Both the position numbers and the translations under genes were made by a program. DNA of 64,000 bases from Opitutales bacterium (GTDB lineage: Bacteria > Verrucomicrobiota > Verrucomicrobiia > Opitutales > Coraliomargaritaceae), in the NCBI GenBank assembly GCA_018607135.1, contig JABBCA010000105.1:62001-126000 (forward strand), given 5' to 3'. The notes beneath the pieces are model-generated. The model did not search any database. It saw nothing but the letters and a program-made list of their open reading frames with translations, and was not told the DNA's origin. Below are positions 1 to 64,000 of this stretch, piece after piece (the first letter of the stretch is position 1; the number at the start of each line of letters is the position of its first letter).

Positions 1-250
1 CCACTGGTATGGTCTCTGTTTCTGGATTTGCTTTGAGGTGTTGGCAGGTTTCAATGCCGTCCATTTCTGGCATCATGACATCCAGTAAAATTAAATCTGG
101 TATGACTTGTTCGACAATATTTAAGCACTCGCGGCCGTTGTATGCGACCAAGACTTCCATCCCTTGCCGTTCAAGCTTTCGCTGTAGCAATTTGATGTTA
201 ATCGGCTGGTCGTCGACGACTAGGATTTTGGGCTTTTGTTGTGGGCTCAA
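1..250 (-). CDS. Response regulator receiver domain (3' part outside window)
   Basis: The first residues of a two-component response regulator, read on the minus strand and cut by the window edge. The visible part has the receiver pattern: beta-1 ILVVDDQP with the acidic pair, then PDLILLDVMMPEMDG, in which the Asp of LLD is the phospho-acceptor. An in-frame TAA lies just upstream, so the only start I can place is TTG at 250, giving MSPQQKPKILVV. There is no clear ribosome-binding site. The output domain, if any, lies beyond base 1, so the function cannot be named further. Confidence 0.75.
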   Translation of the reverse strand, partial: MSPQQKPKILVVDDQPINIKLLQRKLERQGMEVLVAYNGRECLNIVEQVIPDLILLDVMMPEMDGIETCQHLKANPETETIPV

Positions 251-379
251 AACGGCTTAAAAATTTAAATTGAGATCTAGGAGTAAACTTAGTTGCTAGG
301 GAATTTATACAATTACATAGATGGATCTCTAGGAAGGTAAAACAGTAAATTTTTGATTCCTTATAGCTTTAAGATCTAG

Positions 380-1063
380 CTAGGTAGACGATTTACCTTC
401 ATCGATTACTGCGGTTCTGCTGAGGATGTCGTGTAGTAGCTGTTTTCGTTTGTTGAACAAAAGACTGATCAGTGGAACTACTATCGTGAGCGGTGATAAG
501 ATGAAAAACACGCTTATAATTGATTTTAGACCGCCGCGAACGACTGCTGTGAAAAATGGCTGCGCACCCAGCGTGACGGTGCTCACGGTGCGTATACAGC
601 AAAGGCGTTTGCCCAGCGAGCTTCCTGCAAAAAATGCTTCTGATGCTGCAAAATAGAGCCAGAAAGTCATGAATAAAACGTTCAATGCGGTGGCCAGTGC
701 ATCTTTAAGTTCGTTGCTTAAGTTTAGTAGTGGTGAGTCGGGGTTATTTAGCAGTTGGTCGTATCCGATCAAAACAGTTTCGTAGGACTGTATCCAATGA
801 ACAGTGGCTTCGCTCAATGTGATGTATTCGTGCAGTGCCCCGGGGTGCTGTGTCGGTAAGACCAGATTCCAAATCAATGCGAGCGACGCGATGAAAACCA
901 GGATAAAGTCTAGGAAAAAGCCGAGTGCACGATAACCGATGCTCGCCGCTGGCATTGGGCCATCAGGGTGGAAGATCGAATCGAGAACATTGGATGGCCT
1001 CAACGGTGGCGGCACCTCCTGCTTGTTTTCAGCAGAGGGTGTTTTTTTGGGTGGTTCGTCCAT
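380..1063 (-). CDS. RDD family membrane protein
   Basis: A 227-residue inner-membrane protein. A proline-rich cytoplasmic N-terminus (about 1-40) is followed by the RDD signature GYRALGFFLDF (Arg and Asp at the start of TM1), a second TM around 130-145, SLGKRLCCIRTV, and a last hydrophobic stretch around 180-205. RDD proteins are small membrane proteins of mostly unknown role; some have been linked to ion transport. Start codon is 5 nt downstream of the folD stop, so the two are probably co-transcribed as the end of a minus-strand run beginning near 3659. Family assignment is solid; substrate is unknown. Confidence 0.8.
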   Translation of the reverse strand: MDEPPKKTPSAENKQEVPPPLRPSNVLDSIFHPDGPMPAASIGYRALGFFLDFILVFIASLALIWNLVLPTQHPGALHEYITLSEATVHWIQSYETVLIGYDQLLNNPDSPLLNLSNELKDALATALNVLFMTFWLYFAASEAFFAGSSLGKRLCCIRTVSTVTLGAQPFFTAVVRGGLKSIISVFFILSPLTIVVPLISLLFNKRKQLLHDILSRTAVIDEGKSST

Positions 1064-1068
1064 CCAGC

Positions 1069-1941
1069 TTAGGCGTGGCTGGCTTTAAATGCGCGCACAG
1101 TATTATACATGAGCATTGCAACTGTCATCGGGCCGACTCCGCCAGGGACGGGTGTGATGTGAGAGGCTTTTTGAGAAACGGCTTCGAAGTCGACATCACC
1201 GACGAGGCGATAGCCGCTTTTACGTGTGGCGTCCTCGATACGATTGATCCCTACGTCGATCACTGCGACGCCGTCTTTAACCATGTCGCCAGTGACAAAG
1301 TTCGGACGACCGATAGCTGCGATGAGCACATCTGCTTGGCTGGTGATACTCGCGAGATCTGCAGTGCGAGAATGACAGACTGTGACGGTCGCATTTCCTG
1401 GGACGCCTTTACGCATCATTAACAATGCGGCTGGCTTGCCGACGATTTGACTACGGCCAAGCACTACGACGTGCTTGCCTTCGGTGTTTACACCGCTGCG
1501 CTCAATCAGTTGCACGATACCTGCAGGGGTGCAGGCCACGAAGCCACTGTCGTCTTCTTGGCAGAGTTTGCCGATATTTACAGTGTTGAACCCGTCGACG
1601 TCTTTGCTGGGCAGCACCCGGTTGAACGTTTCGGTCTCGTCGATATGCTTGGGTAGGGGAGCCTGCACGAGGATTCCGCTCACATCAGGATCGGTGTTCA
1701 GCGCATCAATTTGCGCGAAAAGGTCGGCTTTACTCACATCTTCAGGCAGGATATGGAGGCGACTGCCAAGGCCAATTCGTTCAGCGGTCTTCTGCTTTTT
1801 GCGAACATAAGAGACCGAGGCAGGGTCTTCGCCAACTCGCACCACTGCGATGACTGGCTTTTTGCCTAAGAGTTGGCTCACCTCTTTGGTGAGTTCTTCG
1901 ATGATGGATTCTGCGATAGCGTTACCGTCGATGAGTTTCAT
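1069..1941 (-). CDS. folD: Bifunctional methylenetetrahydrofolate dehydrogenase/cyclohydrolase
   Basis: FolD interconverts 5,10-methylene-THF, 5,10-methenyl-THF and 10-formyl-THF in the cytoplasm, supplying one-carbon units for purines and initiator tRNA formylation. The 290-residue length is typical. Visible family motifs are SYVRKKQK with the catalytic lysine near residue 55, the PLPKHI loop, the NADP-binding stretch [16 protein letters not shown] near 160-175, and the C-terminal [15 protein letters not shown]. It lies in a minus-strand run with the secreted protein upstream and the RDD protein downstream. Confidence 0.97.
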
Positions 1942-1980
1942 AGGGAGCTTGAGTTAGAATATTTTGAAAAATGAGTTCGT

Positions 1981-2886
1981 TTATTCGCTACTTTTACGAA
2001 TGGTTCTGGCGAGGATCACGAGGCTCTGGCTTGCTGGGCTGAGTGCGCTCACTTCGCCGTGAATGTAAACGGTATGATCCAAAAAGGCGTGGATGTCTTC
2101 AAGATACATCTGCGAAACATCGACGTATGCGATCCGTTCACCGATAGTGTTTTCAAGATGTAGCGTGTAGCGGGGCGCTTCGCTGTTGATCTTGCGAATA
2201 AGTTGCCCGCTGAGTCGGTAGATGCGGCCGTCTGCTTGGACTGGTGGCTTGGTAATGGGTGCTACGTCGTTTCTTTGGATGCTGGCGATGGGCTTGCGGT
2301 TAGGATCCAAGGGTGCTGGGCCAGTAGCACTTCGCCAGACCACATTTTCAGGTGGCAGCTGGTCTGGGCGTGTGGCACCGACGCTTAAGTTGGGGTCGAA
2401 ACGTGTGGTGTCAACTCGCACTGCGGTGGCACGGGTGGGAGCGATATAGACCGGAGTGGGTGCGCGCGAGGTGCCGAGTTGAAAGTAAACTGGCATTTCT
2501 TTTTCGATACGTATGCGTGCCCATTGATCATCCATCTCTAAAAGTTCAATAGGATCTCCGTCTTGCACGCGAGCGATGTGAGGCCCATTAAGCGATGCTT
2601 GTGGGTAGACCTTAGCATTGATTTCAATTTCAAAATTTTTAGAAAGCTGTTCGGTAGAAAGGTAGCCATCGAATATGAGTAGGTCGGAAGAGCGCATCCA
2701 GCCAAGCTTGGCGAGTCCAGAGTTGGTGATGGTGATCGCGCGCTTAAAGATTGGGTCGGCTTCGTCGATACGCTTAATTACTGGGGCGCTTGAGCTTGGA
2801 TTCAGTCGAACCATTAGCTGATTCGCGGACATTAATAGCGACGTAGAGAGGAAAGCTGCGAGGGAATATGCGAATAGGCGCGACAT
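1981..2886 (-). CDS. Secreted protein with SH3-like segment, unknown function
   Basis: I do not recognise a named family. From ATG at 2886 the protein is 301 residues and starts with a plausible signal peptide (MSRLFAYSLAAFLSTSLLMSA). An upstream TTG at 2928 overlaps the preceding gene's stop, but would put 14 extra residues before the signal peptide, so I prefer 2886. The middle (about 95-130) has a bacterial SH3-like pattern, with VYPQASL followed by a DGDPIELLEMDDQWARI stretch. A proline-rich linker follows, and the last 90 residues look like a small beta-barrel (IYRLSGQLIRK to VYIHGEVS). Probably periplasmic; role unknown. It is co-directional with the pseudouridine synthase and folD. Confidence 0.7.
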   Translation of the reverse strand: MSRLFAYSLAAFLSTSLLMSANQLMVRLNPSSSAPVIKRIDEADPIFKRAITITNSGLAKLGWMRSSDLLIFDGYLSTEQLSKNFEIEINAKVYPQASLNGPHIARVQDGDPIELLEMDDQWARIRIEKEMPVYFQLGTSRAPTPVYIAPTRATAVRVDTTRFDPNLSVGATRPDQLPPENVVWRSATGPAPLDPNRKPIASIQRNDVAPITKPPVQADGRIYRLSGQLIRKINSEAPRYTLHLENTIGERIAYVDVSQMYLEDIHAFLDHTVYIHGEVSALSPASQSLVILARTIRKSSE

Positions 2887-2924
2887 GTGGGAAAAATGGT
2901 GAATTGAATGTGCTTTGACGAGGA

Positions 2925-3659
2925 TCAACCAAAAAGGCGCTCGATATCTTTTTTACCTAAGATCTTGATGCCACCCTTCGGGATGTTTTTCAAGATGATG
3001 CGCCCGATTTGCACGCGCACGAGTTTTTTTACGAAATAACGATGCGCTTCAAATAGACGACGAATCTCACGCTTTTTACCGTGGTGCAAGTGCACCTCTA
3101 GGCGTCGCTCGTGCCCCTCACCAACTTGTGGTGCTGGAAGCACTTTTTCTGCTTTCAGAAAGTCCCCCTCATATTCCACACCTTGGAGCAGCTTTGGGAT
3201 GTCCTCTTTTTTGAAGTCGCGGTGTAGCACGACCCGATAGCGTTTGATGATCTCGTTGCTTGGGTGAGTGAGCCGGTGAGCCAGTTCGCCGTCATTTGTA
3301 ATCACCAGCAGGCCTTCGCTGTCTTTGTCGAGGCGTCCTGCGCAAAATAGGCGCAAGCGCAGTAAATCAGTGGGTAAAAGGTCGAAAACGGTGCGTTCTG
3401 CATGTGGATCGGAGTTGGTGCACATCACGCCTTTGGGCTTGTTCATGATCAGGGTAACAATACGCTCCTGCTTCATCATAAGAGGCTTGTTGTTGACGAA
3501 AATGGCCGCATCTGGAGTTGCTTTATCACCCAATTGGGCGATTTTTCCATTCACACGCACATTCCCATCCTCAATGTGACGTTCTGCTTCACGGCGTGAG
3601 CAGAGGCCCGAGTTGGCAATTATCTTTTGTATTCGTTGTGCTTCCTGGTCTGACATCAT
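2925..3659 (-). CDS. RsuA/RluB-type rRNA pseudouridine synthase
   Basis: Isomerises a specific uridine in rRNA to pseudouridine. An N-terminal S4 RNA-binding domain (QRIQKIIANSGLCSRREAE, VRVNG) is followed by the catalytic domain with the signature GRLDKDSEGLLVITNDG, whose Asp is the nucleophile, and the C-terminal GKKREIRRLFEAH motif. The frame stays open to 3725, but family members normally start just before the S4 domain, so I choose MMSDQ at 3659 (ATG at 3656 and 3674 are alternatives). Whether the target is 23S U2605 (RluB), 16S U516 (RsuA) or 23S U2457 (RluE) cannot be decided from sequence alone. It is divergent from fabG. Confidence 0.92.
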   Translation of the reverse strand: MMSDQEAQRIQKIIANSGLCSRREAERHIEDGNVRVNGKIAQLGDKATPDAAIFVNNKPLMMKQERIVTLIMNKPKGVMCTNSDPHAERTVFDLLPTDLLRLRLFCAGRLDKDSEGLLVITNDGELAHRLTHPSNEIIKRYRVVLHRDFKKEDIPKLLQGVEYEGDFLKAEKVLPAPQVGEGHERRLEVHLHHGKKREIRRLFEAHRYFVKKLVRVQIGRIILKNIPKGGIKILGKKDIERLFG

Positions 3660-3793
3660 AGCACTTGAGCCCATTTCGGGCGGCTCTGTCAATGTTGCTC
3701 GAAACGAACATTCGTGCTTGCCCAAGTATGTTAGATTAATGTGAACTATTCAAACGAGTAGTTTTAACTGACTTTGGTTCCTGTAATTTATAA

Positions 3794-4542
<749 letters not shown>

Positions 4543-4574
4543 CTGAGATTCCTTTCACTTAAACCTAGAAAAAT

Positions 4575-4829
4575 ATGGCCGATCAAACAATCGAACAACG
4601 CGTAAAGACAATCATCGTAGACCAGCTCAACGTAAATGAAGAGCAAGTCACACCAGAAGCATCGTTTCTCGACGATCTCGGTGCCGATTCCCTCGACACA
4701 GTCGAGCTTATCATGGCATTCGAAGAAGAGTTTAGCGACGAAATCGACGGTGAAATTCCAGAGTCCGATGCTGAAAAGCTTCAGACTGTTGGCGATGTCA
4801 TTAAATACATCACTGAGAAAGCTGGATAA
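4575..4829 (+). CDS. acpP: Acyl carrier protein
   Basis: An 84-residue acidic carrier of acyl chains. The 4'-phosphopantetheine site is Ser39 in [11 protein letters not shown], followed by the helix III pattern [19 protein letters not shown]. Length and acidity are standard. It lies between fabG and fabF. A strong intrinsic terminator immediately follows, so acpP may be made in excess of fabF, as expected for this abundant protein. Confidence 0.98.
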
Positions 4830-4852
4830 TTCCACTCTCTAAAATTTAACTA

Positions 4853-4881
4853 CTAAGCCGCTTAACCGCGGCTTAGTTTTT
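4853..4881 (+). terminator. Intrinsic terminator between acpP and fabF
   Basis: A perfect 9-bp stem CTAAGCCGC / GCGGCTTAG with a 6-nt loop, followed by TTTTT. It lies 24 nt after the acpP stop and 11 nt before the fabF start. Its position suggests partial read-through or attenuation between acpP and fabF. Confidence 0.85.
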
Positions 4882-4891
4882 ATCCACTGTT

Positions 4892-6145
4892 ATGGAAGAA
4901 GCACCTAAACGTAATCGAGTCGTAATAACCGGCATCGGAACTGTCACTAGCTACGGTGATGGCGTAGACACCTTCTGGGGAAATATCCTCGCAGGTAAAA
5001 GCGGCATCAACACTGTTGAATCGTTCGATGTCTCAGATTATCCATCCAAGGTAGGTTCTGAGGCCCTGCACTTCAATGCGGGTAATTATATGGACCCCAA
5101 GGAGGCTCGTCGTAACGACCGCTACACGCAATTTGCGGTTGCGGCCTCACGTATGGCTTTGGATGATGCAAAGCTGGATCCTGCATCGCTGGAAGCAGAT
5201 CGTTTTGGTGTTTTGATTGGGTCCGGTATTGGTGGCATGAACACCATCCAGACGCAAAGTCGACGTCTCTATGACGGCGGCCCTCGTAAGGTTTCTCCGT
5301 TTATGATTCCGTCCTTGATCGCGAACATCGCCAGTGGTGTGGTGGCTATTGAAGTCGGTGCGCGTGGTCCCAATTACGGTATCGTCAGTGCCTGTGCCTC
5401 AGGCACACACAGTATCGGTGAAGCATTTAAGATGCTCCGCGATAGCGATGCAGACATCATGCTTGCTGGCGGCAGCGAAGCTGCAGTCACTGAGTTGGGT
5501 TACGCAGGTTTCTGTTCCATGAAGGCGATGAGCACTAGTTACAACGATGCTCCACAAACTGCAAGTCGTCCCTTCGATAAGGGGCGTGATGGCTTTGTGA
5601 TGGGCGAAGGTGCGGGTGTGCTGGTTATGGAGACGCTTGCCCATGCGGAAGCACGCGGTGCGAATATCATCTGCGAAATTGCTGGATACGGTGCCACTTG
5701 TGATGCCTATCACATCACTTCTCCAGACCCAGAGGGTAAAGCCCTCGGAGCGGCGATCACAAAAGTCGTGAAGGAAGCAGGCCTACAGCCTGAAGACGTG
5801 AGTTATATCAACGCGCACGGCACATCCACCCCATACAACGATAAGTTTGAGACGGGTGCGATTAAGAAGGCACTTGGCGATCATGCATACAAGATCCCTG
5901 TTTCATCCACTAAGGGTATGACAGGTCACCTCTTAGGTGCTGCGGGCGGTATCGAGTCGGCAGTGTGCGCACTTGCGATTCGTGATGGCAAAGTCCCACC
6001 GACGATTAATTACACGGATCCGGATCCGGATTGCGATCTCGACTGCGTGCCAAATGAGGCTCGCGAAGCGGAGGTCAACGTAGCGATTTGTAACAATCTC
6101 GGCTTTGGAGGGCACAATGCGACCTTGCTCTTCAAAAAGCTTTAA
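4892..6145 (+). CDS. fabF: 3-oxoacyl-ACP synthase II
   Basis: Condenses malonyl-ACP with acyl-ACP to extend fatty acids. The protein is 417 residues. The active-site Cys168 sits in SACASGTHS. The two catalytic histidines are in INAHGTSTPYND (about 309) and TGHLLGAAGG (about 346), giving the C-H-H triad of KAS I/II rather than the C-H-N of FabH. The C-terminal NNLGFGGHNATLLF is also standard. The start ATG lies just after the acpP terminator. Confidence 0.97.
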   Translation: MEEAPKRNRVVITGIGTVTSYGDGVDTFWGNILAGKSGINTVESFDVSDYPSKVGSEALHFNAGNYMDPKEARRNDRYTQFAVAASRMALDDAKLDPASLEADRFGVLIGSGIGGMNTIQTQSRRLYDGGPRKVSPFMIPSLIANIASGVVAIEVGARGPNYGIVSACASGTHSIGEAFKMLRDSDADIMLAGGSEAAVTELGYAGFCSMKAMSTSYNDAPQTASRPFDKGRDGFVMGEGAGVLVMETLAHAEARGANIICEIAGYGATCDAYHITSPDPEGKALGAAITKVVKEAGLQPEDVSYINAHGTSTPYNDKFETGAIKKALGDHAYKIPVSSTKGMTGHLLGAAGGIESAVCALAIRDGKVPPTINYTDPDPDCDLDCVPNEAREAEVNVAICNNLGFGGHNATLLFKKL

Positions 6146-6167
6146 CCACCTATCAATCTGATTTTCC

Positions 6168-6195
6168 AAAAGCCCGGCAGTCGCTGGGCTTTTTT
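6168..6195 (+). terminator. Intrinsic terminator after fabF
   Basis: An 8-bp GC-rich stem AGCCCGGC / GCTGGGCT (one G-U pair) with flanking A and T runs and a TTTTTT tail, 22 nt after the fabF stop. It ends the fabG-acpP-fabF unit. Confidence 0.85.
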
Positions 6196-6764
6196 GTGAA
6201 TCATGCCTTTTAGGGCCTTTAACGGTTTATATATACGTTTTCGAAAAATGGCTGAACTTTAAAAGCAGCCCTTCTCCTCATTCAGCATAACTTTATACAC
6301 AATTTCGTATGAGTTAGGTTACGCGAGTTCGTTTGATGGACGAGATATGTTTAGGAGTCGAACGCGGTTGTCTGCGTGGCAAAAGTCGTCTTGAGTCTTT
6401 CACCACACCAGAACGCGCCCTCTTTGAGAGGCACGTTTTACACATCACTCATAAGCTCCTTCCTGCTTGCTAGGTGGCAGTGAAAAACGTTCTCTTGGAG
6501 TGCTTTGTCCCCGCGAAAGGCCTGGTTCATTTTGCGTTCATAGAGCTGCTCTTAAATATATTGAATCTTAACTAGTCTAAAAGGACTAGTTGATGGGGTT
6601 GTTGGACTCCATCCGTAAAATTACATTTTTGTCCATTGGGGTGGCAGACGCACTGACTGTATGCCTGTAGGGTGGTATCCTTTGGGTGCGTTTGCTTGCC
6701 TCATTTTTTTGTGCTTACAAGTAAGCATCGACCTATGGAAGTATCCTCTTTTAGTGTCTGACGT
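6196..6764. other. 569-bp intergenic region with one hairpin
   Basis: No gene seen on either strand. The one clear structure is an 8-bp inverted repeat AACTAGTC / GACTAGTT with a 6-nt loop at 6570-6591, with no T-run after it, so it is not an intrinsic terminator. The rest is mixed-composition DNA without an obvious RNA fold. The right part should hold the promoter of the gene at 6765. Confidence 0.5.
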
Positions 6765-7514
6765 ATGCGCTTATTTTTCACAGGACTGGCTTTAGGTCTC
6801 ACATGTGGTGTGGCGTCCTATTTCATTCTGAATACGCAAGGTCCTTCAAGTTCGGTGAAAACAGACGTTGAACTCTTTGTTGATTTTTTACTCGAAGATA
6901 CTGAGCGCTTCGAGTCGGTGGCTTTTCGCGAAGTGGTCGAAGCGGTATCGGAGCGTGCTGTCGTAGCGGTGAAATCGGAGACTCCTGCAGATGCTGCGTT
7001 ACTGGCTGCTGTTGAGGCGTCCTTGGATCGCGTATTTGATTCACTATCTGTATCCGAACATCCAATACACTCTGTAGGACGTGTGAATGAGATCAGTCGT
7101 TATGTTGAAGATGCGTTACTTAACGAATTGAATTCGTTGCCGGGGATTCAGTGCTCGATCCCTTCGAATGCATCGGGCGAGCTGCAACGCTCGGGATACC
7201 CTGACTTGCGTTTATTGCATGAAGCATCGGGTCGGGTCTTTTATCTAGACCCTAAGGTCTACAAAGAAGGGAGCGAAGCGAGTAGCTTTCGCACCTTCTA
7301 TTTTGAGCCGCAGCGCGAGACGAATAAAATATTAGACGATGCCAGTCACTTGATCGTAGGGGTCGCCCATGGTGGCAAAGTAGACGCTCAATGGCAGCTC
7401 AATTCTTGGAAGCTGATCGATCTCTACGATTTTGATGTGCGCCTAAAAGCCGAATTCCAAGCGAGTAACCGAGAGCTCTATCAAGGTAGTCTGCTGCTCT
7501 CTGAGGGGCAGTAA
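6765..7514 (+). CDS. Membrane-anchored protein with PD...DxK nuclease-like motif
   Basis: A 249-residue protein of no family I can name. Residues 1-22 form one hydrophobic segment (signal anchor or signal peptide), followed by an acidic helical region to about 125. The C-terminal half has a restriction-endonuclease-like pattern: Glu118/Glu121 in an upstream helix, Pro146-Asp147 in GYPDLRLL, a beta-hairpin, then Asp162-x-Lys164 in FYLDPKVYKE. Further on comes HLIVGVAHGG and a WKLIDLYDFDV strand-helix. PD-(D/E)xK folds are diverse and the motif is short, so nuclease activity is an inference. It stands alone, with a terminator for the opposite-strand gene just downstream. Confidence 0.65.
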   Translation: MRLFFTGLALGLTCGVASYFILNTQGPSSSVKTDVELFVDFLLEDTERFESVAFREVVEAVSERAVVAVKSETPADAALLAAVEASLDRVFDSLSVSEHPIHSVGRVNEISRYVEDALLNELNSLPGIQCSIPSNASGELQRSGYPDLRLLHEASGRVFYLDPKVYKEGSEASSFRTFYFEPQRETNKILDDASHLIVGVAHGGKVDAQWQLNSWKLIDLYDFDVRLKAEFQASNRELYQGSLLLSEGQ

Positions 7515-7583
7515 GCGCCGCAGCCAGTCAAATGGGGGCAAAGTGGTTCATTAACCCGATAGCTGCACTACCGAACGCCCTAC

Positions 7584-7618
7584 AAAAAAACGGCTGCTCC
7601 GATGTGGAGGCAGCCGTT
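7584..7618 (-). terminator. Intrinsic terminator of the SWIB-protein gene
   Basis: Read on the minus strand, a 9-bp stem AACGGCTGC / GCAGCCGTT with a 12-nt loop is followed by a T run (the A7 at 7584-7590 on the plus strand). It is 23 nt past the stop of the SWIB-domain gene. Confidence 0.85.
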
Positions 7619-7641
7619 GTAATTGAAGTTTTTGAAACGAC

Positions 7642-7971
7642 TTACTCGACGTTGGCGCCAACCACAGCTGCCATTTGCATCATATTGATGGTTTGACCTT
7701 CTTGGAGGTTGGTGAAGTCGGTTACTTTACCAGACTTGCTTGTGGAGTTTGTGTTCTTGAGAACTGGAAGCAGTTTTGCGTCAGCAACGATGAACTTACC
7801 TGCATTTTCAGGTGCGCCGTTTTCAGTCTTTGTTTGAAGACCGTTTTCTTTGATGTAGTCCCAAAGCTTTTTAGTGATCTCTGTGCGTGGAAGCTCGGTC
7901 GCTCCTAGGAAAGCAGCAAGGTCTGCTTTGAGTTTTACTGGTTTGTTAAGTCCTTTTGGTTCGTCTGCCAT
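7642..7971 (-). CDS. SWIB/MDM2 domain protein
   Basis: A 109-residue protein consisting almost entirely of a SWIB domain: LNKPVKLKADLAAFLG, ELPRTEITKKLWDYIKENGLQ, and a C-terminal MMQMAAVVG helix. SWIB is best known from eukaryotic chromatin remodellers, but small stand-alone SWIB proteins occur in chlamydiae and verrucomicrobia, where a nucleoid or DNA-topology role is suspected. The linker between the core motifs is longer than usual (KNTNSTSKSGKVTDFTNLQE). It is monocistronic, with its own terminator. Domain call is firm; function is inferred. Confidence 0.9.
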   Translation of the reverse strand: MADEPKGLNKPVKLKADLAAFLGATELPRTEITKKLWDYIKENGLQTKTENGAPENAGKFIVADAKLLPVLKNTNSTSKSGKVTDFTNLQEGQTINMMQMAAVVGANVE

Positions 7972-8044
7972 AGTGGTATTTGGTGTGTTGTTATTGCGTG
8001 GCCGTGTGGCCTATTTGTGGTTGAGTGAAGTGTGACGATCAAAA

Positions 8045-8479
8045 TCAATCGAGCTTCGCTAAATGGTGAAGTGCGGCGAGATAGCCGTCGAATCCAAGAC
8101 CGGAGATGACGCCGATGCAGGCTTCAGCGGTCATGGAGTGCTGGCGGATTTCTTCGCGCTTGTAGATATTACTGATGTGCACTTCGACGACTGGGAGGTC
8201 GCTGCCTGCGATGGCATCGCGAAGAGCAAGGCTCGTGTGGGTAAGTGCACCCGGGTTGATGATGAGCCCGAAGACTTCTGAGTCGGCGTATTCACTGATC
8301 TCGTCGATGAGAAAACCTTCGTGGTTTGATTGGTAGAATTGCACTTGCACTCCGATGCGTGCCGCTTCTTCGGTGATTAAATTCTCAAGATCGGTCAGTG
8401 TCTGATCTCCGTAGATGTCTGGCTCGCGCACGCCCAATCGATCAAGATTGGGGCCGTTTAATATCACGATGCGTTTCAT
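8045..8479 (-). CDS. aroQ: 3-dehydroquinate dehydratase, type II
   Basis: Converts 3-dehydroquinate to 3-dehydroshikimate, step three of the shikimate pathway. At 144 residues it is the type II size. Motifs: ILNGPNLDRLGVREPDIYG with the catalytic Tyr and lid Arg, FYQSNHEGFLID, IINPGALTHTSLALRDA, and VEVHISNIYKREEIR with the catalytic His. It is a single gene upstream of the SWIB gene on the same strand. Confidence 0.97.
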   Translation of the reverse strand: MKRIVILNGPNLDRLGVREPDIYGDQTLTDLENLITEEAARIGVQVQFYQSNHEGFLIDEISEYADSEVFGLIINPGALTHTSLALRDAIAGSDLPVVEVHISNIYKREEIRQHSMTAEACIGVISGLGFDGYLAALHHLAKLD

Positions 8480-8583
8480 AGGTGGATAACTAATGGGAAA
8501 TGGCTGATGAGCAATAATAATGAGGACTGAAAAGTCCTGTAGAGGCCAGTATCCACTGGTGTTTCGAAATTACAAATTAGAAA

Positions 8584-9342
8584 TTAAAGTAAACAGGGCT
8601 GTTCGATGAAGCTGTATTCGAGTTTAAAATGAGCAGCAACTTCCTTTGCTAGGGCATGGACGCCGAAAATTTCGGTGGCGTAGTGTCCGCAGGGGTAGAG
8701 GTTAAGGCCAAGTTCTTGAGCCATATTGAAGTGGTGCTGGCGCAGTTCCCCCGTGATCAGCGTGTCGATATGGTTCGCTTTGAGGTGTGCGACTGCACTT
8801 TGACCGCTGCCGGTAAGGATACCAATACGCTCTGGCTGCTCGCTACCATATTCAATACCTTGATAGGTCTCGTGAAAGAGTGACTTAAGGCGTGATGAGA
8901 GCTCAGCACGTCCGCCGGCAGGGCCTTTGGCGATGACGGCCATGTCATTGCCTTCATAATTTAGGAAGGTGCCGATTGTTTCCAGCTTCAGGACGCTTGC
9001 AAGTAATGCGTTGTTGCCAATTTCTGGGTGGCAGTCGAGCGGTAGGTGGCTCCCGTAAACGGCGAGATTGCCATCGATTGCGGTTTTGACCTTATTGTAA
9101 GCGCTCCCTGTAAGTGGGGTGGGTGGATTCCAGTAGAGGCCATGGTGGCAAATTAAGAAATCAATACCAGCTTTGATGGCTGCTTCAAAGGGGAGCTGAC
9201 CCGCATCGACCGCGGCACCGACTTTAGTGATGGTGCCGCTATTTTCAATTTGGAGACCGTTGTATGCGCCGTCGAAATCTTTGATTTCTTTTTGGCGAGT
9301 GCGTGTATCGCAAAAGTTGACGATTTCTTGGAGTGTAGCCAT
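8584..9342 (-). CDS. Nif3-like dinuclear metal-center protein
   Basis: A 252-residue member of the Nif3/YbgI (DUF34) family, hexameric proteins with a two-metal site. Metal-ligand motifs are visible: DFLICHHGLYWN (two His), YGSHLPLDCHPEIG (His and Asp), and the C-terminal CGHYATEIFG with His and Glu. The enzymatic role of the family is unsettled (GTP cyclohydrolase-like and metal-insertion roles have been proposed). The leader just upstream carries a CTTCTACCTTCTAAG heptad-like tract in the sense direction, like three other genes in the window. Confidence 0.92.
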   Translation of the reverse strand: MATLQEIVNFCDTRTRQKEIKDFDGAYNGLQIENSGTITKVGAAVDAGQLPFEAAIKAGIDFLICHHGLYWNPPTPLTGSAYNKVKTAIDGNLAVYGSHLPLDCHPEIGNNALLASVLKLETIGTFLNYEGNDMAVIAKGPAGGRAELSSRLKSLFHETYQGIEYGSEQPERIGILTGSGQSAVAHLKANHIDTLITGELRQHHFNMAQELGLNLYPCGHYATEIFGVHALAKEVAAHFKLEYSFIEQPCLL

Positions 9343-9550
9343 AATGGAGAAGTCTAGCGCCTCTTTCAGAACTTAGAAGGTAGAAGTGTGTGTCATGGAA
9401 GAAAATTGAAGGTATCGCTTTGCTTCTACTGCTGCGGTCGCGTAACGAGGAACTCCCATAGTTAAGCATGTGCTACTAGGCTGCGCGGAATTGGCATTCC
9501 TTCAATTTCTGGCTTCTCACTTTCACTTTCTACCTTCTAACTCCTTAAAA

Positions 9551-10330
9551 ATGTCAGATTACGAAACACGTTTTAGTGCGATTGGGCGCTTATATGGAGT
9601 CGATGGGCTTGCTCGCCTGCGAGCGGCACATGTCTGCATTATTGGCTTAGGTGGTGTCGGCTCTTGGGTCGTTGAAGCGCTGGCACGTTCGGGTATCGGT
9701 AAGATGACTCTTGTAGATATGGATGAGGTTTGCCTCAGTAATGTAAATCGTCAGATCCATGCGACGAACGAAACTGTGGGGCGTTCTAAGGCGATTGTGT
9801 TGGCCGAGCGTGTTTCTCAGATCGCACCTGAATGTGAAGTGGTTGTAGAGGAGTGCTTTTTTACGCCAACCACTTCGGAACGTTTGTTGGGCGTGCCCTA
9901 TGACTATGTGATCGATGCGATTGATGGCACCAAGCACAAGTGCTTTCTCATTGCTGAAGGCCGCCGGCTGGGTCTCAAGATGATTACGTGTGGAGGTGCT
10001 GGTGGCTGTATCGATCCTTCTCGTGTGCGAATGGATGATTTGGCGCGCACCATTAATGATCCGCTACTTTTGCAGGTGCGTAAAAAACTACGTAGTAAGT
10101 ATGGGTTTCCCAAATACAAACGTCAGAAGTTTAAGATCGATTGCGTGTATTCAGATGAGTTACCAGTATTTCCGAAAGAAGACGGAACGGTCGCGTGTGA
10201 ACGCGAGACGGGCGCGGATTACCGCTTGAACTGCGATCAAGGGTTTGGCTCGGCCACGTTCTTGACTGGAACGGTTGGGTTCTTCTTGGCTGGTGAAGTC
10301 GCGAAGCGAATCGCGAGTTTAAAGCCTTAG
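9551..10330 (+). CDS. tcdA: tRNA threonylcarbamoyladenosine dehydratase
   Basis: ThiF/E1-like ATP-dependent enzyme that cyclises t6A37 to ct6A37 in ANN-decoding tRNAs. From ATG at 9551 the protein has 259 residues. It has the adenylation fold GLGGVGSWVVEALARSGIG, then LVDMDEVCLSNVNRQIHA and DAIDGTKHKCFLI, all typical of TcdA/CsdL. The frame stays open from 9470, but that extension contains the CTTCTAAC-type leader and would add 27 residues not expected in the family, so 9551 is chosen. Confidence 0.93.
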   Translation: MSDYETRFSAIGRLYGVDGLARLRAAHVCIIGLGGVGSWVVEALARSGIGKMTLVDMDEVCLSNVNRQIHATNETVGRSKAIVLAERVSQIAPECEVVVEECFFTPTTSERLLGVPYDYVIDAIDGTKHKCFLIAEGRRLGLKMITCGGAGGCIDPSRVRMDDLARTINDPLLLQVRKKLRSKYGFPKYKRQKFKIDCVYSDELPVFPKEDGTVACERETGADYRLNCDQGFGSATFLTGTVGFFLAGEVAKRIASLKP

Positions 10331-10436
10331 TTTTTTCTGGGGTCTTCAGTTTATCCTTTGTTAAAATAATTTAAAGTGTATATCCCTCTATTCGAAGTCT
10401 TGAGTCTTTCTTTAAATCCTTACACAACATCGATCC

Positions 10437-10721
10437 GTGCCTAGTCTTTTAGATAATCCCAAAACAGTTTCTTGGTCGCATAGTGATAGCACGGCGGACT
10501 TTTATGAATTACCAACCGAAGGTTCAGAGATGCAGGAGGCATTGAGCTGGTTGCTGGAACATTATGAGAGTGCAAAGCTGTGGATGGGTCTTGAAACTGA
10601 GGATGGAGTCGAACTCTTTTTGACCTGTTTTCCTTCTCGTAAGGAAGCTGTCGTTAATTTGCTCACCGTGTATGATGATGAGCTGTCTATATTTGAAGGC
10701 TCAGCTGCAGTCGGCGAGTGA
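10437..10721 (+). CDS. Small acidic hypothetical protein
   Basis: A 94-residue acidic protein (from GTG at 10437) without a signal peptide or TM. I recognise no family. It contains EMQEALSWLLEHYESAKLWMGLETEDGVELFLTCF-type alternation suggesting a compact alpha/beta domain (written here only as a pattern: helix 30-45, strands 47-60). It converges with the PH-like membrane gene, with 15 nt between their stops. Codon use looks native. Confidence 0.55.
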   Translation: MPSLLDNPKTVSWSHSDSTADFYELPTEGSEMQEALSWLLEHYESAKLWMGLETEDGVELFLTCFPSRKEAVVNLLTVYDDELSIFEGSAAVGE

Positions 10722-10736
10722 TTTGGTCCTAGGCTG

Positions 10737-11102
10737 CTAGCTTTTGTTGGCTTTGATGTGTGTTCTAATTGTTTCGAGTAAGTTCTCTGGCATATTTTTG
10801 GTGCTAATTTTGAACTTAGTGTTTTTAGCGCGCACATGATAGCCGAGATGATCGACGCGCATTTTCTCAAGTTGTGACCAAGGGACATGCTTGGGTGCGG
10901 ATGGAAATTTACGGACCGTGATACCGCTGTCGTCCCATGTGATTTTTCGCGTGCCAATCGCTGCGAGGGTAATCGTGATCGCGCAGAGTGTAAATATCGC
11001 GATTGCGCAGGTGATTGCGTAGTGACCTTTGTGGAAGGTGTTCCAGCACATCATGAAGCCCATCAGTGCGTAGGCTCCAGCCTTTACTTTGATCATGTTC
11101 AT
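10737..11102 (-). CDS. Membrane protein with PH-like C-terminal domain
   Basis: A 121-residue protein: two hydrophobic segments (about 8-22 and 28-49), then a short beta-rich domain with ITWDDSGITVRKFPS and VPWSQLEKMRV. This is the arrangement of small bacterial-PH (bPH-like, YdbT/DUF304-type) membrane proteins. The assignment rests on topology and the W-S-x-I/L-x-x-(I/V) pattern, so it is tentative. Function unknown. It is followed by convergent 10437-10721. Confidence 0.6.
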   Translation of the reverse strand: MNMIKVKAGAYALMGFMMCWNTFHKGHYAITCAIAIFTLCAITITLAAIGTRKITWDDSGITVRKFPSAPKHVPWSQLEKMRVDHLGYHVRAKNTKFKISTKNMPENLLETIRTHIKANKS

Positions 11103-11180
11103 TTCGTATCGATATAAAACGAGATTTAGGATTCAGGCGCTCGTTGAAAAAGAGTGCCTGATGACTGCTCTGTTTATCAG

Positions 11181-11213
11181 AAAAAACGCCGAAACTTTTA
11201 GAGTTCCGGCGTT
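11181..11213 (-). terminator. Intrinsic terminator of the small lipoprotein gene
   Basis: On the minus strand, stem AACGCCG / CGGCGTT with extra pairing toward the loop is followed by TTTTTT. It lies 30 nt after the stop of the 50-codon lipoprotein gene. Confidence 0.8.
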
Positions 11214-11242
11214 ATATGAAAGTTCGTAGTCAGAAGGGGTGC

Positions 11243-11395
11243 CTAGAGGCCGCCGCCAAATCCTGGACCACCACGTTCCCAGTCTGCTGGGCGTCCCCAA
11301 GGCACGGATTGCTCGTCGACATCGGCATCAAAGCAACCGGTGAATGCGAGTGTGCTGAGTGTGAGTGAGAGAAGTAAGAGGATGCGTGTGAACAT
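11243..11395 (-). CDS. Small lipoprotein, 50 residues
   Basis: Below usual gene-caller length but well supported. Minus-strand ATG at 11395 gives a charged start (MFTR), a leucine-rich hydrophobic core, and a lipobox-like LAFTGC with Cys21. The mature part, CFDADVDEQSVPWGRPADW to a Gly-rich end, is 30 residues. A strong terminator follows, and the coiled-coil gene lies 17 nt upstream. The VPWGRPADWE core looks conserved rather than random. Presumed outer- or inner-membrane lipid-anchored; function unknown. Confidence 0.75.
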   Translation of the reverse strand: MFTRILLLLSLTLSTLAFTGCFDADVDEQSVPWGRPADWERGGPGFGGGL

Positions 11396-11412
11396 AGGGC
11401 TGAGTCTACGAT

Positions 11413-12243
11413 TTATCTGAGAAGGTTAACGGTTGCTCCTGCAACCATGCTGCGTGTTTTAGCGCCTGGTAGAATGTTCGCAACCGCCAAGTCGTCTTGG
11501 ATCGCAATAACTTGAACTTTACCCAGTGCTTTCAAGTCCTGAATCAATGTGATCTCGGTGCCAGGAGTAAGACCCAGTTCGGACGCGCCATTGAGCACGA
11601 TCAGACCGTTTTCTGGACTGACGGACGCAATGGTCGTGCTGGTGCCGATCGATGCAGGCTGCACCGCCGGTGCATTGGTGTTGATCGAGTAGGTAGAGGT
11701 GCCGCCGACGGTGGAACCCGTGGCTGAGCTGGTCGCAGCGCGTGCGCTGCTTGCGGAGCGCTCCGCTTCGAGGTCGGACTTGAGCGTGCTGTTGGTCGAT
11801 TCAAGCTCCTTTACGCGTTCAGTTAGACGTGCGAGCTCACCTTCGTTACTGGCAGATGCGAGACTTTGTTCCGAAGAGATGAGGTCGGAGCGTAGTTTCT
11901 TAGCTGTCTGATTTAAACCGTCGATTTGGTTTTTGGCTTCATTGAGCTGTTGCTGTGTGCGAGTGACTTCTTGGCGGGCAGTATACATTTCTGAGCGCAT
12001 CGACTCAAGGTCGCGTTTCGCTTTTGCAAGTGCCTCGCGTTCTTCACTGACACGAGATTCGAGTGAAGTGACTTGGTTATTTGCAGTTTCCAGTTCAGCT
12101 TGCACTGCTTGCCTTGCAGACTGTGCGGCTTCGAGCTCAGTTTGCTTTTCAGCAAGTTTACCTTGTGCGGCAAAATAAATACCAGCGGCTGCAACTGCAG
12201 CAACGATTGCAACGATACGTAGGATGAGGGATAGACTTTTCAT
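11413..12243 (-). CDS. Membrane-anchored coiled-coil protein
   Basis: 276 residues. TM or uncleaved signal at 7-26 (LILRIVAIVAAVAAAGIYFAA), a long heptad coiled coil at about 30-165 rich in E, Q, A, K and L, a Ser/Ala/Thr linker (165-205), and a C-terminal beta domain (about 205-276; IASVSPENGLIVLNGASELGL). The end resembles small barrel domains in periplasmic scaffold proteins. I cannot name a family. Probably a cell-envelope structural protein. The small lipoprotein gene lies 17 nt downstream, suggesting co-transcription. Confidence 0.7.
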   Translation of the reverse strand: MKSLSLILRIVAIVAAVAAAGIYFAAQGKLAEKQTELEAAQSARQAVQAELETANNQVTSLESRVSEEREALAKAKRDLESMRSEMYTARQEVTRTQQQLNEAKNQIDGLNQTAKKLRSDLISSEQSLASASNEGELARLTERVKELESTNSTLKSDLEAERSASSARAATSSATGSTVGGTSTYSINTNAPAVQPASIGTSTTIASVSPENGLIVLNGASELGLTPGTEITLIQDLKALGKVQVIAIQDDLAVANILPGAKTRSMVAGATVNLLR

Positions 12244-12272
12244 GTATAACTATGGGGGAGGTAACCGATGGG

Positions 12273-13847
12273 TTACTTAAAAGAGAACTCGGTTTGGTGG
12301 ATTGGGCATTGCTCGACTGCGGTGACTCCGCGGTTGTTTGCAGCCAAACGTAGCAGTAGTTTAAAAATCAGTTCAGCTTCTGATTCAAGACCTAACTTCG
12401 CCGCCACCGCCTCGGCGGTCAAGGCCTCGCCACTGCTTGCTTTGAGTGTGGCAATCGCTTTTTGCTCAAGTTCGAGGACGCCAGCCGCAGCTTTTTTGCC
12501 CGCCTCAACACCTGGCTGGTGGTAAGCATTGATGTTTACGAGTGAGGCGTAGAGCCCAACTGCGCGTTCGAAGAGTGCGATGAGTTGACCCACTGCTTCA
12601 GGCGTGACCTCTTTGATCGTGATCGACACGGATTGACGGCCGTTCTCGTAGAGTGCGTCGCGTGTGCCGAGGTAGAAGCCTTGCAGGAAGTCGCCCGAGG
12701 TCGTGCCAGTTTCGACTTCAATGGAGTCGCCTGTGCGGTCTTTGAGCACCTCGATGAAGGTGGCGAAGAAGTTGTGCACGCCTTCACGGAGCTGTTGCAC
12801 GTAAGCGTGTTGGTCGGTGGAACCCTTGTTACCATAAACGGCGATGCCTTGGTTGACTTTGTTGCCGTCGAGGTCGAATTCCTTGCCGAGCGACTCCATG
12901 ACGAGTTGCTGGAGATATTTGGAGAAGAGCATGAGGCGATCCTTGTAAGGAAGCACCACCATGTCTTTCGCGCCTTTGCCGTCGGTTGCGAAATACCACA
13001 TGAGAGCGAGTAGCGCGGCGGGATTCTTTGCGGTTTCAGTGCTGCGTGTGGCAGCATCCATCGCGGCTGCACCGGCAAGCATACGATCAATGTCGAGCCC
13101 CTGAAGTGCTGCTGGGAGCAGGCCCACTGCGGCGAGTTCGGATGTGCGTCCGCCAACCCAGTCCCACATTGGCAGACGTGTGAGCCAACCTTCGCTGGTC
13201 GCTACTTTGTCGAGTTTGGAGCCTTCACCTGTGATCGCGATCGCGTGCTTTGCGAAATCGAGACCCGCTGCTTTGTAGGCAGATTGGGCTTCGAGCATAC
13301 CGTTGCGTGTTTCCGGTGTGCCGCCAGATTTCGAGATCACCACAGAAAGTGTATTGCCGAGTTGACCGTCGAGTGCCGCCATGGTGCGGTCCATGCCATC
13401 AGGGTCGGTATTGTCGAAGAAGAAAAGCTTCATCTTGTCTGCCTTCGGGCAACCCAGCGCGTCGGCGACAAACTGAGGGCCGAGCGCAGAACCACCGATG
13501 CCGATAATGAGGCAGTTGGTGAACTCGCCTGTTGCACCTTGGATCGCCCTGTTGTGGACATTGGCAGCAATTTGCTTGATATCCACAAGGCATTGTTCGA
13601 TTTCGGCCGTGAGCTCGGGCTCAGGCGCGAGTGCAGCATTGCGCAACCAGTAGTGTCCGACCATACGGCCTTCATCTGGATTGGAGATCGCTCCGGCTTC
13701 GAGTTCCTGCATCGCGCTGTAAGCGGCTTGGATCTTTGGCTCCATATTCGCGAAGAAGTCGTCACCGAAATCAATGCGGCTGATGTCGATCGCGAAATCG
13801 AGCTCGTTAATATTTAGATAGTGTTGTTTGAAGCGTTCCCAGGACAT
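12273..13847 (-). CDS. pgi: Glucose-6-phosphate isomerase
   Basis: Interconverts glucose-6-phosphate and fructose-6-phosphate. 524 residues. Signatures: [32 protein letters not shown] (phosphate-binding loop), the catalytic-Glu region [16 protein letters not shown], and the C-terminal lysine region [14 protein letters not shown]. Between the start codon and the upstream ilvD gene lies a 4 x 7-bp tandem repeat that reads TTCTAAC in the sense direction, followed by TTCTTTAAAAATC before ATG. Confidence 0.97.
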
Positions 13848-13860
13848 GATTTTTAAAGAA

Positions 13861-13888
13861 GTTAGAAGTTAGAAGTTAGAAGTTAGAA
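13861..13888. repeat. Tandem heptamer array GTTAGAA x4
   Basis: Four exact copies of GTTAGAA (TTCTAAC in the direction of pgi), ending 13 bp upstream of the pgi start. Related degenerate CTTCTAAC tracts occur just before the Nif3-like gene, tcdA and the Fur-family gene. Confidence 0.9.
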
Positions 13889-13942
13889 TGGGTATGAATG
13901 TTGGACGTTCAGCGTCTGATCTTCGAGCGAGCTATCTCGCCA

Positions 13943-15658
13943 CTAGTCGATTTTATCGGTAACGGCACCTTCGGATGCGGTGGCAACGGTGGCAGCGTAT
14001 TTGCCGAGGATGCCGCGCTTGGCGCCTGCGCCAGTAGGCTTGAAAGCGGCCATGCGGGTTGCGTATTCCTCCTCGTCGATTAATACGCTGATGGTGTTTT
14101 TGACCGCATCGATTTCGATTTGATCACCTTCTTTGACGATGCCGATAGGGCCACCCTTGGCAGCTTCGGGTGTAATGTGACCGACGTCGAATCCGTGGCT
14201 GCCTCCAGAGAAACGTCCATCCGTGATGAGGGCGACTTCTTTGATAAGGCCGCGACCTGCGACTGCACTGGTGGGTGAAAGCATTTCGCGCATTCCAGGT
14301 CCACCCACTGGGCCTTCATTGCGGATGACGACCACGTCGCCAGAAACGACGTCGCCACGAAGGATACCGATAAGGGCTGCTTCTTCGCCTTCGTAAACCT
14401 TGGCAGTGCCTTTAAAATAGAGCCCTTCTTTGCCAGTGATTTTACCCACTGCGCCATCGGGGGCTAAATTGCCACGGAGGATGCGCAGGTGAGTGGTGTC
14501 TTTGATTGGCTGATCAAAGGGGCGAATGATATCCTGTTCATCTGGAAAGCTTGCATACGGCTGAACATCTTGGAGTGACTCCGCAATCGTCTGCCCCGTT
14601 ACAGTTAGGCAGTCGCCGTGTAGCATGCCGCGATCCAGTAGTAGCTTCATCATTGGGCGGATGCCGCCGATACGGATGAGGTGACTCATGTTATATTTGC
14701 CGAAGGGTTTGAGGTCGGCAAGTAGTGGCACGCGCTCGCCGATTTCTTTGAAGTCGTCGATTGTGAGCTTCACCTCCGCAGAGTGGGCGATGGCGAGTAG
14801 GTGCAGGATTAGGTTGGTGGACCCGCCGAGGGCGAGGCAAGTTGTGATCGCGTTTTCGAAGGCCTTGCGAGTCATAATGTCTCGCGGCTTAATTCCTTTT
14901 TCTAGAAGTGCTAGGACGGCGGCACCCGCAGCTTCGCAGTCTTTACGCTTGGGCTGGCCGACGGCTACCTGGGCAGAGCTACCAGGGAGACTCATGCCGA
15001 GTGCTTCGATGGCACTGGCCATGGTGTTGGCAGTATACATGCCGCCGCAGGAGCCTGCGCCAGGGATAGCATACTTTTCGACTTCCTTGAGTTCTGCGTC
15101 GGTGAGTTCGCCTTTGGCGTGTTTGCCGACTGCTTCAAAGACAGAAACGATATCCATCGGGTTGCGTTGCTCCTCCGCATCGTGAGGCATGAGGCCTGGT
15201 AGGATGGTGCCACCGTAGACGAATACTGCCGGGCGGTTGAGTCGTGCGATAGCGATCATGCAGCCAGGCATGTTTTTATCGCAACCACCGATGGCAACGA
15301 GGCCATCAAAGCCTTCAGCTGCAGTCACGGTTTCGATGGAGTCTGCGATCACATCGCGAGAAACGAGACTGTAGCGCATGCCCTTGGTGCCCATGCTGAT
15401 TCCGTCGGAAACAGTGATGGTGCTGAAGTTAATAGCTTTGCCGCCAGCCTGGTTGACGCCGACCGTAGCGTGTTCAGCGAGTTCTCCGAGGTGCATATTA
15501 CAGGGAGTCAAGTCACTGGGCGAACTGGCGATACCTACTTGTGGCTTACTAAAGTCTTCGTCAGTAAAGCCGACGGCGCGTAACATCGAGCGAGCAGGTG
15601 CGCGGTCGTCGCCATCAACGACGATTGAAGAGTAGGGGCGTGTGTTTTTGTCAGCCAT
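13943..15658 (-). CDS. ilvD: Dihydroxy-acid dehydratase
   Basis: Dehydrates 2,3-dihydroxyisovalerate and 2,3-dihydroxy-3-methylvalerate in valine and isoleucine synthesis. The protein is 571 residues with the iron-sulfur cysteines of the family: TPCNMHL, GGCDKNMPGC and PGAGSCGGMYTANTM, plus the Mg2+/substrate motif TDGRFSGGSHGFDVGHITPE. It is divergent from scpB. Confidence 0.97.
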   Translation of the reverse strand: MADKNTRPYSSIVVDGDDRAPARSMLRAVGFTDEDFSKPQVGIASSPSDLTPCNMHLGELAEHATVGVNQAGGKAINFSTITVSDGISMGTKGMRYSLVSRDVIADSIETVTAAEGFDGLVAIGGCDKNMPGCMIAIARLNRPAVFVYGGTILPGLMPHDAEEQRNPMDIVSVFEAVGKHAKGELTDAELKEVEKYAIPGAGSCGGMYTANTMASAIEALGMSLPGSSAQVAVGQPKRKDCEAAGAAVLALLEKGIKPRDIMTRKAFENAITTCLALGGSTNLILHLLAIAHSAEVKLTIDDFKEIGERVPLLADLKPFGKYNMSHLIRIGGIRPMMKLLLDRGMLHGDCLTVTGQTIAESLQDVQPYASFPDEQDIIRPFDQPIKDTTHLRILRGNLAPDGAVGKITGKEGLYFKGTAKVYEGEEAALIGILRGDVVSGDVVVIRNEGPVGGPGMREMLSPTSAVAGRGLIKEVALITDGRFSGGSHGFDVGHITPEAAKGGPIGIVKEGDQIEIDAVKNTISVLIDEEEYATRMAAFKPTGAGAKRGILGKYAATVATASEGAVTDKID

Positions 15659-15802
15659 GATAGTGTGTGAAATGAATTAAATGTGCGTTTCTAGTCTTTC
15701 TCGTTGCAGAAAAGCGAGGATTTCAATGAATAGCGAGAGTCTCGACAATACCCTTTTTACACTTCAAGACCTTATATCTCCATTTTATTGGCATTATAAC
15801 CT

Positions 15803-16597
15803 ATGGAACTAGATTTAAAAAAGACTTTGGAAGCACTTTTGCTATCCACCGCAGAGCCCATTTCCCTAAAAGATGTGGTCAAATTATTCACGCGTTACCA
15901 CCAAGAAATGCTCGAAGCCGCCGCAGATGAGAAGGAAGACGGCGACGAGGACGAAGATGAAGCAGCTATGGAATTGCCCAAGCCAGTCACTCAAGCGCAG
16001 ATTCTTGAGTCATTGACCGTGCTTACTGATGAAGCGGAGGTGCAAGATAAGGCGTATCGCTTAATTGAGGGCCCCAATGGGTATCAAATCGTGACTGCGC
16101 CTCAGTTTGCTGAATTTGTGCGTTTGCTACGTGGTGAACCACGCCCAATGAAACTGAGCCCTGCTGCACTTGAAACAATGGCGATCGTCTCTTATCGCCA
16201 GCCAGTGACGCGTGCTGAAATGGAAGCGATTCGCGGGGTGTCTGTAGATAGCGCACTCAACAAGCTGATCGAGCTGGAGTTGGTTTATGTGACTGGCCGC
16301 GCAGAGCTGCCGGGGCGTCCGATACAATATGGCACGACGGAGAAGTTTTTAGAGTTTGTAGGAATCAAAGATCTCGATGAGTTGCCGGCCTCCGATGTAT
16401 TGAGCAACCACCAGATCGACGAATGGATGCGTCGCAGCGAAGAACCAGAAGAAGAAATTTCCGATGAAGACGTCGGTCTTTCCAAGGAACCGAAACGCGA
16501 TGAGCTACCTTTGGACGAGGAATATGCCGAGATTGATTGGCAGAAAGAAAACGCAGAGAGCGATGCAGCTCCAGAGCCAGAAGAGGAGCCCTCTTAA
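15803..16597 (+). CDS. scpB: Segregation and condensation protein B
   Basis: ScpB is the winged-helix kleisin partner of the SMC-ScpAB condensin that compacts and separates chromosomes. The N-terminal winged helix begins LDLKKTLEALLLSTAEPIS. The second has LSPAALETMAIVSYRQPVTRAEMEAIRGV, the family hallmark. At 264 residues it is longer than usual because of an acidic loop at about 40-56 (EKEDGDEDEDE) and an acidic C-terminal tail from about 205. The stop overlaps the pheA start by one base (TAATG), so they are translationally coupled. No scpA is next to it. Confidence 0.94.
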   Translation: MELDLKKTLEALLLSTAEPISLKDVVKLFTRYHQEMLEAAADEKEDGDEDEDEAAMELPKPVTQAQILESLTVLTDEAEVQDKAYRLIEGPNGYQIVTAPQFAEFVRLLRGEPRPMKLSPAALETMAIVSYRQPVTRAEMEAIRGVSVDSALNKLIELELVYVTGRAELPGRPIQYGTTEKFLEFVGIKDLDELPASDVLSNHQIDEWMRRSEEPEEEISDEDVGLSKEPKRDELPLDEEYAEIDWQKENAESDAAPEPEEEPS

Positions 16598-17895
16598 TGT
16601 CCACTGATATAAACGAGAAACTGCAGAGCAATCGCAATGCGATCGATTCGATCGACCATCAAGTGGTCAAGTTGCTCAATCAACGTGTCTTGCTGGATGG
16701 AGGCGCGAATGAAGAGCAGGTGCTTGCCAAAGTGGCGAAGTATAATCCAGGTCCATTGACCGATGCCACGCTGCAAGCGATTTATCGCGCGCTGATGCTC
16801 GCCGGCCTCGATCCCGCTGCCAAAGCCACCGATGTATCTATTACTGACGAGCTGGATTTAAGTATTGTCACTTTATTGAGCCAACGTGTGAAGCACGCTG
16901 CCGAGATCGGTAAGATTAAACACGCCAACGGCGCAGATTATTACGACCCCACTCGTGAGGCGCAGGTCATGGCAAAGGTCACTTCGTTGAACCCTGGGCC
17001 GATTAAAAATAGCACAATTTGTTCAGTCTATCGTGAGGTGATTTCGGGCTCAATCTCATTAGAGAAGAAGCTGGTGATCGGCTATCTTGGACCTGAGGCG
17101 ACTTACACGCATCAAGCGGCAATCTCAAACTTCGGGGTCAGTCTCGATTATCGCGCGATCAAAACAATTCCCGATGTCTTTCTTGAAGTTGAGTCGGGCG
17201 CTGCCGATTACGGCGTGGTGCCAATTGAAAATTCGACTGAAGGCGCGGTGTTCCACTCTATGGACATGCTGGTGGAGTCGGATCTACACATTTGCTCGCA
17301 AGTCTATATGGCCATTGAGCACTGCCTGATTTCGCAGTCACCGCTCGACCAAATTACTGAGGTGCGTTCAAAGGATCAAGCGCTTGGTCAATGCCGTGAT
17401 TGGCTGCATGCGAATCTGCCTAATGCGGATTTGGTGGATGTGGTCAGCACTGCGGAAGCGGTGCGCACTGCGAAAGAAACGTCGACTGTTGCTGCGGTTG
17501 CGAGTGCGCTTTCAGCCCAGCGTTATGGCGTGAAAATTCAAGCGCGTGGGATTCAAGATCGTGATGACAACGTCACTCGCTTTCTTGTCGTCGGCAAGAC
17601 GCGAGCCAAGCCGCTCGGTGATGGTCGCGACAAAACCAGTTTGGTGATTTCATTGCGCGACGAGTGTGGCGCACTTGAAAAAACACTGCATGCCTTCGCG
17701 ACACGCGGAATTAATTTGAGTAAGATCGAATCGCGCCCCAGCCGCAAGAAAGCATGGGACTACTACTTCTTCATCGATTTGATCGGCCACTACGACGACG
17801 AAAATGTGCAAGCCGCGCTCGCCGATCTCGTAGGGCATTGCCCCTTTGTGAAGTGGCTCGGCAGTTATCCCAATGACGAGCCTCCCTCCCAATAG
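16597..17895 (+). CDS. pheA: Chorismate mutase/prephenate dehydratase with duplicated mutase region
   Basis: Makes phenylpyruvate from chorismate. From ATG at 16597 (TAATG overlap with scpB) it has 432 residues, about 70 more than usual. Two AroQ-type helical segments are seen: residues 10-70 (IDHQVVKLLNQRV ... YNPGPL ... IYRALM) and 82-152 (LDLSIVTLLSQRV ... GKIKH ... DPTREAQVM ... LNPGPI ... VYREVI). The first lacks the stretch with the Lys, Asp and Arg active-site residues; the second keeps them. Prephenate dehydratase follows (GYLGPEATYTHQAA, PIENSTEGAV, DDNVTRFLV), then an ACT domain with GALEKTLHAFA and ESRPSRK, the usual phenylalanine-feedback site. Confidence 0.93.
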   Translation: MSTDINEKLQSNRNAIDSIDHQVVKLLNQRVLLDGGANEEQVLAKVAKYNPGPLTDATLQAIYRALMLAGLDPAAKATDVSITDELDLSIVTLLSQRVKHAAEIGKIKHANGADYYDPTREAQVMAKVTSLNPGPIKNSTICSVYREVISGSISLEKKLVIGYLGPEATYTHQAAISNFGVSLDYRAIKTIPDVFLEVESGAADYGVVPIENSTEGAVFHSMDMLVESDLHICSQVYMAIEHCLISQSPLDQITEVRSKDQALGQCRDWLHANLPNADLVDVVSTAEAVRTAKETSTVAAVASALSAQRYGVKIQARGIQDRDDNVTRFLVVGKTRAKPLGDGRDKTSLVISLRDECGALEKTLHAFATRGINLSKIESRPSRKKAWDYYFFIDLIGHYDDENVQAALADLVGHCPFVKWLGSYPNDEPPSQ

Positions 17896-18016
17896 TTCAG
17901 TTTAGTGTAATTCCCAATGGTTCGCGCGATGCAAGTTTTAGGATGGCATGCGGATGTTGCTCAGTTGTTTAGTGGTAATGCGACTCGTTCGTCATCGTTC
18001 GAATACCATCTTGCTT

Positions 18017-19222
18017 CTAGAACTGGTAGCTCAGAGAGAAAGCAAACGCTTTGCTGTCTAGGTCGTAGTCGCCATCGATTGTCGGTGATGTGGTGTTGCC
18101 GCGGACGCTGCGCTCACTGGCGAATGCCTGTTGGTAAGTAATTTGCCAGCTTAGGTGGTCGTAGCTCCGGCCTACGCCAATAGAGAAGAAGTGACGGTCT
18201 GAATCGGGGACGATTGGCAGTAAATCGTCGTCTGGAATGGCACTCTCTACGTAGGTGTAGCCTGCGCTAACATGCCAGCCGTTATCGAAGTAGCGAGTCG
18301 CGCCCAGTTCCCAGATCAGAGCAGATTCCCAGTTGAGTTTATAGGTCGCTCCAGGAACGCCCTTTAAAGTGAGTTCGTTAACGCGGTCCCAATTGGTCCA
18401 ATCGATGTTCAACTCGATGTTCCAATTTTCAGTTGGGCGATAAGAGTATCCAAAGACAATCGACTCGGGGAAAACTAGATCGGCTTCTGCGTCAAGCGGC
18501 ACCGTAATCGGCCCATCAGGCCCGAAACCCACCGCCGCAGTTGCAGTGCCATCGTAACTCACATTGGTTTTAGCCTGGTAGTTCAATCCAAACGCATGGT
18601 GTTCTGTGGGCTTCCATAAGAGTGAGAGCGAATAGCCGAAGACTTGATCCTTGCCGTCGAATTCGAGTGCGTTCGCTTTGAGGTCGACTTCGGTATCGTC
18701 GAAGCTGACGCCTGCAGCAATCGACACTGTCTGGGTGATTTGCCATGTGGCGACCGCATGATATTTAACGTATTCAAGTTTCGCTTGATACGGCACTGAT
18801 GCCAGTGGGTTTGGGAAAGGTGCTGTAAATGCGGCGTCGCTGCCCCAGTCAGAAGCGAGCGCGAAAGGTGCATATGCGCCGATTCCGATTGCAAAAGGTG
18901 AGTCTGCGAAGGTGTGGCTGGCAAAAAAGCTTGGCACTGTTTGGAAGTCGTCATCCATATCATCACTGCCGAGTAGTGTGTCTGCTTCGTAACCCAAGGA
19001 TATGGAATAAATGCTGCCGTGAACTTGTGTGCCCTTAAGTTGCGTAAGGCCTGCGGCATTATAGAAAACTGCAGAGGGGTTATCCGCTGTAGCAGTAAAT
19101 GCGTTGCCGCGTGCCGTTGCAAAGGCATCGACATATGCGATGCGAGTGGCGGCCGCGTCGGCCATAGTGCTAATGAGCGCAGCGATCCCAGTAATCAGGG
19201 GCAGTTTATAAAGTGTTGTCAT
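18017..19222 (-). CDS. FadL/OmpP1/TodX-type outer-membrane hydrophobic-compound channel
   Basis: A 401-residue outer-membrane beta-barrel for long-chain fatty acids or other hydrophobic molecules. Signal peptide about 1-24, then the FadL plug signature, ARGNAFTATADNPSAVFYNAAGLTQLKG in outline (segments NAFTATADNPS and VFYNAAGLTQL). Multiple amphipathic strands follow, ending with the aromatic C-terminus FSLSYQF required for BAM insertion. Its start lies 1 nt after the histidine kinase stop, so the two form one transcription unit. FadL proteins also admit long-chain signal lipids in other bacteria, which matters given the divergent neighbours. Confidence 0.93.
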   Translation of the reverse strand: MTTLYKLPLITGIAALISTMADAAATRIAYVDAFATARGNAFTATADNPSAVFYNAAGLTQLKGTQVHGSIYSISLGYEADTLLGSDDMDDDFQTVPSFFASHTFADSPFAIGIGAYAPFALASDWGSDAAFTAPFPNPLASVPYQAKLEYVKYHAVATWQITQTVSIAAGVSFDDTEVDLKANALEFDGKDQVFGYSLSLLWKPTEHHAFGLNYQAKTNVSYDGTATAAVGFGPDGPITVPLDAEADLVFPESIVFGYSYRPTENWNIELNIDWTNWDRVNELTLKGVPGATYKLNWESALIWELGATRYFDNGWHVSAGYTYVESAIPDDDLLPIVPDSDRHFFSIGVGRSYDHLSWQITYQQAFASERSVRGNTTSPTIDGDYDLDSKAFAFSLSYQF

Positions 19223-19223
19223 G

Positions 19224-21239
19224 TTAGAGCGGAGTCGGAGCCAGTGTCGTGGGTAGTTGAATGAGTAAGTCCCAATCGTTTATTTCAGTGCGTTGGTTGA
19301 GTTGAACAAATCCGTGGTGTGTTTCGATGATTTTTTTCGCGACCGAGAGACCTAGGCCGACACCTGTAGGGCGTGAGGTATAAAAGGGTTCAGTGGCTTG
19401 TTCGATAGATTCATTAGAGAAGCCGGGGCCGCTGTCGCGCATGGTTATGTTTAAGGAGTTCTCTTCGGTGCGCACGACACGGACTTGTATCTTTGCCGCA
19501 GAAGCTTCGCTTGCTTGTATCGCGTTTAAGAAAATTTCTTCAAAGGCATAAGTCATGCCTTCGATGTCGCCCTTGAGGTCAGATGGTCTGGGTAGGTCGC
19601 CGAGTTGTAGGTGCGCCGTAGTGTTCGCAGTTGTTTTTTTTGCGGCCTCAAATGCAGCGTTAAGGATAGATCCTAAGTCCGCCGTCTGTTCGGCCGGATT
19701 TGAGTTTTGAGCGAGATAAAGCATCTGCTCGCTGAAGCGCTGAATCCTGTCGGTTTCATTCTTGAGAGCAGTTTTAAGGCTGGCCTGAAATACGGGCTGA
19801 TCGATTTTCTTGTCGATTAATTGCAAGTGCGTGGTGATGGGCACTAGTGCGTTGCGTATTTCGTGTGCGAAACGCTCAGCAATGAGCCCGATGAGTTCGC
19901 TTTTAGAGTCTTCCAGTGCTTTTTGCTTATTCGCTTCGATGTGAGTAAAGTCTTCCAGAACCACCATGGTCGGGCGGGGCAGTAGCTCGAGTTCTTCGTT
20001 GTTTTTAAATGGAAAAATTGAGGCTTGATAGATTTTGTTCCCAGCTGGGCTAGAGAGCTGAAAGGGCCTAGGTAGCTCGCCTTTTTCTACTGCACGGTGA
20101 ATCGGTGCTGCTAGTTCGCTCGGTAGTTCTGCGAACTCAATCGAGCGACTCTCTTGGGGTTCAATTTGTAGGAAGCGCTTGGCGGCACGGTTTGCGTATA
20201 GAATGTCGAGTTCTTCATTGATGACAATTGCGCCACTCGTCATCGAGCTGAGCACATTTTCAATGAGAGTCCCGTGGCGGCCGATTTCAGCGTGTAAGCG
20301 GCTGTTGCGAATGGCTAAGCCAAGCTCCTCCATGAGTAAATAGAGTAATTGGAGTTCGTCTTCAGTGTATCCACGACCCGTTACAGGGCCGTTTAAAACG
20401 GCAACACCAATGGTTCTTTCGCGATCGGTAATAGGCACTGCAAGGTCGCAGCCCAATACTTTAAATTCTTTTTGGATCGCATTACTTTGACCTTCGAAGT
20501 GGCTCTGATGGCAGTCTTGGAGTGTTAAGATGTGTGGCTGTTGTTGAATCGTTTTGCCGATGCCCACTTCGCGACTGAGCTGAAAGCAGTCGATAAGATC
20601 TGCTGGAAGGCCGAGCGAAGCGATGCACGTGAGGTGGTGCGGGTCGCGATCTTTGATGATCGTCTGCTTTGCAGAGGACTCGAGGAAGATACCCATTCGG
20701 CTAAAGCTAATGTGCTCTCTGAGCTTTAGTGCAAAATGCTGTGTGAACGCTCTATAATCTAAGCTGAAGCCTAAAATATTAGAGAAGTCACGAAGGATGT
20801 GTAAGGCCGACGATGAACGTGAGCGTTCCTTGATGTTTTGAGTCGTGGCTGGTTGCGTGATGACGTTAGCAACTTGAGTGCTGCTTAAGCTGTGTCGAGA
20901 GATGATACGCTGTAGGCTCTGCGTGGGTAGTGGCTCTGAAAAATAGAGGTCTGCACCGAACTCAAACGAGCGTTGTTCCTCATCAAGGGAATAGCTCTCA
21001 GAGATGACCATGACTGGAGTCTCGGGAGAAAGCTCTGACAGTGCTTTAAGATCGTTCACTAGTTTCGCATCGCCAGAATTACTGTAGATAATCGCCAAGT
21101 CGATGGCTCCACGTGAGAGGATTGAGCGTGCGGCTTCTGGGCTGTTCTTGTTTACGATTCTTAGCTCTGGAGCCGCCAAGGCCTCCCGTAAATTATCCGG
21201 GATCGTGGCATCGTAACTAATGAGTAGAATATGGCTCAC
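19224..21239 (-). CDS. Histidine kinase: pseudo-receiver, GAF, PAS-like, HisKA, HATPase
   Basis: 671 residues, no TM segment. Residues 1-118 have a receiver fold but the phospho-acceptor Asp is replaced by Tyr52 (DLAIIYSNSG) and the conserved Lys by Glu102 (YFSEPLP), so it cannot work as a normal receiver. A GAF domain spans about 150-315, a PAS-like segment about 325-435, HisKA has His459 in RFAHEIRNALVP, and HATPase_c shows LNAIQAS, DSGPGFS and TGVGLGLSVAKK. A cytosolic kinase sensing a small molecule or protein partner is likely. It is cotranscribed with the FadL gene and divergent from the LuxD-methyltransferase block. No cognate response regulator is adjacent in the operon. Confidence 0.9.
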   Translation of the reverse strand: MSHILLISYDATIPDNLREALAAPELRIVNKNSPEAARSILSRGAIDLAIIYSNSGDAKLVNDLKALSELSPETPVMVISESYSLDEEQRSFEFGADLYFSEPLPTQSLQRIISRHSLSSTQVANVITQPATTQNIKERSRSSSALHILRDFSNILGFSLDYRAFTQHFALKLREHISFSRMGIFLESSAKQTIIKDRDPHHLTCIASLGLPADLIDCFQLSREVGIGKTIQQQPHILTLQDCHQSHFEGQSNAIQKEFKVLGCDLAVPITDRERTIGVAVLNGPVTGRGYTEDELQLLYLLMEELGLAIRNSRLHAEIGRHGTLIENVLSSMTSGAIVINEELDILYANRAAKRFLQIEPQESRSIEFAELPSELAAPIHRAVEKGELPRPFQLSSPAGNKIYQASIFPFKNNEELELLPRPTMVVLEDFTHIEANKQKALEDSKSELIGLIAERFAHEIRNALVPITTHLQLIDKKIDQPVFQASLKTALKNETDRIQRFSEQMLYLAQNSNPAEQTADLGSILNAAFEAAKKTTANTTAHLQLGDLPRPSDLKGDIEGMTYAFEEIFLNAIQASEASAAKIQVRVVRTEENSLNITMRDSGPGFSNESIEQATEPFYTSRPTGVGLGLSVAKKIIETHHGFVQLNQRTEINDWDLLIQLPTTLAPTPL

Positions 21240-21673
21240 AAATCGTAGGTTAAATAATTGTCAAAGGTGCCTACGAAGTGCAACAACCATTTCTTTAGGC
21301 CAAACGATGAATCACGATCTTTAAACGAGGAGTTTCGATCTCTGGGTGCTTGATGGCTAGCCAGCTTTCCTTGGTCGTGCGCTTGAAGATTATTCATAAA
21401 GAGAGTCTTTTAGAAACGCTTCGGTGCGACACGCGCATGGCTGTCCTGCAGCTTTGTGGTTACGTAGCATTCGGTGCGCTTTCGAAACCTTCGACGGTGG
21501 CGAACACTTGGCGATCCTATCGCACTTTCTGACTTGGAGTGCTGTCTGAAAAATCTGGATACAAACGGATTTCTGGGGGGTATACCTTGTTTTGCTACTC
21601 ATTGATTCGCAAAGCTTTGCTTTAATCGAATCTTTGATTGCATCTCGTGGTAAAATTATCACTAGTGTGGAGC
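21240..21673. other. Divergent intergenic region, 434 bp
   Basis: Separates the minus-strand kinase-FadL operon from the plus-strand LuxD-methyltransferase operon and so should hold both promoters. I see no gene and no convincing operator. A short palindrome GCAAAGCTTTGC lies near 21609-21620. Confidence 0.45.
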
Positions 21674-23368
21674 ATGTCTACCGCTAATGAAGCGTATGAG
21701 GTATCTGATATAACGAGTCGACTCGTTACCTTTTCTGGACCAAATGGGCGTAGAATTGTGGGTTATCTCGACGAAGGAGTTGAAGCTTTATGGAATGAGC
21801 GAGTTGTGGTGCTGGCGCCTCGTTATGGTGAAACAAAGAAGAATAATCTGAAGCTTTCGTATTTATTCGCAGCCAATGGATTTAAGGTGCTGAGGTTCGA
21901 TCAGACGAACCATATCGGCGAAAGCGACGGCTCGATGGATCAGTATACGCTGATCAATGTGACCAATGATATACAGTCGGTGGTGGATCATGTAGATCGT
22001 TTTTTCGAGCCCACTGAAATCATTTTGATGACGCTTAGCCTGTCTGCTCGTTGTGGTTTACGCGCCTGCGCTTTGGATCCGCGTATTTCTCGTCATGTCA
22101 GCCTGGTCGGGATGGTGAATATGGATCGCACGCTAAAGGCGATTTATAATCGGGACTTCTTTGGTGAATTGGCTGCAGGTGCTCAGTGGAGTCTGGTTGA
22201 TATCTTAGGTTTTGAGATCGATGGAGCGCGCTTTTACCAAAGCTTATTGGAAACAAACATGTTGAATCTAGAGGGCGCCTTGGCAGATGCCGATCAAGTG
22301 ACGATTCCTGCCTTACATATTTGCGCTGAGAACGATCGCTGGGTGGACCAAGCTGAGGTGGAAGCGGTGATGTTGCGTTGTAAGTTCGGACGTGTCGAAG
22401 TGGTGAAGAATGTTGGCCATGAGATTAACGAAAATCCAGAGGCATTGAATCTGGCGTTCGGCAGTATGCTAGCGTTTTGTCGTAGTGGTTTGGATGAGAA
22501 GCACATCACCAATTGTGTGCCCTCGAAGGCGACTCTTTTGGCTCAAAATAAGTTAGAGCGCACACAGCTAAAAGCAGTGCTGCAGTTTACCCAAAAAGAG
22601 CCTGAGTTCTGGGGAGAGTATTTGGGTAAGTTTGGTATCATCGAATCAGCTGCTTATTATTCTGAGTATTTTCAAACGGTTTCTAGCTTATTAGGTGCCA
22701 TCGAATCCTACGATGTAATCGTAGATGCTGGTTGTGGAAATGGCTTCTATGGGGTGTGCGTCTTGCGAGCTTTGTTGCAAAGCATTCAAGCGCAGCATTC
22801 GGTGCCGAATTCAGTGCATTATTGTGGTATTGATTTAACTTCTGAAGGCTTGTTGCGCTCCTATTCGCGGCATGCGCAAGAGCTGATTTCTCTACAGCGC
22901 GAGGCCATGCAGGCGCAAGGCACTGTTGGGTTCTCGTATCGTAAAATTGATTTTGATACGATTGGGAAAGTGGAGGCTGCGACCTTACCTTTTGCAGACG
23001 CAAGTGTTCACAAGATTTGCAGCAGCTTAGTGCTTTCTTATCTGCAAGAGCCAGAACATCTGATGCGAGAATGTTATCGAGTTTTACAGGCTGATGGCGT
23101 CGCAGTTTTTTCGACAATGAAGCCCGGGTGCGATATGACAGTGTTGTATCATGATTATGTGACACAGGATACGAAAGTGCATGCAGAAAAGGATGCGGCG
23201 GACCTTTTGAGCGCAGCAGGGCGCATTAAATTGAAGAAGGATGCGGGTGTGTATGCGTTCTTTGATTTTGAGGAGTTGGAATATTTGGCTCGTAAGGCAG
23301 GTTTTTCGAAAGTTAACTGTGTGCGTTCTTTCGGTGGACAGGCTAACGTGATCCGAGTTGTGAAGTGA
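21674..23368 (+). CDS. LuxD-like acyl-ACP thioesterase fused to SAM methyltransferase
   Basis: A 564-residue two-domain protein. Residues 1-275 form an alpha/beta hydrolase resembling LuxD, the myristoyl-ACP thioesterase of lux operons: ANGFKVLRFDQTNHIGESDG matches the LuxD YDSLHHVGLSSG region. The nucleophile elbow TLSLSAR (Ser122) matches its unusual AxSxS elbow, Asp221 is in ENDRWVDQ, and His249 in VGHEINEN. Residues about 300-564 are a class I methyltransferase with SAM motif I VDAGCGNGFYG (350-360) and acidic motif CGIDLTSEGLL. Inferred: release of a fatty acid from ACP, then methylation, perhaps to a methyl ester. ATG at 21674 is preferred; 21638 is possible. The next gene starts by GTGA overlap. 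Confidence 0.85.
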   Translation: MSTANEAYEVSDITSRLVTFSGPNGRRIVGYLDEGVEALWNERVVVLAPRYGETKKNNLKLSYLFAANGFKVLRFDQTNHIGESDGSMDQYTLINVTNDIQSVVDHVDRFFEPTEIILMTLSLSARCGLRACALDPRISRHVSLVGMVNMDRTLKAIYNRDFFGELAAGAQWSLVDILGFEIDGARFYQSLLETNMLNLEGALADADQVTIPALHICAENDRWVDQAEVEAVMLRCKFGRVEVVKNVGHEINENPEALNLAFGSMLAFCRSGLDEKHITNCVPSKATLLAQNKLERTQLKAVLQFTQKEPEFWGEYLGKFGIIESAAYYSEYFQTVSSLLGAIESYDVIVDAGCGNGFYGVCVLRALLQSIQAQHSVPNSVHYCGIDLTSEGLLRSYSRHAQELISLQREAMQAQGTVGFSYRKIDFDTIGKVEAATLPFADASVHKICSSLVLSYLQEPEHLMRECYRVLQADGVAVFSTMKPGCDMTVLYHDYVTQDTKVHAEKDAADLLSAAGRIKLKKDAGVYAFFDFEELEYLARKAGFSKVNCVRSFGGQANVIRVVK

Positions 23369-25512
23369 ATACCTACTTAATCATATCATCGATAGCGAAT
23401 TGCCTAGCCGCATTGTTGCTGGTTGGGAATATTCTCTCGTCGAGGCGTAGGAACCCAGTTGCCTATCGTTTCGTATGGTTTTTAGTTTCGGTTGCTGGAT
23501 GGGCAGGTGCATATGTATTCTGGCGTTATTCGAGTAGTGAAGAAAGCGCACTGTTGTTTTGTAAGATACTCACGAGTTTTTCCATTTTCATTTCTTTGAC
23601 CTTGTATGACTTCTGCTTAAAGCTGAGTGGTAAGCTTGGCCGATTGAGCGTCGGCTTTGGATACATTGTTGGCTTAGTGATTGTGGGACTGACAGTAGGT
23701 GGTTCGATCGTTGCTGGAGTCTCATCAAAACATGGGCATACGTTTTGGCCAGATGCAGGACCGTTGATGCCCTTGTATCTTATGTTTTTTGCGGGCTACT
23801 TATTGGCGAGTGGTTGGATACTTGTGGTGAACTGTCGGTATCATTTAGGGGCTCGTTCAAAAGACTCACTGTTTGTATTATTTGTCTGTTGCATTGGCTT
23901 TATCGGGGGTGCGACGAATTTCCCGCTCTGGTTTGATATTCCAGTTCAGCCCTATGGGAATGGCTTGGTCGCGGTTTATGTCCTTTTGATGGGATATGGC
24001 TTGTATGAAAATCGCTATCTAAAGGTTGGGGTGGATCTTTACCGTTTCATCATTAGTGCGTCGCTGAGTGTTTCCGCGGCGGTTTTTTATACGCTGATCT
24101 TCGGTTTTTATCAGTCTTACATTGGTAGTGAAGTGACCCAAAGTGGTTTGTGGCTGCAAGGGGTGTGGGCGTTTTTTGTAAGTGCTTTAATCTTTTGGGG
24201 TGTGCCCCGTTTGAAGCTACTGGTAGAAATTGCGTTTGCTCGGGTTTTTCAAAACGGTTTGAACGATGCCATCGTTTCTCTGAAGACATTACCCTCACGG
24301 ATTGCGGATCTTTTGGATGAGCAAGAAGTTCTCTCGGAGGTTCAATCGACAATTGTTTCCTCCTTGGAAGTCGATCGTGTGGCTATCTTGCGATTGGATT
24401 CATTGAGTGGATACTACCGCTGCGTCTGTGCGACCGATGCGTTCAGTCTTGGGGTTGAAGCATTTGAGCTGGAGCCAAACAGCGCATTGATTGAAGGCAT
24501 CGCCCAGCAACCGAAATGTTTGGTCTTGGATCAAATTTTTGAAGAGCTCTCGCCCATTTACTATGCAAGCTTGGTAGATTTACGTAATCGTTTCGATCTA
24601 TCAGTGATCGTGCCGATTTTTGTGGGACATGAAATTTTTGGTCTCATCTTGATCGGAAGGCCGAAGCATATGAAACTATGGCGCGGTGAAGAGTCTTCAA
24701 TGTTGTTTAATATCGGAGCTCAAGTCGGATTGAATTTTCGCACGCGTGATATCGAGCGACGTGCGAACGAAGTGGATAAACTAGTGGCACTAGGAACGAT
24801 GGCTGCCGGACTCTCGCACGAGATTCGAAATCCACTGGTATCGGTTCAAACTATGGCTTCGTTGATACAGTCTGGTAAGTCGATCGATGCGGTCTCGAAA
24901 GATTTTAAAGAAGTCCTTCTGCGAGATGTTAAACGTATCGGAAGCATCGTAGAAGGTGTGGCTTCTTACTCTCAAAATCAACAAGTGCGCAAGGTCCCTG
25001 TTTCAATTGTAGATGCCGTCCACGCAAGTGTGGCGATTTACCAGAAGCTTGCGGAGGATGCTGGAGTGGCACTCACGCTGGAATATTCAGATGAGCAGTC
25101 GACTGTGGTCTTAGGTAGTTACGATCAATTGGTGCAGGTGTTTAATAACTTAATTGAAAACGCGTTGCATGCCTTACGTTCGGTGGAGCATCCCAAGTTG
25201 TTGATACAGGTGAACCCACGAAGCAGCCTGGGGCATCGCCGTAAAAACTTGGTCGAGGTATTGGTAGTTGATAACGGGCCTGGAGTGCCCGCGGCCATAG
25301 TGAGTCGTGTTTTTGACCCTTTCATTACTTCGAAAGATACGGGGGATCGCGAGGATCAGCACGGTATGGGCTTGGGCCTAGCGATTACAAAACGTATCAT
25401 TGATAGATTAGGCGGTGTGATCAGTGTGTGCAATTTACCCCAAGGAGGCGCGAAGTTTATCGTGTCTTTGAAAGTCTTTAATTCGGAGGAGCGTCATGGC
25501 GAAGTCGAATAA
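23365..25512 (+). CDS. Multi-TM sensor histidine kinase with GAF domain
   Basis: 715 residues. Residues 1-300 hold about eight hydrophobic segments, resembling the N-terminal 7TM input domain of some histidine kinases (GLVAVYVLLMGYGLYENRYL at its end). A GAF domain spans about 315-455. HisKA has His485 in AAGLSHEIRNPLVS, and HATPase_c shows NNLIENALHAL, VDNGPGVP and GMGLGLAITKR. A membrane-embedded input domain suits a hydrophobic ligand. The GTG start overlaps the thioesterase-methyltransferase stop by 4 nt, strong evidence for coupling. It fills the position PhcS holds beside PhcB in Ralstonia. Confidence 0.9.
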   Translation: MNTYLIISSIANCLAALLLVGNILSSRRRNPVAYRFVWFLVSVAGWAGAYVFWRYSSSEESALLFCKILTSFSIFISLTLYDFCLKLSGKLGRLSVGFGYIVGLVIVGLTVGGSIVAGVSSKHGHTFWPDAGPLMPLYLMFFAGYLLASGWILVVNCRYHLGARSKDSLFVLFVCCIGFIGGATNFPLWFDIPVQPYGNGLVAVYVLLMGYGLYENRYLKVGVDLYRFIISASLSVSAAVFYTLIFGFYQSYIGSEVTQSGLWLQGVWAFFVSALIFWGVPRLKLLVEIAFARVFQNGLNDAIVSLKTLPSRIADLLDEQEVLSEVQSTIVSSLEVDRVAILRLDSLSGYYRCVCATDAFSLGVEAFELEPNSALIEGIAQQPKCLVLDQIFEELSPIYYASLVDLRNRFDLSVIVPIFVGHEIFGLILIGRPKHMKLWRGEESSMLFNIGAQVGLNFRTRDIERRANEVDKLVALGTMAAGLSHEIRNPLVSVQTMASLIQSGKSIDAVSKDFKEVLLRDVKRIGSIVEGVASYSQNQQVRKVPVSIVDAVHASVAIYQKLAEDAGVALTLEYSDEQSTVVLGSYDQLVQVFNNLIENALHALRSVEHPKLLIQVNPRSSLGHRRKNLVEVLVVDNGPGVPAAIVSRVFDPFITSKDTGDREDQHGMGLGLAITKRIIDRLGGVISVCNLPQGGAKFIVSLKVFNSEERHGEVE

Positions 25513-26929
25513 AGTGAAGCATGGACGCGTGGTTCAACTGGCGTCTGAGCCGCCAGCTCTGGCTGGGGATTACCTGCGGGCGTTTACAGCTGCGCTATCC
25601 AAGTTTAATGATTTCGATGCCTTCCTAGAGCGATTAAAGTTGGTGGTGTCTGAGGATGCGTATCTAGACGGGAGGGCGGTGCTGACGGAGTCTTCGTTGC
25701 TCAAAGCAGAGCTTCCTGACTTTGAGAATCTCTCGGCAGGTGCGACGGTCGTGGCAGTTTCTGGGGCAGCGGGTAATATGGGATACTTAAAGTATGCTGG
25801 ACGCAAAGATACGCAGCTCTTTGGTGCTGAAGATTTGCACCTATTGGGATCGATCGCTGGTTTTGTTGGGGCATTGATTCAGCAAGCGCAGGAGTCTCGA
25901 CGAAAGACCAAGGTAGAGCAGGTGCTGCATTATTTGATGAATCGCTTACCCCTAGGGGTCGTGTGTATGAACGGAGGAAATGAGCTGATGGTTCAGAGCC
26001 AACAAGCAGAACGGCTGTTGGGAGATGAAGGCGTAACACGTTTAACTAACGCTGCGGAGTTCAATGAGGATGCAAAGTTGAAAGTTCAGTTTCACTTGGT
26101 CGTCGACGGACGGTTGTTATTCGCGGAGGGGCGTCAGTTTACAATCGCCTCTGGCGAATACCTGAAGGTCTTTGTCATTTATGATTTATCAAAATCTCGC
26201 GAGACACTCATGATGCACCTTGAGCGAGAGGCGTATCGCAGCGAGTCGCGTGGAACCCCAGTTACGATTGCATTACTGGAGTCTAACGAAGTGGCAGGAG
26301 CAATCTATTCAAAGGCAAAGGAAGCAGCCAGTCAGATGCTACTTTCGCCAGATCAAGTTCAGCCCTTGGATGCGAATCGTTGTGCCTTGGTCTTTACTGG
26401 CAAACCACTTGTGCTGGTTCGTTATTTACTGAGGCAGATGCGTTTTATTCGCGAATCGAAGGGATTGAACGCCGCGGTCGTTGCTTATGATCAGGGTGTG
26501 TTATCAGATATGCCTGCAGAAACTTGGGTGGCGCGAGCGATTGCAAAACTACGACCGGCAGCTTCAAGTTTATTGCCAAGGTTCATCGCGATGGATCGCT
26601 ACCCGTCGGTGGTGGATTCACTGGCCCTGACACTTGCAGATCGTTGTGAGCTAGAAGAATGCCTAAATTTAGACGAGTCAATAAGGCGGATTGAGTCCGG
26701 CGATTTTGACGGTATGTTCTATGACTTGGATGCTTCCAGTCCGCAGCAACTACTTCAGTTGAAACGAGCGGCGGCCGTATGTGGTGCAGAGTTTAAGTTT
26801 TATTTTTGCACCTGTAGGCGCCGTTCCATGGTGGATCCTAACTTTGCGATCATGGAGACAGAGGTGGTCTTGCAGAAGCCGTTTCTCGCGGGTGAAGTGT
26901 CGGAGGTCTTTGCGCTCGATTTTGAATGA
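25496..26929 (+). CDS. GAF-PAS-like protein with degenerate GGDEF-like and receiver-like domains
   Basis: 477 residues, soluble. I read a GAF domain (about 25-135), a PAS-like segment (145-235, ending YLKVFVIYDLSKSRET), then a stretch at about 240-355 with the spacing of a GGDEF fold but without its motif, so not a working cyclase. A C-terminal receiver-like domain (about 365-477) has GDFDGMFYDLDASS, where an Asp remains near the acceptor site, and VVLQKPFLAGEV with the conserved Lys-Pro. No DNA-binding part is seen. Good ribosome-binding site GGAGGAG before ATG; the gene overlaps the preceding kinase by 17 nt. Probably a relay or scaffold in the same pathway. Domain calls from 240 on are tentative. 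Confidence 0.7.
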   Translation: MAKSNKVKHGRVVQLASEPPALAGDYLRAFTAALSKFNDFDAFLERLKLVVSEDAYLDGRAVLTESSLLKAELPDFENLSAGATVVAVSGAAGNMGYLKYAGRKDTQLFGAEDLHLLGSIAGFVGALIQQAQESRRKTKVEQVLHYLMNRLPLGVVCMNGGNELMVQSQQAERLLGDEGVTRLTNAAEFNEDAKLKVQFHLVVDGRLLFAEGRQFTIASGEYLKVFVIYDLSKSRETLMMHLEREAYRSESRGTPVTIALLESNEVAGAIYSKAKEAASQMLLSPDQVQPLDANRCALVFTGKPLVLVRYLLRQMRFIRESKGLNAAVVAYDQGVLSDMPAETWVARAIAKLRPAASSLLPRFIAMDRYPSVVDSLALTLADRCELEECLNLDESIRRIESGDFDGMFYDLDASSPQQLLQLKRAAAVCGAEFKFYFCTCRRRSMVDPNFAIMETEVVLQKPFLAGEVSEVFALDFE

Positions 26930-26979
26930 GCATGACTGCACGATGGAATCATAAACATCGATTTTAACTAACCTATACT

Positions 26980-28107
26980 ATGTCAGAAATTAAGCAAAAC
27001 ACTTCTTTGAGACGCATGCTCGTAGTCGATGACGAAGAGGGGCCGCGTCAGTCATTGAATATGATTTTTTCGGATGACTTCGATGTGACGGTTGCGTCCT
27101 CGGGGGAAGAGGCGATAGAGCTCTTTAAGCGGAAGTCGTTTAATATCGTGATTACGGATATTCGTATGCGTGGTTTAAGTGGTATCGACGTGTTGCGCGA
27201 GGTGAAGCAAAACGATCCGAATGCCGAGGTAATTGTATTGACTGCGTTTGAAACTTTGGAGACTGCGCGACAGGCAATCAGCTTGGGCGCGTCGGAGTAT
27301 TTAAAGAAGCCTTTTGATTTGAATCATATCCAGGAGGTCGTCGATCGATGCTATCGGAGCTACTTATTCGCGACGAAACAGGAGGAGATTGTGCGGCAAG
27401 GTGTGAATGCGGCGAAGACTAATTTTCTGGAAATTGTTAGCCATGAATTGAATACACCGATGAATGGTATTCTCGGTTTTATTGAGCTTTTAAAAGACAC
27501 CCATTTGGATGAAGAGCAGGACGAGTATGTCAGCACCATCCATGATTGTAGTGTGAAGTATTTTGAGCACGTGCAGGACATTTTGACGTATGCAAAACTC
27601 ACTGCAAGTGAGAGCGAGATGTCCAACAGTTCCTTTAATCCCGTGACAATGGTCTTGAAGTTGCTCAATGAAACTAGGCCCAAGGCGGGTGTGTCGCTGG
27701 ATTCTGATTTGCCACCGAGCTTACCAGCCTATGTTTCTGGTGCGGAGCAAGAGATTCGTATCGTTGTGCGTAAGTTGTTGCAGAATGCAGTGAAGTTTAC
27801 TGAGTCGGGCAGTGTTTCGCTGAAGATGAGTGCGCAGCCAATCTCAAGTAGTCAGGTGAAGTTGAGTTACCATGTGATGGATACTGGCACGGGAATCGAG
27901 CCCAGTTGGATCGAAGAGGGGAAGATTTTTGATGCATTTACTCAGGGAGATTCGTCGTCGCGCCGTTTATATGAAGGGCTGGGTTTAGGGCTTGCTTTGT
28001 GCAAGGCGCTTGCAGATCGAATGAAAGGAAATTTATCGGTGGAAAGCGCACTCGGGCAGGGGTGCGTGTTTACGTTTTCGGTCGTGGTGCGCGAGGAAGA
28101 AAGTTAA
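26980..28107 (+). CDS. Receiver-histidine kinase hybrid (response regulator with kinase output)
   Basis: 375 residues. The N-terminal receiver has [12 protein letters not shown], phospho-acceptor Asp60 in [10 protein letters not shown], Thr88 in VLTAFE and Lys110 in YLKKPFD. Instead of a DNA-binding output there is a HisKA with His155 in [12 protein letters not shown], then HATPase_c with [22 protein letters not shown] and [12 protein letters not shown]. This receiver-then-kinase order is the one described for PhcR of Ralstonia. It ends a block of four co-directional genes (50 nt gap from the previous one). A further regulator elsewhere must carry the signal to DNA. Confidence 0.92.
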
Positions 28108-28217
28108 TGGCTGAGCGCGGCCGATCTCGGTGGGTAACTTTCCATTTGCAAATTCACGAAAGTTCACCAACCTGCGCAGCTTTTTGACAAATCCGTCACA
28201 AAGAGGATCTTAGGTTC

Positions 28218-28616
28218 ATGCAAGTTACATTACTCAAATCAAAGCTGCTTCGCGCAGAGGTTACAGACTGCGCCCTTCACTATGAAGGTAGTCTTGCGAT
28301 TGATGCTGCGTTGATGGAGCAGATTGGCCTAGTTCCTTATGAGAAAATACTTGTGGCTAACATTGCAAATGGTGAGCGCTTAGAGACTTACGCAATTGAG
28401 GCGCCTAAAGGTTCGCACATCATTTCACTGAATGGTGCTGCGGCGCATAAGGGGCAAAAGGGGGACTTGTTGGTCATTATGTCCTTCGCTCAATTTGAGG
28501 CCGAAGAGGCAAAAAGCTGGAAGCCTAAGGTGCTCGTGCTCGCAGATGGCAACAAACGCGTGGTTCGTGCGGACAACATCCTCGTAGCTGAAGACGTTTT
28601 TAAGGACTGCCAGTAA
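28218..28616 (+). CDS. panD: Aspartate 1-decarboxylase
   Basis: Decarboxylates L-aspartate to beta-alanine for pantothenate and CoA, and hence for the ACP phosphopantetheine arm. 132 residues. It is a pyruvoyl enzyme made by self-cleavage between Gly24 and Ser25 in [20 protein letters not shown] near the start and the [24 protein letters not shown] region (split as [11 protein letters not shown] and LNGAAAH) are typical. It sits 110 nt after the receiver-kinase gene with its own upstream region (a TTGACA at 28184), so it is likely a separate transcription unit. A weak hairpin GAGTGC/GCACTC follows at 28626-28647. Confidence 0.96.
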
Positions 28617-29187
28617 AGGATCGGGGAGTGCTGTAAATCAGGCACTCTTGTCTGACTCTCCCCCAGGGCGGTCCGTAAGTCACGAATTGGCAGAATACTT
28701 TTCTGACCAGGCGTGTTTATTTGGGGCGAGGGATGTTACCTCATCTTAGTCGAATTACGTCTGTAATGGCACCGCCTTAAGCGAATTTTCAGTAGATTTA
28801 CTGCCAAGCGTAGTCCTAAAGAACCGGCGTTACTGCAGAGCCATTCGGGGGTCTAAGGAGCAAGGACATTCCTGTCCTTGTCTCTCGACGAGCATAACCC
28901 AAACCCGGCGGACACGAATGTCCGTCCCCCTGACTCCTATTCTGACTCTCCAGTGTATCCGCCACTGAATGGTCAGGTAGGCGTGTCGAAATTACACTTT
29001 GAACCTGCTTTTTGCCTAATGCGACTCATGTCTCATTAGTCGCGGGAGGTTATATAAGTGACTATTTGTCAGTCGATTGTATATTTTTTCGGGGCCAAGC
29101 TTCTGATACCTTTAATAATGAGAATGATTCTCAACGATCATTTTATTTGATTTTGTTGGATGGAGCGCGCTTTCTGTGCCGCTTCTT
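28617..29187. other. 571-bp intergenic region with short palindromic repeats
   Basis: No gene seen. It holds a weak hairpin after panD (28626-28647), a 20-bp palindrome CAAGGACATTCCTGTCCTTG (28861-28880), a related hairpin CGGACA-CGAA-TGTCCG (28909-28924), and TGACTCTCC words near 28651-28960 that recur near 34470. The Fur-like palindrome of the receptor gene is at 29119-29133. No cobalamin riboswitch could be recognised. Confidence 0.55.
29119..29133 (+). promoter_or_regulatory. Fur-box-like operator of the TonB receptor gene
   Basis: A perfect 7-1-7 palindrome TGAGAATGATTCTCA, 55 bp before the receptor ATG. It matches the TGAnAATnATTnTCA core of Fur-family operators. A Fur-family gene lies just downstream of the receptor gene, suggesting metal-responsive repression. 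Confidence 0.8.
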
Positions 29188-31116
29188 ATGAAACGACCGA
29201 ATACAAATAGTTATCGTCATGCGCTGAGTAGCCTTGTTGCGAGCTTTACACTAGCCGCACCTCTGGTGGCGCAATCAAATGCGAGCAATGAAGTCATGAT
29301 GGCGGGCGAATTGGCACCGACTGTGGTAGTCGTCACACGCACGCCGGTTGCTATCGACGAGGTATCTCCATCGGTTGCTTATATTTCCTCCGATGAAATG
29401 GAAGTGTATCAAGATCGTCGTTTGGTGGATGTGCTCAAGCGCCAACCAGGGGTCGTGCTGAATACCAGTGGCGCAAGTGGCTCACTCACTTCTTTATTTT
29501 TACGTGGCACGAATAGCGATCACACGGGGTTCTTTTTGGACGGCCGTCGACTCAATTCTGGATTTGGCAACCAATACAATCTCGAGTTCCTCGCCTTGGA
29601 TAATCTAGCCAGTGCGCAGGTGCTTCGGGGGGCCTCCTCGGTCAATTATGGTTCCAGTGGTATCGGCGGTGTGGTGAATCTTGAAACTCGCTCCGATCTC
29701 GGTGCTTCAGTTTCGGATGCATTCATCGAAGCAGAAATCGGTAGCAACGAGAGTCGACGTGGTGCGTTTTCGGCGTCCTTTGCCGAGGATAGCTGGGCGT
29801 TCAGTATTGGCGCTAGCGCATTTTCTACCGACAATGAGCGACCCAATGACGAGTTTGAAGGGCTGAGCCTGAACACACGTTTTGATTATCAACTAACTGA
29901 CACCTTGACCTTCGAGCTACTTGGCACTGTGACGGATGCCGAGAAGGAGTTGCCCGATGAACGGGCACGGCAGAACTTTACCGATGTGGGTGACACTGAG
30001 TCGTGGTTGATCTCACCTGGCTTGCGTTACGAGAATGGCGACTGGTCTGGGCAGTTCTTTTACTCTCGTAGCCAACTCACTACTAAAACCAAAACCTTTG
30101 AGTATGGGTTTTCGGCACCGTTCCCATCTGGTTTTGCACAGGTCAAAAACGATGTCAAATCAGATGAGCTGTATTTACAAATCAACTACGCCGGTATCGA
30201 AGATGTTCTGTTTAGCACTGGTGTCGTGTATCGAAAAGACGAAGCCTATAACAGTAACCTCGATTCGTATGATTTGTCGCTCCCAGCTCGCTCGTTCAAT
30301 GGGAGCTTTGAGCAACTCGGTGCTTGGTCGCAAGTGCAATGGCAGTTGACTGAAGCGTTCGGGCTTCGACTTGGCGGACGCTATGATGCGTATAGCGATT
30401 TTGATGAATCATGGAATGGTAGTGCTGAAGTGATCTACGAGCTTGCGGATCAAGGGCTCACACTCTTTGCAAAACTCGCCAGTTCTTACGCGGCTCCATC
30501 AGCTGGGGATGTGGCTTTCGACGGAGATCCTTCGGGCACTCCGCTCGGTCCAGAAGAGTCGGTCTCGTATGAGTTCGGGTTGAAGCAAGTGCTGTTGGAT
30601 GATTCCTTGCAGATCGCAGTGGTTGCCTTTCGCAATGAGATCGAAGACCTTATTGGCTACGCGGGCTTAGATGCGTTCAATGTGAATGAAGCCACCACCG
30701 AAGGTATTGAGCTGTCGATTGACTATGCAGCCACCGATAAGATTGATCTAGGTCTGGCATATACCTATCTCACCGCCACGGATGACGAAAACGGAGTGCA
30801 CTTGTTGCGTCGACCGCGGCATATGTTACAAGCATCCGCGTTCTATCGTCCGACTGAGTCCTTGCAATTTGGCATTACTGGGACAGGCTATGCGGGTCGT
30901 GAGGATGCAAGTTTTGGCCCTCCACCAGACTTCGATAGGATCCGCGCAGACCAAGAAGATTACTTTGTGGTTGAATTGCTGATCGACTGGCAAGCCACTG
31001 AACAACTGAGCTTTTTTGCACGTGCCGAAAACTTGTTTGATGAGAAGTATGAGTCCGTCCTCGGCTATCCAGCGCTAGGCCGCACTGGCTCTATCGGTGC
31101 TCGTTGGACCTTTTAA
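29188..31116 (+). CDS. BtuB-like TonB-dependent outer-membrane receptor
   Basis: 642 residues from ATG 29188. Signal peptide to about 30 (ALSSLVASFTLAAPLVAQ), a TonB-box-like TVVVVTRTP, a plug domain (VLKRQPGVVLNTSGASG, LFLRGTNSDHTGFFLDGRRL, GGVVNLETR) and a 22-strand type barrel ending GARWTF. Plug and C-terminal segments (NLFDEKYESVLGYPALGRTG) resemble BtuB, the vitamin B12 receptor, more than siderophore receptors. Nearby BtuFCD-like genes and an adenosyltransferase-like gene agree. The Fur-like operator upstream is more typical of iron uptake, so an iron chelate remains possible. A GTG at 29176 is an alternative start. Confidence 0.88.
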   Translation: MKRPNTNSYRHALSSLVASFTLAAPLVAQSNASNEVMMAGELAPTVVVVTRTPVAIDEVSPSVAYISSDEMEVYQDRRLVDVLKRQPGVVLNTSGASGSLTSLFLRGTNSDHTGFFLDGRRLNSGFGNQYNLEFLALDNLASAQVLRGASSVNYGSSGIGGVVNLETRSDLGASVSDAFIEAEIGSNESRRGAFSASFAEDSWAFSIGASAFSTDNERPNDEFEGLSLNTRFDYQLTDTLTFELLGTVTDAEKELPDERARQNFTDVGDTESWLISPGLRYENGDWSGQFFYSRSQLTTKTKTFEYGFSAPFPSGFAQVKNDVKSDELYLQINYAGIEDVLFSTGVVYRKDEAYNSNLDSYDLSLPARSFNGSFEQLGAWSQVQWQLTEAFGLRLGGRYDAYSDFDESWNGSAEVIYELADQGLTLFAKLASSYAAPSAGDVAFDGDPSGTPLGPEESVSYEFGLKQVLLDDSLQIAVVAFRNEIEDLIGYAGLDAFNVNEATTEGIELSIDYAATDKIDLGLAYTYLTATDDENGVHLLRRPRHMLQASAFYRPTESLQFGITGTGYAGREDASFGPPPDFDRIRADQEDYFVVELLIDWQATEQLSFFARAENLFDEKYESVLGYPALGRTGSIGARWTF

Positions 31117-31664
31117 TCGATCCGAATCGTAGGGCCTGTGCTCGCAAAGCGCCGCTGTATGATAAGCCGAAGGGCTTCTTGTGTTGTCACGGCATCGATC
31201 AGAGAGAGCCTACGATTGGGGTATATTAAATGGATTTGTCTGCGGTGTAGAAAAGAAAATGAAAAACAGAATTTTAAACCACCCGCTTCGCTAGAGATCG
31301 CAGAGAGCACAGAGGGGAAGCGAATAGATGGCTCCCGTGCTCTCTAATGAGGAAGCACCGATGCATGCTCTAGCAGGCGTAGCAATGGGCGGTAAGGGAA
31401 AGTAGACAGGCACAGAGAAGGCACTCGACCAGTTGATAGTGGTCAGCCAGATTCGGACTACATTCAGTCTAGATAGTCAATGCGAGATCACGCGCTCGTG
31501 TTGGGATAACCCGATTGGCTCGCGTCGACTTACTCCTCGCGTATATAACTCTGCGTTGGGATCACCCTTAAGTTTATGCTAATTCGGTCTTGAGCCCTTT
31601 CCTGCTTCTATATTCTAACTCCTTCCATCTAACTTCTTCGGAGCTTTGCTCCGCAACGCTCCGA
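31117..31664. other. Intergenic region before the Fur-family gene, 548 bp
   Basis: No gene I can support. Near 31608-31660 it carries a pyrimidine-rich CTTCTAT/TTCTAAC/TCTAACTTCTTC tract similar to those before pgi and tcdA, then a repeated GGAGC-TTT-GCTCC hairpin (31640-31652) just before the ATG. Confidence 0.5.
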
Positions 31665-32036
31665 ATGCAACTCACTCAGCAACGCCAAGCAATCATCGAC
31701 GTCCTCAAAGAAGCAGGGCGGCCGTTGACACGTGACGAGATCTTAAGCTTCGGACGTATGAAGCTACCGAAGCTAGGATCGGCGACGGTGGATCGAGCGA
31801 TTCGCGAGATGCGGGATCACTTTCAAATTATCGGGGTCGAGTTCCCAGGTCAAGCACGTCGCTACGAGCTACCTGCCGAGCATGAGCATCCGCACTTTGT
31901 GTGTCGTCTTTGCGACAAGGTGTTCGATATTCCAATCAAGACTCAGCTTCCCGAAATCAAGGCACCTAAAGGCTTTTTAATCACGGGAGGCGAAGTGATC
32001 TATTCAGGCACTTGCCCAGAGTGTTTAAAGAGATAG
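31665..32036 (+). CDS. Fur-family transcriptional regulator
   Basis: 123 residues. An N-terminal winged helix ([35 protein letters not shown]) and a C-terminal metal and dimerisation domain with [16 protein letters not shown] (His-rich site plus CxxC) and closing CPEC, the second half of the structural zinc site. It is shorter than E. coli Fur; Fur, Zur and PerR types cannot be separated on these motifs. Start at ATG 31665, because the open frame back to 31590 covers the CTTCTAAC leader. It probably acts on the palindrome at 29119. Confidence 0.88.
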
Positions 32037-32134
32037 TCGGGCGCAACTTGGAGAATGCCTTGAGCTTGTCGAAATGGATGCGCCCGCTTTGGTCGAATAC
32101 ATGTGAAGTGTCAGATCGGAATGAGACAACGTTC

Positions 32135-32887
32135 TTAATCAAAGTGCTCGCAGCCGAAGGCTTGGGCTAGGGTGTTGTCTTTGGAGAGGGTGTCTGGGGT
32201 GGTGCGGGTGAGTTGGCCGTCTTCGGATAGGATCCAGATGGTGTCGGCGAAACGGAGGGCGAGTTCTAGATCGTGGGTGGAGATGAGGAGGCTGAGTTGT
32301 TTGTCTTTGGCTAAGCTTTTGAGCAAGCGCATGAGTTCGGCTTTTCTGGGCAAGTCTAGGAATGCGGTGGGCTCGTCGAGTAGCATGATTGTTGCTTCTT
32401 GGGCGAGCGCGCGGGCGATGGAAACTTTTTGTCGCTCTCCGTCGCTGAGTTCGGCGACTTGTCGCTTGGCGAGTGCTTGGGCGCCGACAGCTTGTAGGGC
32501 ATTGTCGATACATTCGTGGTCGTGGGCGCTGAGTCCGCCGAGCCATCCGGAATAGGGGTGACGACCGAGTGAAACGAGTGTTTGGGCATCCATCATGCCT
32601 GCTGGATGGTTTTCGGTGAGCACGACGCTCACGCGTTTCGCGCGTTCGCGTGGGCTGATCTCGGTGTAGTTACTTCCTTTGAGTTTCAGCTCGCCGCTGA
32701 GCGGTGCTTGCATGCCCGCCAGCGTGCGAATGAGGGTGGATTTCCCTACGCCGTTGGGGCCGAGCAGGCAGACGAGTTCGCCTGCGTTTAAGGCAAGGTC
32801 GAGGGCATCGGCCAAGGTCTTTGTGTTACCTTTGTGGGTATAACCGATGCTGAGCTGCTTGGCTTGTAACTGTGGGTCTGCTGGCAT
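32135..32887 (-). CDS. ABC transporter ATPase, BtuD/FecE type
   Basis: 250-residue cytoplasmic ATPase of a metal-chelate/B12 importer. Walker [11 protein letters not shown]-loop near [10 protein letters not shown], signature LSDGERQK, Walker [13 protein letters not shown], switch His in [11 protein letters not shown]. It belongs with the permease and binding-protein genes upstream on the same strand, although repeats interrupt the spacing. The likely order of transcription is binding protein, permease, ATPase. Confidence 0.93.
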
Positions 32888-32908
32888 TAAAAATTACATC
32901 TTGGCTAG

Positions 32909-32975
32909 GGTAGGGACGCTTGTCCTCAAGCATCTGAATGCAATGGACGGACTGCTGAGGACAGCCGTCCCTACC
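32909..32975. repeat. Imperfect inverted-repeat hairpin between ABC genes
   Basis: Two arms of about 23 bp, GTAGGGACGCTTGTCCTCA and TGAGGACAGCCGTCCCTAC (near-perfect reverse complements), separated by about 20 bp. It shares GGACA/TGTCC words with the palindromes at 28861-28924. It is MITE- or REP-like and lies between permease and ATPase genes. It could affect read-through into the ATPase gene. Confidence 0.75.
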
Positions 32976-33022
32976 TGAGGATGTTTGTGCTTATTCATTA
33001 TCAATCATTCATTCGCGATTCA

Positions 33023-34081
33023 CTAAAAGAGTCGTTTCAAGCTGCGTTGTTTCATCAGTGCGGTGATGATAATGGGGGCGCCGACGAGTGCGGTGATGGC
33101 GTTGAGCGGTAAGACGAATTCGAGTCCGGGGCCGCGTGAGACGAGGTCGGCTGCGAGTGAGAGGAATGCGCCGATGGCGATGGACGCGGGGATTAAAATG
33201 CGGTGATTGCTGGTTTGAAAGAGGCTGCGGCTGAGGTGAGGGGCTGCGATGCCGAGGAAACCAATCGGCCCGCAAAATCCAGTGACGGTGCCAGCGAGTA
33301 ACGAGGCTGACAGTAAGGCCATGAATCGTGCGGGCTTGGTGCGGGTGCCGATGCTTTCGGCGTAGTGCTCTCCGAGGAGGAGGGCATCGAGTGGTTTCAT
33401 TAGAGCGGCGGAGGCGATGAGTCCGCAAAGGATGGCTGGTGCGAAGACCTGCATTTGTGTCCAACTGACGTTGCCGTAATCACCAAAGGCCCAAGTGATG
33501 AACGACTGTAAGCGCTCGGCCATACTGAAGAACATGAGTATACTGACGAGTGCGCCGACGGTGTAGCTGATCATGAGGCCGATGATGAGCACGGACATGA
33601 TGTCGACCTTGCGCGAGAGACCGAGCACGACAAAAAGTGTGACTGCGGCTCCTGCCGTGGAGGCGCATACGATGATAAATTGCCCAGACACATTGAGCCC
33701 ATCGATGAGACTTAGGCCAGTGGGTGCGAGCGCGAGTAAGACGAGTGCTACGCCGAGACTTGCGCCTGAGTTGACTCCGAGCACGAAGGGGTCGGCCAGT
33801 GGGTTGCGAAACACGGTCTGCATGACGAGTCCGGCGGTGGCGAGTGCGGCACCTGCGAGGAGCGCGGTAAGGATGCGCGGTAGGCGGAAGTCGATGATGA
33901 TTTGTTGATGGACGGGGTGGACGCTTTCGGAACCGAGAATCGATTGCAGCACCGTGGAGATTGAAAACGTTGCGCTGCCCAAGCATGCGCTCGCGAACAT
34001 CAGTGCGAGTATTCCAAGACCGATCAGCGCAAACAAAACAGTAGTGCGTGAGGGGTTACGATCTGTGCCTGGGTTCGCCAT
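33023..34081 (-). CDS. ABC transporter permease, BtuC/FecCD type
   Basis: 352 residues with about ten TM helices. Family motifs: [23 protein letters not shown] (segment [15 protein letters not shown]), [18 protein letters not shown], and the ATPase-contact and C-terminal [18 protein letters not shown]. It imports B12, heme or siderophores together with the binding protein upstream and the ATPase downstream. Confidence 0.94.
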
Positions 34082-34522
34082 GAATAAACCGTGAGCTTTA
34101 CAGATTGAAGCGTGTGGGCGAACAGTTTTTTAACGGGGGATGAAAGGGGTGAGGGGTGACAGGTTAGGGTTTTTACTACGAAAGGCGCGAAAGGGCGCGA
34201 AAGCTTGTAGGGCTGGCGCTTGGGGACTGCCTCAAACATACGCTGCAATGCTGAAATCTGGTGGATTCTGATACTGAGATGGTCGCTGTCGTAATCTTAA
34301 TCGAGTCGTTGGAAGGTGGCGACTGATAGGAGGCAGAGTAGATTATGATTAAGAGTAAGATTACGATTAAGAAATGAAGACGTTGGGGGCCGGGGGTGGC
34401 GGCGCTCCACGAGCGGAGGTCCTACGGGTTCGGGTATGGTATAACTGGGGCTGATGTGGACTGGCTGCGGTCAGGCCGGAGGCTGACTCTCCCAGGAGAA
34501 TCGAGAGTTCACCTCTGCTAAA
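34082..34522. repeat. Intergenic region with interspersed repeat copy A
   Basis: No gene. Bases about 34222-34376 are a diverged copy of the element at 36415-36622: shared words are CTGCAATGCTGAAAT, GATGGTCGCTGTCGT, GTAATCTTAATCGAG, and an end rich in GATTAAGAGTA/GATTACGATTAAGAAA. The right part holds GTCAG/CTGAC hairpin words (34468-34486). The region separates the binding-protein gene from the permease gene within one expected operon. Confidence 0.75.
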
Positions 34523-35632
34523 TTACTGTAGTCGTTCGTAAAAGACGAATTCGTGGTCGGGGAGTCGATTGGGGTGGAAGATCTTGATCATGTCGGCGAG
34601 GACTTTGTCGGGGTGCACGATACCTTGCTCCCAAATGGCGTTGCCGCCCTTGGGGCCGACTTGCTTGGTGTTGTTAAACACATTTCCTTCGTTGGCTGCT
34701 TTAAATTTCTTGAAGCGTTGGTCGGCGGCGAAGAGCTCGGCGCTGGATCGGTAGAAGCTTGGGTTGAGCCAGATGTCGGCAGTGGCGGCTTTGAGGAAGA
34801 CGCGCTCGGTGTCTAGGGCGATGGCTCCCGGGCGGTCGACGTCGGACCAGAGGTAATCGCCGCCAGCGTCGCGTATGGCTTGTGCGGTATAGCTCTGCCC
34901 TGCGGCGACGTGCCACGTGCCCGAGTAGGGCGCGCCCGCTAAGACGGTGGGTTGGTTTACTGCGGTGGCGGCGATGGCTTTGAATGCTTCGTAGTCGTCC
35001 GCGACTTGTTGAAATTGTGCAGCGGCAAGTTCGTCGGCTTCGAAAAACGCGGCGATGTATTGGATCCATTCGGCGCGTGCGAGTGGGTGGGCTTCCATGT
35101 AGCCTGCGGTGTAGACGACGGGTAGGCCGGAGCGGGTGAGTTTTGCGGGGACATCTAATGCGGGGTCGCCTGAGATACTGGTGAGAATGAGGTCGGGCTG
35201 GAGTAGTAGCATGCGCTCGATGTCGAGACCTTGGCCGACTTGCACGCTTTGTATCTGTTTGGATTGGATGCGCGCTTGGACTTCGGAGTTACTGACGAAA
35301 TCGACCGTGCCTGCGCCGACGATGGTATCGAGTGCTTGGATCGCATCGAGGTAGCCGATGTAGACAGTTTCCATGACGACGACGCGCTCGACGGGTGTGC
35401 GTATTACGGTGATTCCGTCGGGAAGATCGGGGAGTGGTGTGTCTTTGGAAACGAGTGCGTATTGAGTCTTAGATTCCGTGTTTGGATGCGTGTTGCGTAT
35501 GGTCAGAATTCGGTGTGTCGGGAACTCGGTAATCTCAAAATTTTCAGCATAGCGCAGCTCGATCGTGGACTCCGCGAGTGCGGAGAGCGTGGCGATGATG
35601 AGCGGAAGGAAGTTGTGGATGAGGCGGTGCAT
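34523..35632 (-). CDS. Periplasmic binding protein, BtuF/FecB type
   Basis: 369 residues with a signal peptide (MHRLIHNFLPLIIATLSALA). The fold is the helical-backbone class III binding protein: VERVVVMETVYIGYLDAI, IVGAGTVDFV, DIERMLLLQPDLILTSI, LPVVYTAGYMEAHPLARAEW, and a conserved Glu-rich contact for the permease. An N-terminal extra domain (about 20-80) precedes the core, seen in some Bacteroidetes and verrucomicrobial members. Substrate is probably cobalamin or another corrinoid given the neighbours, but iron chelates cannot be excluded. Confidence 0.88.
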   Translation of the reverse strand: MHRLIHNFLPLIIATLSALAESTIELRYAENFEITEFPTHRILTIRNTHPNTESKTQYALVSKDTPLPDLPDGITVIRTPVERVVVMETVYIGYLDAIQALDTIVGAGTVDFVSNSEVQARIQSKQIQSVQVGQGLDIERMLLLQPDLILTSISGDPALDVPAKLTRSGLPVVYTAGYMEAHPLARAEWIQYIAAFFEADELAAAQFQQVADDYEAFKAIAATAVNQPTVLAGAPYSGTWHVAAGQSYTAQAIRDAGGDYLWSDVDRPGAIALDTERVFLKAATADIWLNPSFYRSSAELFAADQRFKKFKAANEGNVFNNTKQVGPKGGNAIWEQGIVHPDKVLADMIKIFHPNRLPDHEFVFYERLQ

Positions 35633-35702
35633 GTGAGCATCAGGTAAGTGGGCGGGTAATGTGATGCGTATCTAGGTGTATGGGAAGGGAAGAATAATTA
35701 TA

Positions 35703-35810
35703 GGCAGAATAATTGCGACTCTGACGTGGTTTTTATCAGCGTTGCGTTTGTTTTAAATGATTCTGTATGAAATCCCAGTAGCATCTTCCGTATCTAGAAA
35801 TTATTCTGCC
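35703..35810. repeat. Inverted repeat GGCAGAATAATT pair before the adenosyltransferase-like gene
   Basis: Perfect 12-bp inverted repeats GGCAGAATAATT (35703-35714) and AATTATTCTGCC (35799-35810), 84 bp apart, in the divergent promoter region between the binding-protein gene and 35844. An extra partial copy AGAATAATTA sits just before the left arm. Could be operator halves or the ends of a tiny element. Confidence 0.7.
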
Positions 35811-35843
35811 CAATTCGATCTGTATCGCTTATGACTTTCGATT

Positions 35844-36398
35844 ATGCCAAAGCCAAAACTGAGTAAAAACATCGATGAGGTGTGTTATCCGTTTATTTAC
35901 GAGGCTTCGTTGAGGTGTGATTACGAAATTCTGACGGATGAGTTGTGTCGTCAGGTCGGTGGTATTTTGGCGGCGATGCCTACGGAGTTCTCAGGGCTGA
36001 TTGAGGAGCTGGAGGCTTTGCAGCCGAAGATCTATCATTTGAACGGATCGATTCGTGGGAAGTGTGCGATTTCTGAAGCGGATTTGGACTGGTTAAGGCG
36101 GTGCTATGCCGCGCACAAGGAGGCGACAGCTGATTGTTTGTCGGGCTTTGTGTTGCCGCGTGGTGAGTCACCTGTTCCCCAGTTGAACGCGGCGAGTTCG
36201 AATGCGAAGAAGGCGATTCGTTTGATGGTGCGCTTGTATGAAACTGAAGCTGTGGAAATTCCGGACGTCTTGCACCGTTTTTGCAATGTGCTGTGCAACT
36301 ACTTCTTTATTTTGACCCTTGTGATCAATCAGTCGCGTGGCTTAAAGGAGATCCCTTTTGTGAGTGAGAGCTATCGGGTGCGTTCGCCGAAGTCGTAG
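35844..36398 (+). CDS. Short PduO-like cob(I)alamin adenosyltransferase homologue
   Basis: 184 residues. The C-terminal two-thirds show the PduO-type pattern: SGFVLPRGESPVPQLNAASSNAKKAIR (here SGFVLPRG and NAASSNAKKAIRL) and VLHRFCNVLCNYFFILTLVINQ-like helix (VLHRFCNVLCNYFF), corresponding to the FVLPGG, ARxxxRRAER and YLNRLSDLLF motifs of ATP:corrinoid adenosyltransferases. The N-terminal TKxGDxG ATP loop is not evident, and key Arg positions differ, so activity is uncertain. It is divergent from the B12-type transporter genes, which supports a corrinoid role. Confidence 0.65.
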   Translation: MPKPKLSKNIDEVCYPFIYEASLRCDYEILTDELCRQVGGILAAMPTEFSGLIEELEALQPKIYHLNGSIRGKCAISEADLDWLRRCYAAHKEATADCLSGFVLPRGESPVPQLNAASSNAKKAIRLMVRLYETEAVEIPDVLHRFCNVLCNYFFILTLVINQSRGLKEIPFVSESYRVRSPKS

Positions 36399-36414
36399 AT
36401 GACATCGCTTGGAG

Positions 36415-36622
36415 GCTGTCTCAATAATGTGCTGCAATGCTGAAATAGTGCGAATTCTCATACTGCGATGGTCGCTGTCGTCATCGTATTCGTTGTCGTA
36501 ATCTTAATCGAGCCGCTGGTAAGACTTGTAGAAAATAAAGAAGATTAAGATTAAGAGTAGGATTAAGATTAAGAAACAAACATGTAGAGATCACCGAAAG
36601 TGTTTTGCCTTTTTGAGACAGC
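36415..36622. mobile_element. MITE-like element with 10-bp terminal inverted repeats (copy B)
   Basis: About 208 bp bounded by perfect inverted repeats GCTGTCTCAA (36415-36424) and TTGAGACAGC (36613-36622). No coding capacity. The interior carries CTGCAATGCTGAAAT and GATGGTCGCTGTCGT words plus a run of GATTAAGATTAAGAGTAGG hexamer units, shared with copy A at 34222-34376 and partly with 52291-52372. The GAGACAGC end also appears alone at 51288-51296. No target duplication was identified by eye. Confidence 0.65.
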
Positions 36623-36708
36623 GCCGCGCCGCGCGGGCCCTAAGGATGTGGGTGCGCTCCGTCGATTCACCGCTTGCCATACGGTTTTGGGAGGCGCATG
36701 ATTAGTGA

Positions 36709-37125
36709 ATGCGAATTTTATTACTCGGAGTTTTGTTTGGCCTGCTGGCTAGTTCGGTGCAGGCGCAAGAGGGCCTCCAACCGAAATATGAGATTTCACC
36801 GAATATTGCTAAGGTGCCTGAGCAGTCTGACTTCTTTGGCGCTTGGACTCGCGGGGATGGTGGCTATACAATCGAGGTCGCTCCGAGTGCTGCGATAGAC
36901 GGTGTGGTGGTGAAGTATTTTAATCCTGATTCGATCAACGTAGAGCGCTCTAACTTTGATCTGACGGGGGAGGAGCCTCGATTACAGTTTGTGCTCCGTG
37001 ATACGGGCTATCCGGGCTCGTCGTATGAGTTGAGTTTTTTATCGGAGCGCCGTGTGTTGATTGGGACGTATTCGCGTCCGGGCTCGCAGCCGTCGCAGGT
37101 ATATTTCATCAATCAAGCAGAGTAG
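36709..37125 (+). CDS. Secreted beta-rich hypothetical protein
   Basis: 138 residues with a clear signal peptide (MRILLLGVLFGLLASSVQAQ). The mature part is beta-strand rich with FFGAWTRGDGGYTIEV and RVLIGTYSRPGS, which looks like a small lipocalin-like or YbbD-like barrel. I cannot name a family. It precedes the ion-channel gene by 9 nt and may be co-transcribed with it. Confidence 0.65.
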   Translation: MRILLLGVLFGLLASSVQAQEGLQPKYEISPNIAKVPEQSDFFGAWTRGDGGYTIEVAPSAAIDGVVVKYFNPDSINVERSNFDLTGEEPRLQFVLRDTGYPGSSYELSFLSERRVLIGTYSRPGSQPSQVYFINQAE

Positions 37126-37134
37126 GGAGTCATT

Positions 37135-37974
37135 ATGTCAGGACGATTCCGGTCAGAGTGTCGGCGGATTATTTTTCAATCGCATCGTTGGGATGAGAAG
37201 CTGTTCGATGTCGCGTTGATTGTGACGATTATGGTCAGCGTCGGGCTGGTCATGATCGAGAGTTTGCCGACGCTTGAGGCGGAAACTCGACGGCATTTGT
37301 ATGTGGCGGAGTGGGTGATTACCATTTTCTTTACCTTGGAGTATGCGCTTCGTTTGTATGTTTCCGATAAGCCTGCTCGTTATGCGCGTAGTTTTTTTGG
37401 GGTGGTTGATTTATTGGCAATTTTGCCGACCTTTATCGATTTACTGATTCCTGGAGCGCACTACTTGATGTTGCTTCGCGTGCTACGTGTATTGCGGATC
37501 TTCCGTGTGCTGAAGCTGGCAAAGTATATCGGCGAGGCAAACATGTTGATGCGCGCGCTGCGCTCGAGTCTGCGTAAGATCGCGGTGTTTATTTTCGCGG
37601 TGATCAATTTGGTGCTGATTCTGGGGTCGTTGATGTATTTGATCGAGGGTGCGGAGAATGGTTTTACGAGTATCCCGAAGAGTGTGTATTGGGCGATTGT
37701 GACGCTGACGACGGTTGGCTACGGCGATATCTCTCCGCAGACACCGCTCGGCCAGTTTGTGGCATCGGTGATCATGATTACGGGTTACGGAATCATTGCG
37801 GTGCCAACTGCGATTGTGACGGCGGAGATGACTGCGCCGAAACCACAAGAGGCAACTGCAGACCCTATTTGCCCTGCCTGTGGTTGGGAAAACCACGACC
37901 ATGATGCGACCTATTGTAAAGTGTGTGGCGATAAGTTGCCGGAGATCATAGTAGAACCAAAGGCTGAGGTATGA
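37135..37974 (+). CDS. Voltage-gated potassium channel with C-terminal zinc ribbon
   Basis: 279 residues. Six TM segments (S1-S6): S4 voltage sensor [21 protein letters not shown] with Arg at every third position (Arg-x-x-Arg), pore helix and selectivity filter [10 protein letters not shown], then S6. After the channel (from about 240) comes a double-knuckle zinc ribbon [23 protein letters not shown] (CPACG ... CKVCG). Selectivity for K+ follows from VGYGD. The zinc ribbon could be a regulatory or assembly module. The stop overlaps the next start by 4 nt (ATGA). Confidence 0.93.
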
Positions 37975-38204
37975 ATGGAGAAGTGAATGAGCGTATTAAT
38001 GACTTGCTGGATAAAGGGGCGAGTGGTGCTAAGCGTAAGGCGGCGCTCAAGTATTTAGGCGAAGTCTTGGAGGAAGATTACATTTTGAATCTGCCGCCGC
38101 AGCGTCCAATCTTGAAAGCACTGGATACGGTGTCGCGTCGAGCGAACATTGAGCCAGTGGTGAAGTCGAAGGCTAAGAAATTGATCAAAGAGTATGGCTT
38201 GTGA
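37971..38204 (+). CDS. Small basic hypothetical protein coupled to channel gene
   Basis: 77 residues, helical and basic ([30 protein letters not shown]), with no TM or signal. Start overlaps the channel stop by ATGA, so translation is coupled. I do not recognise a family. It resembles a small helical adaptor; a role with the channel is only inferred. Confidence 0.65.
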
Positions 38205-38248
38205 TTTGCCTACACTATCGCCTAACTCATCATTTAATTTAATCTTTC

Positions 38249-39397
38249 ATGCTCAAGTTGCTGCACCGTCATATTCTTAAAGAAATCCTACTCGCCACTG
38301 GTATGGCGATGGGTCTCTTCATCTTTGTGCTATTGATGGGCAATGCCCTGCGTGATGTCGCAGAGTTAGTGGCTGCGGGTAAGCTGGGCGTTGGTATCTT
38401 TTTCAAGCTGATTGGTTTACTCATTCCTTATGTGGCTGCGTATGCCTTGCCGCTGGGGATGCTGACGGGGACCTTGATGGCACTCGGGCGACTGTCCTCA
38501 CAGCAAGAGATTGTGGCGATGAAGGCGGCGGGCATTAGTCTGTATCAAATCGCTTCGCCAGTGTTTTTGATCTCATTTGTCGGAATGATCTTAGGGGTGT
38601 TGGTGAATTTGCACTACGCTCCGCAGTCGCGATTGGCATATAAGCAATTGATGGCTGAGGCAATTACTCAGAATCCCATTGGATTCATTGAGGAGAAGCG
38701 CTTCATTAACGAGTTTCCCGGCTATGTGATTTATATGGGTGGCCGTGAGGGTCAGACCATGCAGGACTTTTGGATTTGGGAACTGGATGATGAAAAGCGT
38801 GTGACTCGGTTTGTGCGCGCTTCGGAAGGGCAGTTGGATTTTGATGAGAAGGCAAATGAACTGGTGCTGACATTGAAGAATGGCACCGCCGAAATGCGTT
38901 CGGAAAAAAGCCCGGAGTCGTTTGGCGATGACATGCCGAATTCGCTCTTTTTTGGTGAGTTGCCCTTGGCTTTGCCGCTGGATCAGCTCTTTGGAGAAAA
39001 GGGCAAGCGCCGTAAGGCTCGGACGAAGGAGATGACTTTCTCGCAGTTGATGGATCGCCGTGATCAGGCATTGGCGGCAGAAGTTGAGAGCGGCGAAGGT
39101 ATGTCGGAGGAACGCCTTAAGGTGCAGGTGCACATGCAGAAGAACTTCGCGATGGCGTTCTCGGTGTTTTCGCTAGCAATCTTCGGGGTCCCGCTTGCGA
39201 TTCAAGCTGGGCGTAAGGAAACGTATGCGAATCTGGCGATCGCGCTGATCATCGCGATGACGTATTATTTCTTGATGATTATTGTCAGCTGGATGGAGGA
39301 AAATCCGGCATTGCGTGCAGATATTCTAATTTGGATTCCGAATATTCTTTTCCAAGCCGTAGGTTTCTGGTTGATGCGTCGTGCGAGTCGGCACTGA
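38249..39397 (+). CDS. LptF/LptG (YjgP/YjgQ) family permease
   Basis: 382 residues. Inner-membrane part of the LPS export ABC complex. N-terminal TMs (LLHRHILKEILLATGMAM, LLIPYVAAYALPLGMLTG), the LPLGML motif, and LGRLSSQQEIVAMKAAGIS are family marks. A periplasmic jellyroll domain (about 150-265) and three more TMs at 300-380 follow. A second LptF/G gene would be elsewhere. Confidence 0.92.
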   Translation: MLKLLHRHILKEILLATGMAMGLFIFVLLMGNALRDVAELVAAGKLGVGIFFKLIGLLIPYVAAYALPLGMLTGTLMALGRLSSQQEIVAMKAAGISLYQIASPVFLISFVGMILGVLVNLHYAPQSRLAYKQLMAEAITQNPIGFIEEKRFINEFPGYVIYMGGREGQTMQDFWIWELDDEKRVTRFVRASEGQLDFDEKANELVLTLKNGTAEMRSEKSPESFGDDMPNSLFFGELPLALPLDQLFGEKGKRRKARTKEMTFSQLMDRRDQALAAEVESGEGMSEERLKVQVHMQKNFAMAFSVFSLAIFGVPLAIQAGRKETYANLAIALIIAMTYYFLMIIVSWMEENPALRADILIWIPNILFQAVGFWLMRRASRH

Positions 39398-39403
39398 TTC
39401 GTG

Positions 39404-40765
39404 ATGCGTGTTTTGGAGATAGCGAATCCGCCTTCTTTGGAGGCCTTAATCACGCGCTTCGGTGCGCGTCGTTTGCCGTTTATACTCGATAGTTCGCAGT
39501 TTAATGATGGGTTGGGGCAGTGGAGTTTCTTTGGAGCCGATCCGTTTGATGTGGTTGCTCACACCGCAGGTGATGCGATTGCTGAAGCCGATGGGCTGTC
39601 CTTGCTGCGGAATCGGCTTGCGCCGCATCGAATCGAGCGAGTGGATTGCACCATTCCGTTTGTTGGCGGAGCAGTTGGGTTCATCGCCTATGATTATGGG
39701 CGTCAAATTGAAGCGATTCCCACGCTTGCTGAAGATGACCGTCGGATTTCCGACCTATGGTTTGGGCTGTATGATGGAGTGGCTGCATTTAATCATGAGA
39801 CGGGTGTGCTGCATTTAATAGCTTTGGGGATTCGCGATTCTGAAGAGGCGGTTTTGAAGGAGCTTCAGTCGGTGGTGGACGGAGCGCACCTTCCAGTTGT
39901 GGTGAATGAGGTCTCCGTGCCATTGCATGGTGAGTGGCAGTGGAATATGACTCGTGAAGACTTCGAGAGTAAGGTGGCTCAAGTTCGTGATTTTATCGCC
40001 AGTGGAGATATCTATCAGGTGAATCTCTCACGGCGTGCTCGTTGTGAATTTCAAGGAGAAGCGTTGTCTTTATTTAAGGCGCTACGCCATGGGAATCCTT
40101 CGCCGTATGGTGCGTATATTTGCTCGGGTGACTTGCAGGTGATCTCGACCTCGCCGGAACAGTTTTTGCGCAAGCGGGATCGCTTGGTAGAGACGCGCCC
40201 AATCAAAGGAACCCGTCCCAGGGGCGCGACGCTTGAGGAAGACATACAGAATGCGTCAGAGTTGCGTGCATCAGAAAAAGAGCGTGCAGAGTTACTAATG
40301 ATTGTTGATCTGGAGCGCAACGATTTAGGCCGAGTGGCTGAGTTTGGAAGTGTGCGGGTCGAAGGTCTGTATCATTTAGAGCACTACAAGCGAGTGATGC
40401 ATCAAACGGCTCAGGTGAAGGCGCGTCTTGCTGATCCTTACGATGTGTTTGATTGTATTCGTGCCCTCTTTCCCGGAGGGTCGATTACGGGCGCACCGAA
40501 GGTGAGGGCGATGGAGATCATTGAGCAACTGGAACCAACGCGCCGTGGGGTGTATTGTGGCTCGGTTGGCTATATCGGCTTCGATGGCGATGCGGAGTTG
40601 AATATCGCGATCCGTAGTCTGCATATCAAAGATGGCTATTTAGATTATCAGGTGGGAGGCGGTATCGTATGGGATTCGGATCCTGCGAGTGAGTATCAAG
40701 AAACACTGGATAAAGGGCGCGCAATCAGAGAGACTTTGGATAACTTATGTCAGAAATCATCATAG
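39404..40765 (+). CDS. pabB: Aminodeoxychorismate synthase component I
   Basis: Converts chorismate plus ammonia to 4-amino-4-deoxychorismate for folate. About 453 residues (GTG at 39401 is an alternative start). C-terminal motifs are typical: IYQVNLSRRARCEF, PYGAYICSGDLQVISTSPEQFL, ETRPIKGTRPRG, and GSITGAPKVRAMEIIEQLEP. PIKGT distinguishes PabB/TrpE family Lys-dependent members. It overlaps pabC by 19 nt, which confirms PabB over TrpE. pabA is not in the window. Confidence 0.94.
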   Translation: MRVLEIANPPSLEALITRFGARRLPFILDSSQFNDGLGQWSFFGADPFDVVAHTAGDAIAEADGLSLLRNRLAPHRIERVDCTIPFVGGAVGFIAYDYGRQIEAIPTLAEDDRRISDLWFGLYDGVAAFNHETGVLHLIALGIRDSEEAVLKELQSVVDGAHLPVVVNEVSVPLHGEWQWNMTREDFESKVAQVRDFIASGDIYQVNLSRRARCEFQGEALSLFKALRHGNPSPYGAYICSGDLQVISTSPEQFLRKRDRLVETRPIKGTRPRGATLEEDIQNASELRASEKERAELLMIVDLERNDLGRVAEFGSVRVEGLYHLEHYKRVMHQTAQVKARLADPYDVFDCIRALFPGGSITGAPKVRAMEIIEQLEPTRRGVYCGSVGYIGFDGDAELNIAIRSLHIKDGYLDYQVGGGIVWDSDPASEYQETLDKGRAIRETLDNLCQKSS

Positions 40766-41565
40766 TGAAGGCGAAGGAGTCGGCAGCTTTAGGGCCTTTA
40801 GGCGCTGGGTTTGCTTATGGCTTTGGCTTATTTGAAACCATTAAATTCGTTGAGGGGCGCTTAGTGTTTTGGAAGGAGCATTGGTCGCGCTTGCAAGCGT
40901 CTGCTAAGTTTTTTGATATGGATTGCTCGTTTGCGGAAGCGGATATTTTGAGGGCCATTCGCGAATTGGTTGAGCACGACGGTATTTCCGAAAGTATGAT
41001 TAAGCTTTCCTTGCTGCGAAACGCAGTGGGCACCCAGCTCTTTGTCTATGCGCGGCCAAAGGCTGATACAACTGAATCGGTGAAGTTGAAGCTGGAGACT
41101 AAGTGTCCGATTCATCCGTATTCAATGTTGGCGGGGCATAAGACGCACAATTACATGGAAAATATGAGTCTCTTCGAAGGGGCGCGAAAGGAGGGCTACT
41201 ACGATGCCTTGCGTTTGGATACTCTTGGCTATTTAGCTGAAACGACTATTGGGAATCTCTTTTTTATTTTAGAGGGTCGGCTCTGCACACCATCATTGAT
41301 GCATGGTATCTTACCAGGCGTGGTTCGCGCTGAAGTTTTAAAGCATTTTGATGTCGAAGAGGGGAGTTATTATCCAGATGTCTTTGAACGGGCCGATGCT
41401 GTTTTTATGACAAATTCTGGCTCAGGGCTCTTGCCGGTGACTGGTCTCAGTGGAGCGGGTATAGATCGGCACTTTGACAGTGTCGACCAACCATTTCTGG
41501 CGGACGTGCGCTCTACCTTGGCGGGCTTGGAGCGCGATTCTTCAGTGCGGATCGACTTGCTGTAA
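40747..41565 (+). CDS. pabC: Aminodeoxychorismate lyase (class IV aminotransferase fold)
   Basis: 272 residues. Releases pyruvate from aminodeoxychorismate to give p-aminobenzoate. The PLP lysine is in GHKTHNYMENMSL, followed by LDTLGYLAETTIGNLFF and LMHGILPGVVRAEVL, typical for the D-amino acid/branched-chain aminotransferase and ADC lyase family. The 19-nt overlap with pabB supports ADC lyase over an aminotransferase. Confidence 0.9.
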   Translation: MSEIIIVKAKESAALGPLGAGFAYGFGLFETIKFVEGRLVFWKEHWSRLQASAKFFDMDCSFAEADILRAIRELVEHDGISESMIKLSLLRNAVGTQLFVYARPKADTTESVKLKLETKCPIHPYSMLAGHKTHNYMENMSLFEGARKEGYYDALRLDTLGYLAETTIGNLFFILEGRLCTPSLMHGILPGVVRAEVLKHFDVEEGSYYPDVFERADAVFMTNSGSGLLPVTGLSGAGIDRHFDSVDQPFLADVRSTLAGLERDSSVRIDLL

Positions 41566-41803
41566 AGTCGCAATGTGTGATTATAGGGCTCTTATTTATG
41601 CAAAATACTAGCCTAGTCGCAGGTGCAGGTGGAACTTTGAGTATAAGTAGTTCTTTTTCTGTTATATAGTTATAAGTCATTCTGCTATAGGTATTTAGTT
41701 AATTTTATTTTATGTGGGTAAGTATTTTTGTAGTCTAAATGAGTGTCAGAGAAAATTATTTTGTTGTCAATTTGCTTCATGTTGATCCTGTGTTGCTAGC
41801 TTT

Positions 41804-42589
41804 ATGAAACCCCTTCTCAAAAGTGCTAGAGAGCATAGCGATTTGCAGCATCAATTCCTTGGTTGTCTAGCACCTGGGCAATTGTTCGAAGCGTTGTTCG
41901 ATTCGATCCCCGGGGCGTTCTACTTTGTTAAGGATCGAGAGAGTCGCTTTATGGGAGGCAGTATTGGTTTTGCTCGCTCGATGGGGGAGAGTTCAGTGGA
42001 TGCGCTCATTGGCAAGACGGACTACGATTATAGTCCGGATTTCCTCGCCGATGCGTTCTATACGGACGACCAAAGTGTGATGGCTGGTGCGCCAGAGATT
42101 CACGACAAAGTCGAGTTGGTGCCTGCTGCGGACGGTTCGTTGGACTGGTTGTGCACGACGAAAATTCCATTGCTTGCGAATGATGGATCGATTGCAGGTC
42201 TCGCTGGTATTGCGCGAATTATTCGCGATGAAGACGCCCTTTACGCAGATCACCCCGAGATGCATTTGATCGTTGACTTTGTGCGAGCACATTATCGTGA
42301 AAAGATTTCAGTAGCCGACATGGCTAAGGTGGGAGGCGTATCTGTGAGTTCGCAAGAGCGCTTGTTTCGGAAGATCTTTGGTTTGACGCCGCTCATGTAT
42401 TTGCGCAAGACACGCCTGAATGCCGCCTGCGCCATGTTGCGAGATACATCGACGGATTTAGCAGAGATTGCCGTCGAATGCGGCTTGACCGATCAAACGA
42501 ATATGACCCGAGCATTCCGTTTAGAGCTAAAGATTACCCCGCTCAAGTATCGGCGTCGTTTCCGCGATGCGGGCAATCACAATAAATAA
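41804..42589 (+). CDS. AraC-family regulator with PAS-like sensor domain
   Basis: 261 residues. Residues about 25-145 look like a PAS domain (LFDSIPGAFYFVKDRESRFM, IGKTDYDYSPDFLADAF, VPAADGSLDWLCTTKIPL, GIARIIRDE), as found in sensor kinases. The C-terminal 100 residues are an AraC double helix-turn-helix (ISVADMAKVGGVSVSSQERLFRK and LAEIAVECGLTDQTNMTRAFR). Only 37 nt precede the MFS gene, so it probably senses a ligand and controls the sugar cluster that follows. Confidence 0.9.
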   Translation: MKPLLKSAREHSDLQHQFLGCLAPGQLFEALFDSIPGAFYFVKDRESRFMGGSIGFARSMGESSVDALIGKTDYDYSPDFLADAFYTDDQSVMAGAPEIHDKVELVPAADGSLDWLCTTKIPLLANDGSIAGLAGIARIIRDEDALYADHPEMHLIVDFVRAHYREKISVADMAKVGGVSVSSQERLFRKIFGLTPLMYLRKTRLNAACAMLRDTSTDLAEIAVECGLTDQTNMTRAFRLELKITPLKYRRRFRDAGNHNK

Positions 42590-42626
42590 TTTCCCCTAGT
42601 TACACTCTAACCACCAATCGATCATT

Positions 42627-44186
42627 ATGAAACATAGCAAGAACGACAAAGTAGTCTTTTGGGGCTCATTTATAGCCCTGATTACGACCTCCATGGCTTT
42701 TATTATCCGAGCCTTTTTGATAAACAATGGTAGCTTGTGGCCAGAGGAATTTGGTTTTGATAAGGTTCAGGGCGGAGAGCTTTTCGGTGCGGGTATATGG
42801 CCTTTTGCAATCAGTATCATCGCGTTTAGTTTGATTATTGACAAGGTGGGCTACAAGTTCGCGATGTTCTTTAGCTTTGTCTGCTATACGATTTTTGGCG
42901 TGATGGCGATGATGGCTTACAATGTCGTCAACGCTGATGTGGCTGATCTTGCTGCGGCACAAGCACAGGCATGGAATTACCTCTATTGGGGTTCGGTGAT
43001 CTTGGGCTTGGGTAACGGCACTGTCGAGGCCTTCATTAATCCCGTGGTTGCGACTTTGTTTAAAGATGAAAAGTCTAAGTGGTTGAACATCTTGCACGCG
43101 GGCTGGCCAGGCGGCTTGGTGCTCGGTGGAGTGTTGGCGATCGCTTTGAGCGATATGGTTGCGAATGATTGGCGTATTTTAATCGGGTTGATGTTCGTTC
43201 CTGCGTTCATCTATTTGATCATGCTTGCTAAGGTGAGTTTCCCCGTGAATGAACGCGTTGCTGCGGGCTCCAGTTACAAGGAGATGCTCGCGGAGTTTGG
43301 CACACCTGCGGCATTTATCGCTTTTTATCTAATCTTTGCCCAGCTTGGTCAGGTGTTTGAATGGTCTGGCTCTCTCACTTGGGGTTTGATCGCAGTGACT
43401 GTCATTGCATATGGATTGTATAGCCGTTCGTTTGGTAATATTTTACTGTTGATTTTGGTGATCGTAATGATGCCGCTTGCGACTACTGAAATTGGAACAG
43501 ATGGCTGGATATCAGGTCTGATGGAGAAACCTATGCACGAAGCAGGTTGGAATCCAACTTGGGTGCTGGTTTACACTTCTGTAATTATGATGGTGCTTCG
43601 TTTCTTTGCTGGACCTGTGATCCAGAAATTCGGCCCGCTCGGTCTGCTTGCGCTATGTTCTGCATTGGCGATTGTTGGGCTGACCCTGCTATCCTCTGCG
43701 ACTAGTGTGGCATTCATCTTCTTTGCTGCGACATTGTATGGTGTCGCTAAGACCTATTTCTGGCCAACAATGCTTGGTGTGGTCGCTGAGCAAACACCAA
43801 AGGGCGGGGCGCTTACTTTGAATGCAATTGCTGGTATTGGTATGCTGGCAGTTGGTATCCTCGGTTTCCCATTTATTGGTTTCCTGCAAGAGAGCTCAGT
43901 TTCCTCTGCTGTTGCAGACGAGTTGCCTGCAGTTTATGAGCAAACTTCTGCGGAGAGTGATTATTTACTCGGTAACTATACAGTGATCGATGCGACCGCA
44001 CTCGCTGCGTTACCTGAGGCTGCACAAGCCGAAGTCGCTGCAATACAAGAGCGTGAAACGCAGGGTGCATTAGGTAAGATGGCAATGTTCCCAGCCTTTA
44101 TCTTAGTTGTATACATTGGCTTAATTCTCTACTTTAAATCTAAGGGCGGTTATAAGCCCAAGGTCATTGGGGAAGCTGCACACTAA
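42627..44186 (+). CDS. MFS-type sugar transporter
   Basis: 519 residues with about 12-14 TM segments (for example FFSFVCYTIFGVMAMMAY, GLGNGTVEAFINPVVATLF). GNGTVEA and LHAGWPGGLVLGG are like sugar MFS carriers of verrucomicrobia and planctomycetes that sit in DUF1080/Gfo clusters. A hydrophilic loop (about 435-485) lies before the last TM. Substrate probably an oligosaccharide or keto-sugar; not proven. Confidence 0.88.
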   Translation: MKHSKNDKVVFWGSFIALITTSMAFIIRAFLINNGSLWPEEFGFDKVQGGELFGAGIWPFAISIIAFSLIIDKVGYKFAMFFSFVCYTIFGVMAMMAYNVVNADVADLAAAQAQAWNYLYWGSVILGLGNGTVEAFINPVVATLFKDEKSKWLNILHAGWPGGLVLGGVLAIALSDMVANDWRILIGLMFVPAFIYLIMLAKVSFPVNERVAAGSSYKEMLAEFGTPAAFIAFYLIFAQLGQVFEWSGSLTWGLIAVTVIAYGLYSRSFGNILLLILVIVMMPLATTEIGTDGWISGLMEKPMHEAGWNPTWVLVYTSVIMMVLRFFAGPVIQKFGPLGLLALCSALAIVGLTLLSSATSVAFIFFAATLYGVAKTYFWPTMLGVVAEQTPKGGALTLNAIAGIGMLAVGILGFPFIGFLQESSVSSAVADELPAVYEQTSAESDYLLGNYTVIDATALAALPEAAQAEVAAIQERETQGALGKMAMFPAFILVVYIGLILYFKSKGGYKPKVIGEAAH

Positions 44187-44206
44187 TTTTGAACATCTAG
44201 CATTAA

Positions 44207-44839
44207 ATGATGCCTCGCTTTGCAGTCTATTCGTTCCTCTTGAGCTTGCTCGCCGTATGCCTGCTGCAGGCTCAAGAGGGCACGATAGATCAAGCGATTG
44301 CGCGAGGCGAGTTGTCAGTTGTAAAAGAATGGGTCGCTAAGGACGCAAGCTTTGCGAACCAAGGGAAGCACCCGAAACTCACTCCTTTGCATCAAGCGAT
44401 ACTTCGCAAGAAGGTGGAGATTGCTGTCTTTCTGATAGAGGCGGGTGCCGATGTAAACGTTCCCGACTCAAGTCAGCGCACACCGCTGCATTTATGTGTG
44501 GATCGAGGCTTGCCGGAGTTAACGACGGCATTGCTAGAAGCGGGTGCGAAACCGGACGAATGGGATCAGGCAGGCTGGACGCCGCTACACAATGCGGCTG
44601 CCAAGAACAAGCTTTCGGTGGCGAAAGCGCTAGTGACTGGCGGGGCCAATCCTAAAGCGCTCAGCAAGCGAGGCGGCACGCCGCTGCATGAAGCCGCTGC
44701 CAGTGCGGATGGCGCCTTAGTTCAATACTTATTGGATCTTGGTGTCGATCCTGCGGTCCAATCCAATGATGGCAGCACAGCCCTTTCCGTTGCGGAGGCC
44801 AATCAAAATGAGGCGGCACGCATCCTTTTAATACAATAA
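44207..44839 (+). CDS. Secreted ankyrin-repeat protein
   Basis: 210 residues. Signal peptide (FAVYSFLLSLLAVCLLQAQ) then about five ankyrin repeats (TPLHQAILRKKVEIAVFLIEAGADVN; TPLHLCVDRGLPELTTALLEAGA; TPLHNAAAKNKLSVAKALVTGGA; TPLHEAAASADGALVQYLLDLGV). Likely a periplasmic protein-interaction module. The next gene is 22 nt downstream, so it is part of the sugar operon, with an unclear role. Confidence 0.88.
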   Translation: MMPRFAVYSFLLSLLAVCLLQAQEGTIDQAIARGELSVVKEWVAKDASFANQGKHPKLTPLHQAILRKKVEIAVFLIEAGADVNVPDSSQRTPLHLCVDRGLPELTTALLEAGAKPDEWDQAGWTPLHNAAAKNKLSVAKALVTGGANPKALSKRGGTPLHEAAASADGALVQYLLDLGVDPAVQSNDGSTALSVAEANQNEAARILLIQ

Positions 44840-44861
44840 CCCCTATGATCCCATCCCCTAA

Positions 44862-46247
44862 ATGAATTCATTAAATCGCCGTTCCTTTATTCAAAAATCT
44901 GCCGCCGCAACTGCGCTTGGAGCCTTTGTCTTGCCGCGCTTCTCGATCGGTAAGCCTGGAGGCTCTGCAAATAGTAAGCTCAACATCGCGCACATTGGTG
45001 CGGGGAACATCGCTGGTATGGCGATGGGGGGCTGTGCGAGTGAAACGATGTATGCGCTCTGTGATGTGGATTCGCGCATGTTCAATCAACATTTGGAGAA
45101 GCATCCTACAATCGCAGAAGCACAAAAGTTTGCGGATTTTCGTGTGATGCTCGACAAGATCGGCGATCAAATCGATGGGGTCTGTATCAATACTCCCGAC
45201 CATACACACTTTAATGCGACGCTTGCGTGTATGGAGCGTGGGATTCACGTGTGCACCCAGAAACCACTCACTCATAATGTCTGGCAGGCGCGCACGCTCC
45301 GTAAAGCTAAGGATAAATACGGAGTCGTGACCAACATGGCGAATCAGGGGCATACCTACGATGGTATTCGGAAGATGCGCGAAATGTATGAAGCAGATTG
45401 CTTTGGCCAAATCTCGGAGGTGCACATGGGCTTTGGTGGACCGGATTGGAACAGTAGGTATTTCAATAAACCAGAATCGATTCCCTTGCCCACGCAACCA
45501 GTCCCCGCTGAACTGGATTGGGATTTATGGCTTGGGCCGCAATCAGAGACACCCTACCACAGCGACTATCATCCATTAACATGGCGTGGGTTCAATCAAT
45601 TTGGCACGGGCCAGTTTGGTGATTGGTTCTGCCACATTGGCGATGGAGCTGTTTGGGTATTGGACCTCTATGAGCCAACTGTTATCGAATGTGTTGAGCG
45701 TGGAGCCGCATTGCCCGGAATGATTCCTGATTATAGTATTGTGCGTTTTGATTTTCCTGCACGCGGCAATAAACAAGCTTGCTCGGTGTATTGGTATGAT
45801 GGAGCTGTGAATGGTGGAACGCCGATCAAGACTGCGGATGACTGGGGATGGGGCCAAGCGCCTACCACAGGATCGTTCTGGTATGGAGATAAAGAGAATG
45901 CTTATTTAGACCAACGCTCTAACAATCCTCGCTTTTCGAATAAGGAACGAGCTCGTGAATTTAAAGAAAGTGGAGGCGTCGATCCGGTGTATCCCCGTGT
46001 GAAAGGTGGGCCCTTTCGAGAATGGATCGCGGAAATGAAAGGTGGAGCGAAGTGTGGTTCCAATTTTGACTACGCGGCACCGATGACAGAAGTCGCTTTG
46101 CTCGGCGTTGTTGCTCAGCGCTTTGGAGGTCGCATCGAATGGGATTCAAAAACGATGACCATCACCAATCGACCGGAGTTGAATACCGCGATCAAAGAAC
46201 CCGTTCGCGCTGGCTGGCAGGCGGGCGAGGACCTTTGGACGACTTAA
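44862..46247 (+). CDS. Gfo/Idh/MocA oxidoreductase with Tat signal
   Basis: 461 residues. Twin-arginine signal (NRRSFIQKSAAATALGAF) sends it folded to the periplasm. The NAD(P)-binding fold has IAHIGAGNIAGMAMGG, and QKPLTHN holds the conserved catalytic EKP-like Lys (here QKP). The C-terminal domain fits the glycosidase/oxidoreductase class that oxidises sugars at C3. Member of the cluster with TatA-like, ThuA and DUF1080 proteins. Confidence 0.92.
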   Translation: MNSLNRRSFIQKSAAATALGAFVLPRFSIGKPGGSANSKLNIAHIGAGNIAGMAMGGCASETMYALCDVDSRMFNQHLEKHPTIAEAQKFADFRVMLDKIGDQIDGVCINTPDHTHFNATLACMERGIHVCTQKPLTHNVWQARTLRKAKDKYGVVTNMANQGHTYDGIRKMREMYEADCFGQISEVHMGFGGPDWNSRYFNKPESIPLPTQPVPAELDWDLWLGPQSETPYHSDYHPLTWRGFNQFGTGQFGDWFCHIGDGAVWVLDLYEPTVIECVERGAALPGMIPDYSIVRFDFPARGNKQACSVYWYDGAVNGGTPIKTADDWGWGQAPTTGSFWYGDKENAYLDQRSNNPRFSNKERAREFKESGGVDPVYPRVKGGPFREWIAEMKGGAKCGSNFDYAAPMTEVALLGVVAQRFGGRIEWDSKTMTITNRPELNTAIKEPVRAGWQAGEDLWTT

Positions 46248-46260
46248 CCATAAATTGAGA

Positions 46261-46443
46261 ATGAAGACACTCGCATTTATTCAGAATATAAACCTTACCG
46301 AGATTGTAATACTCGCTTGCATCATTCTGCTGTTCTTTGGTGCCAAGCGTTTGCCTGACCTCATTCGTTCGGTTGGAAAGTCCTGCCGTGAGTTTAAAAA
46401 GGCCTCAGGAGCTGCAGAGAGCTCCGTAGAATCAACCAAGTAA
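46261..46443 (+). CDS. TatA/TatE-like twin-arginine translocase subunit
   Basis: About 60 residues: a short N-terminus, one TM helix (LTEIVILACIILLFFGAKRLPDLIRSVG in outline, with FFGAKRLPDL the FGxxKLP hinge), an amphipathic helix and a Ser-rich tail. The hinge and helix match TatA. It lies between two genes whose products include a Tat-signal protein (13 nt after the oxidoreductase stop). A TTG at 46255 is an alternative start. Could be a dedicated extra TatA for the neighbouring substrates; TatB/C are not in the window. Confidence 0.88.
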   Translation: MKTLAFIQNINLTEIVILACIILLFFGAKRLPDLIRSVGKSCREFKKASGAAESSVESTK

Positions 46444-46477
46444 ACTACCTTAACCATCTTAAATAATACCCCACGCT

Positions 46478-47449
46478 ATGATACGCACGCTCAAGCTTTT
46501 TGCCTACTTAGTCATTGCAAGCCAGCTCTCCACAGCCAGTGATTGGAAACCCATATTCGATGATAAGCCCGTCGACGAAGAGCAAATTGCAGCCATCAAA
46601 AAGGCCCTGCCGTGCACGCCGATAGTGGAGCCTAAAGCAGAGCGGAAGGTTCTTGTGTTCAGTGCGACTGCTGGCTTTCGACACCGTTCGATTCCAACAG
46701 GTAAACTCGCTCTGGAGCAATTGGGAGCGCATACGGGTGCATATGTTGCGACGGTTAGTGATGATCCCGCTAATTTCGAAGCGGACGTCCTTAAGGAGTT
46801 TGATTCGGTCATTCTGTTGAGTCCTACGCAAGATTTCTTCATGCCGAATAAGAAGCAGCGTGATCAATTCAGTGATGCGGAGTGGACTGCCTTGGAAGCC
46901 CGTCACAAGCGTCTCGTCGATAACTTAGTCGAGTATGTTCGCGATGGCGGTGGTCTTGTTGGTATCCATGCGGCGACGGACTCTTGTTATGGTCACAAGG
47001 AGTATGGTGAAATGGTTGGTGGATATTTCTGGGGGCATCCTTGGACTGCTGGTATGAATGTTACGATTGTCGTGGAAGATCCAGAGCACGAAGTGATCAA
47101 GCCAGTCTTTGCAGGGATGAATGATTTCCGTATCCAAGACGAGATCTACCAGTTTAAAGAAAAACCGTATTCTCGTGATAAGCTCCGCGTGTTGCTAAAC
47201 CTAGATCCAGAGCGTAGTGATGAGCCAAAAAGTGAATTAAGGCGCAAGGACAACGACTATGCCGTGTGCTGGGTTCAGTCGGTTGGCAAGGGGCGTGTCT
47301 TCTACTCAAGCTTGGGGCACAATCATCACATCTATTCAAATCCATTGATGCTGAAGCATTATCTTGCTGGTATCCAATTTGCGATGGGCGACTTAGAGGC
47401 GGATACCACGCCAAGTGCTGAGGTCCAAATTCCTAATTTGAATGACTGA
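46478..47449 (+). CDS. ThuA-like domain protein, secreted
   Basis: 323 residues with a signal peptide (LKLFAYLVIASQLSTA). The core is a ThuA-like glutamine amidotransferase-like fold: VLVFSATAGFRHRSIP, DGGGLVGIHAATDSCYGHKEYGEMVGGYFWGHPW (in parts GGLVGIHAAT and MVGGYFWGHPW), VCWVQSVGKGRVFYSSLGHN. ThuA proteins act in trehalose and keto-glycoside use. It fits the 3-keto-sugar cluster. Confidence 0.9.
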   Translation: MIRTLKLFAYLVIASQLSTASDWKPIFDDKPVDEEQIAAIKKALPCTPIVEPKAERKVLVFSATAGFRHRSIPTGKLALEQLGAHTGAYVATVSDDPANFEADVLKEFDSVILLSPTQDFFMPNKKQRDQFSDAEWTALEARHKRLVDNLVEYVRDGGGLVGIHAATDSCYGHKEYGEMVGGYFWGHPWTAGMNVTIVVEDPEHEVIKPVFAGMNDFRIQDEIYQFKEKPYSRDKLRVLLNLDPERSDEPKSELRRKDNDYAVCWVQSVGKGRVFYSSLGHNHHIYSNPLMLKHYLAGIQFAMGDLEADTTPSAEVQIPNLND

Positions 47450-47609
47450 TTTCTAGTCACCAAACGTGACTCTCTTGATGCGTGACAATAAATTTTATAA
47501 TCGTCAGCAATGTGGCTGGTTAAACCTTGGATGCTGATACTTTCTGGCAATGCAACTGTCCAACAGATCATGCTTAGGCTGTGACTGCCACTAATGATAG
47601 TGTGGTTCT

Positions 47610-48782
47610 ATGATCATTCGTCCTCAGATTATTTATGCATGCATTTTAAGTGTGTGCAGTTCTCAGCTCTCAGCGGTATTCCCTATCGGTGATCCGCCTG
47701 ACATGAACCATCCGTGGGGGGTGCATGATTGGAATCGTCCGCAGCCGCCCGTTGTTGAGCCAGGTGTTCAACTTGGGGATGCGCCTTCAGATGCGATCAT
47801 TCTGTTTGATGGCACTGAGGAAAGTTTTTCGAATTGGCGCCATTTAAAAGCTGCGGATAAGCGTAAGGGTGACTGGCTCGTTGAGAATGGGACCTTAGTG
47901 TGCACTCCGGGTGCGGGGTATATTGCGACGCATGCAGAGTTTGGGGATTGCCAGTTGCATGTAGAGTGGCTGGCTCCACCCGTTATCGAGGCAAAGAAAG
48001 GGCAACAACGTGGCAATAGTGGAGTGTTTCTTATGGGTGAGATTGAGGTCCAAGTTTTGGACAATTACCAGAATCCTACCTATGCAGATGGCACCGCTGG
48101 TGCGGTGTATGCGGTCATGCCACCAGCGGTAAATCCCTTGCGTGGGCCAGGAGAGTGGCAGAGCTATGATATCATTTTTCGCCGCCCGATTGTTCGGGAC
48201 GGGGTGGTGCTCGACGAAGGCTCAATGACGGTCTTAATCAATGGCGTTGTGGTTCAAGATAGCACTCCTCTCGATGGTGGAGGCGGCTATAAAAAGCGTA
48301 AAGCGTTGAACACATGGTATCCCGATCAAGGCCCATTGACTTTACAGGATCATGGAAATCCAGTGCGCTATCGTAATATTTGGTATCGATCCCTGCGCAC
48401 ACGCCCAGTGGATGGTGGCACGGATGGTCGTATCGCTGAAGAGGTGACGATGGCAAAGCGTGCTGAAATTGCGGCAGATATCCGTAAGGAAGCGGATGGC
48501 TTGGATGGTTTGGCTAAGATTGAAAAGCTGCTCACTGCACACGTGTATTTGTATGAAGCAAACGCGTGGGCCGAGAGTGACACTCTGGTGAGTGCTTACG
48601 TTGCGGATTTGAAAACTGCGTCGAATCGACAGATAGATGCTCAGAAATCGGACATCCTTAATTTATTTAAGAAATTAGATTATCTAGAGCATCATAAAAT
48701 TATTGATGCGGGTTATCAACCGCGCGCTGATTTGAAAGCGATTGCGGATGCTCGTGAATGGTTAAAGAACTATAAACTGTAA
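47610..48782 (+). CDS. DUF1080 (3-keto-glycoside hydrolase-type) protein
   Basis: 390 residues with a signal peptide. The DUF1080 jellyroll is seen in AIILFDGTEESFSNWRHL, DWLVENGTLVC, GNSGVFLMGEIEVQVLDNY, and GEWQSYDIIFRRP. DUF1080 proteins include 3-keto-disaccharide hydrolases and lyases. A helical C-terminal extension of about 110 residues (from 280) with no family I know follows. The stop overlaps the next start by one base. Confidence 0.88.
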   Translation: MIIRPQIIYACILSVCSSQLSAVFPIGDPPDMNHPWGVHDWNRPQPPVVEPGVQLGDAPSDAIILFDGTEESFSNWRHLKAADKRKGDWLVENGTLVCTPGAGYIATHAEFGDCQLHVEWLAPPVIEAKKGQQRGNSGVFLMGEIEVQVLDNYQNPTYADGTAGAVYAVMPPAVNPLRGPGEWQSYDIIFRRPIVRDGVVLDEGSMTVLINGVVVQDSTPLDGGGGYKKRKALNTWYPDQGPLTLQDHGNPVRYRNIWYRSLRTRPVDGGTDGRIAEEVTMAKRAEIAADIRKEADGLDGLAKIEKLLTAHVYLYEANAWAESDTLVSAYVADLKTASNRQIDAQKSDILNLFKKLDYLEHHKIIDAGYQPRADLKAIADAREWLKNYKL

Positions 48783-49633
48783 TGCGTCCTCTAATTCTAC
48801 TGATTTCTACGTTCTCTTTGCTTCTCGGGCAAAGCGTATTCGCTTCTTCATCTGAGACCTTAATCGATAAGGATCTTTCTCGATTCGAGATTTGGATGGG
48901 AGTGCCGCATGCGACAGTTGAAGGCTTACCCGAAGGGACCTACCAGTCAACTAATGTGCAAAGGGGCGAAGCGATGGGGCTGAATGCCGATGTGAAGAAT
49001 GTATTCTCGGTGATTGAGGAGGGGGGCGAGTGGGTGCTTAAAATAACTGGTGAGATTTACGGTGGACTTACCACCGTAGATGAATTTGAGAATTACCATT
49101 TGAGTGTTCAGGTGCGTTGGGGGGATAAAAAATGGCCACCACGTGAAGGGAAATTGCGTGATTCTGGCATACTCTATCACTGCTATGGTGAGCACGGCGC
49201 ATTTTGGAAGGTTTGGAAATCTAGCTTGGAGTATCAAGTCCAAGAAACCGATATGGGAGATTTTATTTCCCTTGCGGGGCCTAAAGTCGCAGTGAGAGGT
49301 GGCCTATTTGGCGAGAGTAAGCGCTGGCGCTATGACTCTACGAGTGACGAGTTTCGCTCGGCAGCAACGAGTGCTTACCCGGAGTTGGATGCACCGCATG
49401 GTGAGTGGAATCAGCTCGACCTTTACGTCGTAGGTAATGATGCGGTGCACGTCGTGGATGGTGTGATTGTCCTTGTAGTCAATGATGCTCACAAACCCAA
49501 TGGTGAGCCACTGACTCGTGGCCAAATACAAATTCAGTCAGAGGCTGCGGAGGTCTATTATAAAAATATGTTGGTGACGCCGATTATTGGTTTTCCTGAA
49601 TTTATCGAAAAGCAGGCTCGATTTAAGGACTGA
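48782..49633 (+). CDS. DUF1080-family secreted protein, divergent
   Basis: 283 residues. Signal peptide (LILLISTFSLLLGQSVFA). The jellyroll resembles DUF1080: LIDKDLSRFEIWMG, GEIYGGLTTVDEFENYHLSVQVRWG, LRDSGILYHCYGEHG, EYQVQETDMGDF, and GEWNQLDLYVVGNDAVHVVDG. Start coupled to the upstream DUF1080 gene by TAATG. Two divergent copies side by side suggest they act on related substrates. Confidence 0.85.
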   Translation: MRPLILLISTFSLLLGQSVFASSSETLIDKDLSRFEIWMGVPHATVEGLPEGTYQSTNVQRGEAMGLNADVKNVFSVIEEGGEWVLKITGEIYGGLTTVDEFENYHLSVQVRWGDKKWPPREGKLRDSGILYHCYGEHGAFWKVWKSSLEYQVQETDMGDFISLAGPKVAVRGGLFGESKRWRYDSTSDEFRSAATSAYPELDAPHGEWNQLDLYVVGNDAVHVVDGVIVLVVNDAHKPNGEPLTRGQIQIQSEAAEVYYKNMLVTPIIGFPEFIEKQARFKD

Positions 49634-49642
49634 GCTTGTAGT

Positions 49643-50764
49643 TTAAATCTTGATACGTTGATTGCCGCTTTCGAGAGATCGATAAAGGGCTTCGATGATG
49701 ACCATGTCTTGGCGGCCTTCGGCCCCAGATATACCAGTGTTGTTGCCTGTTACAATGCTTTGTGCGATCGCATCCATTTGTAGCGCTTGCTGATTGACTG
49801 GTAAAATGTTGTCCATGGGGCGACCATTGATGCTTCCGCTAAGATCTCGGTAATAAAACGCATTCTCGACCTCAAGGTAGTCGTTGTTTTTACTGTAAGC
49901 GATGTAGAGCTTGTGGCCATGGGCATTGTAGGAGCAGGTGCAATTCGCGACCACGCCACTGTCAAATTCCAATTGAAAAGTGACCGTTTCGTCAACTTCG
50001 GCGAATTTGACTGGATCGGTTTTAAATTCCTGCGCTGTGATCGCGATGGGTTCTGCGTTCATTGCGTAGCGAGCGACTTGTATGCAGTAGATGCCGATAT
50101 CGTAAACCGCACCGCCGCCAGCGAGCGCTTTGCGCAATCGCCATTGTTGGGGGTCGTCCATTACTTGGCAGCACTCGGCTCTTAAATAAAGTGGAGCACC
50201 CAAGGTATGTTCCTTGCCTAGATGTGCAACGACTTGATGGTGAGGCTCAAAATGTAAGCGGTAGCCGACATTGAGAGTCACTCCGTTGCTCTTGCAGGCA
50301 TCGATCATTCGGTCGCATTCAGAGACGGAAATCCCCATTGGCTTTTCTGTGATCACATGTTTGCCCGCTTCGGCTGCACGAATCGAATAGTCAGCGTGCA
50401 TGGAATTTGGGAGCACCACATAGACGATATCGATATCCTTGTTGTCTGAAATGGAATCGTAGCGCTCATAGTCATAAATATTTTCCTTGGGGATTTGATA
50501 CTTGGAGCCGTAGTGCGCTCTTTTTTTTGGCGTCCCTGAGACGAGTCCTGCAAGATGGCAGTGCTTGGTTTGCTGCAGGGCGGGTGCCAACTCACCCATC
50601 GCGTATTGACCCAGACCAACGAGTGCGATGCCATGGTTTTTTAAGTTAGCTGTGCCAAATAGCGGGGAGGCGGTGAGGAGAGATGCGCCGCCTAGTGAGG
50701 CTGCACGAATGAAGTCCCTTCTGGATGTTGTGATGACTTCTTTTTTTGGGTTTGGGGTAGACAT
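49643..50764 (-). CDS. Gfo/Idh/MocA oxidoreductase with Tat signal
   Basis: 373 residues, opposite strand to the rest of the sugar cluster. The N-terminus has a twin-arginine motif (SRRDFIRAASLGGASL). NAD(P)-binding GIALVGLGQYAMGELA, catalytic EKPMGIS, and a C-terminal beta-sheet region. It looks like glucose-fructose-oxidoreductase-type enzymes. Converges with the DUF1080 gene, 9 nt between stops. Confidence 0.92.
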   Translation of the reverse strand: MSTPNPKKEVITTSRRDFIRAASLGGASLLTASPLFGTANLKNHGIALVGLGQYAMGELAPALQQTKHCHLAGLVSGTPKKRAHYGSKYQIPKENIYDYERYDSISDNKDIDIVYVVLPNSMHADYSIRAAEAGKHVITEKPMGISVSECDRMIDACKSNGVTLNVGYRLHFEPHHQVVAHLGKEHTLGAPLYLRAECCQVMDDPQQWRLRKALAGGGAVYDIGIYCIQVARYAMNAEPIAITAQEFKTDPVKFAEVDETVTFQLEFDSGVVANCTCSYNAHGHKLYIAYSKNNDYLEVENAFYYRDLSGSINGRPMDNILPVNQQALQMDAIAQSIVTGNNTGISGAEGRQDMVIIEALYRSLESGNQRIKI

Positions 50765-50993
50765 GTGGATAGTGTGTTCGAACTCTATTTATAAGCCAGT
50801 TAATCTTTTTGTTTCCTTCGCAATGGTGATGTGTGCTAAGTAGCTACCCACGTGTGTGAGCTTCTTTTCTCAGACGGCTCATTGACTCATCGTGTATCCC
50901 TTGGGGTGTATGGACTGGATGAAAACGCTTAAAAAATAATCAAATTTAAGGTTGAACTTCACGCCGAGTGAGATTTTCTCCCCTGTCTGGTAT

Positions 50994-51084
<91 letters not shown>

Positions 51085-51090
51085 TTTTTA

Positions 51091-51117
51091 AAACTCCGAT
51101 TCGTCGGAGTTTTTTTA
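51091..51117 (+). terminator. Intrinsic terminator after tRNA-Ser
   Basis: 9-bp stem AAACTCCGA / TCGGAGTTT with a TTCG tetraloop and a T run after it, 6 nt past the tRNA CCA. Confidence 0.9.
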
Positions 51118-51403
51118 TGTCTGGCTGAGTCGGGTGAACCTATAGAAACGATCTCAAAAAAATAGAAACTACAGATCATTTACCATTAAAACTGACCAAC
51201 AGCTCACGCGTTCGGCTACCAATCTAAGGCCAGTAGTCGATCTGAGGCGACGCCGACAACCCCCTTCGGTAACGACTTGGTCAATTTTGAGACAGCTTTC
51301 ATGCTCCATTCCATCTCAACGAGAGTGGGCTAAGGTCGAGGGCTTTCATGGCCGTATTTAGAGATTGAACTGTGACCTAGTTAGATTCGCTTCGGTCACG
51401 CGT

Positions 51404-52246
51404 TTACTTCTGTGTCCAACGTGACCATGTGCCGCTGGGCACTGGAAACGTATGCGCCTCGCCAGTGAGCAGCATTTCGCCGTGCTCAATTTTGCCGCCT
51501 AGGATGAGTTGGCGCAGGAGGTTGTTGAGCACGATTGGGGTAAAGCCAGGTGTGTGGCTGGTTAAGTAAACAAAACAGGGGCGATCGCTGAGCACGCCTT
51601 TCACCAGGTTTAAGGTGTCAAGTAGCGCCTGCTCGATTTTGTAGAGTTCGCCGCCTTTGCCGCGCCCGAAGGAGGGTGGGTCGAGTAAGATCGCGTCGTA
51701 GCGACGTCCACGTTTGATTTCGCGTTGCAGGAATTTATTGCAGTCGTCGACGATCCAGCGAATTGGGTGATCTGAGAGGCCATTGAGTTGAGCATTTTCT
51801 CGGGCCCATTGAACCATGCCCTTAGAGGCATCGACGTGGCAGCAGTGGGCGCCTCCTTTGGCTCCAGCGAGAGTCGCGCCACCTGAGTAGGCGAATAGAT
51901 TAAGAAAGTTTAGGGGTTCGCTGCGCTTCGAGGCTTCGGCTGTTAGGGTGGTGGTGATCCAGTCCCACATGTCGCGTGTCTCGGGGAAGACGCCGAGATG
52001 GCCGAAGTCAGTAGTGGAGAGCTTCATCTTGATGCCATTGACAGTGGCATGCCAAACTTCCGGCAAGCGCTCGCGCCCCTTCCATTGCAGGCCGTCTTTA
52101 CGGGTGAAGGATGCATCGGCTTGTTTCCAGAGCGGTGGGTTGGCTGGGCTCCAAACGGCTTGGGCGCAGGGACGGTCGAGTGTGATCTTGCCAAAGCGTT
52201 CGAGTTTGCGGCCATGTCCGCTGTCGAGGAGTGTGTAGTCGTTCAT
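51404..52246 (-). CDS. SAM-dependent methyltransferase, RlmI/RlmK type
   Basis: 280 residues. An N-terminal RNA-binding-like part and a class I methyltransferase with [19 protein letters not shown] (motif I), [30 protein letters not shown] with the DPPSFG motif of m5C/m2G RNA methyltransferases, and HTPGFT near the end. A 23S rRNA target is likely by family. Upstream (5') of it lies the hexamer repeat cluster, then tdk. Confidence 0.88.
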
Positions 52247-52290
52247 AGGAAATTGTTTGAGAGGCTTTTATCGCTCGAAGTATACAAACC

Positions 52291-52372
52291 ATTTCTTAAT
52301 CATAATCCTACTCTTAATCTTAATCATTTTGTATTTCGTGGATGGATTAAGATTACGATTATGGGTAAGATT
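52291..52372. repeat. GATTAA/GATTAC-type hexamer repeat cluster (copy C)
   Basis: About 80 bp of GATTAA-family hexamers in both directions: CTTAATCATAATCCTACTC on the left and GATTAAGATTACGATTATGG on the right, making a loose hairpin. The left arm read in reverse matches the ends of copies A (34341-34376) and B (36541-36577). It abuts the tdk stop codon. Confidence 0.75.
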
Positions 52373-52958
52373 AAGCCCCGACCTGAGCCATCGCCTCACG
52401 AAAATGCTTTCGGCACATCGCGATGTAGCGTTCGTTACCGCCGATTTCGACCTGTTCGCCCTCTTTAATGGCGCTGCCATTGGCGTCGGTGCGGAGGTTC
52501 ATAGTGGCTTTACGGCCGCAGTGGCAGATGGTTTTAAGTTCGATGAGATTGTCTGCCCAGCCAAGCAGTGCGGCGCTGCCAGGGAAGAGGTTGCCCTTGA
52601 AATCGGTGCGCAGGCCGTAGCAGAGCACGGGGATTTTGATCTCGTCGGCGACTTGGCTGAGCTGCTCGACTTGCTCGCGTGTGAGAAATTGCGCTTCATC
52701 AATCAGCACACAGGCAATGGGTTCCTGTTCGTGGGCTGCGCAGGTGGTCGAGAACAGATTGTCCGAGTTTTTAAACGACCGCGCCTCTTTGGTGAGTCCG
52801 ATGCGAGAGGCAATGGTGCGGGCACCGGCTCGTTGGTCGATTTCAGGTGTAAGCAGCAGAGTTTGCATACCGCGCTCTTGGTAATTGTGGCTGGATTGCA
52901 GGAGGACGGTGCTTTTGCCCGCGTTCATTGCGGAATAGTAGAAGTAGAGTTTTGCCAT
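52371..52958 (-). CDS. tdk: Thymidine kinase
   Basis: 195 residues. P-loop [10 protein letters not shown], magnesium-binding DEAQFL, zinc-site cysteines in CHCGRKA and CRKHF, and the substrate lasso. It phosphorylates thymidine in salvage. Its 5' end overlaps the open frame of the LysM gene on the opposite strand only if that frame is extended; with the LysM start at 53024 there is no overlap. Confidence 0.94.
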
Positions 52959-53023
52959 TAGTTCGGGTCAGATTGCTTCTTGTTTTGACTTTTGCTGGTG
53001 CGGTAGAATCTTCGATAGGTATT

Positions 53024-53629
53024 ATGTTTAAGCCATGGTTGAAGCTTCTTTTTGTATTATCAGGAACCCTCGTTATCACACAATCCGTTTTTGCGCAGAA
53101 TGATGTTCGAGTCGCCGTCGCGAACTTGAATCAGGATATGGCGCTGGTCGCGCAGCAATTGAAGACCTTGCGACTCGAAATCGAGGAGATGCGTCGTGAG
53201 AATGCTCGGTTAACAGCTCAAGTCTCTGCCGCAAGCTCGAATCGTGACACGGAGGCGCAGATCACCAATCTTTCTTCGGCGATTGATGTGCTGCGGCGTG
53301 AATATCGCCAAGCCGATGAGGTGAACAAAAAGCAGATTATTGTAGAGGTGACACGTCAGATCGATTCTTTGGCCAAGCAGACTGAGGGAGCGCTCAATTC
53401 AGTCGCAAAAGCGGTCGAGAGTCAGCCATCGGTGACAACCACAGTTAATTTTTCGGATGACTACCCGAAAACTGGCAAACCTTACACGGTTCGTTCTGGA
53501 GACACTTTGAGTGGAATTGCGCGCAAGCATGGCTCCACGGTAAAGCATATCCAGAATGCCAATAAGATCGCCAACCCATCGAAGGACCTGCAGGTTGGTC
53601 AAACTATTTTCATCCCCATTGCAGAATAA
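53024..53629 (+). CDS. LysM-domain secreted protein with coiled coil
   Basis: 201 residues from ATG 53024: signal peptide MFKPWLKLLFVLSGTLVITQ, a coiled coil (about 25-130), and a C-terminal LysM domain (YTVRSGDTLSGIARKHG, LQVGQTIFIP) that binds peptidoglycan. Upstream start choices at 52928 would overlap tdk and lose the signal peptide position. The parB start is 2 nt past its stop, so it is cotranscribed with parB. Confidence 0.9.
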   Translation: MFKPWLKLLFVLSGTLVITQSVFAQNDVRVAVANLNQDMALVAQQLKTLRLEIEEMRRENARLTAQVSAASSNRDTEAQITNLSSAIDVLRREYRQADEVNKKQIIVEVTRQIDSLAKQTEGALNSVAKAVESQPSVTTTVNFSDDYPKTGKPYTVRSGDTLSGIARKHGSTVKHIQNANKIANPSKDLQVGQTIFIPIAE

Positions 53630-53631
53630 AT

Positions 53632-54600
53632 ATGGCAAATCCTAAAACAAGACTGGGCCGTGGCCTCGGTGGCCTCATTTCAGGTGCTGGTAGCAGCGCG
53701 GCCAAAAAGAGTGCGACACCAACTTCAGCTCCAAAGAAGACTGCCGTAAACGCAGCCAAGAAGTCGGTGGTGACCAAGCCTGCACCTGTGGTCGCTCCAT
53801 CTGCTACGGGCTATCGTGAGCTAGAGGTGAAGGATATTGTCGCAAATCCGTATCAGCCTCGTCGTGAAATTAATCCACAACACGTGGAGGAGCTTGCGAA
53901 GAGCATTCAATCGGAGGGCTTGCTCCAGCCGATTGTGGTGCGCGCAAAGGGCAAGAAATTTGAGTTGATTGCTGGTGAGCGTCGTTTGCATGCGTTTAAG
54001 CACAACGGTAGTAAAACAATTCCAGCCCGTATCATTGAGGCAAGTGACGCTTCATCGGCAACGCTGGCCTTGATCGAGAATTTACAACGTGAGAATTTGA
54101 ACCCGGTCGATGAGGCGCTCGGTTATGCGAGCTTGGTGCGTGACTTCGACTTAACGCAAGAAGCGGCTGCGGAGCGTGTAGGCAAAGGTCGCGCGACGGT
54201 TGCCAATGCAATGCGTTTACTCTCCTTGAACAATGAGATCCAAGGTTACTTAAGTCGTCGCTTGCTTTCAACTGGGCATGCGAAGGTGTTGCTTAGTTTG
54301 GAGCAGGATGACTACCGCACCTTGCTCGCGCGTCGTATTATCGAAACCGGTATGAGCGTCCGAGAGGCTGAGCAGCAAGTGCGCCGCCTTAAGGAAAGTA
54401 GTGGTGGGACTTCCTCGAATAAGTCGAAAAAGTCTGAGGCTCAAGAAACAGCAATCCGTGATTTGGAAAAACGTATTGGCGATCATTTTAATACACGCGT
54501 GTCGCTCAAGCATTCTGCAAAGAAGGGCAAATTGACGATCGAGTATTACGGTAATGATGATCTCGATCGCATCCTTGAAAAACTCGGTGTAAGCAGTTAG
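53632..54600 (+). CDS. parB: Chromosome-partitioning protein ParB
   Basis: 322 residues. A basic N-terminal extension (about 1-60, Lys/Ala rich), box I (VKDIVANPYQPRRE), CTP-binding/box II GERRLHAFK (GERRxRA-like) preceded by KKFELIA, the central helix-turn-helix (LTQEAAAERVGKGRATVANAMRL), and a C-terminal dimer domain. parA is not next to it. Confidence 0.95.
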   Translation: MANPKTRLGRGLGGLISGAGSSAAKKSATPTSAPKKTAVNAAKKSVVTKPAPVVAPSATGYRELEVKDIVANPYQPRREINPQHVEELAKSIQSEGLLQPIVVRAKGKKFELIAGERRLHAFKHNGSKTIPARIIEASDASSATLALIENLQRENLNPVDEALGYASLVRDFDLTQEAAAERVGKGRATVANAMRLLSLNNEIQGYLSRRLLSTGHAKVLLSLEQDDYRTLLARRIIETGMSVREAEQQVRRLKESSGGTSSNKSKKSEAQETAIRDLEKRIGDHFNTRVSLKHSAKKGKLTIEYYGNDDLDRILEKLGVSS

Positions 54601-54608
54601 CTCGCTGG

Positions 54609-55070
54609 ATGAATTATTGGTTGATGAAATCGGAGCCGGACGTCTTTTCGTTCGATGATTTGAAGTCACGACCCCAGCAGAGCGAGCCATGGGACGGGGT
54701 TCGCAATTATCAAGCGCGCAACTTCATGCGCGACGAGATGAAGGTTGGTGACTTAATTTTATTCTATCATTCGAATACCAATCCTGCAGGTGTTGCGGGT
54801 GTCGCTGAAGTGGCGAGTGAGCCGTATCCGGACCCGACAGCCTTTGACAAGAAATCGAAGTATTACGATCCAAAGAGTGCCCCTGAGAATCCACGCTGGA
54901 TTTTAGTCGATGTGAAGTATCATGCCGATTTGAAACGTTTGGTTTCATTGCAGGAAATGAAGGAGGCGCCGGCATTGAAAGAAATGGTTGTATTACAGCG
55001 CGGGAACCGTCTCTCCATCACGCCGGTTACTCGCAAGGAATTTAACATAATCTGTGAACTTGGAAGCTGA
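54609..55070 (+). CDS. EVE domain protein
   Basis: 153 residues, the standard EVE length. MNYWLMKSEPDVFSFDDL, WDGVRNYQARNFMRDEMKVGD, and FYHSNTNPAGVAGVAEV are EVE hallmarks, a fold related to PUA and YTH that binds modified bases. It is 8 nt after parB, so it shares the transcript. Confidence 0.94.
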   Translation: MNYWLMKSEPDVFSFDDLKSRPQQSEPWDGVRNYQARNFMRDEMKVGDLILFYHSNTNPAGVAGVAEVASEPYPDPTAFDKKSKYYDPKSAPENPRWILVDVKYHADLKRLVSLQEMKEAPALKEMVVLQRGNRLSITPVTRKEFNIICELGS

Positions 55071-55076
55071 AATTAT

Positions 55077-55721
55077 ATGAAACTACAAAATGGACAGCGG
55101 TTACTTTTTATAGGTGATTCGATTACAGATACTGGACGCGAGCGCCCTGTCGGTCGTCGAGATGGATTGGGCGACGGATATGTTCGACTCGTGAACAGCC
55201 TGTTGGGGTCATTTTATCCGGAAGTCTGTATTAATACTTTGAATACTGGAGTGAGTGGCAACCGCGTAACCGATTTGGAGTCTCGATGGCAGTCAGATGT
55301 GCTCGATCTGAAGCCTGACTGGTTGTCGATCATGATTGGAATCAACGATGTTTGGCGGCAATTTGATGATAACTCCAGTTCGGATCAGGTCACTCTTGAC
55401 TATTATGAAAAAACGCTCCGGCGTCTGGTGGCAGAGGCGAAGCCCGGCCTTATCGGCCTAGTCTTAATGACTCCATTCTACATAGAGAGTAATCTTGCGG
55501 ACCCAATGCGCACTAGGATGGATGCCTATGGAGCTGTGGTGAAGCAGATTGCAGTGGATGAGAGTGCCATTTTTGTCGATACTCAAGCTGCGTTTGATGA
55601 ATATCTGACACAGCGCCCGACCCAGTCTTTGTGTGGAGATCGGGTGCATCCAAATCAAACTGGACACATGATCTTGGCGAAAGCCTTCCTTTCTGCGGTC
55701 GAATTTAATTGGAACCGTTAA
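55077..55721 (+). CDS. SGNH/GDSL esterase-lipase family hydrolase
   Basis: 214 residues, soluble. Block I FIGDSITDTG (catalytic Ser), block II Gly in LNTGVSGNRVTDL, block III GINDVW (Asn), block V DRVHPNQTGHM (Asp-x-x-His). Substrate could be an acetylated sugar, as for many verrucomicrobial GDSL enzymes. Cotranscribed with the EVE gene (6 nt gap). Confidence 0.92.
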   Translation: MKLQNGQRLLFIGDSITDTGRERPVGRRDGLGDGYVRLVNSLLGSFYPEVCINTLNTGVSGNRVTDLESRWQSDVLDLKPDWLSIMIGINDVWRQFDDNSSSDQVTLDYYEKTLRRLVAEAKPGLIGLVLMTPFYIESNLADPMRTRMDAYGAVVKQIAVDESAIFVDTQAAFDEYLTQRPTQSLCGDRVHPNQTGHMILAKAFLSAVEFNWNR

Positions 55722-55741
55722 TCTTTAAAAGAGTAGTCAGA

Positions 55742-55852
55742 AGACAGGATTTAGAATTGAATGCGAACGATTTACGAAACTTGAGGCTTCGCCAAAATGG
55801 CGAGGTGCTGCGATTTCATAAATGCTACATGGTCAGGGGCTGACTCCTGTCT
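55742..55852. repeat. Inverted-repeat-bounded intergenic segment
   Basis: Perfect 8-bp repeats AGACAGGA (55742-55749) and TCCTGTCT (55845-55852) bound about 111 bp between the SGNH gene and the convergent kinase gene. An internal hairpin CGCCA-AAA-TGGCG is present, and the right end has GGTCAGGGGCTGACTCC, the same word type as at 34468-34486. Confidence 0.65.
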
Positions 55853-55857
55853 TTAGG

Positions 55858-56964
55858 TTAATCGTTAATCGAAAGGTTTTTGGGTAGCATGATGTTGAAA
55901 CAAGTGCCATCGGCATTCGTTTCGAAATCAATACTTCCTTGGTGGGCTTCGACGATTGATTTTATGATCGCAGTGCCGAGCCCAGTGCCTCCTTTTTTGC
56001 CGTGAGTGACGAAGGGCTCGAAGAAATTCGCTCGTATGGCTTCGTGTATTCCAGGGCCGTTGTCTCGAACGCTGAGCAGAATGGAGTCACCTATGTCGTT
56101 GGCGATGACTTGAATCGTGCCATGAGACTCTGATGCGCGTATAGCTTCTTTGGAATTATTGATCAAATTTTGCAGCACTCGTAGTAATTTGTCGGCGTCG
56201 CCTTGGAGCTCTGCGCCATTCGCATGCATCGTCAGTTCGACTGTTCGGTCTTTGAAAAACGGTGCGTTGAGTTCTTGGAAGTGTTTGAAGAGGATGTCGA
56301 GTGATACTCGAGCGACTTTAATTTCGCGATCACCGCGTGAGAATGCGGCGAGGTCGTTTGCCATCTGAGTCATTCGGCTGATTTGCGAATGGATATTTTT
56401 GCAGAAGCTGACGGCCTTGGGATCATCCGAATACCTTTGCTCAAGTAGTGTCGCGGCTAGGCTGATGATTGAGAATGGATTATTGAAGTCGTGTAGTATG
56501 GAAGACATCATGGTGCCTACCAATGTGAGCTTTTCAGTGCTCATGACTTCGTTCATATAGTGATCCGTGGTGCTATTGAGGTGGTGCACCACGCTCTCAA
56601 GAATCAAACGCACGGGCTCAGCGTCATTTACGATTTTGCTTACTGTAGCTTTGGGAATTCGTCCAAGAACGGCTGCACCATCTGCCCTTGCACCAAGTGC
56701 GCGGGGCTCCCCAGTGAATACACCGACTTCTCCGAAAAAGCTGCCTTCGTGGGATACATTGACTGTTTGTTTGCTTGCGTCAGGGCGTTCTTTGGTGAAC
56801 GCGACCGAACCCTCTAAGATCAGGTAAAGTGCATCTGGTATGCTTTGTTCTTCAAAGATCGGATCTTGGTCGTTGAGCTGTTTCAGTTCAACCTCGCGGA
56901 GGATCTCGGTGCGACGCTCGTTATCACCGATACTTTCAATAAATGGGTGTTCGGAAAGCTTCAT
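55858..56964 (-). CDS. Histidine kinase with cyclic-nucleotide-binding-like domain
   Basis: 368 residues, no TM. Residues about 1-125 form a CNB/Crp-like effector domain (EEQSIPDALYLILEGSVAF, GSFFGEVGVFTGEPRA), then HisKA with His158 in SSILHDFNNPFSI and HATPase_c (LINNSKEAIRASE, RDNGPGIHEAI, GTGLGTAIIKSI). The phosphate-binding Arg of a cAMP pocket is at EPRALGAR, so cyclic nucleotide binding is plausible but not proven. Its start overlaps the stop of a 47-codon membrane ORF (ATGA). No response regulator is next to it. Confidence 0.9.
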   Translation of the reverse strand: MKLSEHPFIESIGDNERRTEILREVELKQLNDQDPIFEEQSIPDALYLILEGSVAFTKERPDASKQTVNVSHEGSFFGEVGVFTGEPRALGARADGAAVLGRIPKATVSKIVNDAEPVRLILESVVHHLNSTTDHYMNEVMSTEKLTLVGTMMSSILHDFNNPFSIISLAATLLEQRYSDDPKAVSFCKNIHSQISRMTQMANDLAAFSRGDREIKVARVSLDILFKHFQELNAPFFKDRTVELTMHANGAELQGDADKLLRVLQNLINNSKEAIRASESHGTIQVIANDIGDSILLSVRDNGPGIHEAIRANFFEPFVTHGKKGGTGLGTAIIKSIVEAHQGSIDFETNADGTCFNIMLPKNLSIND

Positions 56965-57104
56965 TCGGGTTGCGCGAGAGCAGGATCTTTTTCAGGCAAA
57001 GTCATATTTTCGTTGTGTAGCTGCTGTATTAAAAGCGTAGAAAAAACTGCCAGGGCGAGTAGTATGAAACCCAAGAGTAAGCCTGTTCTGGTGACCGATT
57101 TCAT
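56961..57104 (-). CDS. 47-residue single-TM membrane protein
   Basis: Too short for many gene callers. Minus-strand ATG at 57104 gives MKSVTRTGLLLGFILLALAV with a TM helix at about 8-27, then a short polar tail (HNENMTLPEKDPALAQPE). The stop overlaps the kinase start by 4 nt (ATGA), a strong sign of translational coupling. It could anchor or tune the soluble kinase. I do not recognise a family; no strong ribosome-binding site was seen. Confidence 0.6.
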   Translation of the reverse strand: MKSVTRTGLLLGFILLALAVFSTLLIQQLHNENMTLPEKDPALAQPE

Positions 57105-57151
57105 AGATAAAGGGCAATGTTGTAAAAAAAATCTATCAGATCAATAGTGTA

Positions 57152-58360
57152 TTAGGATAAGCGATTTCGGTAATCTTCGTATCCAAAAGTTTTCACCGTG
57201 TTTAAGCCTGAATCCGAGCTATAGAGGCTGATCGCGGGGAGTGGCACGCCATTGAAAGTCGTATTTTTTACCATGGTATAGTGAGACATGTCTAAGAAGA
57301 CGATGCGCTGGCCAGGGGATAGGGGTGCAGCAAAGGAGTAGTCGCCAACTACATCGCCTGCCAGGCACGACATGCCGCCGAGGCGATAAGTGTACGGGAA
57401 CTCACCAGGTTGGCCCGCTCCGAGGATGCTTGGGCGGTAGGGCATTTCTAATACGTCAGGCATGTGGCAAGTCGCAGAGCTGTCTAGAATCGCTATTTGG
57501 TGGCCGCCGGCTTCGACAATATCGAGCACTGTCACGATGAGCACACCTGTATGCAGTGCGACTGCCTCGCCAGGCTCAAGGTAGACATCCACATTGTAGG
57601 TATCACGGAAGTATTGGACGGTTCGGCAAAGGCGGTCGATGTCGTATCCGGGGCGCGTTATATGGTGCCCTCCGCCAAAATTTAGCCATTTCATGCCGGG
57701 TATTAAGTCGCCAAATTTTTTTTCAAAGGCTTCAGCGGTGTGTTCTAAAGCATCGGCATCCTGTTCGCAGAGCGCGTGGAAATGAAGACCGTGGAGTTGA
57801 TTAAGGAGTTTTTCGGGAAGATTGCTGAGTGCTTTATCGAGCGCTGCGCGCGTAGTGCCTAGGCGTGAGGCCGGTGAGCAGGGATCGTAAAGTTCAGTTT
57901 CAACTTCGGAATATTCTGGGTTTACACGCAGGCCGAGTTCGGCCTTGCGGCTGTTGCCGAGAATTTCGATCCCTTTGGCAAGTTGATTGGCGGAGTTGAA
58001 CACGAGGCTGTGGGCGAAGCGGTTGAGGTGGGTCAGCTCGCTGGGCTTGTAGGCGGCCGAGTAGACGTGCACCTCTTTGCCAAAGAGCTCGTGAGCGAGT
58101 AGGCCCTCGTGTAGTCCGCTCGAGGTGGTGCCACTCAGGTAGCGGCGGAGCATGGGGAAGGTGCTGTGGCAGGCGAATCCCTTGAGGGCTAAGAGGATTT
58201 TGGCGCCACTGCGTTCTGCCACTGATTGGAGTAATTGGCAGTTTGCCTCCAAGCGATCCATATGGATGACGTAACCGGGTGAGGGGGCTTCTTCGCAGGG
58301 AATCGAGTTGAGTGCCTGCAGGCGGTCGGGAGTCAGTGGTGGTGTCGGATCTTGTGCCAT
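57152..58360 (-). CDS. nspC: Carboxynorspermidine decarboxylase
   Basis: 402 residues from ATG 58360. PLP-dependent fold III decarboxylase of polyamine synthesis, producing spermidine or norspermidine from the carboxy precursor. Lys that binds PLP is in ILLALKGFACHS, GLHFHALCEQ and NFGGGHHITRPGYD follow, and DSSATCHMPDVLEMPYRP with LGGMSCLAGDV supports NspC over DapDC/LysA. The open frame to 58558 is not needed. A carboxyspermidine dehydrogenase gene, its usual partner, is not in the window. Weak hairpin and T-run (57121-57145) after its stop. Confidence 0.93.
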   Translation of the reverse strand: MAQDPTPPLTPDRLQALNSIPCEEAPSPGYVIHMDRLEANCQLLQSVAERSGAKILLALKGFACHSTFPMLRRYLSGTTSSGLHEGLLAHELFGKEVHVYSAAYKPSELTHLNRFAHSLVFNSANQLAKGIEILGNSRKAELGLRVNPEYSEVETELYDPCSPASRLGTTRAALDKALSNLPEKLLNQLHGLHFHALCEQDADALEHTAEAFEKKFGDLIPGMKWLNFGGGHHITRPGYDIDRLCRTVQYFRDTYNVDVYLEPGEAVALHTGVLIVTVLDIVEAGGHQIAILDSSATCHMPDVLEMPYRPSILGAGQPGEFPYTYRLGGMSCLAGDVVGDYSFAAPLSPGQRIVFLDMSHYTMVKNTTFNGVPLPAISLYSSDSGLNTVKTFGYEDYRNRLS

Positions 58361-58552
58361 AGTGTATGTCCACACACGATTATCAGAGCCGTCGGATTTG
58401 CGAGTCGATTTTTGAGTCAGTGTTGTGTAATTGAGAAAGCAGCAAAATTCGTCAAACTTAGGGTTGCTTTTCATTTCGGTTATTTTACTCTGCGCGGTTT
58501 TCTCATCTTCCGAGCTTCCGAAAGATGGCCTTAATTCTGCAATTTTATAGAC

Positions 58553-59221
58553 ATGCAACAGTTCAAACTAAACATCGTAAACCGTGATAACACTGGTCGT
58601 GGCGTCGCACGCCGCCTCCGCGCGGAAGGTAAAATCCCAGCCTCTCTCTACGGACAAGGTAAAGCACGCTCCATCACTGTGTCTGCAGTTGATTTTCGTG
58701 ACTTAAATCGCGAGCTCGCTGGTGGCTCTGCTCTTATCGAGCTGACTGATGAGAAGGGGGTTACCGCACTCACATTGGTTCAAGATGTTCAACGCGATGC
58801 AATCAAAGGATCTGTTGACCATATTGATTTCCAAGAAGTGGAGCGCGGGCAAAGCTTCAATACGCAAATCGCAGTTCACCTTACTGGTGAATCTGAGTGT
58901 GTGGGTGTTCGTGATGGTGGTGTTATCGACCACAAAACACACCAAATCGACATCCGCTGCCGTCCTTCCAAGCTCCCTGAGCACGTAGAAGTCGACGTAT
59001 CAGGTCTCGCGGTTGGTGATGCTTTCCACATTAGCGATCTTGCTGCTATTGAGGGTGTTGAATTCCTCGGCGAGCCGGCTCAAGTGCTCGTTTCTATCCA
59101 AGCTCCAACGGTTGCAGCTGCGACGGATGAGGCTGCTGACGAAGTCGCTGCTGACGAAGTTCCTGCGACTAAGGTGAAGGAAGATGACGAAGCCGCTGAC
59201 GACGCAAAAGCTGAAGCCTAA
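58553..59221 (+). CDS. rplY: 50S ribosomal protein L25 (Ctc/TL5 type)
   Basis: 222 residues. Binds 5S rRNA. The N-terminal L25 fold (NRDNTGRGVARRLRAEGKIPASLYG) is followed by the C-terminal TL5 beta domain (HVEVDVSGLAVGDAFHISDL) and an acidic Ala/Glu/Asp-rich tail (from about 190) that is longer than usual. It is followed by pth, the conserved L25-Pth order. Confidence 0.96.
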   Translation: MQQFKLNIVNRDNTGRGVARRLRAEGKIPASLYGQGKARSITVSAVDFRDLNRELAGGSALIELTDEKGVTALTLVQDVQRDAIKGSVDHIDFQEVERGQSFNTQIAVHLTGESECVGVRDGGVIDHKTHQIDIRCRPSKLPEHVEVDVSGLAVGDAFHISDLAAIEGVEFLGEPAQVLVSIQAPTVAAATDEAADEVAADEVPATKVKEDDEAADDAKAEA

Positions 59222-59276
59222 ATTTTAACGGAGGCGATCGCACGACTGCTTTAGCCTCCAACCCTGTTCTTTCATA

Positions 59277-59876
59277 ATGTCCATTACGGTCATTGCCGGC
59301 CTCGGAAACCCCGGAGCTAAATACCGTAAAACCCGACACAACATCGGCTTCGATGTTGTCGACAAACTTGCCTCAAAATTAGGTGGCGTGTGGAAACACG
59401 ATGCCAAATTTGAAGCGGAGGTCGCAGTCGTCAAACACGACGACCGCAAGCTCATGCTCGTAAAGCCTCAAACCTTTATGAATGCGAGCGGGCGTGCTCT
59501 TGGCGCCATTCTTCGTTACCGCAAGCTAGACCCTTCCTCGCTACTGGTTGTTTATGACGATATCACACTCGATGTGGCTCGTGCAAAACTCAGCCACAAC
59601 GGCAGCGGTGGTGGGCACAACGGGATCACCGACCTACTCGAACAGGTTGGAAATGGGTTTCTCCGCTATCGTATCGGTATCGGGGCCAAACCTCACAAAG
59701 AAATGGACCTCGCAGATTATGTTTTGGGTAAATTCTCCCAAGACGATCAAACTCTCCTGGCCGACTCTATGCCTACCTACCTCGATCACATTTCTCTCGT
59801 GATTGACAAAGGCGGTGAGCCAGCCATGAACTTCATTAACCAACGCACAGCAACTAAGCATGAGCGCAACGACTAA
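59277..59876 (+). CDS. pth: Peptidyl-tRNA hydrolase
   Basis: 199 residues. Recycles peptidyl-tRNA. VIAGLGNPGAKYRKTRHNIGFDVVD with catalytic His20-type residue (TRHNIGF), LVKPQTFMNASG, DDITLDVARAKLSHNGSGGGHNGI. Its 3' end overlaps rpsF by 17 nt. Confidence 0.97.
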   Translation: MSITVIAGLGNPGAKYRKTRHNIGFDVVDKLASKLGGVWKHDAKFEAEVAVVKHDDRKLMLVKPQTFMNASGRALGAILRYRKLDPSSLLVVYDDITLDVARAKLSHNGSGGGHNGITDLLEQVGNGFLRYRIGIGAKPHKEMDLADYVLGKFSQDDQTLLADSMPTYLDHISLVIDKGGEPAMNFINQRTATKHERND

Positions 59877-60159
59877 GAACACATACAAAACAACATTCAT
59901 CCTAGACCTCCGCTCGACAGACGACGACGCGGCTAAGGTAACGGCTGATCTCTCTGAACTCCTCGGCAACCTCGGCGCTGAAGTTTCTTCCACTGAGGAC
60001 CTCGGCGTGCGCGATTTTGCACGTGCTGCTGACCGCCGCTTTGCGCAAGGTCACTATGTCGAGATCTACTTCACTAGCGAAAGCTCCGTGCCTGCTCTCT
60101 TGAAAGAAAAGCTCGAGCTCGACAAGCGTGTGAACCGTATCTTCGTTCAATCTAACTAA
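59860..60159 (+). CDS. rpsF: 30S ribosomal protein S6
   Basis: 99 residues. Starts inside the pth 3' end. YKTTFILDLRSTDDDAAKVTADLSELLGNLGAEV (as parts FILDLRSTDDDA and LLGNLGAEV) and FAQGHYVEIYFTSE are typical S6 features. Binds with S18 to 16S rRNA, so the missing rpsR downstream is notable. Confidence 0.95.
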   Translation: MSATTKNTYKTTFILDLRSTDDDAAKVTADLSELLGNLGAEVSSTEDLGVRDFARAADRRFAQGHYVEIYFTSESSVPALLKEKLELDKRVNRIFVQSN

Positions 60160-60192
60160 GCTGCAAACCGCGCGACCCAGCGCACTAGACCT

Positions 60193-60651
60193 ATGGCATC
60201 CTTCAATAAAGTTATCTTAATGGGAAACCTGACTCGTGATCCAGAAACACGCGTCACTGCCAGCGGTCTTACAATTTGCAAACTTGGACTCGCCGTCTCT
60301 CGCGTCTATTCGACCAAAGATGGCGAACGTAAAGAAGAGACGACATTTGTCGACATCGACGCATTCGGCAAGCAAGCTGAAGTCATCACCAAATACATGC
60401 GCAAGGGAAAGCCCATCCACGTGGAGGGTCGCCTACGACTCGACCAATGGGAGGGGCAAGATGGACAAAAGCGCAGCAAGCTCAGCGTAGTTCTAGAAAA
60501 CTTCCAGTTCGTGGGCGGACGTGATGATGGCGACAGTAGTGGTGGTGGATACGAACGTAGCTCTCCTCCCGCACGCGACACGAAAGAATCGAAGCCAGCA
60601 GCTGATTTCGATAACAGCGACGACACGCTCGACGAAGACGTCCCTTTTTAA
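60193..60651 (+). CDS. ssb: Single-stranded DNA-binding protein
   Basis: 152 residues. OB-fold (MASFNKVILMGNLTRDPETR, VSRVYSTKDGERKEETTFVDI, YMRKGKPIHVEGRLRLDQW), a Gly/Ser linker, and an acidic C-terminal tip ending DEDVPF that matches the DDDIPF-type partner-binding tail. Confidence 0.97.
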   Translation: MASFNKVILMGNLTRDPETRVTASGLTICKLGLAVSRVYSTKDGERKEETTFVDIDAFGKQAEVITKYMRKGKPIHVEGRLRLDQWEGQDGQKRSKLSVVLENFQFVGGRDDGDSSGGGYERSSPPARDTKESKPAADFDNSDDTLDEDVPF

Positions 60652-60694
60652 ACAACACTCATTACACCAACACTTTTAAACACTAGAACGTATC

Positions 60695-61195
60695 ATGGCC
60701 AATAATCAGGTTCTCCTTCTACAACCCATCAAAGGCCTCGGCGCCGAGGGTGACACAGTAACAGTCCGTGCGGGTTACGCACGCAACTTCTTGCTACCAC
60801 GCAAGCTTGCTTTGCCGATCACACAGGCAAACAAGAAACACGTTGAGTCGCTTCTGAAAGCACGCGAAGCACGTGAGCAAAAAGAATTCGAAGACGCACG
60901 CACACTCGGCGAGAAGATCGCGAGTATCCATATCGCGATCGCAGTGAAAACTGGTGAAGGCGGTAAGATGTTCGGCGCAGTCACTGCCAACGATTTGATC
61001 GAGCGCCTCAAAGAAGAGGGCATCGAGCTGGTTAAAAAACAGCTTGGCCTCCCAGCGCCTATCAAGGAGCTTGGTTCTCACACTGCAGCAGTGAAGCTTC
61101 ATGCCGATGTTGAGAGTGAAATTAAGTTCGAAGTTGTTTCTGAGAATCCAATCGAAGAAGCTGCTGAAGAAAGTTCTGAAGAAGACGAAGATTAA
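60695..61195 (+). CDS. rplI: 50S ribosomal protein L9
   Basis: 166 residues. QVLLLQPIKGLGAEGDTVTVRAGYARNFLLPRKLA (parts LLQPIKGLGAEGDTV and GYARNFLLPRKLA) is the L9 N-domain, then the long helix and C-domain with GKMFGAVTANDL. A short acidic tail follows. Only 43 nt from ssb, leaving no room for rpsR. Confidence 0.97.
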   Translation: MANNQVLLLQPIKGLGAEGDTVTVRAGYARNFLLPRKLALPITQANKKHVESLLKAREAREQKEFEDARTLGEKIASIHIAIAVKTGEGGKMFGAVTANDLIERLKEEGIELVKKQLGLPAPIKELGSHTAAVKLHADVESEIKFEVVSENPIEEAAEESSEEDED

Positions 61196-61232
61196 TTCGC
61201 GTCACGCGGTCGTATAGACAGCATTCAGTCCT

Positions 61233-62675
61233 ATGCCACCCGAATCCACGTCGTCAGGAGATTTTCGCAAAGGCGGTCGCAAATTCAGCGATCGTAAAAA
61301 ACGCGAAAATGCTGATGATGGGGTTCGGGTTCAGCCGCACAGTATCGAGGCCGAAGAAGGCCTTTTAGCCGCCTGTTTGATTGATGGCGGTCGTGAAATT
61401 CTTACCGAGTGTATCGAAGCAAAGATCGCTCCTGAGTATTTTTACAAGACAGCGCACCAAGAAATCTTTCGTGCGTTGATTCAACTCTATCAAACTGGAG
61501 ATCCAGTGGATGAGATTCTGCTTTTCAACCACTTGCAGAAAAATGGTCAGGCCGAAGAGGTCGGTGGCATTGCTGCCATTTACGCCATTCAAGACCGCAT
61601 CGAAACGGCGGCACACTCTCGTTACTTCACTAAGATTGTTCACGAGAAATATCTTTTGCGCCGCTTAATCCGCACCTCTCGTGAGGCGATCGAGGCATGC
61701 TACGAGCAGCAGGAGGACATGTCTGCTTTTATCGAGAAGATTGAGCAGGACATTTTTGAAATCAGTCGCGACCGTGTCACTGACGCAGCGATTCCTATCA
61801 GTGTCTCACTGGATGAGGCCGTTTCGGACATTCACGCCCTGCTCAATGGTAAGGACGATGCAGATGGCGTGCTTTCAGGCTTTCGCGACCTCGACGGCAT
61901 GACTTACGGATTTCATCCGGGCCAAATGATCGTGCTCGCTGCGCGTCCTTCAGTCGGTAAGACCTCTCTTGCGATGAATTTTGCCGAACATGCCATGATT
62001 CCCGATGGCGGACGCAAGCCCGCAGGTGTATTGGTTTTCAGTTTGGAAATGACCGCTGCTCAACTTGCCATGCGTCTCATTTGTAGTCGCGCTCGCGTGG
62101 ATATGAAGCGGATCCGTGATCGTGTCATCTCCAAAAAGGACTCGGCGGACATTGCCACTACCGTGAAAGAGCTCAAGCAAGCGCCTCTCTGGATTGATGA
62201 TGGCTCCAGTTCGACGATCCTCGACGTGCGAGCCAAGGCGCGCAGATTACACACGAAGAATCCACTTGGACTGATCGTTGTCGACTACTTGCAGCTGCTG
62301 CGCGGCACGGACAATCGTGTCCAACGTGAGCAGCAAATCGCTGAAATTTCTCGTGGTATGAAGGGGATGGCCAAGGAATTAAATGTTCCAGTCCTGGTCC
62401 TATCGCAGTTGAATCGTGAATCCGAAAAGGAAAATCGCGATCCTCGTATTTCGGATCTTCGTGAGTCTGGATCTATCGAGCAGGACGCCGACGTCGTCTT
62501 ACTGCTGCACCGCCCTAAAAAGCGCGATGACGATGAAGGAGTGGATGAGGGAGCCATGCCAGGAGACGTCGAGCACATTCGACTGATTATCGCTAAGCAA
62601 CGGAATGGCCCGATTGGAGATATCGATTTGACCTTCGTCCGCCGATACACCAGATACGAGAACTATCATCGCTAG
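61233..62675 (+). CDS. dnaB: Replicative DNA helicase
   Basis: 480 residues. N-terminal helicase-primase-interaction domain (about 30-140, [19 protein letters not shown]) and RecA-like motor: Walker [11 protein letters not shown], Walker [11 protein letters not shown], arginine-finger region and [15 protein letters not shown]. Unwinds DNA at the fork. Follows L9 as in many genomes. Confidence 0.97.
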
Positions 62676-62703
62676 TTTACGTCTTTTCAGCACATCTATT
62701 TAC

Positions 62704-64000
62704 ATGCGTTTCTTAAAATTAACATTCTGCCTAGCGGCTACGCTCGGCTCTTTATCCACTTCAGTCCTGACGCTTACAGCTCAAGAACAGGCGGAAGCAT
62801 TTCCAGTCGTTAACGAGATCAAAACTAATTTCCAAGGGTTTCGTGCCGTCAGTGATCAGTTCGTATTTGGTAATGTCCAACTACGTTCAGGTATGGATTA
62901 CAGCCCCGCGCTAATCGATAAGTCGATCCGCACCTTATACGGCACTGGATACTTCGAATTTGTTGAGGTGGAAGTCGTGAATGCGGCAAACGAGACCGTC
63001 GATGTGATCTTTAACTTGGTATCTAAATACCGAATTCAAAACCTTAGCTTTTATGGAAATCGTGACTACTCTGACAATCGCTTAGCTTCCAAGGCGGAAA
63101 TTCAAGCAGAGCAATGGCTCGATGAATATCAAGTCAGCGAGGCCGCGGAGAGGATTCAAGAATACTATGTTGAGCAAGGCTATCCAGACGTGGAAGTCGA
63201 TTATCGTATCGACCGTAATGAGCAAACAGGGCTCGCATCTGTTTCTTTCGACATCAATGAAGGTGGTGAAGTTCGCATCGATAACATCAATTTCGAAGGT
63301 AACACTTCATTCAAAGATAAAAAACTACTCAAGACTCTAGAGACTTCAGAGCATGGCTGGCTTTCTTGGATCACTGGTAGTGGTAAGTTTGATGAGAAAT
63401 TGTTCAAGGAGGATTTAAATCTACTTCGCAGTTTCTATCGGGATAACGGTCACCTCGACGTTGAAATTAAGGAAGACGATGTCAGCATCGATTTCGTAAG
63501 TGACGATCAGATCGATATCACGATCCAGATTACCGAAGGGCGTCAGTATATGATCGGTGATTTTTCAGTGGAAGGCGCTACGATTTTTACCAGCGAGGAA
63601 ATATTGGCTCGCGTGGGTATCAAACCAGGTGAGGTATTCTCTCCTTCTGCTGTCGATGAAGCGGCCGACGCTATCCAAAGTCTTTATTATGCTTCGGGTT
63701 ATCTTGAAACGGGTGTTCGTGCTGAACGTGTCCCCAATATGCAAACCAGCCGTATCGATGTGTCGTTCCGTGTTCGTGAAAGTGAAAAGTTTTATTTAGA
63801 GTCAATAAAGGTCGAAGGTAATACTAAGAGTAAGGCTAAGGTCATTATCCGTGAACTAGCGCTGCGCCCTGGGGACGTTTTTGACCGCAACCGCATGGAG
63901 GTCAGTGAGCGCCGTCTCGATAATACCAATTTCTTCGAGCAAGTTCGACTCAGCCCAGAAAATACCAATATCCCTGGTCGCAAAAATTTAAGTGTAGTCG
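62704..64000 (+). CDS. bamA: BamA/Omp85 outer-membrane assembly protein (5' part)
   Basis: Open to the window end, 432 codons seen. Signal peptide MRFLKLTFCLAATLGSLSTS then POTRA repeats with pattern VEGNTSFKDKKLL, VEGATIFTSEEILARVGIKPGEVFSPS, VEGNTKSKAKVIIRELALRPGDVFDRNRMEVS (given in parts). Member of BamA central to outer-membrane protein insertion. The barrel lies beyond base 64000. Starts 28 nt after dnaB. Confidence 0.93.
   Translation, partial: MRFLKLTFCLAATLGSLSTSVLTLTAQEQAEAFPVVNEIKTNFQGFRAVSDQFVFGNVQLRSGMDYSPALIDKSIRTLYGTGYFEFVEVEVVNAANETVDVIFNLVSKYRIQNLSFYGNRDYSDNRLASKAEIQAEQWLDEYQVSEAAERIQEYYVEQGYPDVEVDYRIDRNEQTGLASVSFDINEGGEVRIDNINFEGNTSFKDKKLLKTLETSEHGWLSWITGSGKFDEKLFKEDLNLLRSFYRDNGHLDVEIKEDDVSIDFVSDDQIDITIQITEGRQYMIGDFSVEGATIFTSEEILARVGIKPGEVFSPSAVDEAADAIQSLYYASGYLETGVRAERVPNMQTSRIDVSFRVRESEKFYLESIKVEGNTKSKAKVIIRELALRPGDVFDRNRMEVSERRLDNTNFFEQVRLSPENTNIPGRKNLSVV

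Follow-up and report, generated by a model that had tools for sequence, protein, structure and literature searches.

The window, a stretch of 64,000 nucleotides from an Opitutales bacterium (contig JABBCA010000105.1), carries two divergent operons with the features given below.

18017..19222, minus strand: FadL-type outer-membrane channel (P0001), ATG start, 401 aa, from PF03349 and the predicted model
19224..21239, minus strand: soluble kinase KIN (P0002), GTG start, 671 aa, from Pfam
21240..21673, no strand assigned: divergent intergenic (promoter) region between the kinase and LMT
21674..23368, plus strand: LMT (P0003), fusion of a LuxD-like alpha/beta hydrolase and a class I methyltransferase, from PF02273, Methyltransf_11 and 1tht
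23365..25512, plus strand: HK7 (P0004), 7TM-GAF-HisKA-HATPase membrane kinase, from PF16927, PF01590, PF00512 and PF02518
25496..26929, plus strand: U5 (P0005), PAS-like and C-terminal receiver-like parts, from a predicted model and without a Pfam match
26980..28107, plus strand: RHK (P0006), receiver, HisKA and HATPase without a DNA-binding domain, from Pfam

On the minus strand the kinase gene is followed, after one base, by fadL, and a convergent chorismate mutase/prephenate dehydratase gene (pheA) lies 3′ of fadL. The plus strand runs LMT, HK7, U5 and RHK, with panD and a BtuB-like receptor beyond them. An earlier note on this DNA had placed FadL correctly in coordinates, strand and spacing (1 nt from the kinase stop to the FadL ATG), and was also right that the pair lies head-to-head with a thioesterase-methyltransferase operon, which is the operon of the LuxD-like hydrolase/methyltransferase LMT. 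The LMT reading frame as listed starts at a TTG (21638); alignment with relatives makes the ATG at 21674 the more likely start. The genome amounts to 3.53 Mb in 106 contigs; those of its relatives that bear names belong to the Puniceicoccaceae or elsewhere in the Opitutales (Verrucomicrobiota).

FadL scored 138.3 bits with PF03349 (Toluene_X; OmpP1/FadL/TodX; cut-off 29.7), which places it in that family. The predicted model (pLDDT 86.8) consists of a barrel with an N-terminal hatch. Its best match was E. coli FadL (1t16; Z 47.3, 1.9 Å over 362 residues), with TodX-type hydrocarbon channels below it (Z about 37), and despite the common fold the identity to E. coli FadL is only 17%. The structure alignment comprised 30 sequences, near-duplicates being left out. 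At the hatch motif position the window has NAA and its family NGA, NSA or NAA, whereas most other families have NPA, which we take to be the motif of the FadL hatch. Lys317 of E. coli FadL, presumably a residue with a role in binding, aligns with a gap in the window protein. A tree of 64 FadL sequences was built with 36 of the 37 linked channels (those over 250 aa), leaving out the paralogue rows L012 and L013, which duplicate linked ones. All 36 kinase-linked sequences fell within a clade of 45 (support 100/99). The other nine came from the window's family (G112, G206, G090, G201 and G271) and from G024, G106, G033 and G008; those of G024 and G106 belong to the clade although the kinases of these genomes lie elsewhere. 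This tree marks the FadL subfamily out as a dedicated clade.

A further difference from E. coli FadL is that the window genome gave no match to the beta-oxidation families PF02771 and PF00725. Both were likewise missing from seven of nine other genomes tested; among 14 control genomes they were matched in 10 and 7 respectively. Because the genome lacks these two diagnostic families, FadL is unlikely to feed beta-oxidation or to serve food uptake in the window organism, and nutrient uptake by way of beta-oxidation was rejected for this genome. Alternatively, FadL might scavenge external fatty acids or hydrocarbons that KIN senses, the chains going into membrane lipids and LMT modifying acyl chains without making a signal. 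The close fold of E. coli FadL, the retention of FadL alone in one relative (G090) and the beta-oxidation families in two of ten genomes are consistent with scavenging. We nevertheless consider it unlikely, given the absence of the two families (these two alone) from the window genome and most of the others, and the association of the FadL clade with three or four genes for kinases and receivers, not with catabolic ones. G272 and G336 have both families, an observation that counts against the signalling module discussed below.

KIN contains a degenerate receiver (aa 4-113), GAF (168-310), PAS (326-399), HisKA (458-512) and HATPase_c (557-648). GAF, PAS and HATPase_c scored above their Pfam cut-offs; HisKA was below its cut-off, and so was the N-terminal receiver-like domain (PF00072, E 0.0033). 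The H box and the N box were each present in 47 of 51 aligned rows, the remaining rows being gapped there, and the G box is also conserved. In the window, Tyr and Glu stand in the strand-3 Asp and strand-5 Lys columns, which we take to be the canonical phospho-acceptor and Lys positions, and the domain was on this ground not classed as a receiver. The commonest residues of the strand-3 column over the 51 rows were Leu, Val and Ala. Because the kinase boxes are conserved and Asp is not common at the phospho-acceptor position, KIN is, to judge by these alignments, a cytoplasmic kinase with a pseudo-receiver, GAF and PAS domains. Its earlier description as a soluble GAF/PAS kinase agrees with Pfam for both domains and had overlooked the degenerate receiver at the N-terminus.

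LMT matched PF02273 (LuxD-like acyltransferases) with 72.8 bits, the cut-off being 20.3, and also Methyltransf_11. The best PDB match of its N-terminal half was 1tht, the LuxD acyl-ACP thioesterase (E 1.9e-30). Residues S120, D219 and H247, invariant in 18 rows, align with S114, D211 and H241 of 1tht, which we take to be the LuxD catalytic triad; this half of LMT thus shares the Ser, Asp and His of LuxD. LMT differs from LuxD in being fused to a methyltransferase and lying beside kinases, whereas LuxD lies beside luciferase genes. A tblastn search of plasmids with LMT gave one match (23%), annotated as an acyl transferase. In U5 the PAS-like and C-terminal receiver-like parts were matched and the N-terminus looks GAF-like on inspection of the predicted model; whole-chain fold matches were weak (TM under 0.25). 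Column counts for U5 used 37 of 41 sequences, and its structure alignment 31 sequences, without near-duplicates.

Conservation of the arrangement was surveyed in 372 genomes of the order Opitutales, with a kinase threshold of E <= 1e-40. LMT occurred in 18 genomes and the kinase in 22, all 18 lying inside the 22, and the two cover the identical 14 of 100 genera. The hypergeometric figure for this co-occurrence, 4e-27, ignores shared ancestry and is a rough guide only. An LMT profile matched 6 of 387 genomes of the phylum Verrucomicrobiota, all of the same order. A genome_contigs scan of 84,980 species, using peptide patterns tuned to the clade, gave 43 LMT loci, all Verrucomicrobiota by title; adding the window and three more loci from the survey brings the total to 47 distinct LMT loci. 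HK7 follows LMT in all 47, and U5 follows HK7 in all 40 loci with room. Of the 45 loci that extend 1.2 kb or more upstream, 41 have the kinase divergent from and adjoining LMT; of the 38 that extend 2.8 kb or more, 31 have FadL behind the kinase. The divergent pair is therefore conserved across relatives, as the earlier note had proposed to check. The candidate FadL start nearest the kinase stop was within 8 nt in 31 of 37 kinase-FadL pairs; such tight spacing is therefore not due to chance. A chance neighbourhood was rejected from the co-occurrence in genomes and the conserved adjacency in loci.

In seven loci (L102, L114, L116, L124, L127, L130 and L067) the kinase has no FadL beside it. Five of these genomes had distant FadLs only (25-27% identity) and two had none at E 1e-5. 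FadL is therefore an accessory part and not essential, and the kinase is close to core. The exceptions for the kinase are four LMT loci without an adjoining one: L135, and L099, L110 and L111, which belong to family f24 (G106, G042 and G119). These three genomes would fit a neutral, inherited neighbourhood in which the head-to-head layout has no functional tie. We regard such a neighbourhood as highly improbable, given that the arrangement is conserved over families f1, f3 and f13 and in the same genera, that the f24 genomes keep a kinase elsewhere in the genome, and that the receiver-kinase gene is found in either operon.

In 31 loci this last gene is part of the kinase operon, where it mostly comes directly behind FadL; in five others (the window, L094, L096, L104 and L117) it belongs to the LMT operon and follows U5. 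The two positions are never both occupied in one locus, though L128 carries, past U5 and on the opposite strand, an additional and weaker relative. A tree of 42 of the 44 receiver-kinases (those over 330 aa) separated two clades. The window's type comprises the five sequences of the LMT operon together with that of L098, which lies behind FadL (support 100/100, long branch). The two clades and the position of L098 therefore indicate that either operon can house the same kind of receiver-kinase gene. KIN had earlier been called an orphan kinase. This is true locally, and beyond the window a receiver-kinase shares the kinase operon of the 31 relatives and stands in the divergent operon in the window's family. 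From the gene positions and the tree, KIN as a true orphan was rejected.

Three relatives have lost most of the locus. In the congener G112, pheA and panD flank a FadL piece (253-401) that meets an RHK piece (239-375); the kinase, LMT, HK7 and U5, and with them most of both operons, were lost in a single deletion. In the congener G206, FadL with one in-frame TGA adjoins panD. G090 has an intact FadL, 47 RHK residues and panD left, and FadL can therefore persist without the rest of the module. This retention of FadL alone, like the seven loci of 38 without FadL, counts against reading the locus as a signalling module. The conservation of the module, its common gene content and its loss as a block are direct observations.

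The LMT operon can be compared with the Phc system of Ralstonia. According to passages of PMC8578825, PhcB makes a methyl ester signal, PhcS is a sensor kinase, PhcR joins a receiver to a kinase and PhcQ is a receiver protein; parts of PMC6989110 and PMC11960443 also cover the system. The likeness lies in one operon holding a methyltransferase, a sensor kinase, a receiver-kinase and a further receiver protein (the Phc signal being methyl 3-hydroxymyristate or 3-hydroxypalmitate), and in receiver proteins that lack a DNA-binding domain in both systems (PMC8578825, in the same passages). By gene and domain content, P0003-P0006 have the make-up of a PhcBSRQ-type operon, with Phc taken from those parts of its published description. 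The window differs from Phc in the fusion of a LuxD-like domain to the methyltransferase, in the extra sensory parts of U5, and in the divergent arm with the soluble kinase and FadL. The main text of PMC6989110 and of PMC11960443 does not mention FadL. No Ralstonia record appeared in the genome_contigs scan, whose clade-tuned patterns could have missed Phc homologues.

On balance, we favour the reading that a lipid-signalling module of the Opitutales spans both operons, with the kinase and FadL as one of its arms; it would be quorum-sensing-like and analogous to PhcBSRQ, but with a dedicated outer-membrane channel. As its domains suggest, the LuxD-like part of LMT would release an acyl chain from an acyl carrier, and methylation would then yield a long-chain lipid signal, which is assumed to leave the cell by diffusion or in vesicles. 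FadL would be the dedicated outer-membrane entry port for the product of the module or of neighbours; its linkage, its fold and the lack of beta-oxidation enzymes point this way. The membrane receptor is likely to be HK7, the 7TM-GAF kinase encoded with LMT; KIN may act in the cytoplasm as a second input, responding to lipid that has been imported or to the state of the pathway. RHK and U5, receivers without a DNA-binding domain, would be fed by both kinases through a phosphotransfer like that from PhcS to PhcR and PhcQ in Ralstonia.

The same genes might instead make or remodel a cell-surface or membrane lipid, with FadL and the kinases monitoring the lipid state of the outer membrane and no diffusible signal. 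GAF/PAS kinases can sense internal state, the module has no known secreted product, and FadL is dispensable in some loci, all of which would suit lipid homeostasis. However, three kinases and receivers round one enzyme resemble Phc more than they do lipid biosynthesis operons, and related loci have an enzyme of another type; we think homeostasis quite improbable.

Returning to the signalling module, since putative genes for a fatty messenger are kept beside FadL and several sensor kinases, the channel probably serves cell-to-cell signalling as the port of entry. The earlier note cited FadL uptake of long-chain acyl-homoserine lactones (AHLs) in Sinorhizobium and left the direction open between import and export. 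Such uptake is indeed reported for S. fredii in passages of PMC9938287, which makes import more likely than export here. In both cases a FadL-family channel would bring in a long-chain signal (PMC9938287, same passages). The Sinorhizobium signal is an AHL, whereas that proposed for the window is a methylated lipid, and the window fadL is encoded with a kinase and near a putative synthase, a linkage not seen for Sinorhizobium in those passages of PMC9938287. Literature searches on FadL together with 3-OH MAME or PAME, or with kinases, methyltransferases, signal molecules and ketosynthases, found no paper on such a locus, and among titles and abstract beginnings none named a lipid signalling system of Verrucomicrobiota. 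The system would be of a known kind, lipid quorum sensing, with the dedicated FadL as the new element. Outer-membrane crossing of long-chain signals is often attributed to diffusion or vesicles; a conserved locus that encodes a FadL of its own alongside synthase and kinases would turn the port into a component of the circuit, open to direct testing, and would give the Verrucomicrobiota a lipid signalling system.

The 372 genomes contained 18 kinase-FadL pairs. Twelve were head-to-head with LMT (G000, G162, G152, G049, G227, G272, G328, G164, G196, G202, G336 and G028), one was cut by contig ends (G231) and five lay elsewhere (G050, G310, G042 and two in G119). The pair therefore belongs with the thioesterase-methyltransferase operon, as the earlier note had claimed, and does not occur mostly away from it. 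Five kinases had no FadL neighbour (G308, G358, G106, G024 and G096).

In the four genomes with pairs away from LMT, the kinase, FadL and receiver-kinase come after a FabF-like synthase; these genomes also have a paralogue closer to the window FabF (60-64%) than this second one (39-42%). In G050 and G310 a 7TM-type kinase is also in the run. G106 has the arrangement with a FabF-like paralogue too (37%), without FadL. Behind the FadL of G024 come an ICMT-type methyltransferase, a FabF-like synthase and the region of a 7TM kinase; behind that of G033, after a gap of about 0.5 kb, come a polyketide synthase (KS-AT-DH-ER-KR-ACP), a methyltransferase and a hybrid kinase. This recurrence of acyl-chain synthases, methyltransferases and kinases near the FadL clade is the strongest functional hint beyond linkage. 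The FadLs of G008 and G106 have neighbours without a link to synthases or kinases, which counts against a signalling module.

More tentatively, the Opitutales may have a kind of lipid quorum sensing not described so far, whose outer-membrane entry port is dedicated and genetically linked and in which a portable receiver cassette (pseudo-receiver kinase, FadL and receiver-kinase) is combined with varied acyl-chain synthases to give different hydrophobic signals. The synthases would be the LuxD-methyltransferase fusion and the FabF-like synthase, to which the FadL clade would add the polyketide synthase with its methyltransferase.

A scan of 17880-21720 for sigma-70 promoters and terminators found nothing exceeding shuffles. 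A motif of about ACTTGCnCrTTGCATT in the kinase-LMT promoter scored 221, against about 60 for shuffles, which ignore relatedness. A model made without the window's family and L098 placed its top site in this promoter in 30 of 47 loci, training lineages included; L129, where LMT is in two frames, was left out of training. The window, its family and the FabF-type loci had no top site. As top sites occurred only in lineages used for training, we claim no shared operator for the window, and the absence of the motif of other lineages from the window's family counts against a signalling module. The kinase-LMT intergenic region of the window contains a weak inverted repeat (21599-21609/21627-21637).

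The third gene of the plus-strand operon, U5 (P0005), encodes a protein with a receiver-like domain at its C terminus.

25496-26929, plus strand: U5, with residue 410 at the phospho-acceptor position of its receiver-like domain

Among 37 sequences from the window and its relatives, the phospho-acceptor column of this domain is occupied by Glu in 31 and by Asp in six, and the U5 of the window belongs to the Asp-bearing minority. The receiver Lys is retained in 36/37, the remaining sequence having a gap. With Glu replacing the phospho-accepting Asp and Lys kept, the Glu-bearing domains are possibly locked in an active-like state.

The module was gone from two of the three congeners examined (the window, G112 and G206). 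Remnants were found between pheA and panD, or adjoining panD, in three genomes.

L093 (G112), 9157-10024: module remnant
L156 (G206), 6727-8523: module remnant
L090 (G090), 7657-9729: module remnant

These remnants show that the module has been lost repeatedly. Interrupted genes were also seen in single genomes: a stop codon lies inside the kinase gene of L075/L114 (G358), and the LMT (hydrolase/methyltransferase fusion) genes of L129 and L135 are broken across two frames. These reflect either decay or assembly errors.

Most loci outside the window's family, including L103, L112 and L128, carry a conserved site (~ACTTGCnCrTTGCATT) midway in the divergent kinase-LMT promoter, with an inverted copy ~20 bp away in several loci. 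This site is a candidate shared operator in these relatives.

In some relatives kinase-FadL adjoins a FabF-like synthase.

L079, 6372-7604: FabF-like synthase
L080, 10922-12166: FabF-like synthase

Judged by eye, both seem to have lost the active-site Cys, which is retained in the synthases of L083, L086 and L087.

At one further locus, a FadL from the clade that includes the window's channel precedes genes for a polyketide synthase of the reducing type (KS-AT-DH-ER-KR-ACP), for a methyltransferase and for a hybrid histidine kinase.

L091 (G033), 8468-19900: FadL, polyketide synthase, methyltransferase and hybrid histidine kinase

This arrangement is perhaps a polyketide counterpart of the module's logic.
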